DNA of 64,000 nt from Streptomyces sp. DG2A-72. Its GTDB lineage: Bacteria > Actinomycetota > Actinomycetes > Streptomycetales > Streptomycetaceae. Location: positions 8,518,001-8,582,000 of the forward strand of contig NZ_JASTLC010000001.1 of the NCBI RefSeq assembly GCF_030499575.1, read 5' to 3'. A program made the translations under genes and the position numbers. The stretch's first letter is position 1, and the number at the start of each line of letters is the position of its first letter. The notes beneath the pieces were generated by a model that saw only the letters and a list, made by a program, of their open reading frames with translations, did no database searches and was not told the origin of the DNA. This document shows, piece after piece, positions 1 through 64,000 of the stretch.

Positions 1-1106
1 ACGACGGCCCCGAGCGTCTCCCGAGCCGCAGTCTGCCGCTCGGCTCGCTCTTCTCGCGCCGCCTGCGCTGGTCCCTGGCCGGGCTCGTGCTGAGCGTCGT
101 CGGCCTGGCGGTGGCGTCGTGGCTGACCACCGGTGATCACCCCCTGCACGCCGCCTACCTCACCCTCCTCGACCTCTTCGCCATCGGCGACCCGGCCCTC
201 GGCGGTCCCACGGCCCGCCAGGTCCTCCAACTCCTGTCCGGCCTGACGGGACTGCTCCTGTTGCCTGTGCTGCTCGCTGCCGTACTGGAAGGACTCGGCA
301 CCTTCCGCACCGCATCCGCCCTGCGCCGCCCGCCGCGCGGTCTGTCCGGCCACGTCGTCCTGCTCGGGCTCGGCAAGATCGGTACCCGCGTCCTGGCCCG
401 GCTGTGCGAACTCGGTATCCCGGTGGTGTGCGTGGAGGAGGACCCCGAGGCACGCGGCATTCCGCTGGCGCGCAGACTGCACGTGCCCACCGTGATCGGC
501 GACGTGACCCAGGAGGGCGTGCTGGAGGCCGCGAAGGTCCACCGCGCGCATGCACTGCTTGCCGTGACCAGCAGCGATACCACCAATCTCGAAGCCGCCC
601 TGTACGCCCGATCCGTACAGCCGGCCCTGCGTGTGTCACTGCGTCTGTACGACGACGCCTTCGCCCTCGCTGTCTACCGCACCCTGCGCGCCGCCCACCC
701 CCGGGCCCTCACCCGCAGCCGGAGCGTGTCCACCCTCGCCGCGCCCGCGTTCGCCGGGGCGATGATGGGCCGCCGGATCCTCGGCGCGATCCCCGTCGAG
801 CGCCGAGTCCTCCTGTTCGCCGCGCTCGACGTGGCGGGGCATCCGCGGCTGGAGGGCCGCACGGTCGCGGAGTCGTTCCGCCCCGGTGCATGGCGCGTCC
901 TGGCCATCGACTCCGCCGCCCCCGACGCACGCCTGCCCGACCTCGCGGCCTCACCGTCGTACGACGGCACCGAGCACCCCAGTGGCCTCCTCTGGGACCT
1001 GCATCCCGGCTACGTCCTGCGACCGCAGGACCGCGTGGTGCTGGCCGCCACTCGCCAGGGCCTGGCCGAACTCCTGAGTGCCGGCTCGGGGACCCGCCGA
1101 CGTTGA
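1..1106 (+). CDS. RCK/TrkA-N NAD-binding ion channel protein (5' end outside window)
   Basis: The reading frame is open from the left edge, so this is the C-terminal part of a larger protein. It shows two hydrophobic segments with a pore-like stretch between them (LLDLFAIGDPA), followed by a TrkA-N Rossmann domain (VVLLGLGKIGTRVL, then VVCVEEDP and a VIGDVT segment). A second regulatory lobe ends near YVLRPQDRVVLAATR. Family knowledge suggests a potassium-channel-like membrane protein gated by a cytoplasmic NAD-binding RCK domain. The canonical TxGYGD selectivity filter is not visible, so ion selectivity is uncertain. A GTG in frame at 87 exists but sits inside the first membrane segment and is unlikely to be the true start. 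Confidence 0.75.
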   Translation, partial: DGPERLPSRSLPLGSLFSRRLRWSLAGLVLSVVGLAVASWLTTGDHPLHAAYLTLLDLFAIGDPALGGPTARQVLQLLSGLTGLLLLPVLLAAVLEGLGTFRTASALRRPPRGLSGHVVLLGLGKIGTRVLARLCELGIPVVCVEEDPEARGIPLARRLHVPTVIGDVTQEGVLEAAKVHRAHALLAVTSSDTTNLEAALYARSVQPALRVSLRLYDDAFALAVYRTLRAAHPRALTRSRSVSTLAAPAFAGAMMGRRILGAIPVERRVLLFAALDVAGHPRLEGRTVAESFRPGAWRVLAIDSAAPDARLPDLAASPSYDGTEHPSGLLWDLHPGYVLRPQDRVVLAATRQGLAELLSAGSGTRRR

Positions 1107-1533
1107 CTCCTGTTGCGCCAACGGGCGGCTGGACGGCACCCGGCGGGCGGCCGGTGCCGTCGTACGGCTGCGACCTGGAAGCCGTACCGACCGCCGGCAA
1201 AAAGCGCTGCCGGCCCGGAACGGCGGGCAACAGACCAGACGGCCCACTGCCCGCTCCGTGTGCTGTGCGCCGGCTCCTCGTCGGTCGTCCTTCGGGAAGG
1301 CGCCCGTCCCTGTCGGCCGGCGCGGCAAGCTCGCCCGCTGGCTCGGTGAGCACGGCGAACCGGAGACCGCTGGTCCACAAGGAGTATGAGCACGCCGGTG
1401 AACGCGCCCGACAGACACCGGCAATCTTGATGCGCTGGTCATACCGGCTCTCTCACCGGCCCGGGGGTCTGCCACTCTTGTCCCTCGTGCGTCAGGAATA
1501 CGCCAGCAGGGCGTCAAGAGCAGGGGAGGCCGG
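1107..1533. other. Intergenic region, no gene recognised
   Basis: These 427 bases separate the channel gene from the PucR regulator. Open frames exist on both strands but have no recognisable protein features or ribosome binding sites. The only supported element is the AGGGGAGG ribosome binding site at about 1521-1529, serving the GTG start at 1534. Confidence 0.5.
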
Positions 1534-2595
1534 GTGACCGGGCGTGAGGTACCCGACGAATATCTGGAGGGCTATGCCCAGATATTGGCCGAGGCGTGCG
1601 TGACAGGCCGCCGCCTCACGCGGGACGAGCTGGAGTCCCTGCGAAACCGGGGAGAGCGCGCCGCCGAGGCCGGGCTCGGGCTACGGACTCTCGTCCGTCG
1701 GCATCTGTCCGTGACCCGCGGGAGCTGGCCCACCCTCTCTCCCACGGACGCCGATAGCGTGCTCGCCGTCGTGGAGCAGGCGATCGACGCCTTCGCCGAA
1801 GGACACGAACGCGCACAGAGGCTCGCCGTGCGGCAGGAGGAGGCCATGCGCCGGGAGTTCATCGATGACCTCCTCTACGGCCGCAGCGACCTGGGCCGCC
1901 TGGCCGAACGTGCCGAGCGCTTCGGGCTGCTCCTTTCCCGGGCCCATGCGGTCGCGGTCGCCCAGGGCGGCAAACCGGTGGAGGACACGCACCCGGCCAC
2001 CCGGCAGGTGGAGAGCGCCCTGATCAGCAGATTCGGTGAGCGGCGCATCCTGCTCACCACCAAGGACGGGCGGCTGGTCTGCATCGCCCCCGGAGAGCAG
2101 GACGAGGTCCTGACGTTCTTCGCCAAACAGGCGCACGCAGCCACCGAAGGTGGCCAGGTCGCCATCGGACGCCCCCACCCGGGTGCCGGCGGAGTTGTCC
2201 ACTCCTACGAAGAGGCCCTCAACGCCCTTGACCTGGCCGACCGGCTGCACATTGACGAGCCGGTACTGCGCGCCGCCGACCTCCTCGTCTACCCGGTGCT
2301 GACCCGCGACCGGCAGGCCATGGCCGACCTCGTGCGCAACACCCTGGGCCCACTGCAGTCCGCGCGCGGCGGCGCCCGGCCGCTCGTCGACACGCTCACC
2401 GCGTACTTCGACTCGGGTTGTGTCGCGGCCGAAGCGGCCCGCCGCCTGAGCCTGAGCGTGCGCGCCTTCACCTACCGCCTGGAGCGCATCCACAAGCTCA
2501 CCGGCGCCAACCCGGCCGACTCCGTCCACCGCTACACCCTGCAGACCGCGGTGATCGGCGCTCGGCTCCTGGACTGGCCGGACAGCGACGTGTGA
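1534..2595 (+). CDS. PucR/CdaR-family transcriptional regulator
   Basis: A 353-residue cytoplasmic regulator. The N-terminal half is helical and resembles the RsbT-antagonist-like or sensor segment of these proteins. A GGDEF-like/CdaR region occupies the middle (about 120-240). The C-terminus carries the PucR-type HTH: a stretch reading YFDSGCVAAEAARRLSLS followed by VRAFTYRLERIHKLTG, the diagnostic 'N/H-x-YRLxRI' helix. The GTG start at 1534 has GGGGAGG at suitable spacing. PucR proteins often respond to nitrogen or purine signals. The purine genes here start 4.8 kb away with the ion-transport operon in between, so a regulatory link is only a possibility. Confidence 0.85.
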   Translation: MTGREVPDEYLEGYAQILAEACVTGRRLTRDELESLRNRGERAAEAGLGLRTLVRRHLSVTRGSWPTLSPTDADSVLAVVEQAIDAFAEGHERAQRLAVRQEEAMRREFIDDLLYGRSDLGRLAERAERFGLLLSRAHAVAVAQGGKPVEDTHPATRQVESALISRFGERRILLTTKDGRLVCIAPGEQDEVLTFFAKQAHAATEGGQVAIGRPHPGAGGVVHSYEEALNALDLADRLHIDEPVLRAADLLVYPVLTRDRQAMADLVRNTLGPLQSARGGARPLVDTLTAYFDSGCVAAEAARRLSLSVRAFTYRLERIHKLTGANPADSVHRYTLQTAVIGARLLDWPDSDV

Positions 2596-2754
2596 CCTCG
2601 CCTTGCGTCGCCTCGCGCAGTACGAGGGTCCCCGGCGTGGTTGCCGAGGTACGGAAGGCAAGCAGGGCAGGACTGTGCCGAGAACGGTCCGCGACCCGGA
2701 CGTGGTGAGCCCGCAGAATCGGTGCATGGCTCAGGGCAGACGGAGGGCGTGTCG

Positions 2755-2982
2755 ATGCTTGTGGTGATCCTCGGGGCGGGTCTTGCCGTGCTCATGGCCT
2801 GGGCGATCGGAGTTCTCGTCCGGCGGGAACGCCGACGGCTCGGGACCAGCCCGGAGGCGCAGCGGATCGAGGCGGCCGCCACACGGAGTATTCGCGACAC
2901 GCGGCGCCGTGTCCGAGCCCTGCACCATCTTGGCGGGGCGGCGGGGATCGGCCGCCTGGACGACCGAGACGTGAAGCACTGA
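2755..2982 (+). CDS. Small single-pass membrane protein
   Basis: A 75-residue protein starting with a hydrophobic helix (MLVVILGAGLAVLMAWAIGV) followed by a basic arginine-rich cytoplasmic tail that ends in GIGRLDDRDVKH. The ATG at 2755 has GGAGGG seven bases upstream. The in-frame GTG at 2749 is too close to that site. This layout, a short membrane anchor plus a charged tail, is common among uncharacterised Streptomyces small proteins. No function is assigned. It is monocistronic as far as can be seen. Confidence 0.6.
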   Translation: MLVVILGAGLAVLMAWAIGVLVRRERRRLGTSPEAQRIEAAATRSIRDTRRRVRALHHLGGAAGIGRLDDRDVKH

Positions 2983-3415
2983 CGACAGCGAGTCGGCGGA
3001 GGCCGAGCCGAAACACAGATCCGAAGATCGCCCTCCCGAGCACGACTCGCAGCCTTGAATGACCTGTCACTGAACCCGGGTTCAGCGGGGTGACCAGCGA
3101 TCCAGCACCTGCCGCCACGATCGCCGGAACGATCCCACGAGATGGCGGCACAAAGGGCCGGCCTGGGGCAGGGCGACAGAGGTCTCGTGGGTCATCGCCA
3201 GGAAGGACGCCCGCCCGTCCCGGGTCTGCAATGTCGTGCTCCATCGACAGCCGGGGCGATGGACGAGGAGGGAATGGACGAGATCGAGGCCCATACCCTG
3301 TCGTTGCCGGGCGTCGCAGACCCAGATGTCCAGGAGGCAAGGTCGTTCGACCCCTCAGACGGACCCACCCGGATCACCTCTCCCAGATGAGGCACGCTCA
3401 GGCGCTGCCGCCAGT
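2983..3415. other. Intergenic region with no convincing gene
   Basis: About 430 bases between a plus-strand and a minus-strand gene. Overlapping open frames exist on both strands, but none has conserved motifs, membrane segments or a ribosome binding site. Minus-strand frames at about 3082-3420 give fragments such as FLAMTHETSVALPQAGPLC that look somewhat protein-like and change frame, so a decayed gene is possible but unproven. Confidence 0.4.
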
Positions 3416-3715
3416 TCAATGACGTCCACCTTTCCGGTTCTCCGCCTTGTCCGCTTCCGGCCCGGTGGACAGGTTGACGACGTGGGCGACGAGTGCCCCG
3501 GCCAGCAGCGCCCACGCCACGGAGGCGGTTCCGGCTGCCCGCCAGCCGCCGATGCAGAGAAGCACCGCCACGGTTGCTCCCGTAGCCATCGGTCGGCGGC
3601 GGGCAAGGAAGTACCACTGCCGGCGTGCGCTTCCCGGGTGGCGCATCTCCACCAGCGCGGTTCGGATCACCAGCAGGGCGATGACGGCCACGGGTGTCAC
3701 CAGCGACGTGTTCAT
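3416..3715 (-). CDS. Small polytopic membrane protein, last gene of the ion-transport operon
   Basis: A 99-residue hydrophobic protein (MNTSLVTPVAVIALLVIRTAL at the start, further helices near VAVLLCIGGWRAAG and VAWALLAGALVAHVVNL), so about three membrane segments with a charged C-terminus. An excellent AAGGAGGT site lies upstream of the ATG at 3715. It follows the SLC13-type permease gene on the same strand by 62 bases and probably belongs to the same transcript. No family is recognised. The context suggests an accessory of ion transport, which is inference only. Confidence 0.6.
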   Translation of the reverse strand: MNTSLVTPVAVIALLVIRTALVEMRHPGSARRQWYFLARRRPMATGATVAVLLCIGGWRAAGTASVAWALLAGALVAHVVNLSTGPEADKAENRKGGRH

Positions 3716-3777
3716 GCGTGTACCTACCTCCTTACGGTCCAGGCGGCCGTTCCCGTGGTGGCTCCGCAGACGACAGG

Positions 3778-5076
3778 TCAGGCGAGCGCGAAGTAGCGCA
3801 GCCACACATAGCCGAGGGCGATGGACACGGTGACGAAGGTGACGGCCAGGCCGTACTTGGTGAACTGCCAGAAGGAGATGGGCTGGCGGTTGCGTTCGGC
3901 GATGCCGAGCACGACGACGTTGGCCGAGGCGCCGATGGCGGTGGCGTTGCCGCCGAGGTCGGCGCCGAGGGCGAGCGCCCACCACATGACGTGGTCGCTG
4001 CCGCCACCCATGTTCTGGACGAGGTCGCTGGTGATGGGGGCCATGGTGGCGACGTACGGAATGTTGTCGACGATGCCGGAGAGGACGGCGGAGGCGCTCA
4101 GCAGGGTGATGGAGCCGCCGAGTTCGTTGTCGCCGATCGCGTCGGCCAGGGACTTGGAGACCTCGCCGATCACGCCGGTCTCGATCAGACCGCCGATCAT
4201 GATGAAGAGCCCGGCGAAGAAGGCCAGGGTGGGCCACTCCACCTCCTTGAGCACGTCACCGGTGTCCGCCGAGGAGATGGCGATGAGCAGTCCGGCGCCG
4301 AGCAGGGCGACGACGCTCGGCTCGTAGTGCAGCACTGGATGCAGGACGAAGCCCGCCACCACCAGCAGGAGCACGATCAGGCCCTGAACGAGGAGTCGGG
4401 GATCGTGAATGGCCTCGCGTTCTTCCAGCTCCATGATCTCGGCGGCGCGATCTTCGTCGTAGATGAAGGCTTTGCGGAACATCACGCGGCACATCAGGAC
4501 GAAGACGACGAGCAGGATCGCCGAGATCGGGGCGAGGTGGACCAGGAAGTCGTTGAACGTGAGGCCGGCGCGGCTGGCGATGATGATGTTGGGCGGGTCG
4601 CCGACCAGGGTCGCGGTGCCGCCGATGTTCGAGGCCATGACCTCGGCGATGAGGAACGGGGCGGCGGGCAGGGCCAGACGCTCGCACACCAGCAGCGTGA
4701 CGGGTGCGATGAGCAGGACCGTCGTCACGTTGTCCAGCAGCGCCGACGCGACCGCCGTGATGACGACGAGCATGGCCATGACCCGGAAGGGTTTGGCGCG
4801 TGCCCGCTTCACGGACCAGATCGCCAGGTACTCGAACATGCCCGTCTTCTTCAGCACGCCGACGATCATCATCATGCCCAGCAGCAGGAAGATGACGTTC
4901 CAGTCGATCCCGGAATGCTCGGAGTAGAAGGCCGACTTGTCGTCGGTCGCCCTGATGGCCAGCATCAAGCCCGCGCCGCCGAGCGCAACCGCGACGCGGT
5001 GGATCTTCTCGCTGATGATCAGGGCGTACGCGCCGACGAAGACGACGATCGCTGCCCAGCTGTGCCAGTCGTTCAC
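3778..5076 (-). CDS. SLC13/ArsB-NhaD family ion permease
   Basis: A 432-residue integral membrane protein of the ion transporter superfamily that includes ArsB, NhaD and SLC13. Diagnostic elements are the two re-entrant loop motifs: TATLVGDPPNIIIASRAGL in the first half and DIVDNIPYVATMAP-type sequence with ALGADLGGNATAIGASANV in the second, with about 11-12 helices overall. Substrate could be Na+/H+ exchange or an anion. The family motif does not decide between them. The GTG at 5076 follows GGAGG directly and is preferred. A longer reading frame to 5163 merely runs into the decayed CBS gene. The operon partner is the CPA1 antiporter upstream. Confidence 0.85.
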   Translation of the reverse strand: MNDWHSWAAIVVFVGAYALIISEKIHRVAVALGGAGLMLAIRATDDKSAFYSEHSGIDWNVIFLLLGMMMIVGVLKKTGMFEYLAIWSVKRARAKPFRVMAMLVVITAVASALLDNVTTVLLIAPVTLLVCERLALPAAPFLIAEVMASNIGGTATLVGDPPNIIIASRAGLTFNDFLVHLAPISAILLVVFVLMCRVMFRKAFIYDEDRAAEIMELEEREAIHDPRLLVQGLIVLLLVVAGFVLHPVLHYEPSVVALLGAGLLIAISSADTGDVLKEVEWPTLAFFAGLFIMIGGLIETGVIGEVSKSLADAIGDNELGGSITLLSASAVLSGIVDNIPYVATMAPITSDLVQNMGGGSDHVMWWALALGADLGGNATAIGASANVVVLGIAERNRQPISFWQFTKYGLAVTFVTVSIALGYVWLRYFALA

Positions 5077-5376
5077 GGTCCTCCGATGAAGTGCTCCAAA
5101 AGCGCGGTGTCCTTGCGGGCCATCAGCACGGCGATCTGCGAAGGCGGAGCGTCCGGCCGACAACCGCGGGCGTGATACGGCCGCGCAGCCACTCGGTCAC
5201 CGACCGTCCGGTCAACGCCTCCCTGGCCTCCTTGCCGAAGTGATCGTCGACCACAGAGGCAGGAATCGGCCCAGCAGCGCGGGCGACTCTTCCCGTAACA
5301 GCAGCCGGGCCGCGTCGAGCGCGTCGTCGTAGGCGGACGAGCTGGGGTAGGAGGTGGCCAGATCATGTGCGCGCAT
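5073..5376 (-). pseudogene. Decayed CBS-domain protein gene
   Basis: Reading from the ATG at 5376 gives MRAHDLATSYPSSS followed by DDALDAARLLL, the usual beginning of Streptomyces CBS-pair proteins encoded beside these permeases. The frame stops after about 50 codons. A second frame carries VDDHFGKEAREALTGRSVTEWL, and a third ends with PDAPPSQIAVLMARKDTALL, matching the end of CBS proteins (ALMARxxSPLVAV). The total length is also too short for two CBS motifs, so both frameshifts and internal deletion are present. It overlaps the 3' end of the antiporter gene (5363) and abuts the permease start (5076), placing it in the middle of the operon. Confidence 0.7.
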
Positions 5377-6604
5377 CGGCGTGGTGCTCCTTCGGCTGTG
5401 CGTCGGCGTCCTCGCGCCCGGACGGGATTCCGGCCAGCTCGTCGACGTCGAACGCGCGGGCGATCGGCACGTCCGTCGAGCTGTGCGCGATGATCGAGAA
5501 GGCGATGCACACCGCTATCAGCGTGAACGCCTCTTCCGCCCGCGGGATACCGGACTGCAGCACCAGCAGGCCGTAGACCACCGACGCGAAGCCCTTCGGG
5601 CCGAACCAGGCCGCCACCAGCCTCTCCTTGCGGGAGAGGCTCGTACCGATCAGCGACAGCAGCAGCGAAGCCGGCCGGATCAGCACGATCGCCAGGACCA
5701 CCGCCACGTAGCCGCCGAACGACAGGTCGCCGAAGAGTTGCGGAGTCAGCAGCGCACCGAACACCAGCAGTGCCGCGAACTTCGCCAGCTCCGCCAGCGC
5801 CTCGCCCAGCGGCTCGAACGACTCCTTCGCCTCCGCGGACACGTGCACCAGCGCCGCGCCCGCCGAGAACGCCGCCAGGTACGGGTTGGCGTGGGTGAGG
5901 TGGCAGACCGCGTACAGGATGATCCCGGTCGCCAGTGGCAGCAGCGGTTGCAGCTTCGGCTCGGCGCCCAGGAGGCGCAGGCGCATCAGCGCGTTGACGA
6001 GGAGTGGCAGCGCGACGCCGAAGACGAGGCCCAGCAGCAGCTCCAGGACGATCTTCCCGGGGGATGCCTCAGCACTGTCGGCCGTCGGACCGGCGGCCGC
6101 GATCAGGATGAGGACGACCGGCAGGGCGAGCCCGTCGTTGATGCCGCTCTCCACGTTCAGCAACTGCCGCAGCTTCGCCGGCACTTCCCTGCGTCCGACG
6201 ATCGCCGAGGCGAACACCGGGTCGGTCGGCGCCAGGACGGCTCCGACCAGGAACGAGGTCGTCCAGTCCAGGCCCACCAGGAAGTGCGTGACCAGGGCCA
6301 TGAAGACGAACGCCAGCGGCATGCCCAGCCCGAGGGCACGGGCGGGGTTCTTCCAGTTGGCCCGCAGCTTGGGCAGCGACACGTGCATGCCGTCGGTGAA
6401 CAGCACCGCGAACAGCGCCAGATCGGCCGTCACGTGCACGATCTCGCTGTCCGGCGTGATGTGGATCAGCCCAAGAAAGCCATCACTGACCAGGGCTCCG
6501 CCGACCAGGAAGAGGAAGGAGGTGGAGAGCACCGTCCGTGCCGCCAGGCCGGACAACAGCACCGCCACCAGCAGTGCGGCACCGAACACCGCTACGAGCA
6601 CCAT
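5363..6604 (-). CDS. CPA1-type cation:proton antiporter
   Basis: A 413-residue membrane protein with about 12 helices and the monovalent cation:proton antiporter core: GAVLAPTDPVFASAIVG (the TD motif) and LLNVESGINDGLALPVVLIL (the ESGxND motif carrying the paired acidic residues). The C-terminus becomes hydrophilic (ELAGIPSGREDADAQ). It should exchange Na+ or K+ for H+ across the membrane. The ATG at 6604 is chosen because the hydrophobic N-terminus begins there. A GTG nine bases upstream is equally possible and the ribosome binding site is weak. First gene of the minus-strand ion-transport operon. Confidence 0.88.
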   Translation of the reverse strand: MVLVAVFGAALLVAVLLSGLAARTVLSTSFLFLVGGALVSDGFLGLIHITPDSEIVHVTADLALFAVLFTDGMHVSLPKLRANWKNPARALGLGMPLAFVFMALVTHFLVGLDWTTSFLVGAVLAPTDPVFASAIVGRREVPAKLRQLLNVESGINDGLALPVVLILIAAAGPTADSAEASPGKIVLELLLGLVFGVALPLLVNALMRLRLLGAEPKLQPLLPLATGIILYAVCHLTHANPYLAAFSAGAALVHVSAEAKESFEPLGEALAELAKFAALLVFGALLTPQLFGDLSFGGYVAVVLAIVLIRPASLLLSLIGTSLSRKERLVAAWFGPKGFASVVYGLLVLQSGIPRAEEAFTLIAVCIAFSIIAHSSTDVPIARAFDVDELAGIPSGREDADAQPKEHHADART

Positions 6605-7357
6605 GACGGACACCCCGATCGGAAGAGAGATTGATCCCCTGCTCGCCGACCAGGCTTCCCGGCACACCGGGGCGAACCCTACCTGTCCTTGACGCGTTTT
6701 TGACAGATCGCCAACAGGCACACTGTGCTGGGTGCCATTGCCGGATCCCGGCAATGGCGAAGGCGTGACCTGCGCCGACGCTGATTCTCAGGTGCGCCGG
6801 GAAGCCTGGGTCGGCAGTCGGCCGCCCTCTGCCCTGAAGCCGGGTGCCAGACCGTCCACCAGTCCGGCCGAGTTCCTCGCGCAGTGCGTCAACTCGGCGC
6901 CGGCTGGGCCGCGTACCTCTTGCCCTTCCAGCCTCCGCGGTGCTGGTGGCCGCGGGGACGTACCGCTTCAACGGCCGCCGGGATGCTGGGCGACTTCCTG
7001 CTCCTGCCGAGATTCCGGCCTGGCTTCTGCCTGCGGGTCACGCGTTGCAAGATCTCAGGCAGGCGCTCGGCGGCGACGGATGGGGGCACGCTCGACGGGA
7101 CGGCCGGATGTGAACGGCCGGCCTTTGGGTCCTGGTGCTGCGCGGGCGGCTTGGCCACGTGGAGGGCAGAGGGAGGTCATGGTCGGTTAGGGTCGCCTCG
7201 TGGGGACGAAGCGGCTCCGTCCCCGTGAAATTGATTGACCTCGGGTGCGTCGCGGCTGTGAAGGAGTCGGCTGATGCGTCCTCGTTGTGCCCTGATGTGC
7301 CCTCGCGGTGGGTGATCTGGGTAAAGGTGCAGGTCAGAGGCGTGTTCTGGGGGTACA
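6605..7357. other. Long intergenic region, no gene recognised
   Basis: About 750 bases between the divergent antiporter operon and the purine-associated genes. Open frames here have biased GC but no motifs, no ribosome binding sites and no plausible protein character. It should hold the promoters of both flanking units. I can identify neither with confidence. Confidence 0.5.
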
Positions 7358-7609
7358 GTGCGATTGAGAGTGGAGTTCACGACCGAGCCCTTCGACCTGG
7401 ACGAGGCACCCGCGCACGCGCTGGTGGCCCGCGAGGTCATCGAGGCCGCCGAGCTGGACGCGGTGGACGTCGGGCCGTTCGGCAACACGGCGGAAGGCCC
7501 CGCCGATGCCGTGCTCACCGCCGTGGACGCGCTGTTGCGCAAGACCTTGGAGTCGGGTGCCACCCGGGTCTCGCTCCAGGTCAATGTGATCGGGGAGGGT
7601 GAGCGGTGA
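7358..7609 (+). CDS. Conserved small protein preceding the purine catabolism genes
   Basis: An 83-residue acidic protein (VRLRVEFTTEPFDLDEAP at the start, VGPFGNTAEGPADAV in the middle, ATRVSLQVNVIG at the end). The alternating pattern suggests a small alpha-beta fold of ferredoxin type, like dimeric MTH1187/YkoF-type ligand binders, but I do not assign the family. The GTG at 7358 is preceded by a G-rich stretch. Its stop overlaps the GTG start of the next gene, so the two are translationally coupled and probably work together. Confidence 0.65.
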   Translation: MRLRVEFTTEPFDLDEAPAHALVAREVIEAAELDAVDVGPFGNTAEGPADAVLTAVDALLRKTLESGATRVSLQVNVIGEGER

Positions 7610-7968
7610 GTGAGGACGAGCCCTTCATCACGGCCGTGAAGCCGCTGGTCGACGCCATGGGCGGCATGATGCTCCCGCCCGACGAGGCCGGTCCCGACGA
7701 CGTCGTGCTCTCCTGGGACGGCGCCGACGTCGTCGCCGTACGGCTGCCGCAGCTGGCCGACTCCCTCGATCACATCCTGGCCGCCATGGAGCGCAAGCAG
7801 GGCAAGCCGCTGGCCGACCTGGACCGCAAGGCGAAGCAGGAGGTCGTACGGATACTGGAGGCGCGCGGCGCCTTCTCCGTGCGGCACGGTGTCGAGACCG
7901 TGGCGGGTGCGCTCGGCGTCAGCCGGTTCACCGTCTACAACTATCTGAACCGCGAGAAGGGGGCCTGA
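7606..7968 (+). CDS. Helix-turn-helix protein coupled to the purine cluster
   Basis: A 120-residue protein ending in a Fis/AraC-like HTH: GVETVAGALGVSRFTVYNYLNREKGA, split as GVETVAGALG and VSRFTVYNYLNREKG. The N-terminal part is acidic (AVRLPQLADSLDHILAAMERKQGK). The start overlaps the upstream stop (GTGA). Its position directly ahead of the uraD promoter suggests it helps control urate degradation genes, possibly through a ligand sensed with the 83-residue partner. This is inference from position and the HTH. Confidence 0.75.
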   Translation: MSEDEPFITAVKPLVDAMGGMMLPPDEAGPDDVVLSWDGADVVAVRLPQLADSLDHILAAMERKQGKPLADLDRKAKQEVVRILEARGAFSVRHGVETVAGALGVSRFTVYNYLNREKGA

Positions 7969-8021
7969 GCGCGAGGCTCAGGGGTCGGGGTCGCTCCGCC
8001 GGGCTTTGTTACCCGGAATTT

Positions 8022-8061
8022 TCAACAAAGTGTTGACGTCGTGTTTCGAAGGGCGTTAGCT
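8022..8061 (+). promoter_or_regulatory. uraD promoter with overlapping palindromic operator
   Basis: A -35 box TTGACG (8033-8038) and a -10 box TTAGCT (8056-8061) are separated by 17 bases. The palindrome TCAACA-AAG-TGTTGA (8022-8036) overlaps the -35 box, a typical repressor operator position. The likely regulated unit is uraD-uraH-urate oxidase. The regulator is not identified. IclR- or MarR-type purine regulators, or the HTH protein just upstream, are candidates. Confidence 0.6.
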
Positions 8062-8112
8062 AGCGGCAGCCCGCTCAAGCACGCACGGCCGGTTACGGCC
8101 ACGGAGGCTCCC

Positions 8113-8625
8113 GTGACTTCGACTTCCACGCCCCCGGGTCTGGCCCGGTTCAACGCCCTGGAGGAGCACGCGGCGTTCGCCGCACTGCACGAGGCCTGCG
8201 CCGCCACCGCCTGGGCCCGGCGACTGCTCGCCGCCCGCCCGTACGCCACCCCCGAGGACCTCTACGCCACCAGCGATGTCGCGATGGCCGAGCTGACCGC
8301 CGTAGACCTCGAAGAGGCGATGGCCGGGCACCCGCCGATCGGCCGCCCCAAGCCGGGCGATCCGGCCTCGGCCCGGGAGCAGCGCGGCATGGCCGGCGCC
8401 TCCGAGGGACTCAAGGCGGAGATGCTGGAACTGAACCTGGCCTACCAGGAGAAGTTCGGCCATGTCTTTCTGATCTGCGCAACCGGCCGGACCGGCGAGC
8501 AGATGCGGGACGCGGTCAAGGAGCGGATCGGGAACTCGCCGGAGCAGGAGCGGGAGATCGTCCGCACCGAGCTGGGGAAGATCAACCGGATCCGGCTCGC
8601 CCGACTCGTCGAAGAGGATGCCTGA
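8113..8625 (+). CDS. uraD: 2-oxo-4-hydroxy-4-carboxy-5-ureidoimidazoline decarboxylase
   Basis: A 170-residue cytosolic enzyme that converts OHCU to S-allantoin, the last step of urate breakdown. The signature GHPPIG sits at residues 72-77 (catalytic His at 73), with NALEEHAAFAALHEAC near the N-terminus and EKFGHVFLICATGRT at about 112-127, as in other OHCU decarboxylases. The GTG at 8113 is preceded by GGAGG with five bases spacing. The open frame continues upstream through the promoter and is not used. It is followed within a few bases by uraH and urate oxidase, giving all three steps from urate to allantoin in one operon. Confidence 0.93.
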   Translation: MTSTSTPPGLARFNALEEHAAFAALHEACAATAWARRLLAARPYATPEDLYATSDVAMAELTAVDLEEAMAGHPPIGRPKPGDPASAREQRGMAGASEGLKAEMLELNLAYQEKFGHVFLICATGRTGEQMRDAVKERIGNSPEQEREIVRTELGKINRIRLARLVEEDA

Positions 8626-8629
8626 CGCC

Positions 8630-9022
8630 ATGAGCACCAGCACCACCGCCTCCGTGTCCACGCACATCCTGGACACCAGCGTCGGCCGCCCCGCCGAGGG
8701 CGTCGCCGTCCGGCTCGCGGCCCGGTCGGGTCGTGCCGCGGACTGGCGGGCGCTCGGCGGATCCGCGACCGACGCGGACGGCCGGTGCAAGGACCTCCCG
8801 GCGCTGCCGGAGGGGACCACACACGTACGGCTCGACTTCGCGGTGGAGCCGTATTTCGAGAAGAAGCAAGCCGATGCGCAGCAGGACGCCCCCGCGAATC
8901 GGGACAGCGGTGCCGTGTTCTTCCCCGAGGTGGCGATCACCTTCGCCGTACAGCCCGGGGAGCACTACCACGTGCCGCTGCTGCTCAACCCGTTCGGCTA
9001 CTCCGTTTACCGAGGGAGCTAG
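8630..9022 (+). CDS. uraH: 5-hydroxyisourate hydrolase (transthyretin-like)
   Basis: A 130-residue transthyretin-related protein that hydrolyses 5-hydroxyisourate to OHCU. The N-terminal STHILDTSVGRPAEG motif and the C-terminal tetrapeptide YRGS are hallmarks of the hydrolase and are absent from true transthyretins. The ATG at 8630 is placed four bases after the uraD stop and has AGAGG 12 bases upstream. An ATG at 8618 overlapping uraD is also in frame but sits on top of that site. Reaction order in the pathway is urate oxidase, UraH, UraD. Confidence 0.93.
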   Translation: MSTSTTASVSTHILDTSVGRPAEGVAVRLAARSGRAADWRALGGSATDADGRCKDLPALPEGTTHVRLDFAVEPYFEKKQADAQQDAPANRDSGAVFFPEVAITFAVQPGEHYHVPLLLNPFGYSVYRGS

Positions 9023-9028
9023 CAGACA

Positions 9029-9952
9029 ATGCCCACGATTCTCGGCCAGAACCAGTACGGGAAAGCAGAGAACCGCGTCGTAAAGATCACGCGGGACGGC
9101 GCCACCCACCACATCAAGGACCTGAACGTATCCGTGGCGCTCTCCGGCGACATGGACGAGGTCCACTACTCCGGCTCCAACGCCAACTGCCTGCCGACCG
9201 ACACCACCAAGAACACGGTGTACGCGTTCGCCAAGGAGCACGGCATCGAGTCCGCCGAGCAGTTCGGCATTCACCTCGCCCGCCACTTCGTGACCTCGCA
9301 GGAGCCGATCCACCGCGCCCGGATCCGTATCGAGGAATACGCCTGGGAGCGGATCGAGAGCGCCGACGCCAATTCCCAGTTCATCGGCGCCGACGAGGTC
9401 AAGCACTCGTTCGTACGGAAGGGCCAGGAGACCCGGCTGACCCAGATCACGTACGACGGCTCGCAGTGGGAGGTCGTCTCCGGCCTCAAGGACCTCGTCG
9501 TGATGAACTCGACGAACTCCGAATTCTGGGGCTACGTCAAGGACAAGTACACCACGCTCCCGGAGGCGTACGACCGCATCCTGGCCACGCAGGTCTCCGG
9601 CCGCTGGCGGTTCAACTGGTCCGACGACGAGCAGAAGATGCCCAACTGGGAGAAGTCCTACGAGCAGACCAAGAAGCACATGCTCCAGGCCTTCGCCGAG
9701 ACCTACTCGCTCTCGCTCCAGCAGACCCTGTACCAAATGGGTGCGCGGATCATCAATAACCGCAGTGAGATCGACGAGGTCCGTTTCTCGCTCCCGAACA
9801 AGCACCACTTCCTGGTGGACCTGGAGCCGTTCGGGCTGAAGAACGACAATGAGGTGTACTTCGCCGCCGACCGCCCGTACGGCCTGATCGAGGCCACCAT
9901 CCTGCGGGACGGCTGCGAGGCGAGGATCCCGGTCGATCTCAGCAACCTCTGA
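9029..9952 (+). CDS. pucL: Urate oxidase (cofactor-free uricase)
   Basis: A 307-residue uricase with the two tandem T-fold halves. Visible active-site elements are NQYGKAENRVVKI (catalytic Lys region), TDTTKNTVYAFAKEHGI (catalytic Thr), MNSTNSEFWGYVKDKYTTL and the late PNKHHFLVDLEPFGL with the active-site His, followed by NDNEVYFAADRPYGLIEAT. It oxidises urate to 5-hydroxyisourate with O2. It lies six bases after uraH in the same operon and is followed by a strong hairpin. Confidence 0.95.
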   Translation: MPTILGQNQYGKAENRVVKITRDGATHHIKDLNVSVALSGDMDEVHYSGSNANCLPTDTTKNTVYAFAKEHGIESAEQFGIHLARHFVTSQEPIHRARIRIEEYAWERIESADANSQFIGADEVKHSFVRKGQETRLTQITYDGSQWEVVSGLKDLVVMNSTNSEFWGYVKDKYTTLPEAYDRILATQVSGRWRFNWSDDEQKMPNWEKSYEQTKKHMLQAFAETYSLSLQQTLYQMGARIINNRSEIDEVRFSLPNKHHFLVDLEPFGLKNDNEVYFAADRPYGLIEATILRDGCEARIPVDLSNL

Positions 9953-9973
9953 TCAATTCCATATCCTCGGCAC

Positions 9974-10005
9974 CCGCGGCCGGTGAGTTTCCTTACCGGC
10001 CGCGG
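9974..10005 (+). terminator. Hairpin terminator after urate oxidase
   Basis: A perfect 11-bp inverted repeat (CCGCGGCCGGT at 9974-9984, ACCGGCCGCGG at 9995-10005) with a 10-base loop starts 22 bases after the urate oxidase stop. No T-tract follows, which is usual in Streptomyces. Confidence 0.7.
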
Positions 10006-10072
10006 TACTCAAATTCCCCAGGGTCCTGCCGTGCCCTCTCACTGTGAGTCCACTGAGCGAAAAGGACGCATC

Positions 10073-11452
10073 ATGGCAGCAGCCCAGCGCATCGTCATCG
10101 AGAACTGTTCGATCGCGACGGTCGACGCCACCGACACCGAGTACGCCACGGGGTATCTGGTCGTCGCCGGCAACCGCATCGAGGCGCTCGGCCCGGGCAG
10201 GGCCCCCGAGGGCCTGGAGAACGTCGTACGCCGGATCGACGCCACCGGCCATCTGGTGACCCCCGGTCTGGTCAACACCCACCACCACTTCTACCAGTGG
10301 ATCACCCGGGGCCTGGCCACCGACCACAACCTCTTCAACTGGCTCGTCGCGCTGTACCCGACCTGGGCGCGCATCGACGAGCCGATGGTGTACTCGGCCG
10401 CGCAGGGCTCTCTGGCGATGATGGCCCGCGGCGGTGTCACCACCGCCATGGACCACCACTACGTCTTCCCGAAGGACTCCAGCGACCTGTCCGGTGCGAT
10501 CATCCGCGCCGCCCGCGAGACGGGCGTCCGCTTCACCCTCGCCCGCGGCTCCATGGACCGCAGCGAGAAGGACGGCGGACTGCCGCCGGACTTCGCCGTC
10601 GAGACCCTGGACGGTGCGCTCGCCGCGACCGAGGCGACCGTGAAGGAGCACCATGACGCCTCCTTCGACGCGATGACCCAGGTCGCCGTCGCGCCCTGCT
10701 CGCCCTTCTCCGTCTCCACCGAACTCCTCCGCGACGGCGCCCAGTTGGCCCGCCGTCTCGGTGTACGGCTGCACACGCACGGATCGGAGACGGTCGAGGA
10801 GGAGCAGTTCTGCAAGGAGCTGTTCGGCATGGGCCCGACCGACTACTTCGAGTCCACGGGCTGGCTCGGCGAGGACGTGTGGATGGCGCACTGCGTCCAC
10901 ATGAACGACTCCGACATCGCCGCGTTCGCCCGTACGAAGACCGGTGTCGCCCACTGTCCCTCGTCCAACGCCCGGCTCGCGGCCGGTATCGCCCGCGTCC
11001 CCGACATGCTCGCCGCCGGCGTCCCGGTCGGCCTCGGCGTCGACGGCACCGCGTCCAACGAGTCCGGCGAACTCCACACCGAACTGCGCAACGCGCTCCT
11101 CATCAACCGGCTCGGCGCGCACCGGGAAGCGGCGCTGAACGCCCGGCAGGCGCTGCGCCTCGGCACGTACGGCGGCGCCCAAGTCCTCGGCCGCAGCGCC
11201 GAGATCGGCTCGCTGGAGCCGGGCAAGCTGGCCGACCTGGTGCTGTGGAAGCTGGACACCCTGGCCCACGCCTCGATCGCCGACCCGGTGACCGCGCTGG
11301 TCTTCGGCGCCGCCGCTCCGGTCACCGCCTCGTTCGTGAACGGCCGTCAGATCGTCGAGAACGGGCGGCTGCTGCACGTCGACGAGGATGCCATCGCGCG
11401 GTCGACGCGGCAGGAAGCGCAGCGGCTGGCGCGGATCGCTGCGGGACGCTGA
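10073..11452 (+). CDS. 8-oxoguanine/guanine-type deaminase (amidohydrolase)
   Basis: A 459-residue amidohydrolase of the ATZ/TRZ-like deaminase group. Metal-site motifs are clear: LVNTHHHFYQW (HxH pair), LHTHGSETVEEEQFC, MAHCVHMNDSD, and VGLGVDGTASNES with the catalytic Asp. The NTHHHFYQ and DGTASNE signatures fit the 8-oxoguanine deaminase subfamily, which yields uric acid from 8-oxoguanine and so would feed urate oxidase next door. Guanine deaminase is the alternative. The ATG at 10073 has AAAGGA eight bases upstream. It lies behind the hairpin and so may have its own promoter. Confidence 0.88.
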   Translation: MAAAQRIVIENCSIATVDATDTEYATGYLVVAGNRIEALGPGRAPEGLENVVRRIDATGHLVTPGLVNTHHHFYQWITRGLATDHNLFNWLVALYPTWARIDEPMVYSAAQGSLAMMARGGVTTAMDHHYVFPKDSSDLSGAIIRAARETGVRFTLARGSMDRSEKDGGLPPDFAVETLDGALAATEATVKEHHDASFDAMTQVAVAPCSPFSVSTELLRDGAQLARRLGVRLHTHGSETVEEEQFCKELFGMGPTDYFESTGWLGEDVWMAHCVHMNDSDIAAFARTKTGVAHCPSSNARLAAGIARVPDMLAAGVPVGLGVDGTASNESGELHTELRNALLINRLGAHREAALNARQALRLGTYGGAQVLGRSAEIGSLEPGKLADLVLWKLDTLAHASIADPVTALVFGAAAPVTASFVNGRQIVENGRLLHVDEDAIARSTRQEAQRLARIAAGR

Positions 11453-11455
11453 GCG

Positions 11456-11550
11456 CTTGGCTGGAGGCTGCGGCACGCCGTCGGTCGCCTGCGGCACCGT
11501 CGTGGCTGGTCGCGCAGTTCCCCGCGCCCCTGCGGGGCGCTGCCAAGCCC
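11456..11550. repeat. Streptomyces-type intergenic GTTCCCCGCGCCCC repeat
   Basis: The stretch contains GCGCAGTTCCCCGCGCCCC (about 11510-11528) followed by TGCGGGGCGC, forming a hairpin, preceded by GGCACCGTCGTGGCTGGTC. From memory this combination (in reverse, GGGGCGCGGGGAACTGCGC then GACCAGCCACGACG) is one of the commonest intergenic repeats in Streptomyces genomes. It may act as a transcription terminator for the deaminase gene. The remaining bases to 11775 hold only the GGAGGAG ribosome binding site of the permease gene (about 11761). Confidence 0.6.
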
Positions 11551-11775
11551 GCTTAGCCGTACGGCTACTTGAGCTCCGGCCGGGAGGGACGGCTCCCGGT
11601 CGGTAGCCGTGGACCCCACCAGGGTCCGCGGCGGCCGTCGCCGGGGTGCGCATGGACGTGCGCGCCCCGGAACGGTCTCCGTCCCCTTCCCCCAACGGTC
11701 CCGCACGACCGCGCATCACCTCCTTGAAACCCACGTCAGAGCCGACGTGCTGTCAACCGACCGGAGGAGCCGCCC

Positions 11776-13143
11776 GTGTCCGCCCATCCCGTCGACGAAA
11801 AACTCCCCGCCGCCAAGATGGCGACGACCGGCCTGCAACATGTGGCCGCGATGTACGCGGGAGTCGTCGCCCCACCTCTGATCATCGGCGCGGCCATCGG
11901 CCTCTCCGGCACCGAACTGACCTTCCTCACCGGCGCCTGCCTGTTCACCGCGGGCCTCGCCACGTTCCTCCAGACCATCGGCATCTGGAAGATCGGCGCC
12001 CGGCTGCCGTTCGTCAACGGCGTCACCTTCGCCGGTGTCGCCCCCATGACCGCGATCGTCGCCTCCACCGAGGACAAGTCCGACGCGCTGCCGATCATCT
12101 TCGGCGCCGTGATCGTGGCGGGGCTCCTCGGCTTCATCGCAGCCCCCTTCTTCAGCAAGGCGGTCCGCTTCTTCCCGCCGGTCGTCACGGGGACGGTGAT
12201 CACGCTCATAGGTGTGTCACTGCTGCCGGTGGCCTTCGGCTGGGCGCATGGTCCCGACCCCGCCGCGGACGACTACGGCTCGACGACCTACCTGGGTCTG
12301 GCGGCGGCAACGCTCGTGATCGTGCTGCTCCTGCGCCGCTTCACCCGCGGCTTCGTCAAGCAGATCGCCGTCCTGCTCGGCCTGGTCGTGGGCACGCTCG
12401 TCGCGATCCCGTTCGGGGCCACGGACTTCAGCCCGGTCGCGGACGCGGCTGTCATCGGCTTCCCGACGCCGTTCCACTTCGGCGCCCCGCAGTTCCAGGT
12501 CGCCGCGATCGTGTCGATGTGCGTCGTGATGGTGGTCTCGATGACCGAATCGACCGCCGACATGCTGGCGTTGGGCGAGATCGTCGAGCGCCCGGCCGAC
12601 GAGAAGACCATCGCGGCGGGCCTGCGCGCCGACACCCTCGGTTCGGCGCTCAGCCCTCTCTTCAACGGCTTCATGTGCAGCGCCTTCGCACAGAACATCG
12701 GCCTGGTCGCGATGACGAGGATCCGCAGCCGGTACGTCGTCGCCACCGGCGGCGGATTCCTGGTGCTGATGGGCCTGTGCCCGGTGGCCGCCTCGCTGAT
12801 CGCCGTCGTACCGCGCCCGGTGCTCGGCGGCGCGGGCGTGGTCCTGTTCGGCTCGGTCGCCACGAGCGGCATCCAGACGCTGGTGAAGGCGGGCCTGGAG
12901 AAGGACAACAACGTCCTGATCGTGGCCGTCTCCCTGGCCGTCGGCATCATCCCGATCACCGCGCCGGAGTTCTACCACGCCTTCCCGGAGACGACGAAGA
13001 TCGTCCTGGACTCGGGCATCTCCACGGGCTGTGTGGCCGCGGTGATCCTGAACCTCCTCTTCAACCACCTGGGCAAGCGGCGGGACGCCCAGGACGTCAC
13101 CCATCCCATGGAGGCCGGTGAACACATCGCCGCCGCCCCCTGA
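11776..13143 (+). CDS. NCS2-family nucleobase:cation symporter (urate/xanthine permease)
   Basis: A 455-residue membrane protein with about 14 helices. The NCS2 signature is seen late in the protein: FNGFMCSAFAQNIGLVAMTRI, given here as FNGFMCSAFA and QNIGLVAMTRI. Earlier acidic positions include VVSMTESTADMLALGEI in helix 8. Subfamily position near urate, xanthine and uracil carriers, together with the adjacent urate genes, points to uptake of urate or xanthine. The GTG at 11776 has GGAGGAG upstream. Converges on the exonuclease gene. Confidence 0.92.
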   Translation: MSAHPVDEKLPAAKMATTGLQHVAAMYAGVVAPPLIIGAAIGLSGTELTFLTGACLFTAGLATFLQTIGIWKIGARLPFVNGVTFAGVAPMTAIVASTEDKSDALPIIFGAVIVAGLLGFIAAPFFSKAVRFFPPVVTGTVITLIGVSLLPVAFGWAHGPDPAADDYGSTTYLGLAAATLVIVLLLRRFTRGFVKQIAVLLGLVVGTLVAIPFGATDFSPVADAAVIGFPTPFHFGAPQFQVAAIVSMCVVMVVSMTESTADMLALGEIVERPADEKTIAAGLRADTLGSALSPLFNGFMCSAFAQNIGLVAMTRIRSRYVVATGGGFLVLMGLCPVAASLIAVVPRPVLGGAGVVLFGSVATSGIQTLVKAGLEKDNNVLIVAVSLAVGIIPITAPEFYHAFPETTKIVLDSGISTGCVAAVILNLLFNHLGKRRDAQDVTHPMEAGEHIAAAP

Positions 13144-13152
13144 ACCGGGGCG
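13134..13152. terminator. Short hairpin between convergent genes
   Basis: CGCCCC (13134-13139) can pair with GGGGCG (13147-13152) across the stop codon of the permease gene. The stem is only six base pairs, so function as a terminator is tentative. Confidence 0.3.
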
Positions 13153-13165
13153 CGCGTCGAGGAAG

Positions 13166-13762
13166 TCACTGTGCGGTGCCGGGCCATGCCATGAGGTTCG
13201 CGAAGAGCTCCGCCTGCTCGATCGCGTCGTCCAGCGCATGGTGCGTGTGCCGGCGCCGCGACAGCAGCTCACGCGGCATGGTCCCCTTGGCCACCGCCCG
13301 CAACGGCAGCCCGGCCTTCGTCGCGTACAGCGTCTTCATGTCCAGGCAGCCGGAATGCCCGAACGGGCTCGCGCCGGTGAAGCGGATCAGGTACCAGTAC
13401 AGGAACGTCCAGTCGTACGGCGCAGGGTACCCGCACATCACCGGCTGCGCGCCGGCGCTGACCTCGCGCACCCAGTCGCTGAACTCGGCGAGGGCGACTG
13501 CCGGTTCACTGCCCTCCCGCTGGAGGCGCTCCCGGTCCAGCCCGCTGACGGCCAGCGCCTCCGGCACGAACTCCGCACTGATCGGGCGCAGCTCCCGATA
13601 GAAGGTGCGCTGCGCCGGATCGGCCGGCGTGAAACCGTCGGCGTCCTGCACTCCGGCCACCGCCGCGCCGAAGCTGAGCATGGAGTACGGACCGGGGATC
13701 GGGCCGTCCGCTTCGATGTCGACGGAGATGTAGAGGCTGGGTCTGGAACGTCGTGCGCTCAT
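13166..13762 (-). CDS. DEDDh-type 3'-5' exonuclease
   Basis: A 198-residue exonuclease-fold protein. ExoI motif SVDIEADG carries the Asp-x-Glu pair near the N-terminus. CGYPAPYDWTFLYWYL provides the second Asp-containing motif, and HHALDDAIEQAELF is the ExoIII motif with His and Asp. This is the RNase T/epsilon-like superfamily. The specific substrate (DNA ends or RNA) is unknown. The ATG at 13762 begins just before SARRSRPSLYIS. A longer frame to 13867 has no support. Confidence 0.82.
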   Translation of the reverse strand: MSARRSRPSLYISVDIEADGPIPGPYSMLSFGAAVAGVQDADGFTPADPAQRTFYRELRPISAEFVPEALAVSGLDRERLQREGSEPAVALAEFSDWVREVSAGAQPVMCGYPAPYDWTFLYWYLIRFTGASPFGHSGCLDMKTLYATKAGLPLRAVAKGTMPRELLSRRRHTHHALDDAIEQAELFANLMAWPGTAQ

Positions 13763-13863
13763 GGAGTGGGAGCTTCCCAGGTGGCCGGCCTTCCCGCATC
13801 CGGATTCCGCCGAGACCGTCACCGGGACCCGCCCTCGCGACGAAGAGCCCCAATCCGTCGCAG

Positions 13864-15303
13864 TCATGGGAGTTTGTTGCTCTGCCGTGTTCGCAGCACG
13901 GCCGTCGCCAGTACCAGCGCCCCCACCGCGATCACCGTCGCCACCCGGAACGCCAGCTGATATCCCTCCGCAGTGGCCGCCACCGAGTCCGCGCCCCCGT
14001 CGAGCAGCCCGTCCGTCCGGCTCGCCGCCAGTGTGGAGAGCACCGCGAGCCCCAGTGAACCTCCCACCACCTGCGTGGTGTTGAACAACCCGGAGGCCAG
14101 GCCCGCGTCCTCCTCGTGGGCTCCGGACATCGCGAGCCCGGTCAGCGCGGGCATCGCGGCGGCGAAGCCGGTGGCGAGCAGGAGGAGCGGCGGGAGTACG
14201 TCCGTGAGGTACGAGCCGTTCACGGGGGCGCGGCTCAGCAGGGCCATGCCCGCGACGATGAGCGCCAGACCGGTCAGCAGGACCCTGTACGCCCCGTAGC
14301 GGCCGATGGTCCGCGCGGACAGGCCCAGCATCAGTACGCCGATCGCGACCGGGGCCGGCAGGAAGGCCGTACCAGTGGCCAACTCACCGTAGCCGAGGAC
14401 CCGTTGGACGTAGAGGGCGCCGATGAACTGGAAGCCGTACATGGTCGCGATCATCAGGATCTGGACGGCGTTCGCGCCGGTCAGCAGGCGGGAGGAGAAG
14501 AGGCGCAGCCGGAGCAGGGGGCGGGCGGCGCGGGCCTGGCGGAGCGTGAACGCCACGAACAGGGTGAGGGCGAGCGCGGCCAGGAGCAGGGTGGCGGTCA
14601 GATCGCGGTCGCCGGAGCCGACGATGACATACACCGTGAGCATCAGCGCGCCGGTGACCAGCGCCGCTCCCGGATAGTCGGCGCCCCGGTCCAGCCCCTC
14701 GCCCCGGTCCGGCGCCAGGACGCGCAGCGCCGCCAGCCATGCAGCCACGCCGATCGGCAGGTTGATCAGGAAGATCCAGTGCCAGCCGAGGGCCTGCGTC
14801 AGCGCCCCGCCGAGAAACGTGCCGAGCGCCCCGCCCGCCGCGCCGACCGCGCTGAACACCGCGATCGCGCGGGCCTGTTCACGCGGCTGTGGGAACAGCG
14901 CGACCAGCATGCCGAGGACGACCGCCGAGGTCATGGCCCCGCCCACCCCTTGCAGGGCACGCGCCGCGATCAGCGCGCCCTGGCTGGTGGCGATCCCGCA
15001 CAGCACGGAGGCCGCCGTGAACACCGCGAGCCCCGTGGCGAACATCCGCTTGCGGCCCATCAGGTCACCGAGCCGGCCGGCCAGCAACAGCAGGCCGCCG
15101 AACGGGATCAGATAGGCGTTGACGACCCAGGCGAGGCCCGGACCGCTGTAACCCAGGTCGCTCTGGATCGCCGGCATCGCGACCGTGACGATATTGCCGT
15201 CGAGGATCGTCATCAGCGTCCCGGCGCACAGCACGACGAGGGACGCCCAGCGGGAGTACGTTCGGTGTGGCGCGTGGGTGGGGCGCTCGGTCAGGGACGA
15301 CAT
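13864..15303 (-). CDS. DHA2-type MFS drug efflux transporter (14 TMS)
   Basis: A 479-residue transporter of the EmrB/QacA group. It shows motif D1 near LCAGTLMTILDGNIVTVAMP, motif A as GRLGDLMGRKRMF, and motif C-like AVGAAGGALGTFLGGALTQ, plus about 14 hydrophobic segments. It likely exports a toxic or aromatic compound using the proton gradient. The ATG at 15303 has GGAGG ten bases upstream. A longer in-frame start at 15387 would cover the divergent promoter. It is divergent from an HxlR regulator, the usual arrangement for control by that regulator. Confidence 0.9.
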   Translation of the reverse strand: MSSLTERPTHAPHRTYSRWASLVVLCAGTLMTILDGNIVTVAMPAIQSDLGYSGPGLAWVVNAYLIPFGGLLLLAGRLGDLMGRKRMFATGLAVFTAASVLCGIATSQGALIAARALQGVGGAMTSAVVLGMLVALFPQPREQARAIAVFSAVGAAGGALGTFLGGALTQALGWHWIFLINLPIGVAAWLAALRVLAPDRGEGLDRGADYPGAALVTGALMLTVYVIVGSGDRDLTATLLLAALALTLFVAFTLRQARAARPLLRLRLFSSRLLTGANAVQILMIATMYGFQFIGALYVQRVLGYGELATGTAFLPAPVAIGVLMLGLSARTIGRYGAYRVLLTGLALIVAGMALLSRAPVNGSYLTDVLPPLLLLATGFAAAMPALTGLAMSGAHEEDAGLASGLFNTTQVVGGSLGLAVLSTLAASRTDGLLDGGADSVAATAEGYQLAFRVATVIAVGALVLATAVLRTRQSNKLP

Positions 15304-15359
15304 GGCGGTCCGGCCTCCGTATTCTCCGTGAGTCTCCATGGACCCATAGGTGCACGTCT

Positions 15360-15373
15360 TGTAACGGGGTACA
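15360..15373. promoter_or_regulatory. Possible HxlR operator between MFS pump and regulator
   Basis: TGTA (15360-15363) and TACA (15370-15373) form an inverted repeat with a six-base centre in the 110-bp divergent promoter region. HxlR/DUF24 regulators bind GTAC/TGTA-type repeats in such positions. Short arms make this tentative. Confidence 0.35.
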
Positions 15374-15413
15374 TCGTGGGTGACCATGGAGGTGGGGGTA
15401 AGGAGGCAGTTCG

Positions 15414-15815
15414 ATGTCCCAGAGGAACACCGGTGTTACCGTCCAGGTCGTGAACGCGCACGCGTGCCCGGTCCGCGAAGTTCTTGACAGGGTGGCGGGC
15501 AAATGGAGCGTCCAGATCCTGGTCGCCGCCGCGCACGGCCCGATCCGCTTCACCGAGTTGGAGCGCAGCATCGAGGGCATCAGCCGCCGCATGCTGACCC
15601 TGACGCTGCGCAACCTGGAGCGCGACGGCCTCGTCACCCGCACGGTGCACCCGACGGTGCCGCCCAAGGTGGAGTATGAACTCACGCAGGTCGCCCGCGA
15701 GTTGCACGAGACGCTGCAGAGCCTGACGGACTGGGCGGAGCGCAATCGCGTCTATATCGCCCAGTCCCGTGCGGACTACGACACCGAGCACCGGCCGGAG
15801 TTGACGGACTCCTGA
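15414..15815 (+). CDS. HxlR/DUF24-family winged-helix regulator
   Basis: A 133-residue regulator. The HxlR pattern is clear: ACPVREVLDRVAGKWSVQIL with the single conserved Cys at about position 18, then RFTELERSIEGISRRMLTLTLRNLERDGLV as the recognition wing-helix region, and VEYELTQVARELHETLQSL. The Cys is used for redox or electrophile sensing in several family members. The ATG at 15414 follows AAGGAGG. Divergent from the MFS pump, which it probably represses. Confidence 0.9.
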   Translation: MSQRNTGVTVQVVNAHACPVREVLDRVAGKWSVQILVAAAHGPIRFTELERSIEGISRRMLTLTLRNLERDGLVTRTVHPTVPPKVEYELTQVARELHETLQSLTDWAERNRVYIAQSRADYDTEHRPELTDS

Positions 15816-15984
15816 GGCCGACGGCTCATCGTGAAGCACCCCGGCTGAACCCGCTGGACCGGACGGGGAGTGGGGCACGGCCCCGGGCGGCGGCGTGACG
15901 CGGCCACCACCGCCGCCCAGGGCGCGAAGCCGCCGAGGGCAGCGGCACGGTCACCGCCCGAAGCCGCCCACGGCAGCGACTCGG

Positions 15985-16407
15985 TCAGAGACCGAACAGG
16001 CTCGGATCGGCCGCCAGTTCCTTGAACCGTTCCTGCGGTGCGGCGACCAGCTTGCGGGCCGTGAGGTCCAGCAGCCCGCTGACCGCCGTGATCTCGGCGG
16101 CCACCGTGCCGTCGGTCTTGCGGATGGTCTGCTCGATGCGGAAGGTCTTCCCCTCACCCCAGGTGAAGGCGCAGGTCACCTCGACCTCATCGCCCGCGAC
16201 CAGCTCCCGCTGGTAACGGATGGTGGTCTCCAGCGCGACAGGCCCCACGCCCTGGGAGATGAGGCCGGCCTGGCTGATCCCGGCCGCCTTCAGCAGCGAC
16301 CAGCGGGCGTGCTCGGCGTAGTTGAGGTACACGGCCTGGTTGAGGTGACCCTGTACATCGGTCTCGTACCCGCGGACGGTCACCCGCACGGAAAACGGCT
16401 CGCTCAC
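15985..16407 (-). CDS. Hotdog-fold acyl-CoA thioesterase (4HBT type)
   Basis: A 140-residue 4-hydroxybenzoyl-CoA thioesterase-like protein. TDVQGHLNQAVYLNYAEHARW is the typical active-site loop in which Asp and Asn positions follow RGYE, and later GEDVEVTCAF-like strands (GDEVEVTCAFTWGEGKTF) complete the hotdog fold. It hydrolyses an acyl-CoA of unknown chain. The GTG at 16407 has GAAGGG upstream. A single gene with no obvious operon partners. Confidence 0.88.
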   Translation of the reverse strand: MSEPFSVRVTVRGYETDVQGHLNQAVYLNYAEHARWSLLKAAGISQAGLISQGVGPVALETTIRYQRELVAGDEVEVTCAFTWGEGKTFRIEQTIRKTDGTVAAEITAVSGLLDLTARKLVAAPQERFKELAADPSLFGL

Positions 16408-16482
16408 GCTTTTCCCTTCACGTACTCGGCATCACGTATTCGATGATCTGACCGACCGATCTTGGCATGCCCATCACCCTAT

Positions 16483-17145
16483 TCACGCCCGGCGCGGGGA
16501 CGCCAGCAGATACCGGACCCTCGTGCGCGGCTCGGTGTACTCGCCGGCCTGCCAGCCCGCCTTCTCCAGCGTGGCCGCGCAGGCGCGCAGGGCGTCGACT
16601 TCCGGCTCGTACACGGCGACGGCCTCGGGCTGCGGGGTCGCGATCACGCGGTAACCGGGGGACACCTGCCCCGCTGGTTGTCCGGTGGAGTCCGGCCCGG
16701 CGGGGCGATGCCCGGCCGCCTCCAAGGCGAGCGCGGCGGCCTGCACCAGATGGCTGCGTTCCCAGCCGCACGGCCGGTCGGTGGCGCCGTCCGGATTGGT
16801 CATCCGGCGCAGCTCGAGCAGCCCCTGCCAGGCGCTGTGCACTTCACGGACCCGGGAGGGGCCCGTTTCCGGCACGTCCTCCTCGCCGCCGACGCGGGCG
16901 GCGAAGACCCCGGCCGCCGTCGAGGGTGTCCGGACGGTCGGCTCCGGAGCGGCCTCGGGTACCTCCTCCCGTATCCGATGCCCCGCCGGTGTCAGAAAGT
17001 GATCGTGCGGAGGCCGCGGATGCCGGAAGGCGAGCCCCCGCTTCACCAGCGCCTCCAGCTGTGCCTCCGTGCCTCTGAGCCGCCCGGTCACCGGATCGGC
17101 GGCGTCGATGACACGGCGCTGCGCGGCGGTCGGCGGTCGTGTCAT
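16483..17145 (-). CDS. Conserved hypothetical protein, restriction/HTH-like architecture unknown
   Basis: A 220-residue protein. The N-terminal part (AAQRRVIDAADPVTGRLRG, ALVKRGLAFRHP, LTPAGHRIREE) looks like a winged-helix domain in which a 'treat as gene boundary' LTPAG segment is common. The rest (SAWQGLLELRRMTNPDG, TLEKAGWQAGEYTEPRTRVRYL) has no family I recognise. The ATG at 17145 has GGGGAGGAG upstream, a good site. I cannot assign a role. It stands alone between thioesterase and aminotransferase genes on the same strand. Confidence 0.65.
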   Translation of the reverse strand: MTRPPTAAQRRVIDAADPVTGRLRGTEAQLEALVKRGLAFRHPRPPHDHFLTPAGHRIREEVPEAAPEPTVRTPSTAAGVFAARVGGEEDVPETGPSRVREVHSAWQGLLELRRMTNPDGATDRPCGWERSHLVQAAALALEAAGHRPAGPDSTGQPAGQVSPGYRVIATPQPEAVAVYEPEVDALRACAATLEKAGWQAGEYTEPRTRVRYLLASPRRA

Positions 17146-17352
17146 GACGTACTCCTCCCCGGTCCTCTCCTCGGTCCTGCGACCTCTCGGTCAGCCCATT
17201 CGAAGACTACGACCCGGGTCTGACAATCAGGCCGTCCCTGTGCCGTACGGCAGTCGGCCGCAGCAGCCACGAGCACCACCGGAGCTGTCTGGCGCAAGGA
17301 GTACCGCCCGGACCAGTGAGGGAACCGAGCCCGCTGCCGGGGAAGCCGGCCG

Positions 17353-18561
17353 CTACTGCCGGTACCCGCTGAGGAACCGCCCGATCCGCCCGATCGCCGC
17401 CTCCAGATCCTCCGCGTGCGGCAGCGTGAGGATGCGGAAGTGGTCGGGGGTGGGCCAGTTGAAGCCGGTGCCCTGCACCACTTGGATCTTCTCCCGGAGC
17501 AGCAGGTCGAGGACGAACTTCTCGTCGTCGTGGATCTTGTGGACGGACGGGTCCAGACGCGGGAAGGCGTACAGCGCGCCCTTCGGCTTCACGCACGACA
17601 CCCCCGGGATCTCGTTGAGCTTCTCCCAGGCCATGTCGCGCTGTTCGCGCAGGCGCCCGCCCGGCGTGGTGAGATCGCGGATGGACTGCCGGCCGCCGAG
17701 CGCCGCCTGAATCGCGTACTGGGCGGGTGCGTTGGCGCACAACCGCATGGAGGCCAGCATCGTCAGGCCCTCCAGGTAGTTCTTCGCGTGCTGCTTCGGG
17801 CCGGTGATCACCAGCCAGCCGGAGCGGAAGCCCGCCACGCGGTACGTCTTCGACAGGCCGCAGAAGGTCAGGACGACCAGGTCGGGGGCGAGCGCGGCGG
17901 CCGAGTGGTGCACGGCGTCGTCGTACAGGATCTGGTCGTAGATCTCGTCGGCGAAGACCATCAGGCCGTGCCGCCGGGCGAGGTCGAGGATGCCCTCGAT
18001 GATCTCCTTCGGGTAGACGGCGCCGGTCGGGTTGTTCGGGTTGATGATGACGACGGCCTTGGTGCGGTCGGTGATCTTCGCCGCCATGTCGTCCAGGTCC
18101 GGGTACCAGTCGGCCTGTTCGTCGCAGAGGTAGTGAACCGCCTTGCCTCCGGCGAGCGTTGTCACCGCCGTCCAGAGGGGGAAGTCGGGGGCCGGGATCA
18201 GGACCTCGTCGCCGTCCTCCACCAGCGCCTGTACGGCCATCGAGACCAGCTCGGACACGCCGTTGCCGAGGAAGACGTCGTCGACGCCGACCTCCAGGCC
18301 GAGGGTCTGATAGCGCCCCGCCACGGCCCGGCGGGCGGACAGGATGCCCCGCGAGTCCGTGTAGCCGTGCGCCTGCGGGAGCATCCGGATCATGTCCTGG
18401 AGGATTTCCTCGGGCGCCTCGAAGCCGAAGAGCGCGGGGTTGCCGGTGTTCAGGCGCAGCACGCTGTGGCCGGCCTCCTCCAGCGCGTTGGCGTGTTCGA
18501 TCACCGGGCCGCGGATCTCGTAACAGACCTCGCTGAGCTTGCTCGACTGCCGGAACTCCAT
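17353..18561 (-). CDS. AlaT/AlaA-type PLP aminotransferase
   Basis: A 402-residue class I/II fold I aminotransferase. Landmarks are GYTDSRGILSARRAVAGRY, FLGNGVSELVSMAVQAL, INPNNPTGAVYPKEI (substrate and PLP contact Asn), FADEIYDQILYDD, the PLP lysine in FCGLSKTYRVAGFRSGW and the Arg near FRILTLPHAEDL. The AlaT subfamily transfers amino groups between alanine, glutamate and valine or 2-oxo acids. It is divergent from an HxlR-type regulator sharing an operator-containing promoter region, so expression is probably controlled by that protein. Confidence 0.9.
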   Translation of the reverse strand: MEFRQSSKLSEVCYEIRGPVIEHANALEEAGHSVLRLNTGNPALFGFEAPEEILQDMIRMLPQAHGYTDSRGILSARRAVAGRYQTLGLEVGVDDVFLGNGVSELVSMAVQALVEDGDEVLIPAPDFPLWTAVTTLAGGKAVHYLCDEQADWYPDLDDMAAKITDRTKAVVIINPNNPTGAVYPKEIIEGILDLARRHGLMVFADEIYDQILYDDAVHHSAAALAPDLVVLTFCGLSKTYRVAGFRSGWLVITGPKQHAKNYLEGLTMLASMRLCANAPAQYAIQAALGGRQSIRDLTTPGGRLREQRDMAWEKLNEIPGVSCVKPKGALYAFPRLDPSVHKIHDDEKFVLDLLLREKIQVVQGTGFNWPTPDHFRILTLPHAEDLEAAIGRIGRFLSGYRQ

Positions 18562-18585
18562 GCGCCCCTCCGGTATCTGGTGTTG

Positions 18586-18635
18586 CTTGGTTTTACCAAG
18601 TGTGAGCTTGGAAAGTCCAATGACACGTCTAGACT
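18586..18635. promoter_or_regulatory. Divergent promoter: palindrome and leaderless-type promoter
   Basis: The perfect palindrome CTTGG-TTTTA-CCAAG (18586-18600) lies 25 bases upstream of the aminotransferase start. For the regulator, TTGGAA (18608-18613) and TAGACT (18630-18635) with a 16-base spacer form a promoter whose -10 box ends seven bases before the ATG at 18643, so the mRNA is expected to start at or beside the start codon. Confidence 0.6.
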
Positions 18636-18642
18636 GCGTCGC

Positions 18643-19269
18643 ATGTCACCTCGCCGAAGCTACGACCAGTACTGTTCCGCCGCCCGGGCGCTCGACCTCG
18701 TCGGCGACCGCTGGACCCTGCTGATCGTCCGGGAGCTGCTGGCCGGTCCCCGCCGCTACACCGACCTGCACGCGGATCTGCCGGGCGTCAGCACGGACGT
18801 ACTCGCCTCGCGGCTGAAGGACATGGAGCGCGACGGGCTGACCACGCGACGCCGGCTGCCGCCGCCCGGCGCGGCGTTCGTCTACGAACTCACCCGACGT
18901 GGGCGGGAGTTGTTGCCGGTCCTTCAGGCTCTGGGCGCCTGGGGACAGGCCGAGCTGGGCGAGCGGCGGCCCACCGACGCCGTACGGGCGCACTGGTTCG
19001 CGCTGCCCCTGCTGCGGTCCCTCGAAGGCCAGGGAGTGGTCGAAGTCCGGCTGGAGGAGGGTGAGTTCCATCTGTACGTCGGTGCCGAGGAGGGGCCCGT
19101 GTACGGCGACGGGCCCGCGCCCGGGGAGCCCGACGCCCGGCTGGTGCTGGACGCCGGTACGTGGGAGGCGGTCGGGCGGGGGGAGTCGAGCCTGGCGGAC
19201 GCGGTACGGGACGGCCGTATCACCGTGAGCGGCGAGGGGACGCCGGCCAAGGCGCTGCGGGAGGCATGA
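18643..19269 (+). CDS. HxlR-type regulator with C-terminal SCP2-like domain
   Basis: A 208-residue protein. Residues 1-105 are an HxlR winged helix: CSAARALDLVGDRWTLLIV, ELLAGPRRYTDLHADLPGVS, LKDMERDGLTTRRR. Residues 115-208 resemble a sterol-carrier-like effector domain (VEVRLEEGEFHLYVGAEEG, ARLVLDAGTWEAVGRGESS, DAVRDGRITVSGEG), a common pairing in actinobacteria. The ATG at 18643 lacks a ribosome binding site and follows the -10 box directly, fitting a leaderless transcript. Probably controls itself and the divergent aminotransferase. Confidence 0.88.
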   Translation: MSPRRSYDQYCSAARALDLVGDRWTLLIVRELLAGPRRYTDLHADLPGVSTDVLASRLKDMERDGLTTRRRLPPPGAAFVYELTRRGRELLPVLQALGAWGQAELGERRPTDAVRAHWFALPLLRSLEGQGVVEVRLEEGEFHLYVGAEEGPVYGDGPAPGEPDARLVLDAGTWEAVGRGESSLADAVRDGRITVSGEGTPAKALREA

Positions 19270-19273
19270 GAAA

Positions 19274-19303
19274 GGGCCCGCCGTACGACCGTACAGCGGG
19301 CCC
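19274..19303. terminator. Bidirectional hairpin terminator
   Basis: GGGCCCGCCGTACG (19274-19287) pairs with CGTACAGCGGGCCC (19290-19303) with one mismatch. It sits five bases after the regulator stop and ten bases from the end of the convergent membrane protein gene. Confidence 0.8.
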
Positions 19304-19313
19304 CGTCGACCGG

Positions 19314-20072
19314 TCAGACGCCTTGCGGTCGCCCCGCCCCCCGTGTCAGCGCATAGCCGCCGATCCCCGCGAGCGCGGCCAGCACGCCGCCGATCGCGGT
19401 CCACACCCACCGGTCGGACCACCAGCCGGAGGACCAGCCGTCGTCGGGCTCGATCGCGGACAGCACGGCCGGGGACGACGAACTCTCCTCGGTCTCAGCG
19501 GACTTCACCGCGATGCCCGGCACCAGCGGCTGCGCCAGCGAACCGTCCACCGCTGCCGACCCGCCGATGTCTTTGGAGGACACCTCGACGGCGGCGGACA
19601 CCGGAAGGCCGAGGTCGGTGGTCGCCAGGTCGAGGACCGTCAGCCGGATGTAGTACGTCCCCGGCAGCGGGTCGTTGGCCCATGGCTCGGACCAGCCGCG
19701 CACTGTGCGCAGGGTGCAGGCCAGCTCGACCGAGGACGCGTCCTGGGCGGCGGTGCGTGTCTGTGCGCCGTACTGGCAGGCCTGGCGGCGGCGCAGTCCG
19801 TCGTACACGTCGAGCTGCCAGGTCTCGGCGGCGTGTGCCTCAGGGAGGTCGACCGTGGCCTTGACGGTGGGACGGCTGCCGGCGTCCGCCGGGAACGACC
19901 AGTACAGGTAGTCGCCCGCCGAGCCGCTCGCCGTCGCCTTCTGGTCCTGGTCGATCTCCGTCGCCGTACGGAACGACGTGCCTGCCTGTGTCGGAGCCTC
20001 GGCCGCCACTGCCGAACCCGCGGCTACCCCCAGCATCAGCAGCGCGGCACTCAACACACGTGTGATCCGCAT
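19314..20072 (-). CDS. Exported membrane-anchored protein, partner of the VWA protein
   Basis: A 252-residue protein. It has a cleavable signal (VLSAALLMLGVAAGSAVAAEA), an extracytoplasmic beta-rich domain (GDYLYWSFPADAGSRPTVKATVDL, WQLDVYDGLRRRQACQ, PLPGTYYIRLTVLDL), and one C-terminal helix (WTAIGGVLAALAGIGGYALT) followed by a short basic tail. Start and upstream stop overlap by one base (TGATG), with GGAGG ahead of the ATG. Its extracellular domain resembles the C-terminal region of the upstream VWA protein (both have PGQ/PxGTYY-type beta sandwich features), so they probably form a cell-surface pair. Function unknown. Confidence 0.75.
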   Translation of the reverse strand: MRITRVLSAALLMLGVAAGSAVAAEAPTQAGTSFRTATEIDQDQKATASGSAGDYLYWSFPADAGSRPTVKATVDLPEAHAAETWQLDVYDGLRRRQACQYGAQTRTAAQDASSVELACTLRTVRGWSEPWANDPLPGTYYIRLTVLDLATTDLGLPVSAAVEVSSKDIGGSAAVDGSLAQPLVPGIAVKSAETEESSSSPAVLSAIEPDDGWSSGWWSDRWVWTAIGGVLAALAGIGGYALTRGAGRPQGV

Positions 20073-21337
20073 CAGTTGGTCCTCCAGACCGCGACCCGCC
20101 AGCGTGAAACCCAGCCCCACACCACACCGGCGAGGAAGCCCGTCAGGATCAGCGCGCCCAGCAGCCACCAGCCGCGTCCGAGGCCGAAGGAGGCCACGTC
20201 GCCCGACTGCGAGGGCCCGTCCACGACGTCGACGGTGAGTTCGAGGGGCAGTCCTGGCGTGGTCTGCACGCCGGAGGCCGCCGAGTAGGAGTTGGTGACC
20301 TGCAGGCAGACCGTCTCCGCGGGAGCGTTCTCCTCGTCGCTCTCCGCCTTCGGGTACCGCAGACCGGTCGAGATGACGTCCGTACGGCCGTTGCCCGTCC
20401 CCTCACCGCGCACGATCTCGCGCCCGCGTTCGGTGACGGCCCGCAGCAGCACCCCGTAGTCGGGGTTCACGGCCCGGTCGGCCGCCACGCTCACCGAGGC
20501 GCGCAGCTCCTGGCCGGGGTTCACGGCCACGCGGTACCAGCGCTGCTGGTTGAACTCCTCGCGGTCGGTGTACAGCCCGGACTTCAGCGTGGGCGCCTTC
20601 GCGCACGCGTCGGCCCCCTCGGTGGCCACCGGCGTCACCACCGGATCGGCCGCCCGGTCCACCAACTGGTTGACACGGTCGGTGAGTTCGTCGGTGTGCT
20701 CGACCGAGGTGTACGTCCCTCCGGTCGCCTCGGCGATACAGCTGAGCTGCTGCCGCATCTTGGCGTTGGGGACCAGGCCGAGGGTGTCGATGGTCAGGCC
20801 GATGCCCTTGGCGGCGATCTCGCGGGCGACCTCGCACGGGTCGAGCGGGGCGCAGGTGTCCTCGCCGTCGCTGATCAGCACGATGCGCTGGGAGCCGGTG
20901 CCGCCGTCGAGGTCGTCGGCCGCCTTCAGCAGCGCCGGGCCGATCGGCGTCCAGCCGGTGGGCGTGAGGGTGGCCACCGCCGTCTTGGCCTCGGTGCGGT
21001 CCAGCGGTCCGACCGGGTAGAGCTGCGCGGTGTCCTTGCAGCCCGTCTTCTGGTCGTCCCCGGGGTAGTTGGCGCCCAGGGTGCGGATGCCGAGTTCGAC
21101 CTCCTCGGGCGTCGCGTCGAGCACCTCGTTGAACGCCTGCTTCGCCGCGGCCATCCGGGACTGGCCGTCGATGTCCCTGGCCCGCATGGAACCGCTGACG
21201 TCGAGCACGAGGTTCACCTTCGGTGCGTCCTCGCTCGTGGGTTCGCCGGCGGCCGCCGCGGCCGGGAAGGCGAGCCCGGCCGTCAGCGTGGCGAGCAGGG
21301 CGCAGGTGCCCGCCGCGAGCCGTTGTCTTGTGATCAT
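20072..21337 (-). CDS. Secreted VWA-domain protein with C-terminal membrane anchor
   Basis: A 421-residue protein. It has a signal peptide (ALLATLTAGLAFPAAAAAGE), a von Willebrand type A domain with an intact MIDAS (LVLDVSGSM, a Thr in LTPTGWTPIGPALL and Asp in VLISDGEDTC), a beta-rich region with paired cysteines (C in GADACAKAP and VCLQVTN), and a C-terminal helix (LLGALILTGFLAGVVWGWV) with a basic tail. The role is probably metal-dependent protein binding at the cell surface. The stop is shared with the start of the partner gene, so the two are co-translated. Confidence 0.87.
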   Translation of the reverse strand: MITRQRLAAGTCALLATLTAGLAFPAAAAAGEPTSEDAPKVNLVLDVSGSMRARDIDGQSRMAAAKQAFNEVLDATPEEVELGIRTLGANYPGDDQKTGCKDTAQLYPVGPLDRTEAKTAVATLTPTGWTPIGPALLKAADDLDGGTGSQRIVLISDGEDTCAPLDPCEVAREIAAKGIGLTIDTLGLVPNAKMRQQLSCIAEATGGTYTSVEHTDELTDRVNQLVDRAADPVVTPVATEGADACAKAPTLKSGLYTDREEFNQQRWYRVAVNPGQELRASVSVAADRAVNPDYGVLLRAVTERGREIVRGEGTGNGRTDVISTGLRYPKAESDEENAPAETVCLQVTNSYSAASGVQTTPGLPLELTVDVVDGPSQSGDVASFGLGRGWWLLGALILTGFLAGVVWGWVSRWRVAVWRTN

Positions 21338-21346
21338 CGGCGGATC

Positions 21347-22882
21347 TTATTGATCAAACGTGTCCCGCTCCAAAACGGTCTCCGACCGCAAGGGGTTGGG
21401 AAGTTGCGCCCACTGATCCCCGGGCGTCCCCGGCGACAGACGCATCAGCGTCAACGCCTTCGTGGGCAGCGGTTCCTCGAGCAGCGCGACGAGATCCGGG
21501 GTGCGCGGCAGATCCCGTACGGCCGTCTCCAGCGCCGCCCGCAACGCCGTACCCGAACCCGCCGTGCCCGCCAGCGCCCCGGCCACCAGCGAGCCGAACA
21601 GCTTGCGCCGCAGCGTCGTTTCGTCGTCCGTGACGACCCGTCCGGTCAGCTCCGGCAGCGGGATGCCGTGCCGGGCCAGCCGGGCGGGGCTGATGCGGAT
21701 GTCGGCCAGATCGCGGTAGACCAGACGCAGCGGTGCGCCCGTCGGGGACAGCACCACGAGGAGGTTCTGGCCGTGCGCCTCCAGGGCCACGCCCAGCTCC
21801 AGCAGGCGCAGGCCCACGGTGAGCGCCAGCCGTGCGAAGTCCGCCAGCCAGGCCGGGGACCGGGGCAGCTCTGTGGTGGCGAGCGCGGCCACCGGCACGA
21901 CCCGCTCGCCGCGCGCCTGGTCGCCGTACACCTGGGGCGACTCCCGCAACACGGCGGCCAGGTCGGGGGAGTGGGCGGTGATCGCGCCGATCGTGCGGGT
22001 GGTGTGCAGCAGACCGTCCGTGCGCGCCGCCATCTGCTCGGCGAACGCCGACAGGATCGCCGATGTCGAGATCGACCACTGGGAGATGTCCCGCACCGAG
22101 GACGTCAGCCGGGTGCTCAGCGCGGTCTTGACGTGCGGGCCGCGGACGCCGGGCAGGGCGAGGGTGCGCAGGGACATCAGCGGATGCGCGGCGGCGTCCA
22201 GGTCGAGGGGGCGCTTGAGCACGTGCTCCGCCTGCCAGGGATGCACCGGGATCAGCAGCCGCTCCCCGTCCCGCATGCGGTCCGGCCACTCGCCCGTCAC
22301 CAGGCACTCCCGCGCCCCGACCGGCATCAGCCCCAGCCGCACATGCGAGCTGTGCTCGGGGCCGTACGCCAGCTGCTCGTCCACCGAAAAACCGGGCCGG
22401 GAACGGCAGTTGGGATGGAACGGATGCCCGTCGACCACTCGCTGCTCCCACTCCCAGTCCCAGTCCCAGTTGGGCCACTCCTTCGGGTGGCCTTTCTGCC
22501 CGGCCCGGGACAGCGCCAACGACGCCACACTGTGCGCGAGCTCGGAGGCGAAGTACGCCCCGTGCGGTACCGCGAGCCCCGTCATCAACCGGGCCGGATC
22601 GTCGTACGACACCCCGTCAAGCCGTACGGCGCTGACGTACGCGGAAGTGGCGTACGGGTCGGCGACCGGGCCGTGCAGCCACCGCCCGTCGGACAGCCGC
22701 AGCACACCGGGCCCGCGCCGGGCGATCCACGGCAGCGGCTCATGGGCCAGCGCCCGCCACAGCCGGGTCAGCACGGCCGCCCGCGCGCCGGGCAGCTCGG
22801 CCGTGTACCGCGACACGAGACCGGGGCGTACGACGGCCAGTTCGTCGGCGACCTCGGCCTCGACGGTGGGGGGACGATGCAC
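21347..22882 (-). CDS. IucA/IucC-family NIS siderophore synthetase
   Basis: A 511-residue NRPS-independent siderophore synthetase, which adenylates a carboxylate (often citrate or a citryl/succinyl intermediate) and condenses it with an amine or alcohol. Motifs include GHPFHPNCRSRPGF (the HP-K/R-R substrate loop), IPVHPWQAEHVL, KTALSTRLTSSVRDIS (S/T-R-T ATP loop) and the ferric-reductase-like FhuF tail containing LEAHGQNLLV and RLVYRDLADIRI. The C-terminal ends with QLPNPLRSE. A repeated Trp-acidic stretch (WDWDWEWE) lies near residue 145. It is divergent from a second synthetase 95 bases away. Confidence 0.92.
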   Translation of the reverse strand: MHRPPTVEAEVADELAVVRPGLVSRYTAELPGARAAVLTRLWRALAHEPLPWIARRGPGVLRLSDGRWLHGPVADPYATSAYVSAVRLDGVSYDDPARLMTGLAVPHGAYFASELAHSVASLALSRAGQKGHPKEWPNWDWDWEWEQRVVDGHPFHPNCRSRPGFSVDEQLAYGPEHSSHVRLGLMPVGARECLVTGEWPDRMRDGERLLIPVHPWQAEHVLKRPLDLDAAAHPLMSLRTLALPGVRGPHVKTALSTRLTSSVRDISQWSISTSAILSAFAEQMAARTDGLLHTTRTIGAITAHSPDLAAVLRESPQVYGDQARGERVVPVAALATTELPRSPAWLADFARLALTVGLRLLELGVALEAHGQNLLVVLSPTGAPLRLVYRDLADIRISPARLARHGIPLPELTGRVVTDDETTLRRKLFGSLVAGALAGTAGSGTALRAALETAVRDLPRTPDLVALLEEPLPTKALTLMRLSPGTPGDQWAQLPNPLRSETVLERDTFDQ

Positions 22883-22977
22883 AGGCGGGCTCCTAAGGTT
22901 GCAGGCAGGGCGTCACGACGGGGGCGTGACGACAGACATACTGATCGTCTCCCGCCCGAACGGACCGTAGGGAACAA

Positions 22978-24480
22978 GTGGAACGCCTGGACCTCATGCC
23001 CCCGCCCGCCGCCGACGACCCGTCGGCACGCGCTGACGCGTATGCGGCGGCCCCGCTGCTGAACTGCCTGCTGCGGGAGGTGGCACAACGGGTACCCGGC
23101 GAGCGGCGGGTGTACCGGCTGCCCGGTCTTGACCGCCTGTTGCGGGTGCGCGGGGAGCGCCGGCCCACAGAGCCCGAGCTGTACGTCGGCGGCACCTGGC
23201 AGCGACTCGGCCACACCGAGCTGGTGAAGCTCGTCGCCGAGGAGCTGACCCGGCACACGGGCCTGTCCAACCACGAACTCCCCGCCGAGATGACCGACAG
23301 CCGTGACGCCGTGGCCGCCCTGCTCACCGCGCGCGCCCGCACGACCGCGCCCGACGACCCGTATCTGCGCTCCGAGCAGTCCCTGATCACCGGCCACCCC
23401 TATCACCCCGCCCCCAAGGCGCGCGGCGGCGGTCCGGCCACCGGCTGGCTGCCGTACGCCCCCGAGGCCCACGCCGCCTTCCCGCTGGTGCTGCTCGGCG
23501 TACGCGAGGACTCGGTCGTCGAGGAGGGCGATACCACCGCCCTCGACACCCTGGGCGAGGCGCCGCCCGGCTACCGGCTGCTGCCCGCCCACCCCTGGCA
23601 GCTCGACCTTGTCGGCCACGACCTCGCCCCGGCCTTCGCGGACGGCCGGCTGATCCGGCTGGGCACGACCCCGTTCCCGGCCCGGCCCACGGCCGCGATC
23701 CGCACGGTCTACGCGCCCGACCGCGACCTCTTCCTGAAGTTCAGCCTCGATGTGCGCATCACCAATGACGTACGCCGGCTCTGGCGCCACGACCTGCTGA
23801 CACTGCGCCGCACCGACACGGCCGTGACACAGGCCTTCGCCGCGATCGACGGCCCGGCGGCCTGGCTGACCGACCGCGGCTACCGCACCGCCGGCTTCGC
23901 CTTCGAGGAACTCGCCGTCCTGGTCCGCGACGGACTGCGTGCGCACTTGGTGCCCGGCACGACCCCGCTGCTCGCCGCCGGGCTCGTCGAAGGCTTCGCG
24001 GGCAGCCCACTCGACGGCACCGACGATCCGGCGGGCTGGTGGGAGGCCTATCTGCGCCAGGTGGTCCCACCGGTGCTGGCCGCCTTCGCCGACCACGGCG
24101 TCGTACTCGAAGCGCACCTGCAGAACACGCTGGTCGCCGTCGACGCCGACGGCACGCCCGTGCAGGCGCTGTTCCGGGACGCCGAGGGGGTGAAGCTGCT
24201 GGCGGACGTGGAGCGGGACGCCGGGTGGGAGCGGCTGGTGTACTGCCTGGTCGTCAATCACCTGTGGGAGATCGCCGCGGTCCTCGCGGAACGCCACCCC
24301 GGCCTCGACCCCTGGCCCGCCGTACGCGCCGAACTCTCCCGGCACGACCTCCCCGAGATCGCCGCCCTGCTCACCGCGCCCAGCCTCCCCGGCAAGACGA
24401 ACCTGCTGCTGCGCTGGACGGGCGCGGACGGGGCCGACGCCCGCTATCTGCCACTGCCGAACCCGCTGGCCCTTACGTGA
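22978..24480 (+). CDS. IucA/IucC-family NIS siderophore synthetase (second)
   Basis: A 500-residue NIS synthetase. The same landmarks appear: TGHPYHPAPKARGG, LLPAHPWQLDLVG, IRTVYAPDRDLFLKFSLDVRI, followed by LEAHLQNTLVAVD, ALFRDAEGVKLL and the terminal YLPLPNPLAL. The GTG at 22978 has only a weak GGGAA site. Divergent from the first synthetase, an arrangement that ensures co-regulation. No decarboxylase, monooxygenase or acyltransferase lies immediately adjacent, so the amine substrate must come from elsewhere. The PLP-enzyme operon 3-7 kb downstream is a candidate source (inference). Confidence 0.92.
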   Translation: MERLDLMPPPAADDPSARADAYAAAPLLNCLLREVAQRVPGERRVYRLPGLDRLLRVRGERRPTEPELYVGGTWQRLGHTELVKLVAEELTRHTGLSNHELPAEMTDSRDAVAALLTARARTTAPDDPYLRSEQSLITGHPYHPAPKARGGGPATGWLPYAPEAHAAFPLVLLGVREDSVVEEGDTTALDTLGEAPPGYRLLPAHPWQLDLVGHDLAPAFADGRLIRLGTTPFPARPTAAIRTVYAPDRDLFLKFSLDVRITNDVRRLWRHDLLTLRRTDTAVTQAFAAIDGPAAWLTDRGYRTAGFAFEELAVLVRDGLRAHLVPGTTPLLAAGLVEGFAGSPLDGTDDPAGWWEAYLRQVVPPVLAAFADHGVVLEAHLQNTLVAVDADGTPVQALFRDAEGVKLLADVERDAGWERLVYCLVVNHLWEIAAVLAERHPGLDPWPAVRAELSRHDLPEIAALLTAPSLPGKTNLLLRWTGADGADARYLPLPNPLALT

Positions 24481-24561
24481 CGTGACTTACCCTGCCCGGA
24501 GTCGTCGACCTGTGCGGATGCGTCCTTCACGGCGTTTCAGGTTCGTGCCGTGTGATCTCCT

Positions 24562-25407
24562 TCACTCGCCGTCGGAGCCACGCGGGAGCCGGACCAGGTT
24601 CAGCCGGTAGTCCTCGACCTGGGGAAGTCGCTGGGCGGCGAGGCCGGTGACCATCTCCTGGACGGGGGCCGGGAGTTCGTCGTACATCGGGGCAGGGAGG
24701 CTGCTGAACGTGTCGGAGGCCAGTACGTCGACTCCCGGTCGCCACTCGGCGAGCCGTGCCGGATCGGCGCAGCTCCACTGCATCCGGGCGTCGACCTTGC
24801 CGAGTGAGCCGGGCTGGTCCTGCGTGTCGAAGTGGCCGGGGCCGGAGGTGTCGAGGGCCAGCAGGGAGCCGGGAAAGCGGTCGGCGAGCAGGTCGATGAC
24901 GTCGCGGACGTCCGCCTCCTCGAGGTAGGGCAGAACGGCTTCGGCGGCGAAGAGGTACGGGCCGCCGGATTGCGCGGCGACGGTGTCCGCCCAAGCCTTG
25001 TCCGTCACCGACGTGGCGATCATCGTGCGGCGTGGTGTGTCGGTGAAGAAGGTGCGGCGCAGTTCGATCACGTCGGGCAGGTCGAGCTCGAACCAGCGGG
25101 CCTGGCCGTTGTCGGTGCGTTCGTAGCGGGTGTTGAGGCCGGTGCCGATCTCCACCACGGTGCCGGTGGGATGTTCGGCGAGGAAGTCCGTCACCCAGCG
25201 GTCGAACAGGCTGGTGCGCAGGACCGTGCCGAGCAGCATCGGCAGGCCGTCGAAGCGGGCGAAGTCGTAGTCGATCGCCGCGACGAGTTCCTCGGCGACC
25301 GCGTCGCGCAGGACCGCTTCCTTCTTGCGGTTCTCCACCGCCCGGCCGTACAGCGGGATCAGCAGGGTTTCCTGGACCGTGCCCAGGCGTACGTCGCGCT
25401 CGGTCAT
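24562..25407 (-). CDS. LCM/PPM-family SAM-dependent O-methyltransferase
   Basis: A 281-residue protein of the leucine carboxyl methyltransferase-like family. VVEIGTGLNTRYERTD is the SAM-binding loop, followed by WFELDLPDVIELRR (acidic loop), then YLFAAEAVLPYLEEADV and DARMQWSCADPARLAEW. Bacterial members usually methylate carboxylates of small molecules or act in natural product pathways. The ATG at 25407 has GGAGG with spacing of five. It converges with the NIS synthetase at 22978. A decayed relative lies at about 31.7-32.0 kb. Confidence 0.87.
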   Translation of the reverse strand: MTERDVRLGTVQETLLIPLYGRAVENRKKEAVLRDAVAEELVAAIDYDFARFDGLPMLLGTVLRTSLFDRWVTDFLAEHPTGTVVEIGTGLNTRYERTDNGQARWFELDLPDVIELRRTFFTDTPRRTMIATSVTDKAWADTVAAQSGGPYLFAAEAVLPYLEEADVRDVIDLLADRFPGSLLALDTSGPGHFDTQDQPGSLGKVDARMQWSCADPARLAEWRPGVDVLASDTFSSLPAPMYDELPAPVQEMVTGLAAQRLPQVEDYRLNLVRLPRGSDGE

Positions 25408-25504
25408 GACCGCCTCCACAGTCCTCGGGCCGCGACGTACGCTATATGAAAATGGGATCCATTAACAAGAGTGCGGCGCCGTCGTATGGGGCGACGGCGC
25501 CGCA

Positions 25505-25840
25505 CTACTCCTGCGCGTGCCGGATGGCGTCCAGCACGATGTGGGCGATGTGGTCGTCGGTGAGGCCGTACTGGATCTCGCGCGCCTGGCGGCGGGTCGT
25601 CACGATCCGGGAGTTGCGCAGGACCCGCAGATGCTGCGAGACCAGCGGCTGGCTCACCCCGAGGGCCGCGACCAGTTCGTGGACGTACTTTCCGCCCTCG
25701 GACAGCTCGCGCACGATGCCGAGGCGGACGGGGGAGGCCAGCGCCTTCAGCAGGTCGCTGGCGGCCTCCAGGGCGCGCATCGGTCCGTCCGCCGGGGTTG
25801 TCGAGGGGGAGGAGTCATCGTCACATGCATATGTTAGCAA
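25505..25840 (-). CDS. ArsR/SmtB-family metal-responsive repressor
   Basis: A 111-residue winged-helix regulator: SDLLKALASPVRLGIVREL, YVHELVAALGVSQPLVSQHL, VLRNSRIVTTRRQAREIQYGL, ending with DDHIAHIVLDAIRHAQE. The last helix carries Asp, His, His and Glu residues at positions used by alpha5-type zinc sensors (SmtB/CzrA), so zinc or cobalt sensing is plausible. The longest start is TTG at 25840. An ATG at 25783 before RALEAASDLLK is the alternative. A CATATG element and a Zur-like box lie at its start. Confidence 0.85.
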   Translation of the reverse strand: MLTYACDDDSSPSTTPADGPMRALEAASDLLKALASPVRLGIVRELSEGGKYVHELVAALGVSQPLVSQHLRVLRNSRIVTTRRQAREIQYGLTDDHIAHIVLDAIRHAQE

Positions 25841-25856
25841 GTGACAATGATTTCCG
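25828..25856. promoter_or_regulatory. ArsR-type CATATG element and Zur-like box
   Basis: CATATGTTA (25828-25836) is repeated as TAACATATG at 26265-26273 beside the His-rich gene and the ArsR fragment. CATATG-centred palindromes are typical ArsR/SmtB operators. TGACAATGATTTCCG (25842-25856) matches 12 of 15 positions of the actinobacterial Zur consensus TGAAAATGATTTTCA. Together they suggest dual metal control of this block. Confidence 0.5.
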
Positions 25857-25894
25857 GTCCGGGTTCGTGCGGTCGAACGCGGATGCGGAGCGGA

Positions 25895-26197
25895 TCAGTG
25901 GTCGTCCCAGTGGCCGTCGTGCGCGGCGTGGCGGTGGCCGTCGTGCACGTAGTCCACGTGGTCCTCGTGCGGCACGGCCACGTGGCCGCAGCCCTCGCCG
26001 TGCTGGTGGTCGTGGCCCTCATGGGTGGCGTGGCCGGCGCTCGCGCATTCGTCGACGTGGCCCTCGTGGGTCTTGTGGAGGTGGCCGTCGTGCGCGTAGT
26101 CGATGTGGTCGCCGTGCGGGATGGCGACGTGGCCGCAGCCCTCGCCGTGGGTGTGGGTGTGGTCGTCGTGTGTGCGGTGCGCGGTGGCGGTGGTCAT
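25895..26197 (-). CDS. His-rich metal-binding protein with internal duplication
   Basis: A 100-residue cytosolic protein, close to one third histidine. It consists of two near-copies of a unit beginning HGEGCGHVA: residues near 19-47 read HGEGCGHVAIPHGDHIDYAH then DGHLHKTHEGH, and residues near 68-97 read HGEGCGHVAVPHEDHVDYVH then DGHRHAAHDGH. The Cys in GCGH plus many His suggests zinc, nickel or cobalt binding, as a buffer or chaperone. The ATG at 26197 has GAGGAG upstream. It lies between an ArsR gene and an ArsR fragment, and in a zinc-uptake neighbourhood. Confidence 0.8.
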   Translation of the reverse strand: MTTATAHRTHDDHTHTHGEGCGHVAIPHGDHIDYAHDGHLHKTHEGHVDECASAGHATHEGHDHQHGEGCGHVAVPHEDHVDYVHDGHRHAAHDGHWDDH

Positions 26198-26262
26198 GTG
26201 GTGCTCCTCGTGGTGCTCTCCGTTGCCTGCGGCTCGTGCTCCGCGGGCCGTGCGTGGCCACA

Positions 26263-26488
26263 TTAACATATGGCAACTCGCGCATGTGTTGTGAGAAGTG
26301 CACCTCGTGTGGCCACGGTCGGCTCCCGTGGGTCGGGCCGGTCGTCGTAGAGGCGGTAGACGATACGGCGGCCGTCGCGTTGCCCGGTGACCAGGCCCAG
26401 GGCGCGCAGGAGCCGCAGTTGGTGGGAGCCCGCGGACTGCTCCATGCCGATGGCGGTGGCGAAAGGCGTCGGGCGGGCGTCAGTTCTT
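26263..26488 (-). pseudogene. Fragment of a second ArsR-family regulator
   Basis: The frame directly upstream of the His-rich gene reads PFATAIGMEQSAGSHQLRLL, then RALGLVTGQRDGRRIVYRLY. This is the DNA-binding core of an ArsR/NmtR-type repressor. The N-terminal dimerisation part is missing (a TGA precedes the fragment and it overlaps the end of the methyltransferase gene at 26480), and the C-terminal metal-binding helix is replaced by unrelated sequence (DPREPTVATRGA). I judge it a truncated relic. Confidence 0.65.
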
Positions 26489-27250
26489 CAGTGCGGCGAG
26501 GACATGGCTGTCGCCGAACTGCCAGACGGGCGTGACGTGAGGGAAGCCTGCCTGCCGCAGCAGCTCGATGTGGTGGGTCAGCGTCAGGCCGTTGTCGCTG
26601 CCGCCGACGTTGCGGAGCTCCGACTGGCGCTGCTCGCGTCGGGTGACCAGGTCGGCCAGTTCGGCGTCCTGTGCGGCCGCGTTCCACCAGGACGTCCAGT
26701 CCTCGTGGCGGCACGTGTGTGAGCGCCTGGCGCGGCTGTTGCCGACGTGTGCGGTGAGGGCGGCGCAGCAGGGGTCGGCCTGGGTGAAGTGGTCGCCGTT
26801 GATGAGGGCGCCGCCGGGGCGCAGTAGTGCGGCGATGTGCTGGTAGGTGCGCAGTAGGACCGGTTCGGGGAGGTAGTGGAGGGCCGTGGTGGAGACGGCC
26901 GCATCGAGGGGGCGGTCCAGGCCGAGGGCGTCGGTCCATCCGTCGTCACCGATCACGGTGTCCACATAGCGTGCCGCGTTCGCATGGTGGGTGCGGCCGA
27001 GTTCCAGGAGCAGGGGGTCCATGTCGACGGCGACGATCTCTGCCCGCGGTAGCCGTGCGGCGAGCCTGGCGGCCAGGGAGCCCGGGCCGCAGCCCAGGTC
27101 GAGGATCAGCGGATGTGCGCGGTCGGCCGTCACGTGCTCGACGGCGTCGGCGATCACGGTGAACCGCTCTTCGCGGTCGGTGGCGTAGTGCTCCTGCTGG
27201 AGTTCCCAGCGTTCCACCCACAGCTTGGCTGTCGCCATGCTCACGCCCAT
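26480..27250 (-). CDS. Class I SAM-dependent methyltransferase
   Basis: A 256-residue methyltransferase. Motif I is ILDLGCGPGSLAARLAAR, motif II has the acidic EIVAVDMDPLLLEL, then DAAVSTTALHYLPEPVLL and LRPGGALINGDHF for motifs IV and VI. The substrate is unknown. The ATG at 27250 has GGAAGAGG upstream. An in-frame ATG at 27238 is the alternative. A perfect 7-bp-arm palindrome resembling a Zur box lies about 60 bases upstream (27307-27321). It follows the PLP-enzyme operon by 85 bases on the same strand and likely belongs to the same pathway. Confidence 0.85.
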   Translation of the reverse strand: MGVSMATAKLWVERWELQQEHYATDREERFTVIADAVEHVTADRAHPLILDLGCGPGSLAARLAARLPRAEIVAVDMDPLLLELGRTHHANAARYVDTVIGDDGWTDALGLDRPLDAAVSTTALHYLPEPVLLRTYQHIAALLRPGGALINGDHFTQADPCCAALTAHVGNSRARRSHTCRHEDWTSWWNAAAQDAELADLVTRREQRQSELRNVGGSDNGLTLTHHIELLRQAGFPHVTPVWQFGDSHVLAALKN

Positions 27251-27306
27251 CGGCTCGTGCGCCTCTTCCGTTTCTCACCCGGCAGTGCTGTTCCTCAATC
27301 TACAGG

Positions 27307-27321
27307 TGGAAACGGTTTCCA
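27307..27321. promoter_or_regulatory. Perfect palindrome resembling a Zur box
   Basis: TGGAAAC-G-GTTTCCA is a 15-base perfect palindrome with 7-base arms. It matches 11 of 15 positions of TGAAAATGATTTTCA, with the conserved outer TG..CA intact. It lies just upstream of the methyltransferase start. Confidence 0.45.
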
Positions 27322-27335
27322 TTCGCATCGTCCGC

Positions 27336-28538
27336 TCAGAGAGTGCCGAGGACGGACAGCAGGCGGTCGATCTCCTCCGCGGTGTTGTAGACGTGCAGGC
27401 TTGCCCGCACCGAACCGGCCTGGTGCTCCGCGCCGGCCTGGCACAGGCTGTCCGCCCTGACCATGAATCCGTGACTGAACAGGATGAACCCGAGGTCGTC
27501 GGAGGGGATTTCGCGGTGCCGGAAGGTGACGATGCCGTGCCGCCGTTGCACGGTGGAGTCGGCTGCCAGACTGGCCTGGCAGCCCAGGATCTCGTAGGCG
27601 GCCAGGTGGCGGAGCCGGTCGGTCAGCCGGGCCGTGAGGGCGGTGGTCCAGCGTGAGATCCGGTCAGTGCCCGCGGCGTCCAGCCAGTCGAGCGCGGCTT
27701 CGAGGGTGGCGATGCCGACAGTGTTGGGGGTGCCGTGCCAGCCGCCGGGCCGGAACCGCGGCCCGCGTGCGTTGCGGGCCCAGACGGCTCCGGAGCCGGG
27801 CAGGGCCAGTGCCTTGTGCCCCGAGAAGACCACGAAGTCCACGTCGAGTTCGGTCACGGACAGGGGCAGATGGCCGATGCTCTGGGCCGCGTCGAGACAG
27901 ATCGGCACGTCGGGACCGACGACCTCCCGGATGCGGTGGACGTTCATGTCTCCGCCGTAGACATGGTGAATGTGCGTGGCGGCGACGAAGCGGGTGCGCG
28001 GGCCGACCATCCCGGTCAGGGCCCGGTGGTCGTAGTCTCCGGAAGCCGTCTGGTACGGCAGGGCACGCAGGTGCACGGTGATGCCCCGCTGTTCGAGCAA
28101 CCGCTGGGTCTCCAGCCAGGGTTCCAGGTTCGCCTGGTGGTCGGCGAAGGGGACGAGGATCTCGTCGCCGTCGGTCAGCAGGTCGGTGAGCCAGTCGCGG
28201 GCGACGGCCCGCAGCCCCTCCGTGGTGCCGCTGGTGAAATGGACACCGGAGCGCTCGGGCGCGGGGTCGTCGAGGCAGTCCTTGACGCGCTGCCGGGTGC
28301 GTTCCGCCATCGCCGTCGTCCGGTTGGCCCACGGGTAGGTGCCCCGCCCGGCGTTGGCATTGGACGTCGTCAGATACGTCTGTGCGGCGTCGAGGACGGC
28401 GCGTGGCTTCTGTGAGGTGGCCGCGCTGTCCAGAAAGACCAGCTCCGGGTGTCCGGTGATGATGGGGAACTGCTCCCGCAGCTCCCGCTGCCAGCCGGCC
28501 AGCTCGTGCAGTTCGTTGCTGAGTTCCTCGTGGAGCAT
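27336..28538 (-). CDS. Class V aminotransferase / cysteine desulfurase-like PLP enzyme
   Basis: A 400-residue fold I PLP enzyme of the SufS/CsdA-like group. Landmarks are ELVFLDSAATSQKPRAVLDA, VHFTSGTTEGLRAVA, ATHIHHVYGGDMNVH, ICLDAAQSIGHLPL (PLP-contact Asp) and the Schiff-base lysine in DFVVFSGHKALALPGSGAVW. The SufS active-site Cys loop RSGHHCAQP is replaced by a FMVRADSLCQAGAEHQAG segment, which still has a Cys. It may release sulfur or act as an aminotransferase or epimerase-like enzyme in a biosynthetic pathway. The start is six bases after the upstream gene, so it is translationally linked. Confidence 0.85.
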   Translation of the reverse strand: MLHEELSNELHELAGWQRELREQFPIITGHPELVFLDSAATSQKPRAVLDAAQTYLTTSNANAGRGTYPWANRTTAMAERTRQRVKDCLDDPAPERSGVHFTSGTTEGLRAVARDWLTDLLTDGDEILVPFADHQANLEPWLETQRLLEQRGITVHLRALPYQTASGDYDHRALTGMVGPRTRFVAATHIHHVYGGDMNVHRIREVVGPDVPICLDAAQSIGHLPLSVTELDVDFVVFSGHKALALPGSGAVWARNARGPRFRPGGWHGTPNTVGIATLEAALDWLDAAGTDRISRWTTALTARLTDRLRHLAAYEILGCQASLAADSTVQRRHGIVTFRHREIPSDDLGFILFSHGFMVRADSLCQAGAEHQAGSVRASLHVYNTAEEIDRLLSVLGTL

Positions 28539-28543
28539 CGGGG

Positions 28544-29899
28544 TCAGTCCCGGACCAGTGGGGCGCCCGCGTCCCGCCAGGCGACGATGCCGCCGGACAG
28601 GCTGCGCACGTCCGGATGGCCCATGCGGGTCAGTAGCGCGGCGTAGCGGGCGGACTTCTCGCCGACCGGGCAGGCCAGCAGCACCGGCTGTCGCTTGCTG
28701 AACGGCAGGCCGCCGCGTACGAGTTCGCCGAACAGCTCGTCCACGATGTTGACCGATCCGTCGATGTGGAGCGCGGCGTACGCCTGCGGTCCGCGCAGGT
28801 CGATCACCAACGGCCGCGGCTGCCCGTCCATGATCCATCGCCGGGCGTCGTCGGTGTCGACAACCTTGGCCTGCGCCTGTACTTCGGCGTCGGTGAGGGC
28901 CGCCGCCGAATTCTTCTGGGGCGGCCTGCCCAGGAGTTCGGGTCGGCGTTGCCGTACGTAGCTCAGATAGCTCTCGGCTCGGTCGCAGACGATGAAGACC
29001 GCTGTCCGGCGGTTCGCCGGTCCCGGCTCCGTCCCTGACTCTTCCAACTCCGCGTCCACGGTGCGCAGATGTCGTACCGCGCCGTGATAGGCGGCGCCTC
29101 CGGTGGGCCCGGCCAGCAGTCCGCAGCGGCGGATCAGGGTCAGCATGCCGTCGATGGCCTCATCGGCGGTCACCGACTCCATCGTGTCGTACGTTGCCGG
29201 GTCGAAGAGTCCGACCTGGTGGACCTCGTCGATGGTGCGGATGCCGGGGATGAAGTCCGACTTGTGGGCGACCAGTCCGACCACCTGTACCCCGGGGTCC
29301 TGGTCGCGCAGTGCCCGGGCCACCCCGGTCGACGAACCGGCTGTGCCCACGCAGGCGATGAACCAGTCCGGTGCCCGCCCGCCCAGGTCCTTGACGATCT
29401 CCGGTCCTGTGCCCACCGCGTGCGCCTCGGTGTTGCGTGGGTTGAAGTACTGGTTGGTGTGCAGATACGCGTTGCCGTCCTCGGCGAGGGCCTGGTGGAA
29501 GCGGGTCAGCGGGTCCTCGGTGTCGGTCGGGTCGAGGCACTCGCTCTGCCCCGGCAACTCCTCGATCTCCGCGCCCAGCAGCAGAAGCAGGTCCTTGATC
29601 TCCGGCACCCGCATGCGGTTGGTGACGCTCTTGAAGCGCAGCCCGTACATCCCCGCGAGCAGGGCCAGGGCCTTCGCGGTGTTGCCGCTCGACAGTTCCA
29701 CGACTGTCGCGCCGCGCTCCGCCGCCTCGGCCAGACCGGGGCGCGCCATGTTCCACGCGGCTCGGTCCTTGACCGAGCCGAAGGGGTTGAGCATCTCCAG
29801 CTTGGCGTACAGGTCGATGTGGCGCAGGCCGTGCACGGCCTGATCGATGCGTACCAGCGGAGTGTTTCCGATGGCTTCCGTGATGCTGTCGTACCTCAT
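28544..29899 (-). CDS. Cysteine-synthase-like PLP enzyme fused to a rhodanese domain
   Basis: A 451-residue two-domain protein. Residues 1-320 are a fold II PLP synthase: ITEAIGNTPLVRID, PFGSVKDRAAWNMA (PLP lysine), VELSSGNTAKALALLAG (Asn contact), CVGTAGSSTGVARAL (phosphate loop) and LAGPTGGAAYHG. Residues 345-451 are a rhodanese domain: PLVIDLRGPQAYAALHIDGS, then PVLLACPVGEKSARYAALL with Cys in the active-site loop. Fold II relatives such as SbnA and the Rhizobium y4xP product (recalled) make non-protein diamino acids or cysteine analogues. The start overlaps the upstream stop (ATGA). Confidence 0.88.
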   Translation of the reverse strand: MRYDSITEAIGNTPLVRIDQAVHGLRHIDLYAKLEMLNPFGSVKDRAAWNMARPGLAEAAERGATVVELSSGNTAKALALLAGMYGLRFKSVTNRMRVPEIKDLLLLLGAEIEELPGQSECLDPTDTEDPLTRFHQALAEDGNAYLHTNQYFNPRNTEAHAVGTGPEIVKDLGGRAPDWFIACVGTAGSSTGVARALRDQDPGVQVVGLVAHKSDFIPGIRTIDEVHQVGLFDPATYDTMESVTADEAIDGMLTLIRRCGLLAGPTGGAAYHGAVRHLRTVDAELEESGTEPGPANRRTAVFIVCDRAESYLSYVRQRRPELLGRPPQKNSAAALTDAEVQAQAKVVDTDDARRWIMDGQPRPLVIDLRGPQAYAALHIDGSVNIVDELFGELVRGGLPFSKRQPVLLACPVGEKSARYAALLTRMGHPDVRSLSGGIVAWRDAGAPLVRD

Positions 29900-31506
29900 G
29901 ACACCGGTCCTCCCGGCCGCTTGACCGGCCAGTACTCCTCGTCCGGACACCAGCGCCAGGAGTCCCCGTCGCGTACGACGGCGACCGTCCGTGCGATCGG
30001 CTGCCGCTGTGCGCGGTGAGCGTGGAAGTCCATCGCGTAGCCCGCGGTGTTGGCGAACCCCAGCAGATCGCCGGCATGTGGCAGCCGGGGCAGGAACACC
30101 TTTCTGCGGGTGATCAGGTCGGCCTCCAGGCACAGATTCCCGACCAGGTAGACCCCCACCCGCCCGTCGGCGCTCACGTCGTCCGTTCCGGCCGTTCCGG
30201 TACGGGGGAGAAGGACGGGATCGACGAGCACGCCGTGCTCCTCCAGGCTCACGTCGCCGGCGTTCATGCCGAGGCGCACCAGGAGGTCACCGGAATCCTG
30301 GCCGGCACGGCGCACGTCGAGCACCCGCGCCAGCGAGAGCCCGCACTGGTCGACGAGCGCGCGGCCCGGTTCGCAGTACAGGTCGTAGAGGTGCTCCAGG
30401 AGGAGGGTGGCCAGTGGGCGGCCCGAGGAGGGGGCGGGGTGGGAGAGGAGTTCGTCGAGATACCCCGGTCCGGCCGTGGGGCGGTGGGCCGGATAGAGCG
30501 CCGGGTTCCCGCGGAGGGTGCCGCCTTCGTTGCGCAGGCCGTAGCCGTGTCCGCGCCAGGTCAGGGCGGGGCGGGTGCCCAGCACCGCGTTGGCCAGCTC
30601 GGTGGTGTAGCGCTGCCACTGGCCGGCGTCCGCGAGATAGCCGACCCCGAATCCGCCGCCGATGTCGATGACGCGCGGATCCAGTCCGCGGGCGCGGCAC
30701 TCGTCCATGACCGCGACACACTGCTCGAGCGCGGCGGCCTTCTCCGGCAGGCCGGTGGTGTCCAGGTGATAGGCGACCCCGGTCAGCCGGACCGCGTCCT
30801 GGTGTCGTTCGACCGAGTCGAGCAGAGCACCTACCTCCTGCAACGGTGTGCCGAAGCGGCTGCGGCGCGAGAGCATCTTCACCCCGGAGGCACCCGGGCC
30901 GGTGGCTGCCTCGAACCCTGACAGCCGCAGTAGGACATCGGCCCGGGGCAAGGCGAACTCTCGTATGAGCATGGCCAGTTGTTCGAGCTCGCCAGGCGAG
31001 TCGATGTTCATCGTGACGCCGGTGAGGGCGGCGAGCCACAGGAAATCCGGGTCCTTCGGGCCGGTGGCCATGATCCTGTCCGGGCTGACGCCGCATCCCA
31101 GGACGTGTTGCAACTCGCCCAGCGAGGCGACGTCGACGCCGACCGTCGAGGGTTCGGCCGCCGCCAGTCGGCGCACCAGGGAGCTGGACTGGTTCGCCTT
31201 GTGCGCGAAGTACACCCGGCCGGTGAGGTGGTGCTTGCGGTAGACGCTGTGGAATCCGTCGGCGTTCTCGGCGATCCGGTGGGGCAGCAGCACATTGAGC
31301 GGGGAGCCGAGGGCGTCGACGAGGGAGTGCAGGAAGGGCACGTCGTCCATTAGCGAGCTGAGCGGTGGTTCCAGTCGTGGTTGCAGATACAAGGGCACAC
31401 GCACTACAGGCCCCTCCCCGTCCACCGGCGGCTGCGGCTCCCGGCGGTCGAGCGACCCCGCCGGGGGCACCGGCAACCGCTCGGACAACCGTTCGTGGAT
31501 CATCAT
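29896..31506 (-). CDS. Y4yA-type PLP-dependent decarboxylase (fold III, DAPDC/ODC family)
   Basis: A 536-residue fold III PLP enzyme. The alanine-racemase-like barrel shows VYFAHKANQSSSLVRRLA (PLP lysine), VGVDVASLGELQHVL, LDTTGLPEKAAALEQ, VIDIGGGFGVGYLAD and LYCEPGRALVDQCGLSLARV, with later VYLVGNLCLEADLITRR containing the active-site Cys and GYAMDFHAHRAQRQ. It belongs with diaminopimelate/ornithine decarboxylases and with SbnH, which decarboxylates a diaminopropionate adduct. First gene of the three-gene PLP operon. The start codons (31506 or 31503) overlap a weak Zur-like sequence (31497-31511, 10 of 15 matches). Confidence 0.88.
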   Translation of the reverse strand: MMIHERLSERLPVPPAGSLDRREPQPPVDGEGPVVRVPLYLQPRLEPPLSSLMDDVPFLHSLVDALGSPLNVLLPHRIAENADGFHSVYRKHHLTGRVYFAHKANQSSSLVRRLAAAEPSTVGVDVASLGELQHVLGCGVSPDRIMATGPKDPDFLWLAALTGVTMNIDSPGELEQLAMLIREFALPRADVLLRLSGFEAATGPGASGVKMLSRRSRFGTPLQEVGALLDSVERHQDAVRLTGVAYHLDTTGLPEKAAALEQCVAVMDECRARGLDPRVIDIGGGFGVGYLADAGQWQRYTTELANAVLGTRPALTWRGHGYGLRNEGGTLRGNPALYPAHRPTAGPGYLDELLSHPAPSSGRPLATLLLEHLYDLYCEPGRALVDQCGLSLARVLDVRRAGQDSGDLLVRLGMNAGDVSLEEHGVLVDPVLLPRTGTAGTDDVSADGRVGVYLVGNLCLEADLITRRKVFLPRLPHAGDLLGFANTAGYAMDFHAHRAQRQPIARTVAVVRDGDSWRWCPDEEYWPVKRPGGPVS

Positions 31507-31689
31507 TTCCCGTTACATGTGTCCTTAAGCCATGGCCTGGCTTTGTGATGAGGTCGGCGACTGATCTCATCCGCATCCAGCCGCCTGACGGGCGTGGCGC
31601 CGATCCGCACGGGCCGTGGCGGGGTGGACGAGAGATTCGCGCAGCGTGCGTGCCCGGACCCACTCCTCGGCAGCGTCGCACCCAAGTGA
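31507..31689. other. Promoter region of the PLP operon
   Basis: The 180 bases upstream of the Y4yA-type gene contain inverted repeats GATGAG and CTCATC at about 31541-31570 but no clear -10/-35 pair. The following 580 bases to the aztA stop hold the methyltransferase relic and otherwise nothing I recognise. Confidence 0.35.
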
Positions 31690-32030
31690 CCCGGTAGCCG
31701 TCACCGCCCGACGGGCGCCCCGGGCCGCCGTACGAGGTCGTGCATCGGTCGCGGGAGACTGCTGAGGGAGTTGTGAGGCGAGTACCGTCAGCCCCGGTAG
31801 CCACTCGGCGAGCTCGTCCGGCCGGTGCAGGACCACTGCATCCGGGCGTCCACCTCGCGGTGTCCAGGGCCGGCAGGGAGCCGGGGAAGCGGTCGAAGCC
31901 GCCGCCGAGCGCCTGTGACAGTGCCGCCTCGCGCGGCGAGCCCGGTCAGCAGCGCCAGTGCGGCAGCGGGTACTTGTATCCGTCGGAGGTCCCAGGTCGT
32001 GTCGGGGGCAGTCCGTCGCGGCGCGCTCAC
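31690..32030 (-). pseudogene. Relic of an LCM-family methyltransferase
   Basis: Three minus-strand frames carry recognisable pieces of this family in order: GGGFDRFPGSLPALDTA (compare LLADRFPGSLLALDTSG in the intact gene at 24562), then VDARMQWSCTG (compare VDARMQWSCADP), then DELAEWLPGLTVLASQLPQQ (compare ARLAEWRPGVDVLASDTFSS). The frame changes and missing N-terminal SAM loop show that the gene is dead. Outer limits are approximate. Confidence 0.65.
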
Positions 32031-32272
32031 CTGCGTGACCGAGCCCGGCAGTGCCGGCACGCATGCTGGGCACCAGGGCAGGGCCGCATCCGCGGCCGGG
32101 GTCACTTCTGTGGCCTCTCAGGTCCTGTGTCATCGGCCTGCGGTGTTCGGCCCGGTCGCCTTCATGCCAACCGCATGGTCGTTTCGGCACGCACGGCACC
32201 GGCGCCACCCTGGCGCATGTGACAGCGCGATGTGAGCACCGTTTTGCCGCGAGACATGAACTGGCCGCCAGG

Positions 32273-33016
32273 TCAGGCCGGTTGCCAGATCTGGGCGAGC
32301 GTCAAGGGGGTGAGGAGTTGGGCGGGGTCGCCTTGTTCCACCACGTGGCCGTCGCTGAGCAGGAGGCAGGTGTCGGCTGAGCGCGCGGCTTCGAGGTCGT
32401 GCGTGGCCTGGACGACGGTCACCCCGTCGGCGACGAGCTCCGTCAGCAGCGCGGCGATCCGGTCCCTTGCCCCGGGGTCGAGACCAGTGGTCGGCTCGTC
32501 CAGGAGGAGCAGGTCCGACTCCTGGGCAAGGCCCTGGGCGATCAGCGCGCGTTGCCTTTGCCCGCCGGACAGTTCCCCGAGTTGGCGGGGGGCGAGGTCG
32601 GTGATGCCCAGTCGCTCCATGGCCGTGTCCACGGTGGCGTGGTCCTGCCGGGTCAGCCGACGCCACGGCCCGCGTTCGCCCCAGCGCCCCATCTCCACCG
32701 TCTGCCTTACGGTCAGCGGCAGCGCGTCACCGACGGCGCCGCGCTGCGGGACGAACGCCGACGGCCGGTTGCCGACGTGACGGAGCTCGCCTGATGTGGG
32801 CCGAATCACTCCGGCCAGCACTCCGAGCAGGGTGGACTTCCCGCTGCCGTTCGGGCCGACGAGTGCCGTGATGGCCAACGCCGGTATCTCGGCGTCGAGT
32901 TGATGGAGGACGGTGCGGCCCGGGTAGCCGGCGGACAGCCCGGTGAAGCGGACGCGGGGCGTCCCGCCCTTGGCAACGGCGGGGGAGACCCCCTGTTTTT
33001 TGAACATGATTTTCAT
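32273..33016 (-). CDS. aztA: Zinc ABC transporter ATP-binding protein AztA
   Basis: A 247-residue ABC ATPase: Walker A in ALVGPNGSGKSTLLGVLAG, Q-loop SAFVPQRGAVGD, signature LSGGQRQRALIAQGL, Walker B DLLLLDEPTTGLDP and the H-loop ATHDLEAA. It energises the AztB permease. The start is ATG 33016 or ATG 33007. Neither has a ribosome binding site and both overlap the Zur box, so the transcript is probably leaderless or nearly so. It is divergent from aztB with only 16 bases between them. Confidence 0.9.
   Translation of the reverse strand: MKIMFKKQGVSPAVAKGGTPRVRFTGLSAGYPGRTVLHQLDAEIPALAITALVGPNGSGKSTLLGVLAGVIRPTSGELRHVGNRPSAFVPQRGAVGDALPLTVRQTVEMGRWGERGPWRRLTRQDHATVDTAMERLGITDLAPRQLGELSGGQRQRALIAQGLAQESDLLLLDEPTTGLDPGARDRIAALLTELVADGVTVVQATHDLEAARSADTCLLLSDGHVVEQGDPAQLLTPLTLAQIWQPA
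33001..33015. promoter_or_regulatory. Zur box between aztA and aztB
   Basis: TGAACATGATTTTCA matches the actinobacterial Zur consensus TGAAAATGATTTTCA at 14 of 15 positions. It covers the aztA start codons and lies 17 bases before the aztB start. TAGTCT at 33019-33024 is a plausible aztB -10 box ending eight bases from its ATG. Zinc-loaded Zur bound here would block both directions. Confidence 0.85.
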
Positions 33017-33032
33017 CGTAGTCTGTTGACCC

Positions 33033-33890
33033 ATGGAGTGGTTGACAGGTCCCTTCGAGGTGACCTTCGTGCAAAGGGCGCTGTGGGGCGGGATGTTGGT
33101 GTCGGCGATCTGCGCCCTGGCCGGCACGTGGGTGGTGCTCAGGGGGATGGCCTTCCTCGGCGACGCCATGTCGCACGGGCTGTTGCCCGGAGTCGCGCTC
33201 GCCGCACTGCTCGGCGGCAACCTGCTGGTGGGGGCGCTGCTGAGCGCGGCCGTCATGACGGCCGGCGTCACCGTCCTCGGCCGCACCCCGAGGCTGTCCC
33301 AGGACACCGGGATCGGCCTGCTGTTCGTGGGGATGCTGTCGCTCGGCGTCATCATCGTCTCGCGCTCGCAGTCCTTCGCGGTCGACCTGACCGGGTTCCT
33401 CTTCGGTGACGTCCTCGCCGTCCGGGAGCAGGACCTGGTGCTGCTGGGCGTGGCGCTGCTGCTGGCGCTGGTCGTCTCGGTCCTCGGCCACCGGGCCTTC
33501 CTCGCCCTGGCTTTCGACCCGCGCAAGGCGCAAACGCTCGGCCTGCGCCCGCGCCTCGCTCATGCGGTGCTGCTCGGCCTGCTGGCGCTGGCCATCGTCG
33601 CCTCCTTCCACATCGTGGGCACGCTGCTGGTCCTGGGTCTGCTCATCGCCCCGCCGGCGGCCGCGCTGCCCTGGGCGCGCAGCGTGCGGGGTGTCATGGC
33701 CCTGGCGGCGCTGCTCGGCATCACCGCCACCTTCTGCGGCCTGTTGCTGTCCTGGCACTTGAGCACCGCGGCCGGCGCGACCATCTCGGGCCTCGCGGTG
33801 AGCCTGTTCTTCCTCTCCCACCTGGCATCCGGTCTCCGCCACCACCGCCGTGCGCGCCTCGCCGGTGCTCACGCCGCGGCCCCTCACTGA
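33033..33890 (+). CDS. aztB: Zinc ABC transporter permease AztB (ZnuB/TroC type)
   Basis: A 285-residue membrane protein with about eight or nine helices. ABC-3 family landmarks: TWVVLRGMAFLGDAMSHGLLP (the metal-transport permease signature), LSQDTGIGLLFVGMLSLGVI, and ASFHIVGTLLVLGLLIAPPAAA. It forms the zinc channel with AztA. The ATG at 33033 follows the -10 box closely, suggesting leaderless translation. The stop overlaps the next start (TGATG), so the following lipoprotein is co-translated. Confidence 0.92.
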   Translation: MEWLTGPFEVTFVQRALWGGMLVSAICALAGTWVVLRGMAFLGDAMSHGLLPGVALAALLGGNLLVGALLSAAVMTAGVTVLGRTPRLSQDTGIGLLFVGMLSLGVIIVSRSQSFAVDLTGFLFGDVLAVREQDLVLLGVALLLALVVSVLGHRAFLALAFDPRKAQTLGLRPRLAHAVLLGLLALAIVASFHIVGTLLVLGLLIAPPAAALPWARSVRGVMALAALLGITATFCGLLLSWHLSTAAGATISGLAVSLFFLSHLASGLRHHRRARLAGAHAAAPH

Positions 33891-35137
33891 TGGAAGAGGC
33901 GATCCCCTTGTTCGTCCGCAGAAACGCCACTGCTTGGGTGCCCACCGCGCTCGTGGCCCTCTGTCTGCTCACCACGAGCTGCGCGGGTGCGGACGACACC
34001 GCGTCCGCCCCGAGGACGACTCCCCCGGCCTCTGCTCCGCACGGGTACGTCGCAGGGGCACAGGAGAAGGCCGAGCAGCAGTCGCGGCTGGTGCTCAACG
34101 ACCCGAGGTCCGGGGACACCCGGGTACTCGATCTGATCACCGGCAAGGTGCACGAGGTGTCCCGGACCGCGGGCACCACGGAACTGACCACGGACGGCCG
34201 GTTCGGCTACTTCCACACCGCGGGCGGCACGCGCGTGCTCGACGGCGGCGCCTGGATGGTGGATCACGGCGACCATGTCCACTACTACCGCGCGGCGACA
34301 CGTGACGTGGGCGAGCTGCCCGGAGGTCCGGGCACCCGTGTCCGCAGCGATGCCGCCGTGACAGCGGTGACCGACGAGGGCGGCCGGGCCAGGGTCTACC
34401 GCCGGGCCGAACTGGAGAAGGGCAAGGTCGGCTCCGCCCGCACGCTTCCCGGCACGCACGCGGGAGCTGTCGTGCCCTACGCGGAGCACCTGCTCGGCGT
34501 CACGGACGGCGGGAAGGTCGCGGTGTACGACCGCCAGGGCAAGCGGGCCGCGTCGCCGGACGCCCGGTGCGAGGAGGTGCGGGGCGATGCAGTCACCCGG
34601 CGCGGAGTCGTCCTCGGCTGTGCCGACGGCGCCCTGCTCGTCCGTGAGGCCGACGGCACCTTCACCGCCGAGAAGATCCCGTACGGCAGCGGCGTACCCG
34701 AAACGGAACGGGCCACGGCCTTCCGGCACCGGCCCGGCAGCGACACGCTCACGGCAGCCGCCGGGGAGCGGGCCGTGTGGGTCCTGGACGTCACCGAGCG
34801 CACGTGGACACGGGTGAAGACCGGTTCCGTCACCTCCGCCAACACCGCGGGAGAGGGTTCCGTCCTGATCTCCCTGGAGACCGACGGGGCACTCCACGGC
34901 TACGACATCGCCACCGGCAAGCAGGTCTCCAAGACGAAGCCGCTTGTGACGGGCGCCCCCGGGACCGGTACCGACGGGAACGTGGAACCGGTCGTCGAGG
35001 TCGACCGCAGCCGCGCCTACCTCAACGATCCCAAGGGCAGACGCGTGTACGAGATCGACTACAACGACAACCTGCGTGTGGCGCGCACCTTCGACCTGGA
35101 CATCGAGCCGGCGCTGATGGTGGAGACCGGACGATGA
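33890..35137 (+). CDS. aztD: AztD-like zinc chaperone lipoprotein (first paralogue)
   Basis: A 415-residue exported lipoprotein with the lipobox LTTSC at about residue 31. The remainder is a WD/YVTN-like beta-propeller built from repeats such as RVLDLITGKVHEVSR, VAVYDRQGKRAAS, VWVLDVTERTWTRVK and LHGYDIATGKQVSKT. The metal-binding segment GAWMVDHGDHVHYYRA (about residue 120-135) fits the His-rich zinc site of AztD, the periplasmic chaperone that hands zinc to AztC. Overlaps aztB and aztC, so all are one operon. Confidence 0.85.
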   Translation: MEEAIPLFVRRNATAWVPTALVALCLLTTSCAGADDTASAPRTTPPASAPHGYVAGAQEKAEQQSRLVLNDPRSGDTRVLDLITGKVHEVSRTAGTTELTTDGRFGYFHTAGGTRVLDGGAWMVDHGDHVHYYRAATRDVGELPGGPGTRVRSDAAVTAVTDEGGRARVYRRAELEKGKVGSARTLPGTHAGAVVPYAEHLLGVTDGGKVAVYDRQGKRAASPDARCEEVRGDAVTRRGVVLGCADGALLVREADGTFTAEKIPYGSGVPETERATAFRHRPGSDTLTAAAGERAVWVLDVTERTWTRVKTGSVTSANTAGEGSVLISLETDGALHGYDIATGKQVSKTKPLVTGAPGTGTDGNVEPVVEVDRSRAYLNDPKGRRVYEIDYNDNLRVARTFDLDIEPALMVETGR

Positions 35138-36093
35138 CGAGACAGACGCAACAGTCGCGGCGGCTGCGCACCCTCCTGCTGGTCCTGCTCATCCTCGCCC
35201 TGGCCGGTGCCGGCACCGGCTGTACGAGCAGCGACGAGCGCCCACGGGTCGTGGTGACGACCAACATTCTGGGCGACATCACGCAGGAGATCGTCGGCGA
35301 CGAGGCCGCTGTCACCGTGCTGATGAAGCCGAATGCCGACCCGCATTCCTTCGGGCTGTCGGCCGTGCAGGCCGCCGAGTTGGAGCGTGCCGACCTCGTG
35401 GTCTTCAACGGGCTGGGCCTCGAGGAGAACGTACTGCGGCACGTGGACGCCGCCCGCGAGGCAGGAGTGGCCACGTTCGAGGCCGGCGAAGCGGCGGACC
35501 CCCTCACCTTCCAGGCGCATGACGACGGAGGACCCGAGGAGGAGGCCGGGCAGCCCGATCCGCACTTCTGGACCGACCCCGACCGCGTCCGCAAGACCGT
35601 GGGCCTGATCGCCGACCGGGTCGTCGAGCACGTCGACGGCGTGGACGAGAAGGTGGTCCGCGCCAACGCCGACCGCTACGACGCGCAACTCGCCGACCTC
35701 ACCGCCTGGATGGAGAAGTCCTTCGACCGCGTACCCGAGCAGCGGCGCGCGCTGGTGACCAACCATCACGTCTTCGGCTACCTCGCCGACCGCTTCGGAT
35801 TCCGGGTCATCGGCGCGGTGCTCCCGAGCGGTACGACGCTGGCCTCGCCCAGCTCCTCCGACCTGCGCTCACTCACCCAGGCCATGCGGACGGCAGGCGT
35901 ACGAACCGTCTTCGCCGACTCCTCCCAGCCCAAACGGCTGGCCGAGGTCCTGCGCACGGAGATGGGCGGCGGCGTGCGCGTCGTCGAGCTCTACTCCGAG
36001 TCCCTGACCGAGAAGGGGAAGGGCGCCGGCACCTACCTGCAGATGATGCGCGCCAACACCACCGCCATGACCGACGGCCTGACCGGCGCCTGA
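35134..36093 (+). CDS. aztC: Zinc ABC transporter substrate-binding lipoprotein AztC
   Basis: A 319-residue cluster A-I (ZnuA/TroA-like) binding protein with lipobox AGTGC. Zinc ligands fit the family: His in KPNADPHSFGLSAVQ, His in QPDPHFWTDPDRVR, His in LVTNHHVFGYLADRFG and the acidic FADSSQPKRLAEVLR near the C-terminus. The flexible loop has HDDGGPEEEAGQPD. It delivers zinc to AztB. The ATG at 35134 overlaps the preceding stop (ATGA). The inner spacing to the second AztD-like gene is 93 bases. Confidence 0.93.
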   Translation: MTRQTQQSRRLRTLLLVLLILALAGAGTGCTSSDERPRVVVTTNILGDITQEIVGDEAAVTVLMKPNADPHSFGLSAVQAAELERADLVVFNGLGLEENVLRHVDAAREAGVATFEAGEAADPLTFQAHDDGGPEEEAGQPDPHFWTDPDRVRKTVGLIADRVVEHVDGVDEKVVRANADRYDAQLADLTAWMEKSFDRVPEQRRALVTNHHVFGYLADRFGFRVIGAVLPSGTTLASPSSSDLRSLTQAMRTAGVRTVFADSSQPKRLAEVLRTEMGGGVRVVELYSESLTEKGKGAGTYLQMMRANTTAMTDGLTGA

Positions 36094-36186
36094 ACCAGCG
36101 CCCCTGACGTGGAAAACGGCCGACCGGCCGTTCAAGCACACCCGCACCCACTGCCGCGCCCGCGCGGCACAGAAAGGAACAGACCG

Positions 36187-37386
36187 GTGAACAAGCCGAT
36201 ACGCACCAAAGCATTCACGGGCACGGCCCTCATCCTGGCGGCCTCCGCGGTCCTGACCGCCTGTGGAGGAGAGGACACCTCGTCGTCCGACACGAAGGCC
36301 AAGAACGCGCCGAACACCAAGGCCGTAGCGGTCAAGGACCCGCTCGTCGCCACGTTCGACGGCGGCCTGTACGTCCTGGACGGCGAGAGCCTGAAGCTCG
36401 CCAGCACGATCGAGCTGCCCGGCTTCAACCGCCTCAACCCCGCCGGCGACGACTCCCACGTCATCGTCTCCACCGACGCCGGTTTCCGCGTCCTGAACGC
36501 CGCCGAACAGAGCTTCACCGGCATCGAATACAAGGGTGCCAAGCCCGGCCACGTGGTACGGCACGCCGGCAAGACGGTCCTGTTCACCGACGGCACCGGC
36601 GAGGTCAACGTCTTCGACCCCGACGACCTCGAAGGCGGCAAGAAGCCGCAGGGCCGCACCTACACCTCCGCCGAGCCGCACCACGGCGTCGCCATCGAAC
36701 TGAGCACCGGCGAACTCCTCAGCACCCTCGGCACCGAGGAGAAGCGCACCGGCGCCCTCGTCCTGGACAAGAACGACAAGGAGCTCCAGCGCAACGAGAA
36801 GTGCCCCGGCGTCCACGGCGAGGCCGCGGCCAAGGGTGAGGCCGTCGGCATCGGCTGCGAGGACGGCATCCTGATCTACAAGGACGGCAAGTTCACCAAG
36901 GTCGACGCCCCCGACGACTACGGCCGCATCGGCAACCAGAGTGGCAGCGACGTATCGCCCGTCCTCCTGGGCGACTACAAGACCGACCCGGAGGCCGAAC
37001 TGGAGCGGCCGACCCGCATCTCCCTCATCGACACCGAAACCGCGAAACTGCGCCTGGTCGACCTGGGCACCAGCTACTCCTTCCGCTCCCTCGGCCGCGG
37101 ACCCCACGGCGAGGCACTCGTCCTCGGCACGAACGGAACCCTCCACGTCATCGATCCCGAGACGGGCAAGGTGGACAAGAAGATCCCCGTCGTGGGCGAA
37201 TGGCAGGAGCCGCTGGACTGGCAGCAGGCCCGGCCCACCCTCTTCGTCCGCGACCACATCGCGTACGTCTCCGAGCCGGGCAAGCGCAAGCTGCACGCCG
37301 TCGACATCGAATCGGGCAAGAAGGTCACGTCCGTGACCCTGCCGAAGAGCACCAACGAACTGTCCGGCATCGTCGCCGGCCACTGA
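36187..37386 (+). CDS. AztD-like beta-propeller lipoprotein (second paralogue)
   Basis: A 399-residue lipoprotein with lipobox LTAC and a beta-propeller of repeats like GGLYVLDGESLKLAST, DAGFRVLNAAEQSF, NVFDPDDLEGG, GTLHVIDPETGKVDKK and KLHAVDIESGKKVTS. It aligns in length and order with the first paralogue but lacks the DHGDHxH metal segment, which here reads SFTGIEYKGAKPGHVVRHAG. The GTG at 36187 has AAAGGA upstream. It may have lost zinc transfer, or binds another partner. Same operon as aztBC. Confidence 0.85.
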   Translation: MNKPIRTKAFTGTALILAASAVLTACGGEDTSSSDTKAKNAPNTKAVAVKDPLVATFDGGLYVLDGESLKLASTIELPGFNRLNPAGDDSHVIVSTDAGFRVLNAAEQSFTGIEYKGAKPGHVVRHAGKTVLFTDGTGEVNVFDPDDLEGGKKPQGRTYTSAEPHHGVAIELSTGELLSTLGTEEKRTGALVLDKNDKELQRNEKCPGVHGEAAAKGEAVGIGCEDGILIYKDGKFTKVDAPDDYGRIGNQSGSDVSPVLLGDYKTDPEAELERPTRISLIDTETAKLRLVDLGTSYSFRSLGRGPHGEALVLGTNGTLHVIDPETGKVDKKIPVVGEWQEPLDWQQARPTLFVRDHIAYVSEPGKRKLHAVDIESGKKVTSVTLPKSTNELSGIVAGH

Positions 37387-37455
37387 TCGTCCGACCCGGG
37401 GAGGCCCTGTGTCGCATTGAGCACCTGCACCTGGGCATCAAATGCCGGGGCTCGG

Positions 37456-37659
37456 TCAGGCGGGGGTGACGTTTTCGGCTTGGGGTCCCTTGGGGCCCTG
37501 CGTCACGTCGAACTGGACCTTCTGGCCCTCGTTGAGTTCGCGGTAGCCGGTACTGGTGATGGCCGAGTAGTGGACAAACACGTCGGGGCCGCCGCCGTCC
37601 TGGGCAATGAAGCCGAAACCCTTCTCCGCGTTGAACCACTTCACAATGCCCGTAGCCAT
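37456..37659 (-). CDS. CspA-family cold shock protein
   Basis: A 67-residue OB-fold protein with both RNA-binding motifs: [14 protein letters not shown] and VFVHYSAI. It acts as an RNA chaperone. The ATG at 37659 has GGAGA upstream. It converges on the aztD paralogue with 69 bases between and no clear hairpin. Confidence 0.96.
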
Positions 37660-37799
37660 TTCGATCTCCTTCAGAGGCACAGCGCGAGTCCGCTGAAGTG
37701 CCGTTGTGCTTTGCCGTCCGACTCCCCGGGGTCGCGGAGGTTAAACACGGTGATCCGCGAGGCGCCTGGGGTCCTGTGTGCTGGTATCGGCGGGGATTC

Positions 37800-37950
37800 T
37801 GGTGAGGCGGGCCCGGGCCCACCACGCGCCCGTCGAGCGGTGAGAGCGCGGCGGCCGCTCCGAAGCCGACGGTCGTGGTCACGCCCAGCACGGTCGGCGA
37901 CACGTCCAGGTCGTCCACGAGCCGGGGGCTGAGGGCGCCGAGCAGGAACT
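37800..37950 (-). pseudogene. Fragment of an MFS transporter
   Basis: One minus-strand frame reads FLLGALSPRLVDDLDVSPTV then LGVTTTVGFGAAAALSPLDG, the N-terminal two helices typical of MFS permeases (the 'LGALAPxLxDDLGxSPTxLGLxTTxGFGxAAxxSPxxG' pattern). No start precedes it and the frame continues into unrelated sequence. The rest of the roughly 410 bases between the cold shock gene and the membrane protein gene holds nothing I recognise. Confidence 0.55.
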
Positions 37951-38072
37951 ACCCGCGAGTTCCCGCCAGTTGCTGTGTCGTGGATCACGACGGAAGGATT
38001 GAGTCGGAGACCAGGGTCATGTCCGTACCCTCTCGTGACGCGTGAGACCCGGACTGCGAGGATGAGGCCGCC

Positions 38073-38807
38073 ATGACTGTTGGGTGGTGTTCTCGCATGC
38101 TCAGGGCCGCTGTGTTCGCGGCCGTCTGCGTGCTGCTCACCTCCCTGGGGCACGTCATGATGTCGGGGACCGCGGTGCCCTGGTGGGCCATGGTCGCGGG
38201 TGCGGCGGTGACCGGCGGCACGGCCTGGCGGCTGGCAGGCCGGGAACGCGGGCCGGTCCTGGTCGGCGTCTTCACTGTCGGTGCCCAGGTCGTACTCCAC
38301 GCGTCGTTCTCGCTCGCCCAGGCAGTCGTCCACCCGCAGACGTCCGGCGGCAGGCCGCTCGTCGAGCAGTGGCTGGGCTATCTGCTGTGCGGTTCGCCCT
38401 CGGGTCCGGGCGCGGAGCATGACGCCATGTCGGCGTCCATGGGCTCCATGGACCACGCGATGGGCGCCATGCACTCCATGGGGTCGATGGACCACATGGA
38501 GGCCGCCCGCTCCCTGGACCATGGCATGGGCGGCATGTCCTCCACCGGCATGCTCGCCGCGCACCTGCTGGCCGCGCTGCTGTCCGGTCTGTGGCTCGCC
38601 CACGGCGAACGCGCCGCCTTCCGCATCCTGCGGGCGCTCGCCGGCTGGCTCGTCGCCCCGCTGCGCCTGATCCTCCGGCTGCCCGCGCCGCCGCACCGCC
38701 CACGCATCAGGTCCCGCCGGGCCCGTACGGGTCACGGGCTGCGGCAACTCCTTCTCACCCACGCGATCACCACTCGGGGACCGCCCGCGGGGACCGCTGT
38801 CGCCTGA
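38073..38807 (+). CDS. Met/His-rich membrane protein, probable copper-related
   Basis: A 244-residue protein with four hydrophobic segments (AAVFAAVCVLLTSLGHVMM, VPWWAMVAGAAVTGG, VLVGVFTVGAQVVLHASF, AAHLLAALLSGLWLAHG). A long loop between helices 3 and 4 is packed with Met, His and Asp (MSASMGSMDHAMGAMH, then SMGSMDHMEA and DHGMGGM), a typical Cu(I)/Cu(II)-binding composition. The C-terminus is basic. Neighbours include a copZ relic and a YcnI protein, so a copper homeostasis role is inferred. Start ATG 38073, or 38097. Confidence 0.75.
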   Translation: MTVGWCSRMLRAAVFAAVCVLLTSLGHVMMSGTAVPWWAMVAGAAVTGGTAWRLAGRERGPVLVGVFTVGAQVVLHASFSLAQAVVHPQTSGGRPLVEQWLGYLLCGSPSGPGAEHDAMSASMGSMDHAMGAMHSMGSMDHMEAARSLDHGMGGMSSTGMLAAHLLAALLSGLWLAHGERAAFRILRALAGWLVAPLRLILRLPAPPHRPRIRSRRARTGHGLRQLLLTHAITTRGPPAGTAVA

Positions 38808-38992
38808 CGACAGCCGGTTTCCCGAGGCCCGTCCACACGGACGTCGAGCCGTCGGCTCCCCGCCTCGGGCGTCGGCCGCACACACCCGTGCCCGGCCGTT
38901 CACCCTTCACCGGTTCCGCCGTGCCGCCCGCCGTTCTGCGCGCGCCGCCCCGGACATCGGTTCCCTGGATTCCCGAGAAGGAGAGACACCAG

Positions 38993-39622
38993 GTGATCAC
39001 TCCTGCCCTGTCCTCAGCACGCGAAGCGTCGAAAGACGCACCGAAAGACGCGTCGAGAGACGAGTCGATCACGGCCTGGGCACTCGCCGCCCGCAGCGGC
39101 GACCCCGACGCCGTCGAGAAGTTCGTCCGCGCCCTGCACCGAGACGTCCGCCGCTACGTGACGTTCCTCGGCGCCGACCCGCAGAGCGCCGACGACCTGA
39201 CCCAGGACACGTTCCTACGGGCCCTGGTCAGCCTGCACCGGTTCGAAGGCCGCTCCTCGGCCCGCACCTGGCTGCTGTCCATCGCCCGTCGCGCGGTGAT
39301 CGACAGCATCCGCTACAGCTCCTCCCGTCCCCGCCTGTCGGACACCGACGACTGGCAGTCGGCCGCCGAGCGCGCCCAGCCGCGCGACCTGCCCGGCTTC
39401 GACGACGGCATCGCCCTCGCCCAGCTGCTCGACACACTCCCGGACGAGCGCCGCGAAGCATTCGTCCTCACCCAGCTGGTGGGACTTCCCTACGCGGAGG
39501 CGGCCGGCGTGAGCGACTGCCCCATCGGCACGGTGCGCTCACGCGTCGCCCGAGCGCGCACCTCGCTGATCGAGTGGCTGGACGACGCCGAGCACCGCAC
39601 GCCGGTGGCCGCCGCGGCCTGA
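38993..39622 (+). CDS. ECF-type RNA polymerase sigma factor
   Basis: A 209-residue group 4 sigma factor. Region 2 is FVRALHRDVRRYVTFLGADP and DDLTQDTFLRALVSLHRFEG then ARTWLLSIARRAVIDSIR. Region 4 is LPDERREAFVLTQLVGLPYA then EAAGVSDCPIGTVRSRVARA. The GTG at 38993 has AAGGAGAG upstream. No anti-sigma gene is adjacent. Actinobacterial factors of this type (EASIGTVRSRV-like) sit next to copper or oxidative stress genes, matching the copZ relic and YcnI gene downstream. Confidence 0.9.
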   Translation: MITPALSSAREASKDAPKDASRDESITAWALAARSGDPDAVEKFVRALHRDVRRYVTFLGADPQSADDLTQDTFLRALVSLHRFEGRSSARTWLLSIARRAVIDSIRYSSSRPRLSDTDDWQSAAERAQPRDLPGFDDGIALAQLLDTLPDERREAFVLTQLVGLPYAEAAGVSDCPIGTVRSRVARARTSLIEWLDDAEHRTPVAAAA

Positions 39623-39695
39623 CAGGCGGTACGTCGCCGCCGCCGACCTCGATCGGCACAACCGCAGGAAATACAGAGAATCAGGAGCACCCATC

Positions 39696-39755
39696 ATGGC
39701 CGAGAAGACCTACACCGTGTCCGGCATGAGCTGCGGCCACTGCGCCGCGGCCTGA
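39696..39755 (+). pseudogene. Truncated copper chaperone gene (copZ relic)
   Basis: An ATG with a good AGGAG site starts a 19-codon frame: MAEKTYTVSGMSCGHCAAA then stop. It contains the heavy-metal-associated motif GMSCGHC in the correct position of CopZ proteins, which are normally 65-70 residues. The remainder of the domain is absent, replaced after GCCGCGGCC by the leader of the next gene. A deletion has removed about 50 codons. Confidence 0.8.
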
Positions 39756-39857
39756 GCCGAACGTCCGGACGACCGAGTGCCTTCATCTGACGTGCGCCGC
39801 AGGGCATTCCCTGCGCTTGAATGCAGCCCCGACACCAACGGAACTAGGGAGTTCTCA

Positions 39858-40610
39858 GTGCATCGCCCGACCCTGGCACGAAGCCTGCGCCGCACCGGCG
39901 CCCTCACCGCGGTCGCGTTCGCGGTCGCTGTAGCCGTCGCGGGACCGGCCGCTGCCCACGCGGACGTCGAGGCCGAGGGCGCCCGGGCCCTCGACCAGAA
40001 CGTCGAGCTGACCTTCTCAGCGGCGTCGGAGTCGAACTCCGCGGGCATCGCCAAGCTGGAGGTGATCCTGCCCAAGGGCATCACCCCGGGCGACATCACC
40101 TACAAGGAAGGCCCCGAGGGGTGGAAGCTCGCTCCCACCAGCCGGGGTTACACCGTCGCGGGACCCAAGCTCGCCGTGGGGGAGGACGCCGAATACGTCG
40201 TCACCGTCAGGCAGTTGCCCGATGCCAAGGAGCTCGTCTTCAAGACTCTGCAGAGCTACGGCGACGGCCGGGTGGACCGCTGGATCGAGCTGGAGGACCC
40301 CGCTGAGGACGGTCACGGCCACGGGGAGGGGCATCCCGCGCCCCGCTTGGAACTCAAGCCGGCCGCACCCGGCGCGAAGCTCGTCGGTCCCAGCCCCACG
40401 GAGGAGCCCACGACGGCCGCCCCCTCACCGGACACCGCCTCGGGCGAGTCGACGACCGGGACTTCGACGCCGTCGGCGGCGCCCGCGGCGGACAGCACGG
40501 ACGGGGACGACGGCATGTCCGTCGCCGTACCCATCGGCATCGGGGCGGCTGTCCTCCTGCTCGGCGGCGGCGCGTGGTGGCTGCGTAGCCGTCGAAACGG
40601 GGCTGCCTGA
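39858..40610 (+). CDS. YcnI/DUF1775-type copper-binding exported protein
   Basis: A 250-residue exported protein. The signal peptide ends in GPAAAHADVEAEG, so the mature N-terminus starts with the His that binds Cu(II) in YcnI. The DUF1775 domain follows (LTFSAASESNSAGIAKLEVI, GITPGDITYKEGPEGWKL, DAEYVVTVRQLPDAKELVFK, then LQSYGDGRVDRWIEL with the conserved Trp). A His/Gly segment (GHGHGEGHP), a Thr/Ser/Pro-rich stalk and a C-terminal helix (VPIGIGAAVLLLGGGAWWL) complete it. The GTG at 39858 has GGGAG upstream. Confidence 0.88.
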   Translation: MHRPTLARSLRRTGALTAVAFAVAVAVAGPAAAHADVEAEGARALDQNVELTFSAASESNSAGIAKLEVILPKGITPGDITYKEGPEGWKLAPTSRGYTVAGPKLAVGEDAEYVVTVRQLPDAKELVFKTLQSYGDGRVDRWIELEDPAEDGHGHGEGHPAPRLELKPAAPGAKLVGPSPTEEPTTAAPSPDTASGESTTGTSTPSAAPAADSTDGDDGMSVAVPIGIGAAVLLLGGGAWWLRSRRNGAA

Positions 40611-40616
40611 CAGCCG

Positions 40617-41326
40617 CTACGGCTCCCGAAGGCCCGATGCCTGCGGGAGCCGGCCCGCTGTGGGCGGGGTGCTGACGGCGATGTCGTCCCAGTGGAGCGT
40701 GCGGTCGCACCAGCGGTTCAGGAGCACCTGGTCGTGGCCGACGGCGAGGAGGCGGCGCCGCTGGTGGCGCGGTAGTCCTCGACGGCGGCCACCAGCGCGG
40801 CGGTGGTGGCCGCGTCCAGCATCGCGGTCATCTCGTCGCAGATCAGCCAGCGCGGGCGCAGCACGAGGGCGCGGGCGAGGCAGGCGCGTTGGAGCCAGCC
40901 GTCGCTGACCTCGTGCGGGCGGCGGTCCAGGATGTCGGGGGTGAGGCCGACGGCCGCTGCCAGCTCGGCGACGCGTTCGGGGATCTCTTCGCGGCGCCCG
41001 CCCGTGCGCAGGGGTTCGGCGATCAGGTCGGTGAGCCGAAGCCGGGGGTCGGCGGAGAGGCGGGGCTGCTGGAAGACGACGCCGAAGGCAGTGCGCTGGG
41101 CGCGCGGGGCGCGGTGGCGCCAGCGGTGTACGGGTTCGCCGTCGAGGAGGAGAGTGCCCGAGTCGGGGCGGTGGAGCAGGGCGGCGACCCGGGCGAGGGT
41201 GGACTTGCCGCAGCCGCTCGGGCCGAGCAGGCCGACGGCCTCACCGGGTGCGACGGTCAGCGAGGCGCCTCGCACCACCGGGACTTTTCTGTCGTATCCG
41301 GCGGTGATGGCGCGCAGTTCAAGCAC
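40617..41326 (-). pseudogene. Oligopeptide/nickel ABC ATPase (OppF/NikE type) with C-terminal frameshift
   Basis: Walker A (LGPSGCGKSTLARVAALL), Q-loop (VFQQPRLS), a signature that reads EVSDGWLQRACLARAL (normally LSGGQ) and Walker B (RWLICDEMTAMLD) are in one frame from GTG 41326, which has GGAGG upstream. Near 40753 the frame shifts after DYRATSGAA. The next frame continues correctly with VGHDQVLLNRWCDRTLHWDD to a TAG at 40617. A single missing base would explain this. Without it the protein loses its H-loop. Partner of the gene at 41319. Confidence 0.7.
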
Positions 41327-42090
41327 GGATGTCCTCCGGAACGTGCGGATGGTGGCAGGCGGTTCCGCCGGTCGACGTCGGCAGGATGGCGCAGGCTTCG
41401 GAGGCGCGCTCGCAGCGTGGGGCGAAGGCACAGCCGTCGGGGAGGTCGCCGAGTTCGGGCGGCATTCCGCGGATGGGGGTGAAGCCGCGTTCGGGGAGGG
41501 CATCGAGCAGGCCGCGGCTGTAGGGGTGCTGAGGCCCGGGGGTGCCGAAGAACGTTGCCGTGTCGGTGAGTTCGACGATTCGGCCCGCGTACATCACGGC
41601 CACGCGGTCGGCTATGCGCTCGGCGGCCGAGAGGTCGTGGGGGATCATCAGCAGGGCCGGCCCGTGCCGCCCTCGCGGTCGACATGGCGGCGGAGTTCGT
41701 CGACCGTGCGGTCCACCAGGTCGCGGTCGAGTCCGGTGGTCGGTTCGTCGGCGAGGAGCAACGGCGCGTCTCCGACGAGGGCGAGGGCGGTGGCGGCGCG
41801 CTGGGCGAGGGCTGCCGGAGAGCTGGTGCGGGTGGCGGTCGAGGTGGTCGGTGGGGAACGCGACGCGCTCGGCGGCCTTGACGGCTGCGGCCCGTACGGC
41901 GGTACGCCCACGAGTGCCGGTCAACGTACCGACCGTTTCCTCCAGGTGGGAGCGGACCGTGCGCACCGGGGTGAGGTGTGCGGCCGGGCTCTGCGGGATG
42001 AGCCCGATCAGGCGGCCCCGCACCGTCCGGGCAAGGGTGCGTTCGTCGGCGGCGAGCAGGTCCAGATCGTCACCAACGGCGAACAGGGCC
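41319..42090 (-). pseudogene. Oligopeptide/nickel ABC ATPase (OppD/NikD type), truncated and frameshifted
   Basis: One frame gives LIGLIPQSPAAHLTPVRTVR and ends with the typical OppD tail (VAVMYAGRIVELTDTATFFG, HPYSRGLLDALPERGFTPI, the Cys-containing GCAFAPRCERASEAC). The middle is in another frame (LAQRAATALALVGDAPLLLA then DEPTTGLDRDL), so two frameshifts exist. The N-terminal part with Walker A is missing. Its place (42091-42299) has open frames with no recognisable domain. The stop overlaps the start of the NikE-like gene, as in intact operons. No permease genes are nearby. Confidence 0.7.
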
Positions 42091-42401
42091 GGCATCACGG
42101 CGCATCGCTTCGCCGTCCTCCGCGAGTTTGAGCGTGCCGACGACCAGTCCGGCGGCCCCCGGCCGTTGCAGGTGCATGTGCGGCAGCGGGTGGCCGATGC
42201 CGATCTCGCGGGCCGGGGCGCTGGCGTAGTTCCGGCTCTCCGTGAGCGCCGCGGTGGCTGACAGCCCCAGCGAGCACCTGGCAAGGATTCCTGACACATC
42301 TCGGGGTGAGATGGGGGATGTCTCAGGGTCGGTTCGGGGACGGGCGCCGGGTACTCCCGCTGTCGTATGCGCCCGGGCGGTCGCGCTCATACGGTGTGGA
42401 G

Positions 42402-43580
42402 GTGACGACCTTCGACCGTCTGCCCGCGCGGCTGCGGGCGCTGCCGCCCGTTGCCGTGGACGTGCTAGTGGTGGGCGTCGTCGGCATGTTCACCGGGCCG
42501 GACGCGGCGGTGAACGAGCCGGAGTACCGGCAGGCGGACTGGCTGACCTGGCTGCTGCTGGCCGTCTCGCTGCTGGCGCTGCTGTGGCGGCGGCGGTGGC
42601 CGGTGCCGGTCGCGGTGGTCACCGGGGCGGCGTGTGCCGGATGGGCGCTGCATGGGCACATCGGAGAGCTGCTGAACCTGCCGACGATCGTGGCGCTGTA
42701 CACCGTCGCCGTGCAGGGCGGCCGGCGGCGCACTCTGTGGACCGGGCTGGTCGCCGCGCTCACGTCGGGTGTGGTCGCGCTGTGGGTCGGCAAGGACGTG
42801 GTGAACCCGCAGGGGCTGCCGGTGCTGGAGATGCTCTGGCCGCTGGTGCCGCTGCTGCTCGGCGAAGTGGTCCGCACACGGCGGCAGTTGCTCGACGAGT
42901 ACGCCGCCCGTGCCGCCCGCGCCGAAGCGGACCGCGAGCGGGAGGCGGCCCGCCGGGTCCGGGAGGAGCGGGTGCGGATCGCGCGCGAGCTGCACGACGT
43001 GGTCGCGCACACGGTCACGGCGATGACTGTCCAGGCGGGCGTGGCCCTGGAGACCTTCGACGCGCAGCCGGACATGGCCCGGCAGGCGATGCGGCAGGTC
43101 CGGGACTCGGGCAAGGGGGCAGTACGGGAGCTGCGGGCCACCGTCACCGTGCTGCGGGAACCGGAGGGCGAGGACGACCGGGTGGAGCCGGCGCCGGGCA
43201 TCGAGCGGCTCGGCGAGCTGGTCGACCGGTTCGCGGGCGGCGGCATCGAGCTCACGCTCCGCGAGGAAGGGGCGTCGGACGGTGTGTCGTCGGTGGTGGG
43301 GCTGGCCGCGTACCGCATCGTCCAGGAGGCCCTGACGAACGTCGTCAAGCACTCCCGCGCCCGGCACGCGGCGGTCTCCGTCGTCCGGCAGAACGGCACG
43401 CTTGCGGTGGAAGTCATCGACGACGGCCCGCCGTCACCGCCACCGCACGAGGGCGGCTTCGGACTGGTCGGCATGCGGGAGCGCGCGGCAGCGGCCGGGG
43501 GCACGATCGACTACGGGCCGGTGCCCGGCGGGGGGTTCCGGGTCCGGGCGGTCCTGCCGACCGGCGAGAACGGAGAATGA
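42402..43580 (+). CDS. Two-component sensor histidine kinase (NarL/DesK type)
   Basis: A 392-residue kinase. The N-terminal region has about five membrane helices (LLLAVSLLALLWRRRW, VVTGAACAGWALHG, LVAALTSGVVALWVG). The HisKA_3 dimerisation motif is RIARELHDVVAHTVTAMTVQ with the phospho-His. The HATPase region contains VQEALTNVVKHSRA and GGFGLVGMRERAAA. The start is uncertain: GTG 42402 after GTGGAG is chosen, ATG 42306 is possible. The stop overlaps the response regulator start. Confidence 0.9.
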   Translation: MTTFDRLPARLRALPPVAVDVLVVGVVGMFTGPDAAVNEPEYRQADWLTWLLLAVSLLALLWRRRWPVPVAVVTGAACAGWALHGHIGELLNLPTIVALYTVAVQGGRRRTLWTGLVAALTSGVVALWVGKDVVNPQGLPVLEMLWPLVPLLLGEVVRTRRQLLDEYAARAARAEADREREAARRVREERVRIARELHDVVAHTVTAMTVQAGVALETFDAQPDMARQAMRQVRDSGKGAVRELRATVTVLREPEGEDDRVEPAPGIERLGELVDRFAGGGIELTLREEGASDGVSSVVGLAAYRIVQEALTNVVKHSRARHAAVSVVRQNGTLAVEVIDDGPPSPPPHEGGFGLVGMRERAAAAGGTIDYGPVPGGGFRVRAVLPTGENGE

Positions 43581-44251
43581 CGATGACCGTACGCGTGGTG
43601 CTCGCGGACGATCAGACCGTTGTCCGCGCGGGTTTCCGTGCCCTGCTGGATCTCACGGCCGACCTCGTGGTGGTCGCCGAGGCGGCCGACGGTGCACAGG
43701 CCGTCGAAGCCGTCCGTCTGACCCGGCCGGACGTCGTCCTGATGGACATCCGCATGCCCGGCGTCGACGGCCTCGAGGCCACCCGCCGTATCGCGGCCGA
43801 CGCCGCGCTGGACGGCGTACGAGTGGTCATGCTCACCACGTACCAGGTCGACGCCTATGTCTTCGAGGCGCTGCGACACGGCGCGGCCGGTTTCCTGCTG
43901 AAGGACATCGAGCCGGACGAGCTGCGGGCGGCGATCCGCACGGTCGCCGCCGGACAGAGCCTCCTCGCGCCCGCCGTCACGCGCGCGGTGGTGGAGGAGT
44001 TCGCCCGGCTGAAGGGGCCGGAGGCGGCCGGCGTCGAACGCCTCGCCGTGCTCACCGAGCGGGAGCGAGAGGTGATGGCGCTGGTCGCGGCCGGGCTGAG
44101 CAACGAGGAGATCGGCAAGCAGCTGCTGATGAGCCCGCTCACCGCCAAGACCCACGTGAGCCGCGCGATGACCAAGCTGAGAGCACGGGACCGGGCGCAA
44201 CTGGTGGTGCTGGCCTACGAGACGGGGCTGGTCAGGGCCGGGGAGCGGTGA
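43577..44251 (+). CDS. NarL/LuxR-type response regulator
   Basis: A 224-residue regulator. Receiver: VVLADDQTVVRAGFRALLD with paired Asp, VVLMDIRMPGVDGLEATRR (phospho-Asp), VVMLTTYQVDAYV and GFLLKDIEPDELR. LuxR HTH: LTEREREVMALVAAGLSNEE then GKQLLMSPLTAKTHVSRAM. It overlaps the kinase stop (ATGA) and lies 76 bases from a divergently unrelated but co-directional ABC exporter, the usual target of such pairs in Streptomyces. Confidence 0.94.
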   Translation: MTMTVRVVLADDQTVVRAGFRALLDLTADLVVVAEAADGAQAVEAVRLTRPDVVLMDIRMPGVDGLEATRRIAADAALDGVRVVMLTTYQVDAYVFEALRHGAAGFLLKDIEPDELRAAIRTVAAGQSLLAPAVTRAVVEEFARLKGPEAAGVERLAVLTEREREVMALVAAGLSNEEIGKQLLMSPLTAKTHVSRAMTKLRARDRAQLVVLAYETGLVRAGER

Positions 44252-44327
44252 CCCTACTCCGCCGGGAGTAGCGGCCGACTCCCGGCGGCGGATGTCCGGA
44301 ACGCCCCCGCTTCCTACCGTCGTCGGC

Positions 44328-45245
44328 ATGATCGAAGCACGCGACCTCACCAAACGCTACGGGGACAGAGCCGCCGTCGACCACCTGACGTTCACCGTCC
44401 ACCCCGGCAGGGTGACCGGCTTCCTCGGTCCCAACGGAGCCGGGAAGTCCACCACCATGCGGCTCGTCCTCGGCCTGGACACGCCCACCTCCGGCACGGT
44501 CACGGTGGCGGGGCGCCCATACGCCGAACTGCCCGCTCCCCTGCGCACGGTCGGCTCACTCCTGGACGCCAAGGGCGTGCACGGCGGCCGTACCGCCCAC
44601 CATCACCTGGCCGGTCTCGCGGCGAGCAACAACCTCCCGCGCCGCCGGGTGGCGGAGGTCCTGGACCTGACCGGCCTGAGCAATGTGGCAGGACAACGGG
44701 TCAAGGGCTTCTCGCTCGGCATGGCCCAACGGCTCGGTATCGCGGCCGCGTTGCTCGGCGACCCGGAGGTGCTGCTGCTGGACGAACCGGTCAACGGCCT
44801 GGACACCGAGGGCATCCGCTGGATCCGCAACCTACTCAAGTCCCTTGCCGTACAAGGCCGTACGGTCTTCCTGTCCAGCCATCTGATGAGCGAGATGGAG
44901 CTCACCGCCGACCACCTGGTGGTGATCGGCCGCGGCAGACTGCTCGCCGACACCACGGTCCGCGACTTCATCGAGACCAACTCCCGCGCCCATACGCTCG
45001 TCCGCTCCCCGGAGCCGGAGAAGCTGCGCGACCTGCTGCAGGCCAGGGGCGCGACCGTACGCCTGGAAGCCCGGGGCGGCTGGCGCGTGGACGGCCTGGA
45101 CGCGGCCACCATCGGCGACCTGGCCCGCGATCACGGAATCGCCCTTCACGAACTCACCGACACCCACTCCTCGTTGGAGGAGGTCTACACGGCCCTGTCC
45201 CAGGACTCGGCCGAGTACCGGACACGGCAGGAGGCCGTCCGATGA
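44328..45245 (+). CDS. ABC exporter ATP-binding protein (DrrA/CcmA type)
   Basis: A 305-residue ATPase: Walker A FLGPNGAGKSTTMRLVLG, Q-loop region GSLLDAKGVHGGRTAHHHLAG, signature FSLGMAQRLGIAAALL, Walker B EVLLLDEPVNGLDTEG and H-loop FLSSHLMSEMEL, plus a C-terminal regulatory tail. The ATG at 44328 follows TACCGT by seven bases with no ribosome binding site, so the message is probably leaderless. A co-directional permease overlaps its stop. Probably controlled by the two-component system upstream. Confidence 0.92.
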   Translation: MIEARDLTKRYGDRAAVDHLTFTVHPGRVTGFLGPNGAGKSTTMRLVLGLDTPTSGTVTVAGRPYAELPAPLRTVGSLLDAKGVHGGRTAHHHLAGLAASNNLPRRRVAEVLDLTGLSNVAGQRVKGFSLGMAQRLGIAAALLGDPEVLLLDEPVNGLDTEGIRWIRNLLKSLAVQGRTVFLSSHLMSEMELTADHLVVIGRGRLLADTTVRDFIETNSRAHTLVRSPEPEKLRDLLQARGATVRLEARGGWRVDGLDAATIGDLARDHGIALHELTDTHSSLEEVYTALSQDSAEYRTRQEAVR

Positions 45246-46009
45246 CGACCCTCATCGATGCCCGGGCCGGGTTCCCGCAGGCCCTCTCCTACGAGTGGGT
45301 CAAGTTCCGCAGTGTGCGCTCCCTGGTGTGGACGACCCTCGCGACGGCCGCCGTACCCGTCCTGGGCGCGGTGTTCGTCGCCGCGACCGGGAGTCTGCAA
45401 CCGGACGACACGGTCCTCGGCGGCAGCCTCTCCCTCACCGTCGTCGCCCAGATCCTGGCCGCCGTGACCGGCGCGCTGCTGATCACCGGCGAGTACGGCA
45501 GCGGCACCATCCGCACCACCTTCGCCGCCAACCCGCGCCGCGCGACCGTGCTGTCCGCGAAGGCGACCCTGATCGCGGCGGTCGCATGTGCCCTGGCCCT
45601 GCTCTCCTGCACACTCGCCTACCTGGTCGGCGACGCACTCCTCGAAGACGGCAAGTACGCCCAAGGGGAGCCGTGGCCCGCACTGTTCGGCGTCGCGGGC
45701 TCCTTCGCCGTGGCCGCGCTGCTGGGTCTCGCGGCAGGCACCCTCATCCGCCACTCCGCGGGCGCCGTCACCGCGGTCATCGCAGTCCTGCTCCTGCCGT
45801 CCCTCCTCGGCCCGCTCTTCGGTGACGCCCAGCGCTGGGTGGCCGGCCTCTCGCCGACGGCCGCCTTGCAGAAGCTCACCCAGACCTCGGACGCCACCGC
45901 CGAGACGGTCGGCAGCCTGGGCCCCTGGCCGTCCCTCCTTCTCGTCTCCGCCTGCACGGGGGCGCTGCTTCTGCTCGCGGCCGGAACGCTGCGCAAGCGA
46001 GACGCATGA
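45242..46009 (+). CDS. ABC-2 type permease
   Basis: A 255-residue permease with six hydrophobic segments (TLATAAVPVLGAVFVAATG, LTVVAQILAAVTGALLITG, ATLIAAVACALALLSCTLAY, AGSFAVAALLGLAAGTLI, AVTAVIAVLLLPSLLGPLF, LLLVSACTGALLLLAAGTL) and the ITGEYGSGTIRTTFAANP motif common to such permeases. It overlaps the ATPase stop (ATGA). Substrate unknown. Bacitracin-like or lantibiotic resistance exporters share this architecture. Confidence 0.9.
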   Translation: MTTLIDARAGFPQALSYEWVKFRSVRSLVWTTLATAAVPVLGAVFVAATGSLQPDDTVLGGSLSLTVVAQILAAVTGALLITGEYGSGTIRTTFAANPRRATVLSAKATLIAAVACALALLSCTLAYLVGDALLEDGKYAQGEPWPALFGVAGSFAVAALLGLAAGTLIRHSAGAVTAVIAVLLLPSLLGPLFGDAQRWVAGLSPTAALQKLTQTSDATAETVGSLGPWPSLLLVSACTGALLLLAAGTLRKRDA

Positions 46010-46052
46010 CGACGGCGCACGTACACACCCTTGTACGAAAGGAGACTTCGCC

Positions 46053-46391
46053 ATGTCGTGGAGCCCCGCCCGTTTACGTCTACTCCTCGCCCTCGTGATC
46101 GCGGACCTCGTGCTGCTGGGAGTGGTGTCCGCCGACGCTCAGGAACTGCCCGAACTGCGTGATGTGCCGGTCGTGACGCTGGAAGGCCCTGTGGGGCGAC
46201 CCGATCGCCCAGCGTGCCAACTGGCAGGCGCACGACCCCTCTTACCCGGCCGACCGGCTGCGCGCGAGTTCCACCGCTCGCTGCCGATGCTGCTGGGCGC
46301 CCTGCGCGAATGCTCAGGAGAATCTCATCCGCCCCCCATGGTGAAACCATGCGTCGGCCACAGTATGGTCAAGCCTTCAACAGGAGGGTGA
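46053..46391 (+). pseudogene. Small frameshifted gene, family not recognised
   Basis: It has a strong AAAGGAGA site and a hydrophobic N-terminus (RLRLLLALVIADLVLLGVVS). After VVTLEG the natural continuation is in the next frame (GDPIAQRANWQAHDPSYPAD), then returns to the first (EFHRSLPMLLGALREC). Two compensating indels or real decay are possible. I cannot name the family. As it stands, the product is a 112-residue chimera. Confidence 0.45.
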
Positions 46392-46426
46392 GGTTCCGCA
46401 CGCCGGGGGGTCAGGGAGGCACGGCA

Positions 46427-47251
46427 ATGGTCTTGGTCGGGTCGGTCGGTCCGGGAGTGCGCCGGGTGGCGCGCGGGATGAGACGGCGCATACGCAGACT
46501 CGGCGAGCCTCCTGTGCCCGAGTCGGCCCATCGGCTCGTACCGGCCCCGGTGTTCGTCCTGTCCTCCGTCCGCTCCGGCTCCACCCTGCTGCGGGTCCTG
46601 CTCAACAGCCACCCGCAGATCCGCGCCCCGCACGAGATGCACCTGCGCACGCTCTCCGTCGACCTGAACAAGCCGTACACCAAGAAGGCGATGTCCGAAC
46701 TCGAACTGGACCAGCGGGAGTTGGAGTACCTGCTGTGGGACCGCGTGCTGCACCGCGAACTCGTGCGCAGCGGCAAGCGGATCATCGTCGACAAGACACC
46801 CGGCAACGCGGGCGTCTGGGAGCGGCTGCACGAGGGCTGGCCCAAGGCCCGGTACATCTTCCTGCTGCGCCATCCCGCGTCGATGGTCAGCTCACTGATC
46901 ACCAACCGTCCCGACCGCGATCCGGACGCGACCGTAAGGGAAGTGCGCGGCTACGTCGAGGCGGTCGAGGCGGCCCGCACCGCACTGCCCGGTCTCACCG
47001 TCCGCTACGAGGACCTGACCGAGCGGCCCGAGGCGGTCACCCGGGAGATCTGCGTCTACCTCGGCGTCCCGTGGACGCCGAGGATGCTCGACTACCGCAA
47101 GGGTGACCACGGCCCGTTCGTGCCCTTCATCGGCGACTGGAGCGAGAACATCAAGTCCGGGAAGATCCAGAAAGCGCGAGCGCTGCCGGACGCGGCAGAC
47201 GTTCCGGCGGCGCTGCGCGACATCACCCGTGCCTGGGGGTATCCGTGTTGA
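46427..47251 (+). CDS. PAPS-dependent sulfotransferase
   Basis: A 274-residue cytosolic sulfotransferase-fold protein. The PAPS 5'-phosphosulfate loop is FVLSSVRSGSTLLRVLLNSH. The 3'-phosphate-binding region follows as YIFLLRHPASMVSSLITNRP, with LTVRYEDLTERPEAVTREIC later. It transfers sulfate from PAPS to an unknown acceptor. The ATG at 46427 has GGGAGG upstream. The next gene encodes an APS-kinase-like protein that overlaps its stop, a sensible functional pairing. Confidence 0.88.
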   Translation: MVLVGSVGPGVRRVARGMRRRIRRLGEPPVPESAHRLVPAPVFVLSSVRSGSTLLRVLLNSHPQIRAPHEMHLRTLSVDLNKPYTKKAMSELELDQRELEYLLWDRVLHRELVRSGKRIIVDKTPGNAGVWERLHEGWPKARYIFLLRHPASMVSSLITNRPDRDPDATVREVRGYVEAVEAARTALPGLTVRYEDLTERPEAVTREICVYLGVPWTPRMLDYRKGDHGPFVPFIGDWSENIKSGKIQKARALPDAADVPAALRDITRAWGYPC

Positions 47252-47625
47252 GCGACATGTCCGACGTGAAGTACCGATGCACGTGCCCGGGAGCCACGGT
47301 GTGGGTCACCGGGCCGACGGCCGCCGACCGGCGCGGCGCCGCCTACGCGCTCGCCGAACGCCTGATGGCCGGACAGCGCCGGGTCGAGGTGCTCGACCGG
47401 CTCAACGGCCATGACACGGACCCCGAACGCATCGGCCTGATGGCCGAGGTACTGGCCCGCAACGGCATCGTGGCGATCGTGCCGTGCGCCGAGGAGGGCG
47501 TGGCGGCGGTGCGTGAACGCCACGCCGCGAGCGGCACGCGGTACGTCGAGGTGTGCGCCTGTGAGCGGGACTGCGCGGCGGAGACCGCGGAGGCGGTCCA
47601 CGACCTGCTGACCGGGCGAGGGTGA
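47245..47625 (+). CDS. APS-kinase-like protein with degenerate P-loop
   Basis: A 126-residue protein. GATVWVTGPTAADRRGAAYA and LAERLMAGQRRVEVLDRLNG align with APS kinase GATVWLTGLSGAGKSTxAxA and LAERLxxxGxxVEVLDGD, and ARNGIVAIVPCAEEGVAAVR with the ARNGxxVIxxAISPY region. The Walker A GxxGxGKS/T is replaced by GPTAADRRG, and the Asp-Gly of the substrate loop is lost, so catalysis is not expected. About 70 residues shorter than true APS kinase. Translation start GTG 47245 (or TTG 47248) overlaps the sulfotransferase stop, indicating coupling. Confidence 0.75.
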   Translation: MLSDMSDVKYRCTCPGATVWVTGPTAADRRGAAYALAERLMAGQRRVEVLDRLNGHDTDPERIGLMAEVLARNGIVAIVPCAEEGVAAVRERHAASGTRYVEVCACERDCAAETAEAVHDLLTGRG

Positions 47626-47652
47626 GAAGAATTCCGCGCAGTCCCGCAGCCG

Positions 47653-47895
47653 TTACCGCCCCGTGCCCGGTGGCTGAGGCGCCTCCGGGGCGGCGGAGGT
47701 GGCGGTCTCCCCCTTGATCACACGGGGCGCTGTCCGCTCCTCGTCCGGTTTCTGGTCCTCCTTCAACGCCCGGCGCTCCGCCTTGAGGATGCGCGCCGCC
47801 TTGCCCGCGGAACGAGCCAGCTCGGGTCCCTTCCTGGCGGCCAGTACGGCGATGACGACGATGAGGATGACCGCGAGCTCACTCAGTCCGAACAT
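47653..47895 (-). CDS. TatA/Hcf106-like protein
   Basis: An 80-residue protein with the TatA pattern: a short transmembrane helix (FGLSELAVILIVVIAVLA) followed by an amphipathic helix (RKGPELARSAGKAARILKA) and a charged Pro-rich tail. The F-G motif of TatA is partly kept (ARKGPEL replaces FGxKKLPEL). Family members form the protein-conducting part of the twin-arginine translocase. A second, non-essential copy is usual in Streptomyces. It follows terD on the minus strand by 16 bases and may be co-transcribed. Confidence 0.78.
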   Translation of the reverse strand: MFGLSELAVILIVVIAVLAARKGPELARSAGKAARILKAERRALKEDQKPDEERTAPRVIKGETATSAAPEAPQPPGTGR

Positions 47896-47911
47896 GTGGA
47901 TGCCGCCCCGG

Positions 47912-48487
47912 TCAGACGTTGACGCCGAAGTCGGTGGCGATGCCCGCGAGGCCCGAGGCGTAGCCCTGGCCGACCGCGCGGAACTTCCACTCGGCGCCGC
48001 CCCGGTACAGCTCGCCGAAGACCATCGCGGTCTCGGTGGCCGCGTCCTCGGACAGGTCGTAGCGGGCGATCTCGGCACCGCCGGCCTGGTTGACGACGCG
48101 GATGAAGGCGCCCCGGACCTGGCCGAAGCTCTGTCCGCGGTTCTCGGCGTCGTGGATGGACACCGGGAAGACGATCCGGTCGACCTCGGCCGGTACGCCC
48201 GCGAGGTTCACCTTGACGACCTCGTCGTCACCCTCGCCCTCACCGGTGAGGTTGTCGCCGGTGTGCTCGACGGAGCCGTCCGGGCTGGTGAGGTTGTTGT
48301 AGAAGACGAAGTGCCGGTCGGAAAGGACCTTGCCGGAGGTGTCGAGCAGCAGGGCGGAGGCGTCCAGGTCGTAGTCGGTGCCCGTCGTGGTGCGCACGTC
48401 CCAGCCCAGTCCGACCAGGACCGCGGTCAGACCGGGTACTTCTTTGCTGAGCGAGACGTTGCCGCCCTTGGACAGGGAAACACCCAC
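47912..48487 (-). CDS. terD: TerD-family stress/calcium-binding protein
   Basis: A 191-residue protein, the standard TerD length. It contains [16 protein letters not shown], the calcium-site loops [10 protein letters not shown] and [17 protein letters not shown], and [15 protein letters not shown]. TerD proteins bind Ca2+ and mediate tellurite or phage/stress resistance. The GTG at 48487 has AGGAGG upstream. A TCTACA-N4-TGTAGA operator lies 73-88 bases upstream, shared with the blaI-like gene. Confidence 0.94.
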
Positions 48488-48553
48488 TGTTTTCCTCCTG
48501 GTTGAGATTCCGGTCGAGGTTGCGGTCGCGGTTTCCTTCACCGTTTCGCCGTC

Positions 48554-48575
48554 GTAGAATCTACAGCATTGTAGA
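48554..48575. promoter_or_regulatory. BlaI-type operator 1 (terD/blaI region)
   Basis: TCTACA-GCAT-TGTAGA (48560-48575) is a perfect inverted repeat with a 4-base centre, overlapped by a second palindrome GTAGA-A-TCTAC (48554-48564). BlaI/MecI repressors recognise TACA/TGTA palindromes. It sits between divergent terD and the blaI-like gene. Equivalent sequences occur at 50563-50578 and 50635-50650. Confidence 0.75.
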
Positions 48576-48677
48576 AATAATGAAAGGTGTGATCCGGACT
48601 CGAGGGCACCGTGTGATCCCCGGTGTCCTTACGATGGACCGCCCGTGGCGTGCGCGGCAGCGGAAGGGAGACAGGGC

Positions 48678-49064
48678 GTGACGGATCACCACCGTCCCCG
48701 GCGACGGGGGCAGGGCGAGCTGGAGGTGCAGGTCCTGGCTGCCTTGCGGGATGCGGACGGGCCTGCGACGGCGGGCTGGGTGCAGGAGCGGCTCGGCGGT
48801 GACCTCGCCTATACGACGGTGATCACGATCCTGACCCGGCTGCTGGCCAAGGGCGCGGTGACCCGGGAGCGTGCCGGACGGTCGTTCGCCTGGACACCGG
48901 CCTCGGACGAGGCGGGACTGGCCGCACGGAAGATGCGCAAGGTGCTGGACGGCGAGCAGGACCGCGAGGCGGTGCTGGCCAGCTTCGTCACCGCACTCGA
49001 CCCCGATGACGAGCGGCTCCTGCGCGAACTGCTGGGTCAGCCGAAGGCCGAAGGGGAAGACTGA
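48678..49064 (+). CDS. BlaI/MecI/CopY-family repressor
   Basis: A 128-residue winged-helix repressor: LEVQVLAALRDADGPATAGW, VQERLGGDLAYTTVITILTR (recognition helix) and LLAKGAVTRERAGRSFAWTP, then a C-terminal dimer domain (MRKVLDGEQDREAVLASFV, LLRELLG). The GTG at 48678 has GGGAG upstream. Encoded directly before an M56 peptidase, as in BlaI-BlaR1 pairs, in which the peptidase releases the repressor. It probably controls the ter and CNNM genes through the three matching operators. Confidence 0.92.
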   Translation: MTDHHRPRRRGQGELEVQVLAALRDADGPATAGWVQERLGGDLAYTTVITILTRLLAKGAVTRERAGRSFAWTPASDEAGLAARKMRKVLDGEQDREAVLASFVTALDPDDERLLRELLGQPKAEGED

Positions 49065-49070
49065 AGCCTC

Positions 49071-50003
49071 ATGGGGGTGTTCGTCTTCCTGCCGCTGGTA
49101 CTGCCGCTCACGGCCTGGCCGATCGCACGGCTGGCCGAGCACCATCTGCATCCGCGCATCGCCACCCGCCTGCTCACCGGCGTGGCCGGCGTCATGGCCC
49201 TGTGCAGCACGGTGTGTCTCGGCCTGCTGATGGTCGTCGGCACCGCCCAACTCCCCGGCAATCCGCTGCCGGACGGCTGGTCGGACCCCGAGGTGCGCGC
49301 GGCCGTCCCGTACGACGAGGTGGCGGGCAAAGCTGCCATCCCCGCGCTGATCGCCGTGGCCGTGGTGTGCGGCCGTACGCTGTGGCGCCACGGCCGGGTA
49401 CGCCGCCGCGCCCACCGGGCCCTGGCCGGGCTGCCCGATACGGAGGTCGCGGTGCTGCTCGACGACGTGCCGTACGCGTACGCCCTGCCCGGCGGCACCC
49501 GTGATCGCATCGTGGTGACCACGGCATTGCTCTTAGGCCTCCAATCCGCCGAGCGGCGCGCCCTGTTCGCGCATGAACGGGCCCATCTCGCTGCCCGTCA
49601 CCACAGATTCCTGCTGGTCGCACAGCTGGCGGCGCGCGCGAACCCGTTCCTGCGCCCCCTGCGTACAGCGGTGACGTACACGACCGAGCGCTGGGCGGAC
49701 GAGGATGCGGCCCGCGTCATCGGCGACCGTCGGACGGTGGCCCACGCGATCGGCAAGGCGGCGCTCGTCTCCCGGGGCACCCCGATCCCCACGCTCGCGG
49801 GTCTCGCCTCCCCCGGACCGGTGCCGCGCCGGGTGGCGGCCCTCCTCGGGCCCGCCCCCGCGCCCCGCAGCTGGCCGTCCGTGTTCACAGCGGTGGGGGT
49901 GGCCGCGTGGACGGCGGCCGCGGGTACGGCCGTATCAGCACTGTCGTCCGCCAATTCGGCGGTGACGATGGCCCTCATCCTGCACGCGGCGACGCCGCTC
50001 TAG
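49071..50003 (+). CDS. M56/M48-type membrane zinc peptidase (BlaR1-like)
   Basis: A 310-residue protein with membrane helices (VFVFLPLVLPLTAWPIARL, VAGVMALCSTVCLGLLMVVG, AIPALIAVAVVCGRTLW, AVGVAAWTAAAGTAVSAL) and a cytoplasmic zinc protease motif RALFAHERAHLAARHH (HExxH reads HERAH) with the third ligand in ERWADEDAAR. Unlike BlaR1 it has no penicillin-binding sensor domain. It should cleave the BlaI-like repressor on a signal. It carries a TTA codon at 49533-49535, so translation may depend on bldA tRNA. Confidence 0.88.
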   Translation: MGVFVFLPLVLPLTAWPIARLAEHHLHPRIATRLLTGVAGVMALCSTVCLGLLMVVGTAQLPGNPLPDGWSDPEVRAAVPYDEVAGKAAIPALIAVAVVCGRTLWRHGRVRRRAHRALAGLPDTEVAVLLDDVPYAYALPGGTRDRIVVTTALLLGLQSAERRALFAHERAHLAARHHRFLLVAQLAARANPFLRPLRTAVTYTTERWADEDAARVIGDRRTVAHAIGKAALVSRGTPIPTLAGLASPGPVPRRVAALLGPAPAPRSWPSVFTAVGVAAWTAAAGTAVSALSSANSAVTMALILHAATPL

Positions 50004-50028
50004 CCCCGGCAAGGGGCAGAGCGGCGTC
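49991..50028. terminator. Strong bidirectional terminator
   Basis: GACGCCGCTCT (49991-50001) pairs with AGAGCGGCGTC (50018-50028), and inside it GCCCC (50003-50007) with GGGGC (50013-50017), giving a 16-bp stem with one bulged A and a five-base loop. It lies exactly between the convergent peptidase and terB genes and overlaps the peptidase stop. Confidence 0.85.
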
Positions 50029-50045
50029 GCCCACACTCGGAGACC

Positions 50046-50501
50046 TCAGAGTTCGAACTCGTGCGGCGGCAGGTCCAGCGCGAAGCACGCCTCGCGGACC
50101 ACGGCCTGTTCGGTCTTGTCGAAATCGCCGTCGGCGCCGCCGATGACGATGCCGATCTGGATGACCGCCCGCGCCTCGGCGGGCTTCTTCTTCGCCTTGG
50201 CGACCTCCTGCAGCACGCTCACCTTGCCGAGGGCGAAGTCGGCGGTCAGCTTGTTGAGGTTGTCCTCGAAGCGCCGTTGCAGATCCGTGGCGTCGAAGTT
50301 CTGCAGCACCTCGTTGGTGGCGATCAGCTGGGCCACGCGCTGGCGCTCGGAGGGGTCGATGGTGCCGTCGGCGGCGGCGACCAGGGCGCACATCGCCATG
50401 CTCGCGTCGCGGAAGGCGCCGCTCTTGAGGTCGTTCTTCTTCGCCGTCAGCTGGGTCTGCATCGTCGATGCGGACTCTTTGATGCGGTCCCACAGGGCCA
50501 T
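50046..50501 (-). CDS. terB: TerB-family tellurite resistance protein
   Basis: A 151-residue helical cytoplasmic protein of the TerB/DjlA-like family: ALWDRIKESASTMQTQLTA, ASMAMCALVAAADGTIDPSE, VAQLIATNEVLQNFD, AVIQIGIVIGGADGDFDKTE (the AADG/GADG repeats contain the conserved acidic metal-site residues). TerB links to TerC/TerD membrane stress complexes. The ATG at 50501 lies about 60 bases from a TTCTACA-N4-TGTAGAA operator, so the gene is probably controlled with terD. Confidence 0.93.
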   Translation of the reverse strand: MALWDRIKESASTMQTQLTAKKNDLKSGAFRDASMAMCALVAAADGTIDPSERQRVAQLIATNEVLQNFDATDLQRRFEDNLNKLTADFALGKVSVLQEVAKAKKKPAEARAVIQIGIVIGGADGDFDKTEQAVVREACFALDLPPHEFEL

Positions 50502-50560
50502 GAGAACTCCGTACGTGTCAGGAGGCGTGCCCGGACCGGCGCGGCCCGGGCAGCCGCAAT

Positions 50561-50580
50561 CTTCTACAGCAATGTAGAAG
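50561..50580. promoter_or_regulatory. BlaI-type operator 2 (terB promoter)
   Basis: CTTCTACA-GCAA-TGTAGAAG is a perfect inverted repeat with 8-base arms and a 4-base centre, upstream of terB. Core TCTACA-N4-TGTAGA is identical in geometry to the terD/blaI operator. Confidence 0.8.
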
Positions 50581-50634
50581 ATACATTGAATACGTCCGTC
50601 ACGTGCGGAACATCCGGGACGGGCTCGCACGTTC

Positions 50635-50650
50635 TCTACAAGCGAGTAGA
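50635..50650. promoter_or_regulatory. BlaI-type operator 3 (CNNM gene promoter)
   Basis: TCTACA-AGCG-AGTAGA matches the other two operators with one mismatch in the right arm and the same 4-base centre. It precedes the CNNM/CorC-type gene at 50780 by 130 bases and operator 2 by 55 bases. Confidence 0.65.
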
Positions 50651-50779
50651 AGCCTAGAGTGGCTTACATCCACCCGACGTACCGAAAAGGAGCCAGAGTC
50701 CCACAATGGGTGAACCTCCCAGTACCGGCCGTGCCATGCCCTGCCCAGGTAACAGACTTGAGGGAACGGGGGTGGCACG

Positions 50780-52117
50780 GTGACCGAGGTCCTGCTGCTC
50801 CTGCTGGCCCTCCTCCTCACACTGGCCTGCGCCCTCTTCGTCGCCGCCGAGTTCTCGCTGACCACCGTCGAGCGCGGTGACCTCGAGCGGGCCGCCCAGG
50901 CGGGCGAGCGCGGCGCCGAGGGCGCGCTGAAGGCCGTACGCCGTCTGACCGTCCAGCTGTCCGGCGCCCAGCTCGGCATCACCGTCACGTCCCTGGTGAT
51001 CGGCATGCTCGCCGAGCCGTCGCTCGCGGCGCTGCTGCGCGGCCCGCTGAAGGCGATCGGCCTGGGCGGTGCGGCGTCCACCGTCGCCACCTTGCTGGGC
51101 GTGGCCGTGTCCACCGTGGTGCTGATGGTGGTCGGCGAGCTGGTGCCCAAGAACTGGGCGATCTCCCGCCCGCTGGCCGTCGCCAAGGTGGTGGCGGGCC
51201 CGCAGCGCGGCTTCACCGCCGCCTTCGGCCCGTTCATCCGGCACCTGAACAACACCGCGAACCGTTTCGTACGCCGCTTCGGCCTGGAGCCCGCCGAGGA
51301 GCTGGCCTCGGCCCGCAGCCCCGAGGAACTGGTCGCGCTCGCCGAGCACTCCGCCGCCGAGGGCGCCCTGGAGGCCGACTCCGCCGAGCTGTTCGTGCGC
51401 ACCCTGCACCTGAGCGAGCTGACCGCCGAGAACGTGATGACCCCGCGCGTCGACGTCAAGGCGCTCGAAGCGCACGCGACGGCCGCGGACGCCGCGAACC
51501 TGACCTACGCCACCGGCCTGTCGCGCTTCCCGGTCTACCGCGACAGCCTGGATGAGGTCATCGGCACCGTCCACATCCGCGACGTACTCGCGCTGGCGCC
51601 GGACAAGCGCGCGGTCACACCGGTCACCGAGCTGGCCACCGCGCCCCTGCTGGTTCCCGACAGCCTCACCGCCGACCGGCTGCTGCAGCGGCTGCGCTCC
51701 ACCCGCACCATGGCCGTGATCATCGACGAGTACGGCGGTACGGCGGGGGTGGCGACGATGGAGGACATCGTCGAGGAGGTCGTCGGCGAGGTCCGCGACG
51801 AACACGACCCCGTCGAGGTGCCGGACCTGCAGTCCGCACCGGCCGCGGCCGACGGACGCGCGGCCTGGGAGGCGGACGGCTCCGTCCGCATCGACCAGCT
51901 CACCGCGATAGGACTGACGGCACCGGACGGCCCGTACGAGACCGTGGCCGGTCTGGTCGCCACCCACCTCGCGCGCATCCCCGCCAAGGGCGACGTCCTG
52001 GACCTGGACGACGGCTGGCGCCTGGATGTCCTCGACGTCGAACATCACCGCGCCGACCGTGTCCGTATCACCGCACCGGCCCGGGTGCCGGCCCAGGCGG
52101 GGGAGGAGACCCGATGA
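50780..52117 (+). CDS. CNNM/CorC-type membrane protein (DUF21-CBS-CorC), first copy
   Basis: A 445-residue protein. The N-terminal DUF21 domain has four helices (LLLALLLTLACALFVAAEF, LGITVTSLVIGMLAEP, AVSTVVLMVVGELVPKNW). Residues 205-330 are a CBS pair (VMTPRVDVKALEAHATAADA, RFPVYRDSLDEVIGTVHIRD, MAVIIDEYGGTAGVATMEDI). Residues 355-440 are the CorC-HlyC domain. These proteins mediate Mg2+/Na+ exchange or efflux, and are often annotated as haemolysins. GTG 50780 follows GGGGTGG. Translationally coupled to a shorter second copy. Confidence 0.92.
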   Translation: MTEVLLLLLALLLTLACALFVAAEFSLTTVERGDLERAAQAGERGAEGALKAVRRLTVQLSGAQLGITVTSLVIGMLAEPSLAALLRGPLKAIGLGGAASTVATLLGVAVSTVVLMVVGELVPKNWAISRPLAVAKVVAGPQRGFTAAFGPFIRHLNNTANRFVRRFGLEPAEELASARSPEELVALAEHSAAEGALEADSAELFVRTLHLSELTAENVMTPRVDVKALEAHATAADAANLTYATGLSRFPVYRDSLDEVIGTVHIRDVLALAPDKRAVTPVTELATAPLLVPDSLTADRLLQRLRSTRTMAVIIDEYGGTAGVATMEDIVEEVVGEVRDEHDPVEVPDLQSAPAAADGRAAWEADGSVRIDQLTAIGLTAPDGPYETVAGLVATHLARIPAKGDVLDLDDGWRLDVLDVEHHRADRVRITAPARVPAQAGEETR

Positions 52118-53136
52118 CCGTCCTGCAACTCGCCATCGGCGCGCTCACCCTGCTGACCAACGCCTTCTTCGTCGGCGCCGAGTTCGCCCTGATCTCTGTC
52201 CGCCGCAGCCAGATCGAGCCGCGCGCGAAGGAGGGCAGCACCCGGGCCCGGATGACCATGTGGGCCCTGGAACACCTCTCCGCGATGATGGCCACCGCCC
52301 AGCTCGGCATCACCGTCTCCTCGCTGGTGCTGGGAGCCGTCGCCGAACCGGCCATCGCGCACCTGCTGGAACCCGGTTTCGAGGCGGCCCACATCCCGCA
52401 CGGCCTGGTGCACCCGATCGCGTTCGTCATCGCGCTGACTGTGGCGACGTATCTGCACATGCTGATCGGCGAGATGGTCCCGAAGAACATCGCGCTGGCG
52501 GCACCGGTCCCGACCGCGCTGCTGCTGGGCCCGCCGCTCGTCGCTCTCACCCGCGCGCTGCGCCCGTTCGTGTTCGGCATCAACACCTTCGCGAACATGC
52601 TGTTGAAGCTGCTGCGGGTGGAACCGAAGGACGAGGTGGAGTCGGTCTTCACCGACGACCAGCTCGCCCGCATGGTCGTCGACTCCAGTGCGGCCGGGCT
52701 GCTCTCGCCGGCCGACGGCGAACGGCTGCGCAACGCGCTGGAACTGGGTACCCGCCCGGTCGGCGAGATCCTCGTCCCGGCGCAGCAGATGCGCACCGTG
52801 GACCACACCATCACCCCGGCGCGGCTGGAACGGACTGCCGCCGAAGCGGGCTACTCCCGCTTCCCGGTCACCGGTGCGGACGGCACGCTGCTCGGGTACC
52901 TGCACATCAAGGACACCCTGGGCATCGCCGACCGCGACCAGCCGTTCCCGCGCGGCACACTGCACCCGGTCACCCGCGTCCGCATCGACACCCCGCTGGA
53001 CGACACCCTCACCGCCCTGCGCGCCGACGGCAGCCACCTCGCCGCGGTCACCGGCGAGAAGGGCGCCGTCCTCGGCTTCGTGACGATGGAGGACGTGCTG
53101 TCGGAGCTGGTCGGACCGGCACCCGCGACCGCCTGA
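52114..53136 (+). CDS. CNNM-type membrane protein, second copy without CorC domain
   Basis: A 340-residue paralogue: DUF21 with four helices (LLTNAFFVGAEFALISVRR, LGITVSSLVLGAVAEPA, YLHMLIGEMVPKNIAL) and a CBS pair (ILVPAQQMRTVDHTITPARL, YSRFPVTGADGTLLGYLHIK, LAAVTGEKGAVLGFVTMEDV). The C-terminal CorC-HlyC domain is absent. The ATG overlaps the first copy's stop (ATGA). Paired long/short copies are normal in actinobacteria and probably act together. Confidence 0.92.
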   Translation: MTVLQLAIGALTLLTNAFFVGAEFALISVRRSQIEPRAKEGSTRARMTMWALEHLSAMMATAQLGITVSSLVLGAVAEPAIAHLLEPGFEAAHIPHGLVHPIAFVIALTVATYLHMLIGEMVPKNIALAAPVPTALLLGPPLVALTRALRPFVFGINTFANMLLKLLRVEPKDEVESVFTDDQLARMVVDSSAAGLLSPADGERLRNALELGTRPVGEILVPAQQMRTVDHTITPARLERTAAEAGYSRFPVTGADGTLLGYLHIKDTLGIADRDQPFPRGTLHPVTRVRIDTPLDDTLTALRADGSHLAAVTGEKGAVLGFVTMEDVLSELVGPAPATA

Positions 53137-53206
53137 CCAAGGGCTCGTCCGGGTGGTCAACCAACTGACCTTGGAAACCTCTTCTGCTGACGCGACGAGA
53201 CGTGCG

Positions 53207-54178
53207 TCAGATGGTCACCACGAGCTTGCCCCTGGGGTGCCCCTGCTTCAGATGACGGATGGCCGCGGGTGCCTCGGAGAGGGGGTATGCGCGGTCGATG
53301 GCCGGAGTGATCCGGCCCTTCTCGGCGAGGTCTTTCAGGGTCAGGAGGTCCTCTTGGCGGCTGAGGGAGATGAGGTTGCGGAGGTTCTGGGCGATGAAGG
53401 GCGAGAGCAGGACGGCACGGAGGCCACGGCTCATGCCGCCGAAGAAGCCGCTTCCTCCCTCGCCGCCGACGATGACGAGGGTGCCGCGCGGCGTGAGGGC
53501 TCGGCGGAGTACGGGCAACGGCCGAAGCCCCGCGTTGTCGATGATGACGTCGTAGCGGTGCGGGTCGTTGTCGGTGATGTCCTCGCGCGTGTAGTCGATG
53601 ACGTGGGTGGCGCCGAGGGACCGGACGAGATCCGCGCCGGCGGGGCCGCAGACACCGGTGACCTCGGCGCCGTACATCGTGGCGAGCTGGACCGCGTACG
53701 TTCCGACGCCGCCGGACGCGCCGATGACGAGGACCCGCCGACCGGGCTGGGGGCGGGACTTGCCGCTGAGGGCCTGGAGGGCGGTCATGCCGGAGACGGG
53801 GAGGGCGGCGGCCTGCTCGAACGTGAGGGTGGCGGGCTTGAGCACGATCTTGTCGGCCTTGGCCCGCGCGTACTCCGCGAACGAGCCCTCGCAGTTGCCG
53901 AACACCTCGTCCCCCGGTTTGAATCCGGTCACCTTGGCCCCGACCGCCTCGACCCGCCCGGCCCCGTCCCAGCCGCGCACGGGATTCTTGGGCTTGCGAA
54001 GTCCGAGCGCGACCCGGGCCACGTACGGCCGCCCGGTCATCAGGTGCCACACCTCGGGCCCCACCCCCGCGGCACGCATCTCGACGAGCACCTCGTCGTC
54101 GCGGGGTACGGGCCGCTCGATGTCACGCAGTTCCAGCAGATCTTCCGACCCGTATGCATCCTGAACGATCGCCTTCAT
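53207..54178 (-). CDS. MDR-family NAD(P)-dependent oxidoreductase (quinone-reductase type)
   Basis: A 323-residue zinc-free medium-chain dehydrogenase. The N-terminal GroES-like domain (KAIVQDAYGSEDLLELRDIE, GWDGAGRVEAVGAKVTGFKP) is followed by the Rossmann domain (RRVLVIGASGGVGTYAVQLA) and a substrate lobe (RITPAIDRAYPLSEAPAAIR). Zinc ligands of alcohol dehydrogenases are missing, fitting a quinone/enone reductase. The ATG at 54178 precedes KAIVQDAYG. A weak GGGGGG site is present. It is near a LysR gene on the same strand, which is a plausible regulator. Confidence 0.9.
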   Translation of the reverse strand: MKAIVQDAYGSEDLLELRDIERPVPRDDEVLVEMRAAGVGPEVWHLMTGRPYVARVALGLRKPKNPVRGWDGAGRVEAVGAKVTGFKPGDEVFGNCEGSFAEYARAKADKIVLKPATLTFEQAAALPVSGMTALQALSGKSRPQPGRRVLVIGASGGVGTYAVQLATMYGAEVTGVCGPAGADLVRSLGATHVIDYTREDITDNDPHRYDVIIDNAGLRPLPVLRRALTPRGTLVIVGGEGGSGFFGGMSRGLRAVLLSPFIAQNLRNLISLSRQEDLLTLKDLAEKGRITPAIDRAYPLSEAPAAIRHLKQGHPRGKLVVTI

Positions 54179-54409
54179 GACATGGCCCCCCTTTTGCCGG
54201 CCCCGACACCGCATGTCCCGGTTGCGCTGAGCGTCTTGGTCGCATCGAGCGTGTCCCGAGCATCCCGGCGGCTCGAACGCCTGACCAGATTCCTGAGTAC
54301 GGTCTTGGGGCCGGGCGCGATGAGTTTCCCTACGGCGGACGCCCGACAGCCTGATTGCCGCCGCGGCGATGCCGACACCAACAGCCGATCACACCGTCCG
54401 CAGAGCAGT

Positions 54410-55339
54410 TCAGCCGGCCATGCTCTGGGGCTGGTGGAGGCGGGTCGCGGTGTGGACGAACTGGGCGACATGGTGCCTGCGTGAGCCCTCGAACCAGGCG
54501 ATCGCGATCGTGTAGGGGGTGGCGTCGGTGACAGGTCGGTAGGCGATGTCCGTGCGCGGGTTGGCCTCGGCCAGGGACTGTGGAATCAGTGCGACGGCCT
54601 GTCCGAGGGCTACGACTTCGATCAGCTGGCTGGGGTCGCTGACCAGTGGCCCGGGCGGGGCGGCCTCGGTCTCGGAGATACCGGACGGGTTTCGCGCGGC
54701 GGGGCGGTCACGCCCGGACCAGTACGCGTGTTCTGCCGGTGTCATCCGCGGCCAGTGCGGTACCGGCTCGTCCTCCAGGTTGCGGCAGCGCAGTTCGTCA
54801 TGCTGGGCGAGCGGGTGGCCGGCCGGCAGGGCCGCGACTCTGCGTTCGGCGGTCAACGGCTCGACGTCGAGCCCGCGTTGGTCGAAGTAGGAGCTGAGCA
54901 GCGCCATGTCCGCCCGTCCGTCGCGGACCATTTCCGCCTGGCCACGGTAGCCGCTGACCACGATCTCGACGCGGGCGGCGCCGGGCAGTGCGGTGTAGGC
55001 GTCCACGATGCGTCGGAGCATGCCGGTGGCGATGCCCGGCTTGGCGGTCACCACCAGCGTGGGCGTGGTCAGTGCGGCGCGGTGGGCCCTGCGGGTGACC
55101 CCGGCGAGCACATCGAGTGCAAACCGTGCCTCGTCGAGCATGCTCTTGCCGAAGTCGGTCAGCGCGACCCGGTGGGTGTTGCGGTCGAACAGGTCGGCGC
55201 CGAGGCGCCGTTCCATCTGGCTGATGGCCCGCGACAGCGGAGGCTGCGCCATGCCGAGGCGCTTGGCGGCGCGGGAGAAGTTGAGTTCCTCGGCCACTGC
55301 GACGAAGTAGCGCAGTTCACGCACGTCCAGGCCCTCCAT
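54410..55339 (-). CDS. LysR-family transcriptional regulator
   Basis: A 309-residue LTTR. The HTH at the N-terminus reads ELRYFVAVAEELNFSRAAKR, LGMAQPPLSRAISQMERRLG, then LFDRNTHRVALTDFGKSML. The effector domain follows (LVVTAKPGIATGMLRRIVDA, GRADMALLSSYFD, PLVSDPSQLIEVVALGQAVA). The start is set at ATG 55339 before EGLDVREL. The GTG six bases upstream is in frame as well. Divergent from a DoxX gene (120 bases apart), which it may control. Confidence 0.93.
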   Translation of the reverse strand: MEGLDVRELRYFVAVAEELNFSRAAKRLGMAQPPLSRAISQMERRLGADLFDRNTHRVALTDFGKSMLDEARFALDVLAGVTRRAHRAALTTPTLVVTAKPGIATGMLRRIVDAYTALPGAARVEIVVSGYRGQAEMVRDGRADMALLSSYFDQRGLDVEPLTAERRVAALPAGHPLAQHDELRCRNLEDEPVPHWPRMTPAEHAYWSGRDRPAARNPSGISETEAAPPGPLVSDPSQLIEVVALGQAVALIPQSLAEANPRTDIAYRPVTDATPYTIAIAWFEGSRRHHVAQFVHTATRLHQPQSMAG

Positions 55340-55458
55340 ACCCACAGAGTATAAGCCCGGATCGCATCGGTCTTTCCGTCCGAACCGTCGCCGGTGCTGA
55401 GGTGGGGGCAGGGCGAGCGTCGAAGCCACCGGGCCCACGCCAGACGAAGGGGAACGTC

Positions 55459-55950
55459 ATGAATCTTCCGAACCGCCGGCTATCGGGCGAGAACGCGCAC
55501 CGTCTCGCCACCGACATCGGCCTTCTGTTACTGCGCCTCGCGGTCGGCGCCGTTTTCATCGCGCACGGTTGGGGCGACGCGTCCCAGGACGGTGGAGCGG
55601 GCACGAACGTCGCGAACTACCGGGACGCCGGTATTCCGTTGCCGGAGTTGAGTGCCTGGTTCGGTGCCTACATGCAGTTGATCGGCGGGATCGTGGTCCT
55701 GCTCGGGGCGCTCACCAGGCTGATCGGTGCCGGTTTCGCGGTGGTGATGGCCGGCGCTTTGGTCTTCGTGCATCGCGGTGAGCCCTTGGTCATGGGTCAG
55801 GACGGCAGCGGCTCCGGGTTCGCGTTCATCATGCTCGCGGCCTCCCTCGCGCTGCTGGGTACGGGCGGGGGCCGGTTCAGCGTCGACCGGGTGTTCGCCG
55901 GTTGGCAGACCCGCTCCGGCCGTTCCGCACGTGTCGGAGCCACTCGGTGA
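55459..55950 (+). CDS. DoxX-family membrane protein
   Basis: A 163-residue protein with four helices: LLLLRLAVGAVFIAHGWGD (conserved HG), LSAWFGAYMQLIGGIVVLLG, FAVVMAGALVFVHRGEPL, FIMLAASLALLGTGGGRF. DoxX-like proteins associate with thiol or respiratory stress. The ATG at 55459 has GGGGAA upstream. The gene contains a TTA codon at 55528-55530, a possible bldA target. Its stop overlaps the start of the next gene (GTGA), so both are co-translated. Confidence 0.9.
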   Translation: MNLPNRRLSGENAHRLATDIGLLLLRLAVGAVFIAHGWGDASQDGGAGTNVANYRDAGIPLPELSAWFGAYMQLIGGIVVLLGALTRLIGAGFAVVMAGALVFVHRGEPLVMGQDGSGSGFAFIMLAASLALLGTGGGRFSVDRVFAGWQTRSGRSARVGATR

Positions 55951-57182
55951 CGCCTGAGTTCTTCGCACGGGCCGCCCGTGCCGTGGCGCTGATCACCGGC
56001 GCCGTGCTGGCGGTGGCCGCGTGCACCGGCGGAGGTGACACCGGGACGGGCACCGGTACCGGCGCCACGACGTCCGTACCTTCGGCGCAGGGCGGTGACG
56101 ACCTGCTGGCCAGGCTGCGGGACGGCGGCTTCACGGTCGTCATCCGGCACGCCGCCACAGACCAGTCCCGTCCGGACGATCCCGCCGTCGACCTGGACGA
56201 CTGCTCCACCCAACGCAATCTCTCCGGCGAGGGGCGCGCCGACGCACAGGCGATCGGCAACGCCATCAGCCGGCTGGACATCCCCGTCGGAGAAACCTGG
56301 GCCAGCCCGTACTGTCGCAGCAGGGACACCGCCCAACTGGCCTTCGACCGATTCGAGGTGGTGCATGGCCTCGAACGGCTCTACCCCGAGCGGGATGAGC
56401 AGGCCGACCGGCGTCTGAACCAGCGCATCCAGGAGCGGGCGCCTGAGGCGGACGAGCCGAACCTGATCATCGTCAGTCATGGGGTCTACCCGAGCGTGCT
56501 GGCCCCCGCGGTCACGCTCGGCGAGGGAGAAGCGGCTCTCTATGCCCGCGCGGACAACGGATTCGAACTGGTCGACCGGGTCGATCCGAGCGGATGGGAC
56601 GAACTCGGTCCGGAGGCAGCCGCGCTGAGCGCCGGCCCGGCGCGGGCGGCGGACAGCGTGGTCTCGCTGGAGGGGCCGGACGGCACCGGATCGGCGTTCC
56701 GCGTCGCCGTGCCCGGCATCCTGGTGACCAGCGCCCAACTGGTCGCGAACGCGCGCGAGGTCACCGTGGTACAGCCGGACGGAAGTCGGCTCACGGCACG
56801 AGTGCTCGGCCGGGAACGCGATGTCGACATCGCCGCGTTGCGCGTGGCGGACGACTCGGGCCTGCCGCCGCTGCACTCCGGTTCCGGCCTGTCCGAGGCT
56901 CGCACCGGGGACCGGGCGTTCGCGATCGGCGCCTCCGGTGCGGTGACCGCCGGCTCCATCCGCGCGCTGGGCGACCCCGTGCCGGTGGACGGCGGCGGCG
57001 AACTGGAGGCGATCCACATCGACGCGGAAGTGCCCCGAGGCAGCGCGGGCGGGCCATTGGTCAACGAGGACGGCGACGTGCTCGGCGTGCTCACCATGGC
57101 GGCCGGTGCGAGCGAGGGCGGCGTCGCGATCCCTGTCGACGTCGCGCGCAACGCCGCACTGGGAATCGTGCGCGGCAACTGA
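55947..57182 (+). CDS. Lipoprotein: histidine phosphatase domain fused to an inactive trypsin-like domain
   Basis: A 411-residue exported protein with lipobox VAAC near residue 30. Residues 55-230 are a histidine phosphatase: FTVVIRHAATDQSRPD (RH motif), SGEGRADAQAIGNAI, WASPYCRSRDTAQLAF, LIIVSHGVYPSVLAP (second His). Residues 240-411 are an HtrA/trypsin-like fold: GSAFRVAVPGILVTSAQLVA where the catalytic His position is Gln (TSAQLV for TNAHVV), VDIAALRVADD with the Asp kept, and EVPRGSAGGPLVNEDG, where Ser of GNSGG is Ala. The protease is predicted dead. Overlaps doxX. Confidence 0.8.
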   Translation: MTPEFFARAARAVALITGAVLAVAACTGGGDTGTGTGTGATTSVPSAQGGDDLLARLRDGGFTVVIRHAATDQSRPDDPAVDLDDCSTQRNLSGEGRADAQAIGNAISRLDIPVGETWASPYCRSRDTAQLAFDRFEVVHGLERLYPERDEQADRRLNQRIQERAPEADEPNLIIVSHGVYPSVLAPAVTLGEGEAALYARADNGFELVDRVDPSGWDELGPEAAALSAGPARAADSVVSLEGPDGTGSAFRVAVPGILVTSAQLVANAREVTVVQPDGSRLTARVLGRERDVDIAALRVADDSGLPPLHSGSGLSEARTGDRAFAIGASGAVTAGSIRALGDPVPVDGGGELEAIHIDAEVPRGSAGGPLVNEDGDVLGVLTMAAGASEGGVAIPVDVARNAALGIVRGN

Positions 57183-57226
57183 CTGCAAGAAACCAGTCGC
57201 ACATCACTACGAGTTGGAGGGACGTC

Positions 57227-58261
57227 ATGTCACGAGCGCACATCGAGCGGAGAAGGGTCCTCGGAGCCGGAGGAGTCCTCGCGGCCGGAGCGGCCGTCGG
57301 GGTCGGCAGCGGACTGCCGGCCGGAGGGGCCGCGGCGGCGGAAACAGCCGTGAGCCCGACAGCGGCGCGCGGCGACCGGAAGGTCGTGCTGATCACCGGC
57401 ACCAGCAGCGGCTTCGGCCACCTGAGCGCGCTCACCCTGGCCCGCGCGGGACACCACGTCTTCGCCTCCATGCGCGACACGAACGGCGCGAACGCCGAAG
57501 TGGCCCGGCGGCTGCGCAGCACCGCGACCAAGGAGTCGCTCGCCCTCGACGTCGTCGACATCGACGTCCGGCACGAGGCCTCGGTCGAGCACGGCGTGGG
57601 CAGGGTCCTGCGGCGCGTCGACCGGATCGACGTCCTGGTCAACAACGCCGGCTACTTCTACCCCGCGCTCCTGGAGACGATGACCATCGACGACGTGCGC
57701 GCGATGTTCGACACCAACGTCTTCGGCCACCTGCGGATGAACCGCGCGGTGCTGCCCGCGATGCGGGCGCAGGGCGAGGGCCTGGTCGTGCAGACCACCA
57801 CCGCACTCGGCCGGTTCGTCTTCCCCTTCATGGGCGCGTACGTCGGGACGAAATGGGCCATGGAAGCCATGGCCGAGGCCAGCCGCTACGAGCTGAGGCG
57901 GCTCGGGGTGGACGTGGTCATCCTCGAGCCCGGCGCCTACAACACCGATCTGGTCGATCCCAACGGCGTTGGGTACTACCGGCGGTATCTCCACCGCCTC
58001 AGCCGCGAGGACGCCCGGCGCCGCGCCGCGTACGGCGACCTCGCCCGGCGCACCGAGGGGCACCTCGTCGAAGAGCCCGGCCTGCCCGACAACCAAGAGG
58101 TCGCCGACGCGATCGCCTCCCTGATCGAGACCCCGAGCGCCGAGCGGCCCGTACGCCTGCTCGTCGCGGGCGCGGCGGACTTCCTGGGCGAGGTGCACGG
58201 CGTGCACGAGCGTTTCCAGCGCGAGGTCATGGAGGGCTCCGGATTCGGGGACCTCCTGTAA
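57227..58261 (+). CDS. Tat-exported SDR oxidoreductase
   Basis: A 344-residue protein. The N-terminus has a twin-arginine signal (ERRRVLGAGGVLAAGAAVGV), unusual for short-chain dehydrogenases, which are normally cytosolic. The SDR core follows: VLITGTSSGFGHLSALTLAR (cofactor loop), IDVLVNNAGYFYPALLETM (NNAG), the active-site Tyr/Lys in GAYVGTKWAMEAMAEA and VVILEPGAYNTDLVDP. The catalytic Ser position reads TTTALGRF, so Thr may replace it. The ATG at 57227 has GGAGGG upstream. It follows the fusion lipoprotein by 44 bases. Confidence 0.87.
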   Translation: MSRAHIERRRVLGAGGVLAAGAAVGVGSGLPAGGAAAAETAVSPTAARGDRKVVLITGTSSGFGHLSALTLARAGHHVFASMRDTNGANAEVARRLRSTATKESLALDVVDIDVRHEASVEHGVGRVLRRVDRIDVLVNNAGYFYPALLETMTIDDVRAMFDTNVFGHLRMNRAVLPAMRAQGEGLVVQTTTALGRFVFPFMGAYVGTKWAMEAMAEASRYELRRLGVDVVILEPGAYNTDLVDPNGVGYYRRYLHRLSREDARRRAAYGDLARRTEGHLVEEPGLPDNQEVADAIASLIETPSAERPVRLLVAGAADFLGEVHGVHERFQREVMEGSGFGDLL

Positions 58262-58499
58262 CCCCGGGGGGCCGGGCGACCGGGCGGTGCTCACCAAGGT
58301 TCGTCGTTCGGTCCGACCATCAACGCGGCATCCTGTCCAAGCTCTCCTCTCATTCTGGAAGCGGCCGTCGATGACAAGCGGCTTGCCGGGAACCCTATGC
58401 ACGCGAATTCTGTGCGGTGGCCCAAGGCACCACAGGAGCGACGCGAGGCTTGGCCGTTGGAGAGGGCGCTTCGAGTCCGCCACGTCATCAATCCGCGCA

Positions 58500-58720
58500 A
58501 CCGGACAGCCGGGGAGGTTGTCGACATGCCCTCCTCTGTGGCCGAGGAGGGGAAGCGTCACCTGGAAACCCGCGTTGGCCAAGGCGGGAATCATCCCGCA
58601 GCGCGCCAAGGGAGCAAAGGACTGGCAGTGGGAGGCAGCGCCGAAGGGCGGTGGCTTGGGCTCTCCTCGTCGGCGATCACCCCCGTTACTATGCTCACTT
58701 CATGCCGGAGGCCGGAGCCG
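58500..58720 (+). pseudogene. Relic of a tyrosine site-specific integrase (C-terminal part)
   Basis: The plus strand carries TWKPALAKAGIIPQRAKGAK followed by DWQWEAAPKGG, a stretch typical of the region before the catalytic core in phage-type integrases of Streptomyces. In other frames come SSSAITP and YYAHFMPEAG, matching the end of the core (SxPAITLGYYAHFMPEAG with the catalytic Tyr). The active-site Arg-His segment is missing. The rest of 58262-59042 contains open frames without recognisable proteins. No att site was found. Confidence 0.6.
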
Positions 58721-59042
58721 CTGTTGGGTTTCTCCGAGGTCGACGTGGATTGCGAGGTCAATGAAGTGGGTGGCCTGCGTCTGCTATGGCGGCTTCCCAG
58801 CGGATGCGCTTCTGTCCGTGCCCTCCGTCCCCGCGACCGACCTCGCCACCACGGCCGACCGGCCCGCCCGGAGGGCGCTCCGGCCGAGTGCTCCCGGCCG
58901 GAGCCCGCGCATTCGTCGCCGAGGTGACGGACGGACGGGTGTGAACCCCGTCGGATTGTCGATGATTGTCGATGTAACGACAAAAACTGACCCCCGCCGA
59001 TAGGCTCGGACAATCTGTCACCGACTAGCCCATGGGGGTCTC

Positions 59043-60332
59043 GTGACACAACGCCCGCTCGCCGGATCATTCAGAGGGTTACGCCGTATCGCGGTCCTCA
59101 CCGCACTCGCCCTGACCGTCCCACTGACGGCCACCACCGCCGAGGCACACAGCGGTGTGGAGGCCGCCCCGGGCAATCCCGTCATCGCCTGGAACATCCA
59201 CGCCCAGACCGCCATCCACGACACCGCCAAGCAGTCGCCCACCACCAGCACCCGCAGCTTCGCCATCGTGCAGGGCGCCGTGTACGACGCGGTCAACGCC
59301 GTCGCCGGCCGTCCGTACGAGCCCCTGGTCAGCGCGCCCCGCAGCCGCCCCGGGGACTCCACCGCCGCGGCGGTGGCCGCGGCCGCCCACGACACGCTGC
59401 TGTGGCTTTTCCCCGGGCAGGCCGAGTCGCTGAAAGCCCGGTACGACGAGGCGCTGGCCGCGATCCCCGACGGCCGCGCCGAGGACGGCGGGGTGGCCGT
59501 CGGCAGGGCCGCCGCCGCGGCGATGACCGAGAGCCGCCGTGACGACGGCTTCGACCCCACCGCGCCGTGGACCGTCGGCACCGAGCCGGGCGAATACCGG
59601 CTCACCCCGCCCGGCTACGTCGGCGTCGGCGCCTGGGTCCCGAACCTGAAGCCGTTCGTCGTCCCCGACGCCGGCGCCTACCGGGTCAAGCCCCCGCCGG
59701 CCCTGACCGGCGCCGCCTGGGCCCGCGACCTGAACGAGGCCAAGAGCCTCGGCGCGGCCACCAGCACCGTCCGCACCGAGGACCAGACCGAGGCGGCGAT
59801 CTGGTGGGACGACCCCCGGATGGTCGAATGGTCGATCACCCGGCAACTCGCCGACGCGCACCGCCTCAGCAGCCTCCGGACGGCCCGGCTGCTCGCCATG
59901 GTGTACGTGGCCTCCGCCGACACCCTGATCGCCTGCTACAAGGCCAAGGCGCACTGGAACTTCTGGCGCCCAGTGACGGCCATTCCGCTCGCCGGCGCCG
60001 ACGGCAACGCGGCCACCGATCCCGACCCGGACTGGACGCCGCTGCGGGTCACCGCCCCGTCGCCGGAGTACCCGTCGGGCCACGCCTGCTTCACCACGGC
60101 GGTCATGACGGCCCTGGGGTCGTTCTTCGGCCGAGACGACCTCACGTTCGCCGCGTACAGCCCCGCCTCCGGCACGACCCGCCACTACGACAGCCTTCAG
60201 GCGGCGACAGCCGAACTCCTGGAGGCGCGAATCTGGGCCGGCGTGCATTACCGCTTCGCCTCCGAGCACGGGCACCGGCTCGGGCTGGCGGTCACCCTCG
60301 ACGTCCTGAACCGCGCCTTCCAGCGGCGCTGA
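59043..60332 (+). CDS. Vanadium-dependent haloperoxidase / PAP2-superfamily exported protein
   Basis: A 429-residue exported protein with a signal peptide (ALALTVPLTATTAEAHSGV). Vanadate-site motifs: the Lys/Arg segment CYKAKAHWNFWRPVTAI, then SPEYPSGHACFTTAVMTAL and EARIWAGVHYRFASEHGHRL with catalytic His pairs. These are the phosphatase-like signatures of vanadium haloperoxidases (K-x6-RP, PSGH, SRx5H-x3-D), though the last motif reads EHGHRLG. The GTG at 59043 is preceded by a weak site. Halide oxidation or a phosphatase activity are both possible. Confidence 0.85.
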   Translation: MTQRPLAGSFRGLRRIAVLTALALTVPLTATTAEAHSGVEAAPGNPVIAWNIHAQTAIHDTAKQSPTTSTRSFAIVQGAVYDAVNAVAGRPYEPLVSAPRSRPGDSTAAAVAAAAHDTLLWLFPGQAESLKARYDEALAAIPDGRAEDGGVAVGRAAAAAMTESRRDDGFDPTAPWTVGTEPGEYRLTPPGYVGVGAWVPNLKPFVVPDAGAYRVKPPPALTGAAWARDLNEAKSLGAATSTVRTEDQTEAAIWWDDPRMVEWSITRQLADAHRLSSLRTARLLAMVYVASADTLIACYKAKAHWNFWRPVTAIPLAGADGNAATDPDPDWTPLRVTAPSPEYPSGHACFTTAVMTALGSFFGRDDLTFAAYSPASGTTRHYDSLQAATAELLEARIWAGVHYRFASEHGHRLGLAVTLDVLNRAFQRR

Positions 60333-60494
60333 CGCGGCCGTCCCTTCCACCACCGCCGGGAGGACAGCTCGGGACAGCACCGACACCGGCGCCCTGGCCC
60401 GTCGCCTCGAAGCCGACAGATACCGCTTACGGCCGGTCCGTCGCCGTATCCGGTCATGCTGCCTGGTTGTTGCGGGCAGGGTGCGACACTGAGC
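60333..60494. other. Non-coding region after the haloperoxidase gene
   Basis: About 160 bases with no recognisable gene or motif, leading to the inverted repeat at 60495. Confidence 0.4.
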
Positions 60495-60558
60495 CAACGG
60501 AGTTCCTCGTGCGACAGAAGGATCTTGGTCGATCTCCTGCCTATGGGGAACTCCGTTG
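60495..60558. repeat. Inverted repeat, probable IS/MITE remnant
   Basis: CAACGGAGTTCC (60495-60506) is repeated in inverted orientation as GGAACTCCGTTG (60547-60558) with 40 bases between. The interior (TCGTGCGACAGAAGGATC...) and the flanks (GGGCTTTCGCCGGACAATC at about 60566) resemble ends of Streptomyces insertion sequences as I recall them. No transposase gene remains. Confidence 0.5.
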
Positions 60559-60681
60559 CCGCGTGGGGCTTTCGCCGGACAATCACCCCAAATCGGGGCA
60601 GAGTTCACAGAGTTAGAGCCCTTACAGACTCGCTCCCCAACCCCCGCCACCTGCGGTAACACGCTAAGTAACCGGAATTGA

Positions 60682-60777
60682 GAGCTGGTCGCACTTCTCG
60701 ACCAGGCCGAGGGCGACCGTGGGACGGCCTTCGCGGAGCGGCTGAAAAGCCTCGCCAATGAGCAGGGTGCATCGTGA
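60682..60777 (+). pseudogene. Short coding relic
   Basis: A frame reading ELVALLDQAEGDRGTAFAER then LKSLANEQGAS ends in TGA and has amino acid character of a real protein C-terminus, but no start, ribosome binding site or upstream part exists. Family unknown. It lies between the IS-like repeat and the next relic. Confidence 0.3.
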
Positions 60778-60906
60778 ATTCGCAGGTCACGGGTCTGGTC
60801 TGAATGACGACTCGGGTACTCGTGCCGGTCGGTGGCCGATGACCATGGTGTAGATCATCGGACAGGTCCGGTTCCGGCGGGGTGCCGGGTTCGGCTGCGC
60901 CCGTGA

Positions 60907-61423
60907 TCGACCTCCGCCTACGATCCGTCAGCAGGTCGGCACGCCACGAGACCGTGGGAGGCTGCGGAGCTGCAAGAGCGGCAGTGGATCACCGCTCGCC
61001 GGAGCGAACTGGACGCCCTTGCCGAGCAGTTGGCCAAGCAGCTTCAGGAAGTCCAGGTCGAGCGGGACGAACTGGCGATCGCGGATCGGGTGTTGAACCG
61101 TCTGGCCGAGCAGGCCCAGGCCCAGGCCGACGCCGAGGCTGTCGCTCCGGTATCGGCGCAGGTGGCCGGGCGGGCGGTCCTGCTCATCCCGCACCGCAGC
61201 GACGCGGACAACGAGGGTGCGCTGCCCGGCGACTCCCGCAGGATCCTGGGCGATCGTGCGGGAGGCCGACGGCCCGGTGCAGGTCAGGGCGGTCGGCGAG
61301 CGGCTGGGCCTGAACACCTCGGTGCGCGGCAAGCTGGAGCCGCTGCGCGCGAAGATGACCAAGCTCGCCGACCGCGGCCGGCTGCACAAACGGCCCGACG
61401 GGCGCTTCACCGCACGTCCGTGA
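60907..61423 (+). pseudogene. Frameshifted mobile-element-associated gene
   Basis: Frame 1 from about 60950 reads AELQERQWITARRSELDALA then EQLAKQLQEVQVERDELAIA, a coiled coil, through VAGRAVLLIPHRSDADNEGALPGDSRR. Near 61215-61250 the frame must change to reach WAIVREADGPVQVRAVGERL then GLNTSVRGKLEPLRAKMTKL and HKRPDGRFTARP, a winged-helix-like end. From memory the joined protein is a common Streptomyces companion of insertion sequences. No start codon is visible, so the gene is inactive. Confidence 0.55.
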
Positions 61424-61445
61424 ATGCGTGAGCGAGCCGTAACTG

Positions 61446-62396
61446 GTGGGCCCCCGGCGGGTGTCCGCGCTGGCCGGTGTGGAGATCGTGCAGGAGACCG
61501 AGGTACGGGGCCTGTTGGGGTGGTCTGGAGCGGTCAGCGGCGTGCGCGTCGGCGGGGCTCGCGACGCCGGTCACGCGGAGCGTGAGATCGACGCGGATCT
61601 GGTGATCGACGCCGGCGGGCGGGCGTCCCGCTCGCTGAGCCGGCTCGAGGAGCTCGGCCACCCGCGGCCGCCGCAGTCCCGGGTGGCCGCGGACGTGGTC
61701 TACCTGACGCGGCGCTATCGGGCGCGGAACAACCCGCCGCGCGCCGTGGTCGTGCCCCACCCGGGGAGCCCGCGCGGCGCCGCGATCGTCCATGAGGAGA
61801 ATCAGCAGGTCGCCCTGGTGCTGTTCGGCCTGCTCGGCGCCGACCCGCCCGCCGACGAAGCAGGCATGCTGGCGTACGCCGAGAGCCTCGGCAGCGACGA
61901 GATCGTCTCGCTGGTCCGGGACGGCCTCCCGCTCGGTGAGCCGGTGAAGATGCGCTACCCGGCCAGCGTTCGTCAGCACCCGGAGCGGATGGCGCCACCG
62001 CCGCCCGGTTTCCTGCTGCTGGGCGACGCGATGGCCTCCTTCAACCCCACCTACGGCCAGGGCATCACCACCGCCGCGCTGCAGGCGCGCCTGCTGCAGA
62101 CCCTGCTGGTCGACGGCGCCGACCGGCTGCCGGAACGGTTCTACCCGCCGGCCGCCAAGATCATCAACGGTGCCTGGGAGGCCTCCACCGGCAGCGATCT
62201 CCGCTTCCCGGAGGTTGACGGCCCACGGCCGCCGCTGTCCGGCCTCGTCAACCGCTACCTCGACCGCTTCCGCGCCGCGGCCGCGGTGGACCCGCGGCTC
62301 GCGCACGACTTCCTCCGGGTGAGCAACATGCTCGCACCGGCCAGCAGCCTGCTGTCACCGAAGCAGGCCCTGCGGATGCTGACCACGAAGAGCTGA
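61446..62396 (+). CDS. FAD-dependent oxidoreductase (aromatic hydroxylase/halogenase-like), N-terminally truncated
   Basis: A 316-residue remainder of a class A flavoprotein. It begins mid-domain (VSALAGVEIVQETEVRGLLG), includes ADLVIDAGGRASRSLSRLEEL (the DGxxS-like region), AIVHEENQQVALVLFGLLG, and the FAD ribityl motif GFLLLGDAMASFNPTYGQGI. The N-terminal GxGxxG dinucleotide fold, about 100-120 residues, is missing. The sequence directly upstream (to 61423) is mobile-element debris, so the gene was probably cut by it. Expression and activity are doubtful. The P450 gene follows 26 bases later. Confidence 0.75.
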   Translation: MGPRRVSALAGVEIVQETEVRGLLGWSGAVSGVRVGGARDAGHAEREIDADLVIDAGGRASRSLSRLEELGHPRPPQSRVAADVVYLTRRYRARNNPPRAVVVPHPGSPRGAAIVHEENQQVALVLFGLLGADPPADEAGMLAYAESLGSDEIVSLVRDGLPLGEPVKMRYPASVRQHPERMAPPPPGFLLLGDAMASFNPTYGQGITTAALQARLLQTLLVDGADRLPERFYPPAAKIINGAWEASTGSDLRFPEVDGPRPPLSGLVNRYLDRFRAAAAVDPRLAHDFLRVSNMLAPASSLLSPKQALRMLTTKS

Positions 62397-62422
62397 ACAC
62401 CGGACCACCTCAGGAGAGCCCG

Positions 62423-63597
62423 ATGCCGGAGATTCCGTCCAGCGATGTCGACCTTTACACCGAGGAGGCGCGTACCGACCCGTACGAGATCTATGCCGAA
62501 CTCCGCCGCCTCGGACCAGTGGTTCATCTGTCGCGTTACGACCTCTATGCGCTGTCCCGCTATGACGACGTGCGCGGCGCGCTGAACGACTGGCAGACGT
62601 TCTCCTCGGCGCGCGGAGTGTTCGTCGACCCCGAGGTGAACGCTCAGCTGGAGGGGATCACCCTGTGCAGCGACCCGCCGGAGCACACGGCGATGCGCTC
62701 GGTGCTCGGGCGTCCGCTGCGACCGGACCGGATACGTGAGGTGACGCCGCGGATCGAGGCGGAGGCCGAACGGGTCGTCAAGCGGCTGGTCGACCGGGGG
62801 CGGTTCGAGGTCGTCACCGAGCTGGCCGAGTATCTGCCAATGACCGTGGTGTCGGATCTGGCCGGGCTCGGTGATCACGGGCGGGCGAAGATGCTCGAGT
62901 GGGCCGCGGCGATCTGGAACACCCAGGGCCCCGCCGACGACCGGGCCGCCGCGGCCGGCCCGGCGGTCGCGGAGTTCATGGAGTACGCCGCGACCACTGC
63001 CGTCCCCGGCAGGATCGACCCGGACGGATGGGCGGCGCAGCTCTACGCGGCCGCCGATCGCGGCGAGCTTCCGCGGGACAAGTGCCCGATGATGATGCTC
63101 GATTACGTCACCCCGAGTCTGGACACGACGATCCTCGCGATCACCAACGCGATCGCCCTGTTCGCCGAGCATCCGGACCAGTGGCGCCGGCTGCGCGAGG
63201 ACCGTTCCCTGATCCCGCATGCGATCAACGAATCACTCCGGCTCGAATCCCCGGTCCCGCAGTTCAGCCGCGTGCTGACCGATGATCACGAGATCGGCGG
63301 CGTTCCGCTGCCCGCGGGATCCCGGGTCGCCCTCCTCTTCGCCTCCGCCAACCGGGACGATCGCCACTGCCCGGACCCGGACCGCTTCGACATCACCCGC
63401 CCGTCGGACATCTCGCGTTCGGCCGGGGCGAGCACGTCTGCGTCGGCCTGCATCTGGCCCGGCTGGAGATGACCGCGCTCCTGGAGCAGCTGGCCGACCG
63501 GGTCACCCGCTTCGAGATCCAGCACAGCCGGCCGCTGATCAACAACGGGCTTCGCGGTCTGGACCGCCTGGCTGTCGTGGTCGAGACCGGCCGGTGA
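62423..63597 (+). pseudogene. Cytochrome P450 with a frameshift before the heme loop
   Basis: Frame 1 gives 349 codons: CSDPPEHTAMRSVLGRPLRP, LDYVTPSLDTTILAITNAIA (I-helix, with the acid-Thr pattern altered), AINESLRLESPVPQFSRVL (ExxR) and FASANRDDRHCPDPDRFDIT. After PSD at about 63407-63409 the heme loop is in the next frame: FGRGEHVCVGLHLARLEMTA with the Cys ligand, continuing to TGA at 63597. One missing C restores DHLAFGRGEHVCVG. As written the product lacks the heme Cys. It probably worked with the upstream flavoprotein on the same substrate. Confidence 0.8.
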
Positions 63598-63607
63598 TGC
63601 GCCCGGT

Positions 63608-64000
63608 TCAGTCACGCGCCGTGGGAACCGTGAACGACGGGGGCCGCGCGGCCAGTTTCGTCGTCGTGTACGCCTTCACGTAGGTGTCGAGGTACGGCGA
63701 GCGCTTGCCCTCGGTGGGCCGGTCGTCGGCAGGGTCGTCGACGGAGAGGCTGAGGCGTGCGTCGGTCACCTTGATGCGGTCACCGGTCGGGGTGTCGATC
63801 CACGCGCCGTCCTGGACGGTGCCGATCTCGACGGCCAGGGAATGCCCCGCCGCGAGCCGCCAGTCGGTCGACTTGAGGTCCACGGCCACCAGCCCGGAGG
63901 CGTCCGCGAGGGCGACCTGCTGGTCGAACATGACGGCGGAGCCGTCCGGTGCGACGTCGTACAGCTTGGCCATGACGTTGCCGATGCCCTCGGTCTCCAT
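63608..64000 (-). CDS. C-terminal part of a CocE/NonD-type or X-Pro hydrolase (5' end outside window)
   Basis: The visible 130 residues are in frame to the right edge. The stretch LYDVAPDGSAVMFDQQVALA, then DWRLAAGHSLAVEIGTVQDG and TDARLSLSVDDPADD, matches the jelly-roll C-terminal domain of the CocE/NonD and X-Pro dipeptidyl-peptidase families. The catalytic domain is not in the window, so assignment rests on this domain alone. It ends 11 bases from the P450 gene on the opposite strand. Confidence 0.55.
   Translation of the reverse strand: METEGIGNVMAKLYDVAPDGSAVMFDQQVALADASGLVAVDLKSTDWRLAAGHSLAVEIGTVQDGAWIDTPTGDRIKVTDARLSLSVDDPADDRPTEGKRSPYLDTYVKAYTTTKLAARPPSFTVPTARD

Follow-up and report, generated by a model that had tools for sequence, protein, structure and literature searches.

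A candidate zinc-starvation locus of Streptomyces joining an AztABCD-type importer to a PALP-rhodanese operon that may make a zinc chelator

Staphyloferrin B, whose assembly includes removal of a carboxylate by SbnH, is a precedent for chelators built on decarboxylated diaminopropionate. In fungi, aspergillomarasmine A synthetase and Fda4 of Fusarium poae join O-phosphoserine to the amine of an amino acid, according to the accessible portion of PMC12751119. Among bacteria, coelibactin, EDDS, and pseudopaline are the Zur-controlled metallophores named in the available part of PMC6103462, wherein [S,S]-EDDS of Amycolatopsis japonicum is presented as a Zur-controlled aminopolycarboxylate made for zinc. 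No paper on the four-gene operon described below was found in the portion of the open PMC literature that was covered, and the terms metallophore, cysteine synthase, and decarboxylase are absent from the S. fredii zinc paper (PMC7029138).

The locus compared here with these systems lies in a stretch of 64,000 nucleotides from Streptomyces sp. DG2A-72 (the window). It can be seen, with moderate confidence, as a zinc-starvation locus in which a Zur-controlled AztABCD importer is accompanied by a four-gene operon making a small amino-acid-derived zinc chelator. The core of this operon consists of:

26480..27250, minus strand, SAM methyltransferase (MT), the fourth core gene (Methyltransf_25, 60 bits)
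27336..28538, minus strand, class V PLP enzyme, SufS-like (Aminotran_5, 234 bits)
28544..29899, minus strand, PALP (cysteine-synthase-like) domain with a C-terminal rhodanese domain (PF00291, 188 bits; PF00581, 58 bits)
29896..31401, longest open reading frame to 31506, minus strand, Y4yA-family PLP fold-III decarboxylase (Orn_Arg_deC_N, 100 bits)

The decarboxylase, whose true start is probably near 31401, has nearest relatives that carry the name Y4yA family. The class V enzyme is alike to the SufS cysteine desulfurase in that SufS is its nearest family, both by model (TIGR01979, 236 bits, under the cut-off of 475) and by best PDB match (159 bits), and in keeping the catalytic Cys and Lys; it is unlike SufS in falling below that cut-off and in having PALP-rhodanese and Y4yA as neighbors rather than suf genes. 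In MAFFT alignments based on tblastn stretches, not curated proteins, the active-site Lys, His, Cys, and Tyr of Y4yA are kept in 41/41 sequences and the Glu of EPGR in 40/41, while PLP Lys44, Arg221, and rhodanese Cys410 of PALP-rhodanese and the desulfurase Cys366 and Lys242 of the SufS-like enzyme are each kept in 41/41. Three of the Y4yA stretches (L042, L043, and L136) have one in-frame stop and were kept unedited: in L043 the alignment ran past the gene's own end, and in L136 a break at 9032/9045 divides the reading frame.

The fusion of PALP and rhodanese is present in 35 of 150 sampled Streptomyces genomes. The genes for Y4yA, PALP-rhodanese, and the SufS-like enzyme stand together in all 36 comparison loci, with a full-length MT beside the trio in 34 of them, and the trio is also kept together in a second cluster type. 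MT as a unit without the trio was considered and rejected, the separate copies being at a contig end (L148, L149), truncated (L153), broken in a locus without PALP-rhodanese (L152), or distant. A scan for Y4yA in named genomes gave only three loci; one of them, L037, comes from a candidate-division MAG (22 percent identity) and was excluded from all counts.

Next to the core in the window are the genes of the zinc importer:

32273..33016, minus strand, aztA, zinc ABC ATPase (NF040873, 271 bits, cut-off 220; ABC_tran)
33001..33015, aztA/aztB gap, Zur box TGAACATGATTTTCA, one mismatch to TGAAAATNATTTTCA
33033..33890, plus strand, aztB, zinc ABC permease (NF040871, 376 bits, cut-off 280)
33890..35137, plus strand, AztD-like lipoprotein, a second, weak copy (NF038015, 67 bits, below the cut-off of 400)
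35134..36093, plus strand, aztC, zinc-binding protein (NF040870, 400 bits, cut-off 350)
36109..37386, likely start 36187, plus strand, aztD, zinc metallochaperone (NF038015, 482 bits, cut-off 400)

The original prediction, made from the sequence of the window, had described three PLP enzymes with a methyltransferase, a His-rich protein, and an ArsR regulator, followed by a complete AztABCD-type zinc system with a near-consensus Zur box. All of these are present, and the four Azt proteins pass their NCBIfam cut-offs; the layout has to be corrected, as aztA lies on the minus strand in the same direction as the PLP genes and divergent from aztBCD. An apparent ABC-transporter gene opposite aztB was rejected, being a 5-prime overrun of aztA. 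The box TGAACATGATTTTCA overlaps the likely first codons of aztA, is the top Zur-matrix position of the window (score 23.7), and is one of six sites in the 10.6-Mb genome with at most two mismatches to TGAAAATNATTTTCA, a control pattern having none.

Further sites and genes of the window that bear on zinc control are:

24562..25419, minus strand, LCM-type methyltransferase (PF04072, 48 bits)
25447..25461, before the LCM methyltransferase, Zur-matrix site TGAAAATGGGATCCA (score 17.0, ranking fourth in the window)
25505..25840, possible start 25780, minus strand, ArsR/SmtB-family metalloregulator (NF033788, 84 bits, cut-off 55; HTH_5)
25842..25856, before the ArsR gene, Zur-matrix site TGACAATGATTTCCG (score 20.9)
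25895..26269, likely start 26197, minus strand, His-rich protein with a repeated GEGCGHVAVPH motif
27307..27321, before MT, Zur-matrix site TGGAAACCGTTTCCA in minus-strand reading (score 19.7, ranking third in the window)
31737..31933, minus strand, LCM methyltransferase-like remnant lying between aztA and the PLP genes, found by tblastn of the window's LCM protein

The matrix was trained on promoters other than those of the core, and its four best positions in the window are the aztA/aztB gap and the sites before the MT, ArsR, and LCM genes. A homologous site before MT with a score of at least 12.8, a threshold chosen after the scores were seen, is found in 37/38 loci, as against three such sites in the 796 kb of 40 control loci; 34 of the 38 MT sites score lower than the weakest training box (21.2). 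At the PLP genes' own promoter in the window there is no convincing Zur box (score before Y4yA 0.1), and a site of at least 12.8 precedes Y4yA in 3/37 loci, with the remaining 34 having a weak one or none. These patterns might be taken to mean that the zinc link is limited to MT, the three PLP genes being an unrelated constitutive pathway that merely precedes it. This is very unlikely, given that MT is kept with the trio in 34/36 loci, that it is elsewhere found as broken, contig-end, or distant copies, and that Zur-regulon neighbors surround the unit as a whole. That Zur would govern the PLP trio as well as MT is an inference.

The remaining sites have counterparts in some loci. One corresponding to TGACAATGATTTCCG lies between the His-rich and ArsR genes in L048, L049, and L059; the His-rich reading frame has no match in Pfam or NCBIfam, and a relative of it adjoins the core in 9/39 loci (window included) versus 0/40 controls. 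The LCM methyltransferase is a possible further Zur target, judging by the site before it, and its relative in L068 has an adjoining site of score 13.4. As for the LCM remnant, the tblastn match is spread over two frames, with E 8e-9 inside the aztA-PLP interval. The reading frame at 31567-32208 was rejected as a gene, there being no Pfam match and the stretch resembling a decayed methyltransferase.

Zur-regulon genes flank the core in 11/39 loci versus 1/40 controls, or in 9/37 when the window and L148 are left out, and 28/39 loci have no Zur-regulon marker; the loci and genomes are related, so that p values are optimistic. Linkage of the PLP genes to azt in other genomes, which the original prediction had named as a check, was found in L043 and L148, with differing arrangements, the L148 contig containing only the end of the core. 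Genes for FecCD and Peripla_BP_2 adjoin the core in L043 and L068. The original prediction had remarked on the lack of an exporter and of SbnB, and this holds: no exporter linked to the core was recognized in the window, none is conserved beside it among the 36 loci, and the core is without SbnB.

Away from the core, a Zur-boxed importer of the SBP5 type, unlinked to it, is present in 15/35 genomes with the core versus 13/115 without, the importer set comprising 28 genomes with identities of at least 74 percent (57 for the one that follows), a cut made after the list was seen. Several loci have zinc-free ribosomal protein copies and CobW beside the core, which, along with the absence of a conserved exporter, would accord with intracellular zinc-sparing, wherein the operon, in the way of those ribosomal protein copies, stands in for a zinc-dependent step during zinc shortage or supplies a metabolite that is not a chelator, and nothing is secreted. 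This is rather unlikely: no zinc enzyme is known to us for which these four could substitute, the pairing of a decarboxylase with a methyltransferase resembles small-molecule synthesis, and the core is accompanied by the SBP5 importer more often than expected from genomes lacking it.

The chelator had originally been thought to involve two neighboring NIS synthetases:

21347..22882, minus strand, NIS synthetase A (IucA_IucC, 103 bits), a neighbor outside the conserved unit
22978..24480, plus strand, NIS synthetase B (IucA_IucC, 126 bits), a neighbor outside the conserved unit

That these and the PLP genes form one staphyloferrin-B-like zinc chelator pathway is suggested by their being 2-5 kb apart in this genome and by PLP enzyme classes like those of the sbn cluster. 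The pair adjoins the core in 1/39 loci, namely the window, and no site of at least 12.8 precedes the NIS genes there. NIS synthetase B is found in 89/150 genomes of the genus, both with the core (26/35) and without it (63/115; Fisher p about 0.05), and, where contigs permit measurement, its distance from the core ranges from about 180 kb to several Mb. The joint pathway is accordingly most improbable. The connection to zinc and the proposal of a diamino-acid-based chelator find support in the azt linkage, the MT sites, the Zur-regulon loci, and the domain plan, whereas the NIS part of the prediction does not stand.

The domain plan is that of the PALP-rhodanese protein. Aspergillomarasmine A synthetase is its sole full-length fold match among the matches listed (model residues 1-451, rmsd 20). 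In sequence comparisons, its PALP domain resembles CysM more closely (121 and 116 bits versus 88 for aspergillomarasmine A synthetase), as it also does by profile (150 and 140 versus 116), so that neither method found greater closeness to the fungal enzyme than to cysteine synthases, and the shared fusion may be convergent. An Arg of Mtb CysM, with a presumed role in phosphate binding, occupies the position of Arg221 in the alignment. The SbnA analogy of the original prediction is weaker than claimed, with the cysteine synthase model cysKM at 168 bits and SbnA TIGR03945 at 142 (cut-off 350), all models being below their cut-offs.

The conserved rhodanese and desulfurase cysteines suggest sulfur chemistry, of which the chelator model makes no use. 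In a sulfur relay, the SufS-like enzyme would take sulfur from cysteine and pass it to the rhodanese, PALP would build a new sulfur amino acid, Y4yA would decarboxylate it, and MT would methylate it, giving a thiol or thioether for zinc shortage, as a ligand or otherwise. Such a relay is doubtful, though it has several points in its favor: Cys366 and Cys410 (in the CPVGE.S loop) are kept even in the distant paralogues L137 and L138, PALP is nearest to CysM in sequence, the nearest solved structures of the class V enzyme are SufS, and the trio is kept intact in the second cluster type too. Set against these, the PALP-rhodanese proteins characterized in the accessible literature make C-N bonds, a desulfurase with a cysteine synthase would cycle sulfur futilely in the absence of an unusual acceptor, and catalytic residues can be preserved for other reasons.

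Returning to the chelator, a zinc-sensor site, neighbors for zinc shortage, and an enzyme built like a fungal chelator synthetase together indicate that the operon probably makes a zinc chelator. With zinc plentiful, Zur would sit on its boxes and keep at least aztAB and MT silent; with zinc short, they would be expressed. By analogy to aspergillomarasmine A synthetase and Fda4, PALP-rhodanese may then form a C-N bond between O-phosphoserine and the amino group of another amino acid, which would yield a conjugate of the 2,3-diaminopropionate type. Y4yA might decarboxylate this conjugate in the manner of SbnH in the staphyloferrin B pathway, with the SufS-like enzyme and MT tailoring it. Once secreted, the product could return zinc through an importer, for which the Zur-boxed SBP5-type system is the best candidate, with Azt taking up freed zinc.

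Co-occurrence with the SBP5 importer is likewise seen for the L165 cluster (p 0.004, the genomes being related). For two further Zur-boxed PALPs encoded in this genome the best model is SbnA, and these SbnA-type clusters could be the strain's zincophores, with the SBP5 importer serving them. Compared with the core, the genome's L163 and L165 clusters appear closer to the EDDS plan. A genome with three different Zur-boxed PALP clusters offers itself for comparison.

Were the chelator model to be true, it would add a common, compact Zur-controlled metallophore without NRPS or NIS genes, link a fungal-type enzyme plan to bacterial zinc uptake, and give a first testable role to Y4yA-family enzymes, which are found in relatives without a stated substrate. 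More tentatively, the unit may be the Streptomyces equivalent, under Zur control, of the marasmin pathways of fungi, in which an aspergillomarasmine-like aminopolycarboxylate from PALP-rhodanese, acted on by Y4yA and a zinc-gated MT, makes up a new zincophore class with uptake by the Zur-boxed SBP5-type importer.

In comparison with known systems, the locus shares with AztABCD zinc import the four proteins above cut-off, and differs in the divergent aztA/aztB, the extra weak AztD-like protein, and the attached biosynthetic unit. With staphyloferrin B (SbnA, SbnB, SbnH, and NIS) it has in common a PALP and a fold-III decarboxylase, whereas its PALP is under the SbnA cut-off, its core is without SbnB, and NIS genes are not kept beside it. 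Like aspergillomarasmine A synthetase (PDB 8h4h, 8h4q) and Fda4, its central enzyme has PALP then rhodanese in one chain; unlike these two fungal proteins, it is nearer to CysM in sequence, and it is accompanied by a Y4yA decarboxylase, a SufS-like enzyme, and a Zur site, which the accessible accounts of the fungal systems do not describe. The proposed product would resemble EDDS in being Zur-controlled, actinobacterial, and made for zinc.

The original prediction took 25895-37386 for a candidate zinc-regulated metallophore and uptake locus. On comparison it proves to be a genuine zinc-starvation unit that recurs across genomes; once the NIS genes included in that prediction are excluded, the unit is more extensive and has stronger support than the prediction could show. 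Its core comprises three PLP enzymes (a Y4yA decarboxylase, a PALP-rhodanese and a SufS-like enzyme) and a methyltransferase (MT), which in the window, part of a 10.6-Mb genome with protein matches in Streptomyces, are arranged with the zinc ABC system as follows.

Genes of the locus in the window
From 33016 downward, minus strand: aztA, a 767-bp gap, Y4yA decarboxylase, PALP-rhodanese, SufS-like enzyme, MT, His-rich protein, ArsR regulator, LCM methyltransferase
Plus strand: aztB, an AztD-like gene, aztC, aztD
25895-26197, minus strand: the small His-rich protein, with a duplicated GEGCGHVAVPHxDHxDYxHDGHxH motif

All four genes of the complete AztABCD system that had been proposed are present, but aztA diverges from aztBCD, which the prediction had missed, and is oriented as the PLP genes are; the 767-bp gap between aztA and Y4yA contains a decayed methyltransferase-like stretch. 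The longest Y4yA ORF in the window appears to begin too early: relatives begin aligning only at about residue 30-38, and hence its first ~35 codons are probably leader DNA.

PALP-rhodanese was recovered in 35/150 sampled genomes of the same genus and in 5/396 sampled across the phylum, two of the five belonging to another genus. The comparison covered ~20-kb surroundings of this gene in 34 other genomes of the genus plus two named loci, from Streptomyces spongiae and S. albus. All 36 have the Y4yA, PALP-rhodanese and SufS-like genes in that order, and a full-length MT follows the trio in 34; of the exceptions, L053 has a fragment only, and in L042 the stretch compared ends within the MT region. 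The catalytic residues are conserved in 41/41 aligned sequences, bar one Glu in one Y4yA. In L136, from another genus, the trio is 57-69 percent identical, with a split Y4yA frame; a Fur-family gene lies close to a perfect TGAAAATGATTTTCA, and a methyltransferase other than MT is preceded by the site TGAACATCATTTTCA. A second, more distant cluster type (L137 and L138) retains the trio enzymes and, in L137 (another genus; 5022-6311), has between Y4yA and the SufS-like gene a 429-aa protein with a C-terminal heavy-metal-associated domain, its N-terminal part being without an assigned family. Decaying copies were also observed: L152 has Y4yA and MT but has lost PALP-rhodanese, and L153 has a truncated MT with its box and a His-rich gene, adjoining a Zur-boxed ZnuA-type gene. 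The core unit has therefore been both gained and lost.

The regulatory evidence comes from a 15-bp Zur matrix trained on 33 boxes (16 distinct) upstream of znuA-family and L31 genes in 14 genomes, none from the tested loci. These boxes agree with tGaNNatSatNNtCa, the 7-1-7 palindrome published as the Zur motif of S. coelicolor (PMC5472717). The best position in the gap between the SufS-like and MT genes ranks first in its locus in 28/38 loci and fifth or better in all 38; it scores at least 12.8 in 37 (the exception, L069, scores 10.2), a threshold picked once the scores were known and of which the ranks are independent. As 40 arbitrary 20-kb control loci from the same genomes held three such positions in 796 kb, their density predicts only ~0.02 across all 38 gaps, though 34 of the 38 gap sites score under the weakest training box. 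Upstream of Y4yA a site of at least 12.8 occurs in just 3/37 loci (L042, L068, L070), and the window has none there (score 0.1). The window's four top positions within its 64 kb precede aztA/aztB, ArsR, MT and LCM, the azt box being one of six genome-wide within two mismatches.

Genes of the kinds that a review assigns to the Zur regulon (PMC6103462) adjoin the core in 11/39 loci versus 1/40 controls (Fisher p 0.0015, optimistic, as are all our neighbour p values, because the loci share kinship), and in 9/37 with the window and L148 removed. Three of these loci have azt, differently arranged each time; in the other eight the neighbours are ribosomal protein copies and CobW. His-rich genes adjoin the core in 9/39 loci and ArsR genes in 4/39 (0/40 controls for each), with a matrix site between the two in all four ArsR-bearing loci. 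The window's His-rich protein had no family match; this companion of the operon is likely zinc-binding. A GNAT acetyltransferase (L039:13015-13575), with relatives beside the core in 9/39 loci and 0/40 controls, could acetylate the product. In L041 and L044 two ABC half-transporter genes lie immediately upstream of Y4yA on the same strand, one of them resembling CydD with a score under the cut-off; in L044 a YcaO gene accompanies them.

The two NIS synthetases had been thought to belong with the PLP genes. We reject them as part of the pathway: the pair lies beside the core in the window alone (1/39 loci), no strong matrix site stands upstream of either gene there, and NIS-B is common both with and without the core, occurring in 89/150 genomes of the genus (26/35 with the core, 63/115 without; p about 0.05).

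As to what the core makes, a chelator is the best reading, with the balance of probability about even. That it makes a sulfur metabolite is rather improbable, and that it serves intracellular adaptation still more so. For a chelator, candidate uptake genes occur both beside the core, where L043 and L068 have adjoining FecCD and Peripla_BP_2 transporter genes and strong matrix sites, and elsewhere in the window's own genome (G000), which also holds two further Zur-boxed PALP clusters.

Zur-boxed loci elsewhere in the genome
L163 (G000:C1:10154000-10170000), 7908-15385: SbnA-type PALP operon, strong Zur box (29.6) upstream
L165 (G000:C1:8649000-8661000), 6130-11983: SbnA-type PALP cluster, Zur-type site (20.0) upstream
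L164 (G000:C1:7508000-7520000), 852-5800, at ~7.51 Mb: SBP5-type ABC importer, Zur box (26.9) upstream

The L163 operon encodes a methyltransferase-like protein, an SbnA-type PALP (best model SbnA, 129 bits, under the cut-off), DUF364, an MFS exporter, further genes judged by eye to be FecCD- and FecE-like, and a Peripla_BP_2 protein, making it a complete-looking zincophore cluster. L165, ~75 kb beyond the window's end, has ATP-grasp, DUF364, an MFS exporter and a PALP (best model SbnA, 242 bits, under the cut-off) with close relatives in 40/150 genomes of the genus. The importer's Zur box was found in 8/8 loci inspected. Close copies (74 percent or more) occur in 28 genomes, 15/35 with the core and 13/115 without (p 1e-4), a trend that persists with (p 0.05) and without (p 0.01) the L165 cluster, with which the importer also co-occurs (p 0.004), all of these values being uncorrected for kinship of the genomes. 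The importer itself we take to be Nik/Opp/Cnt-like.
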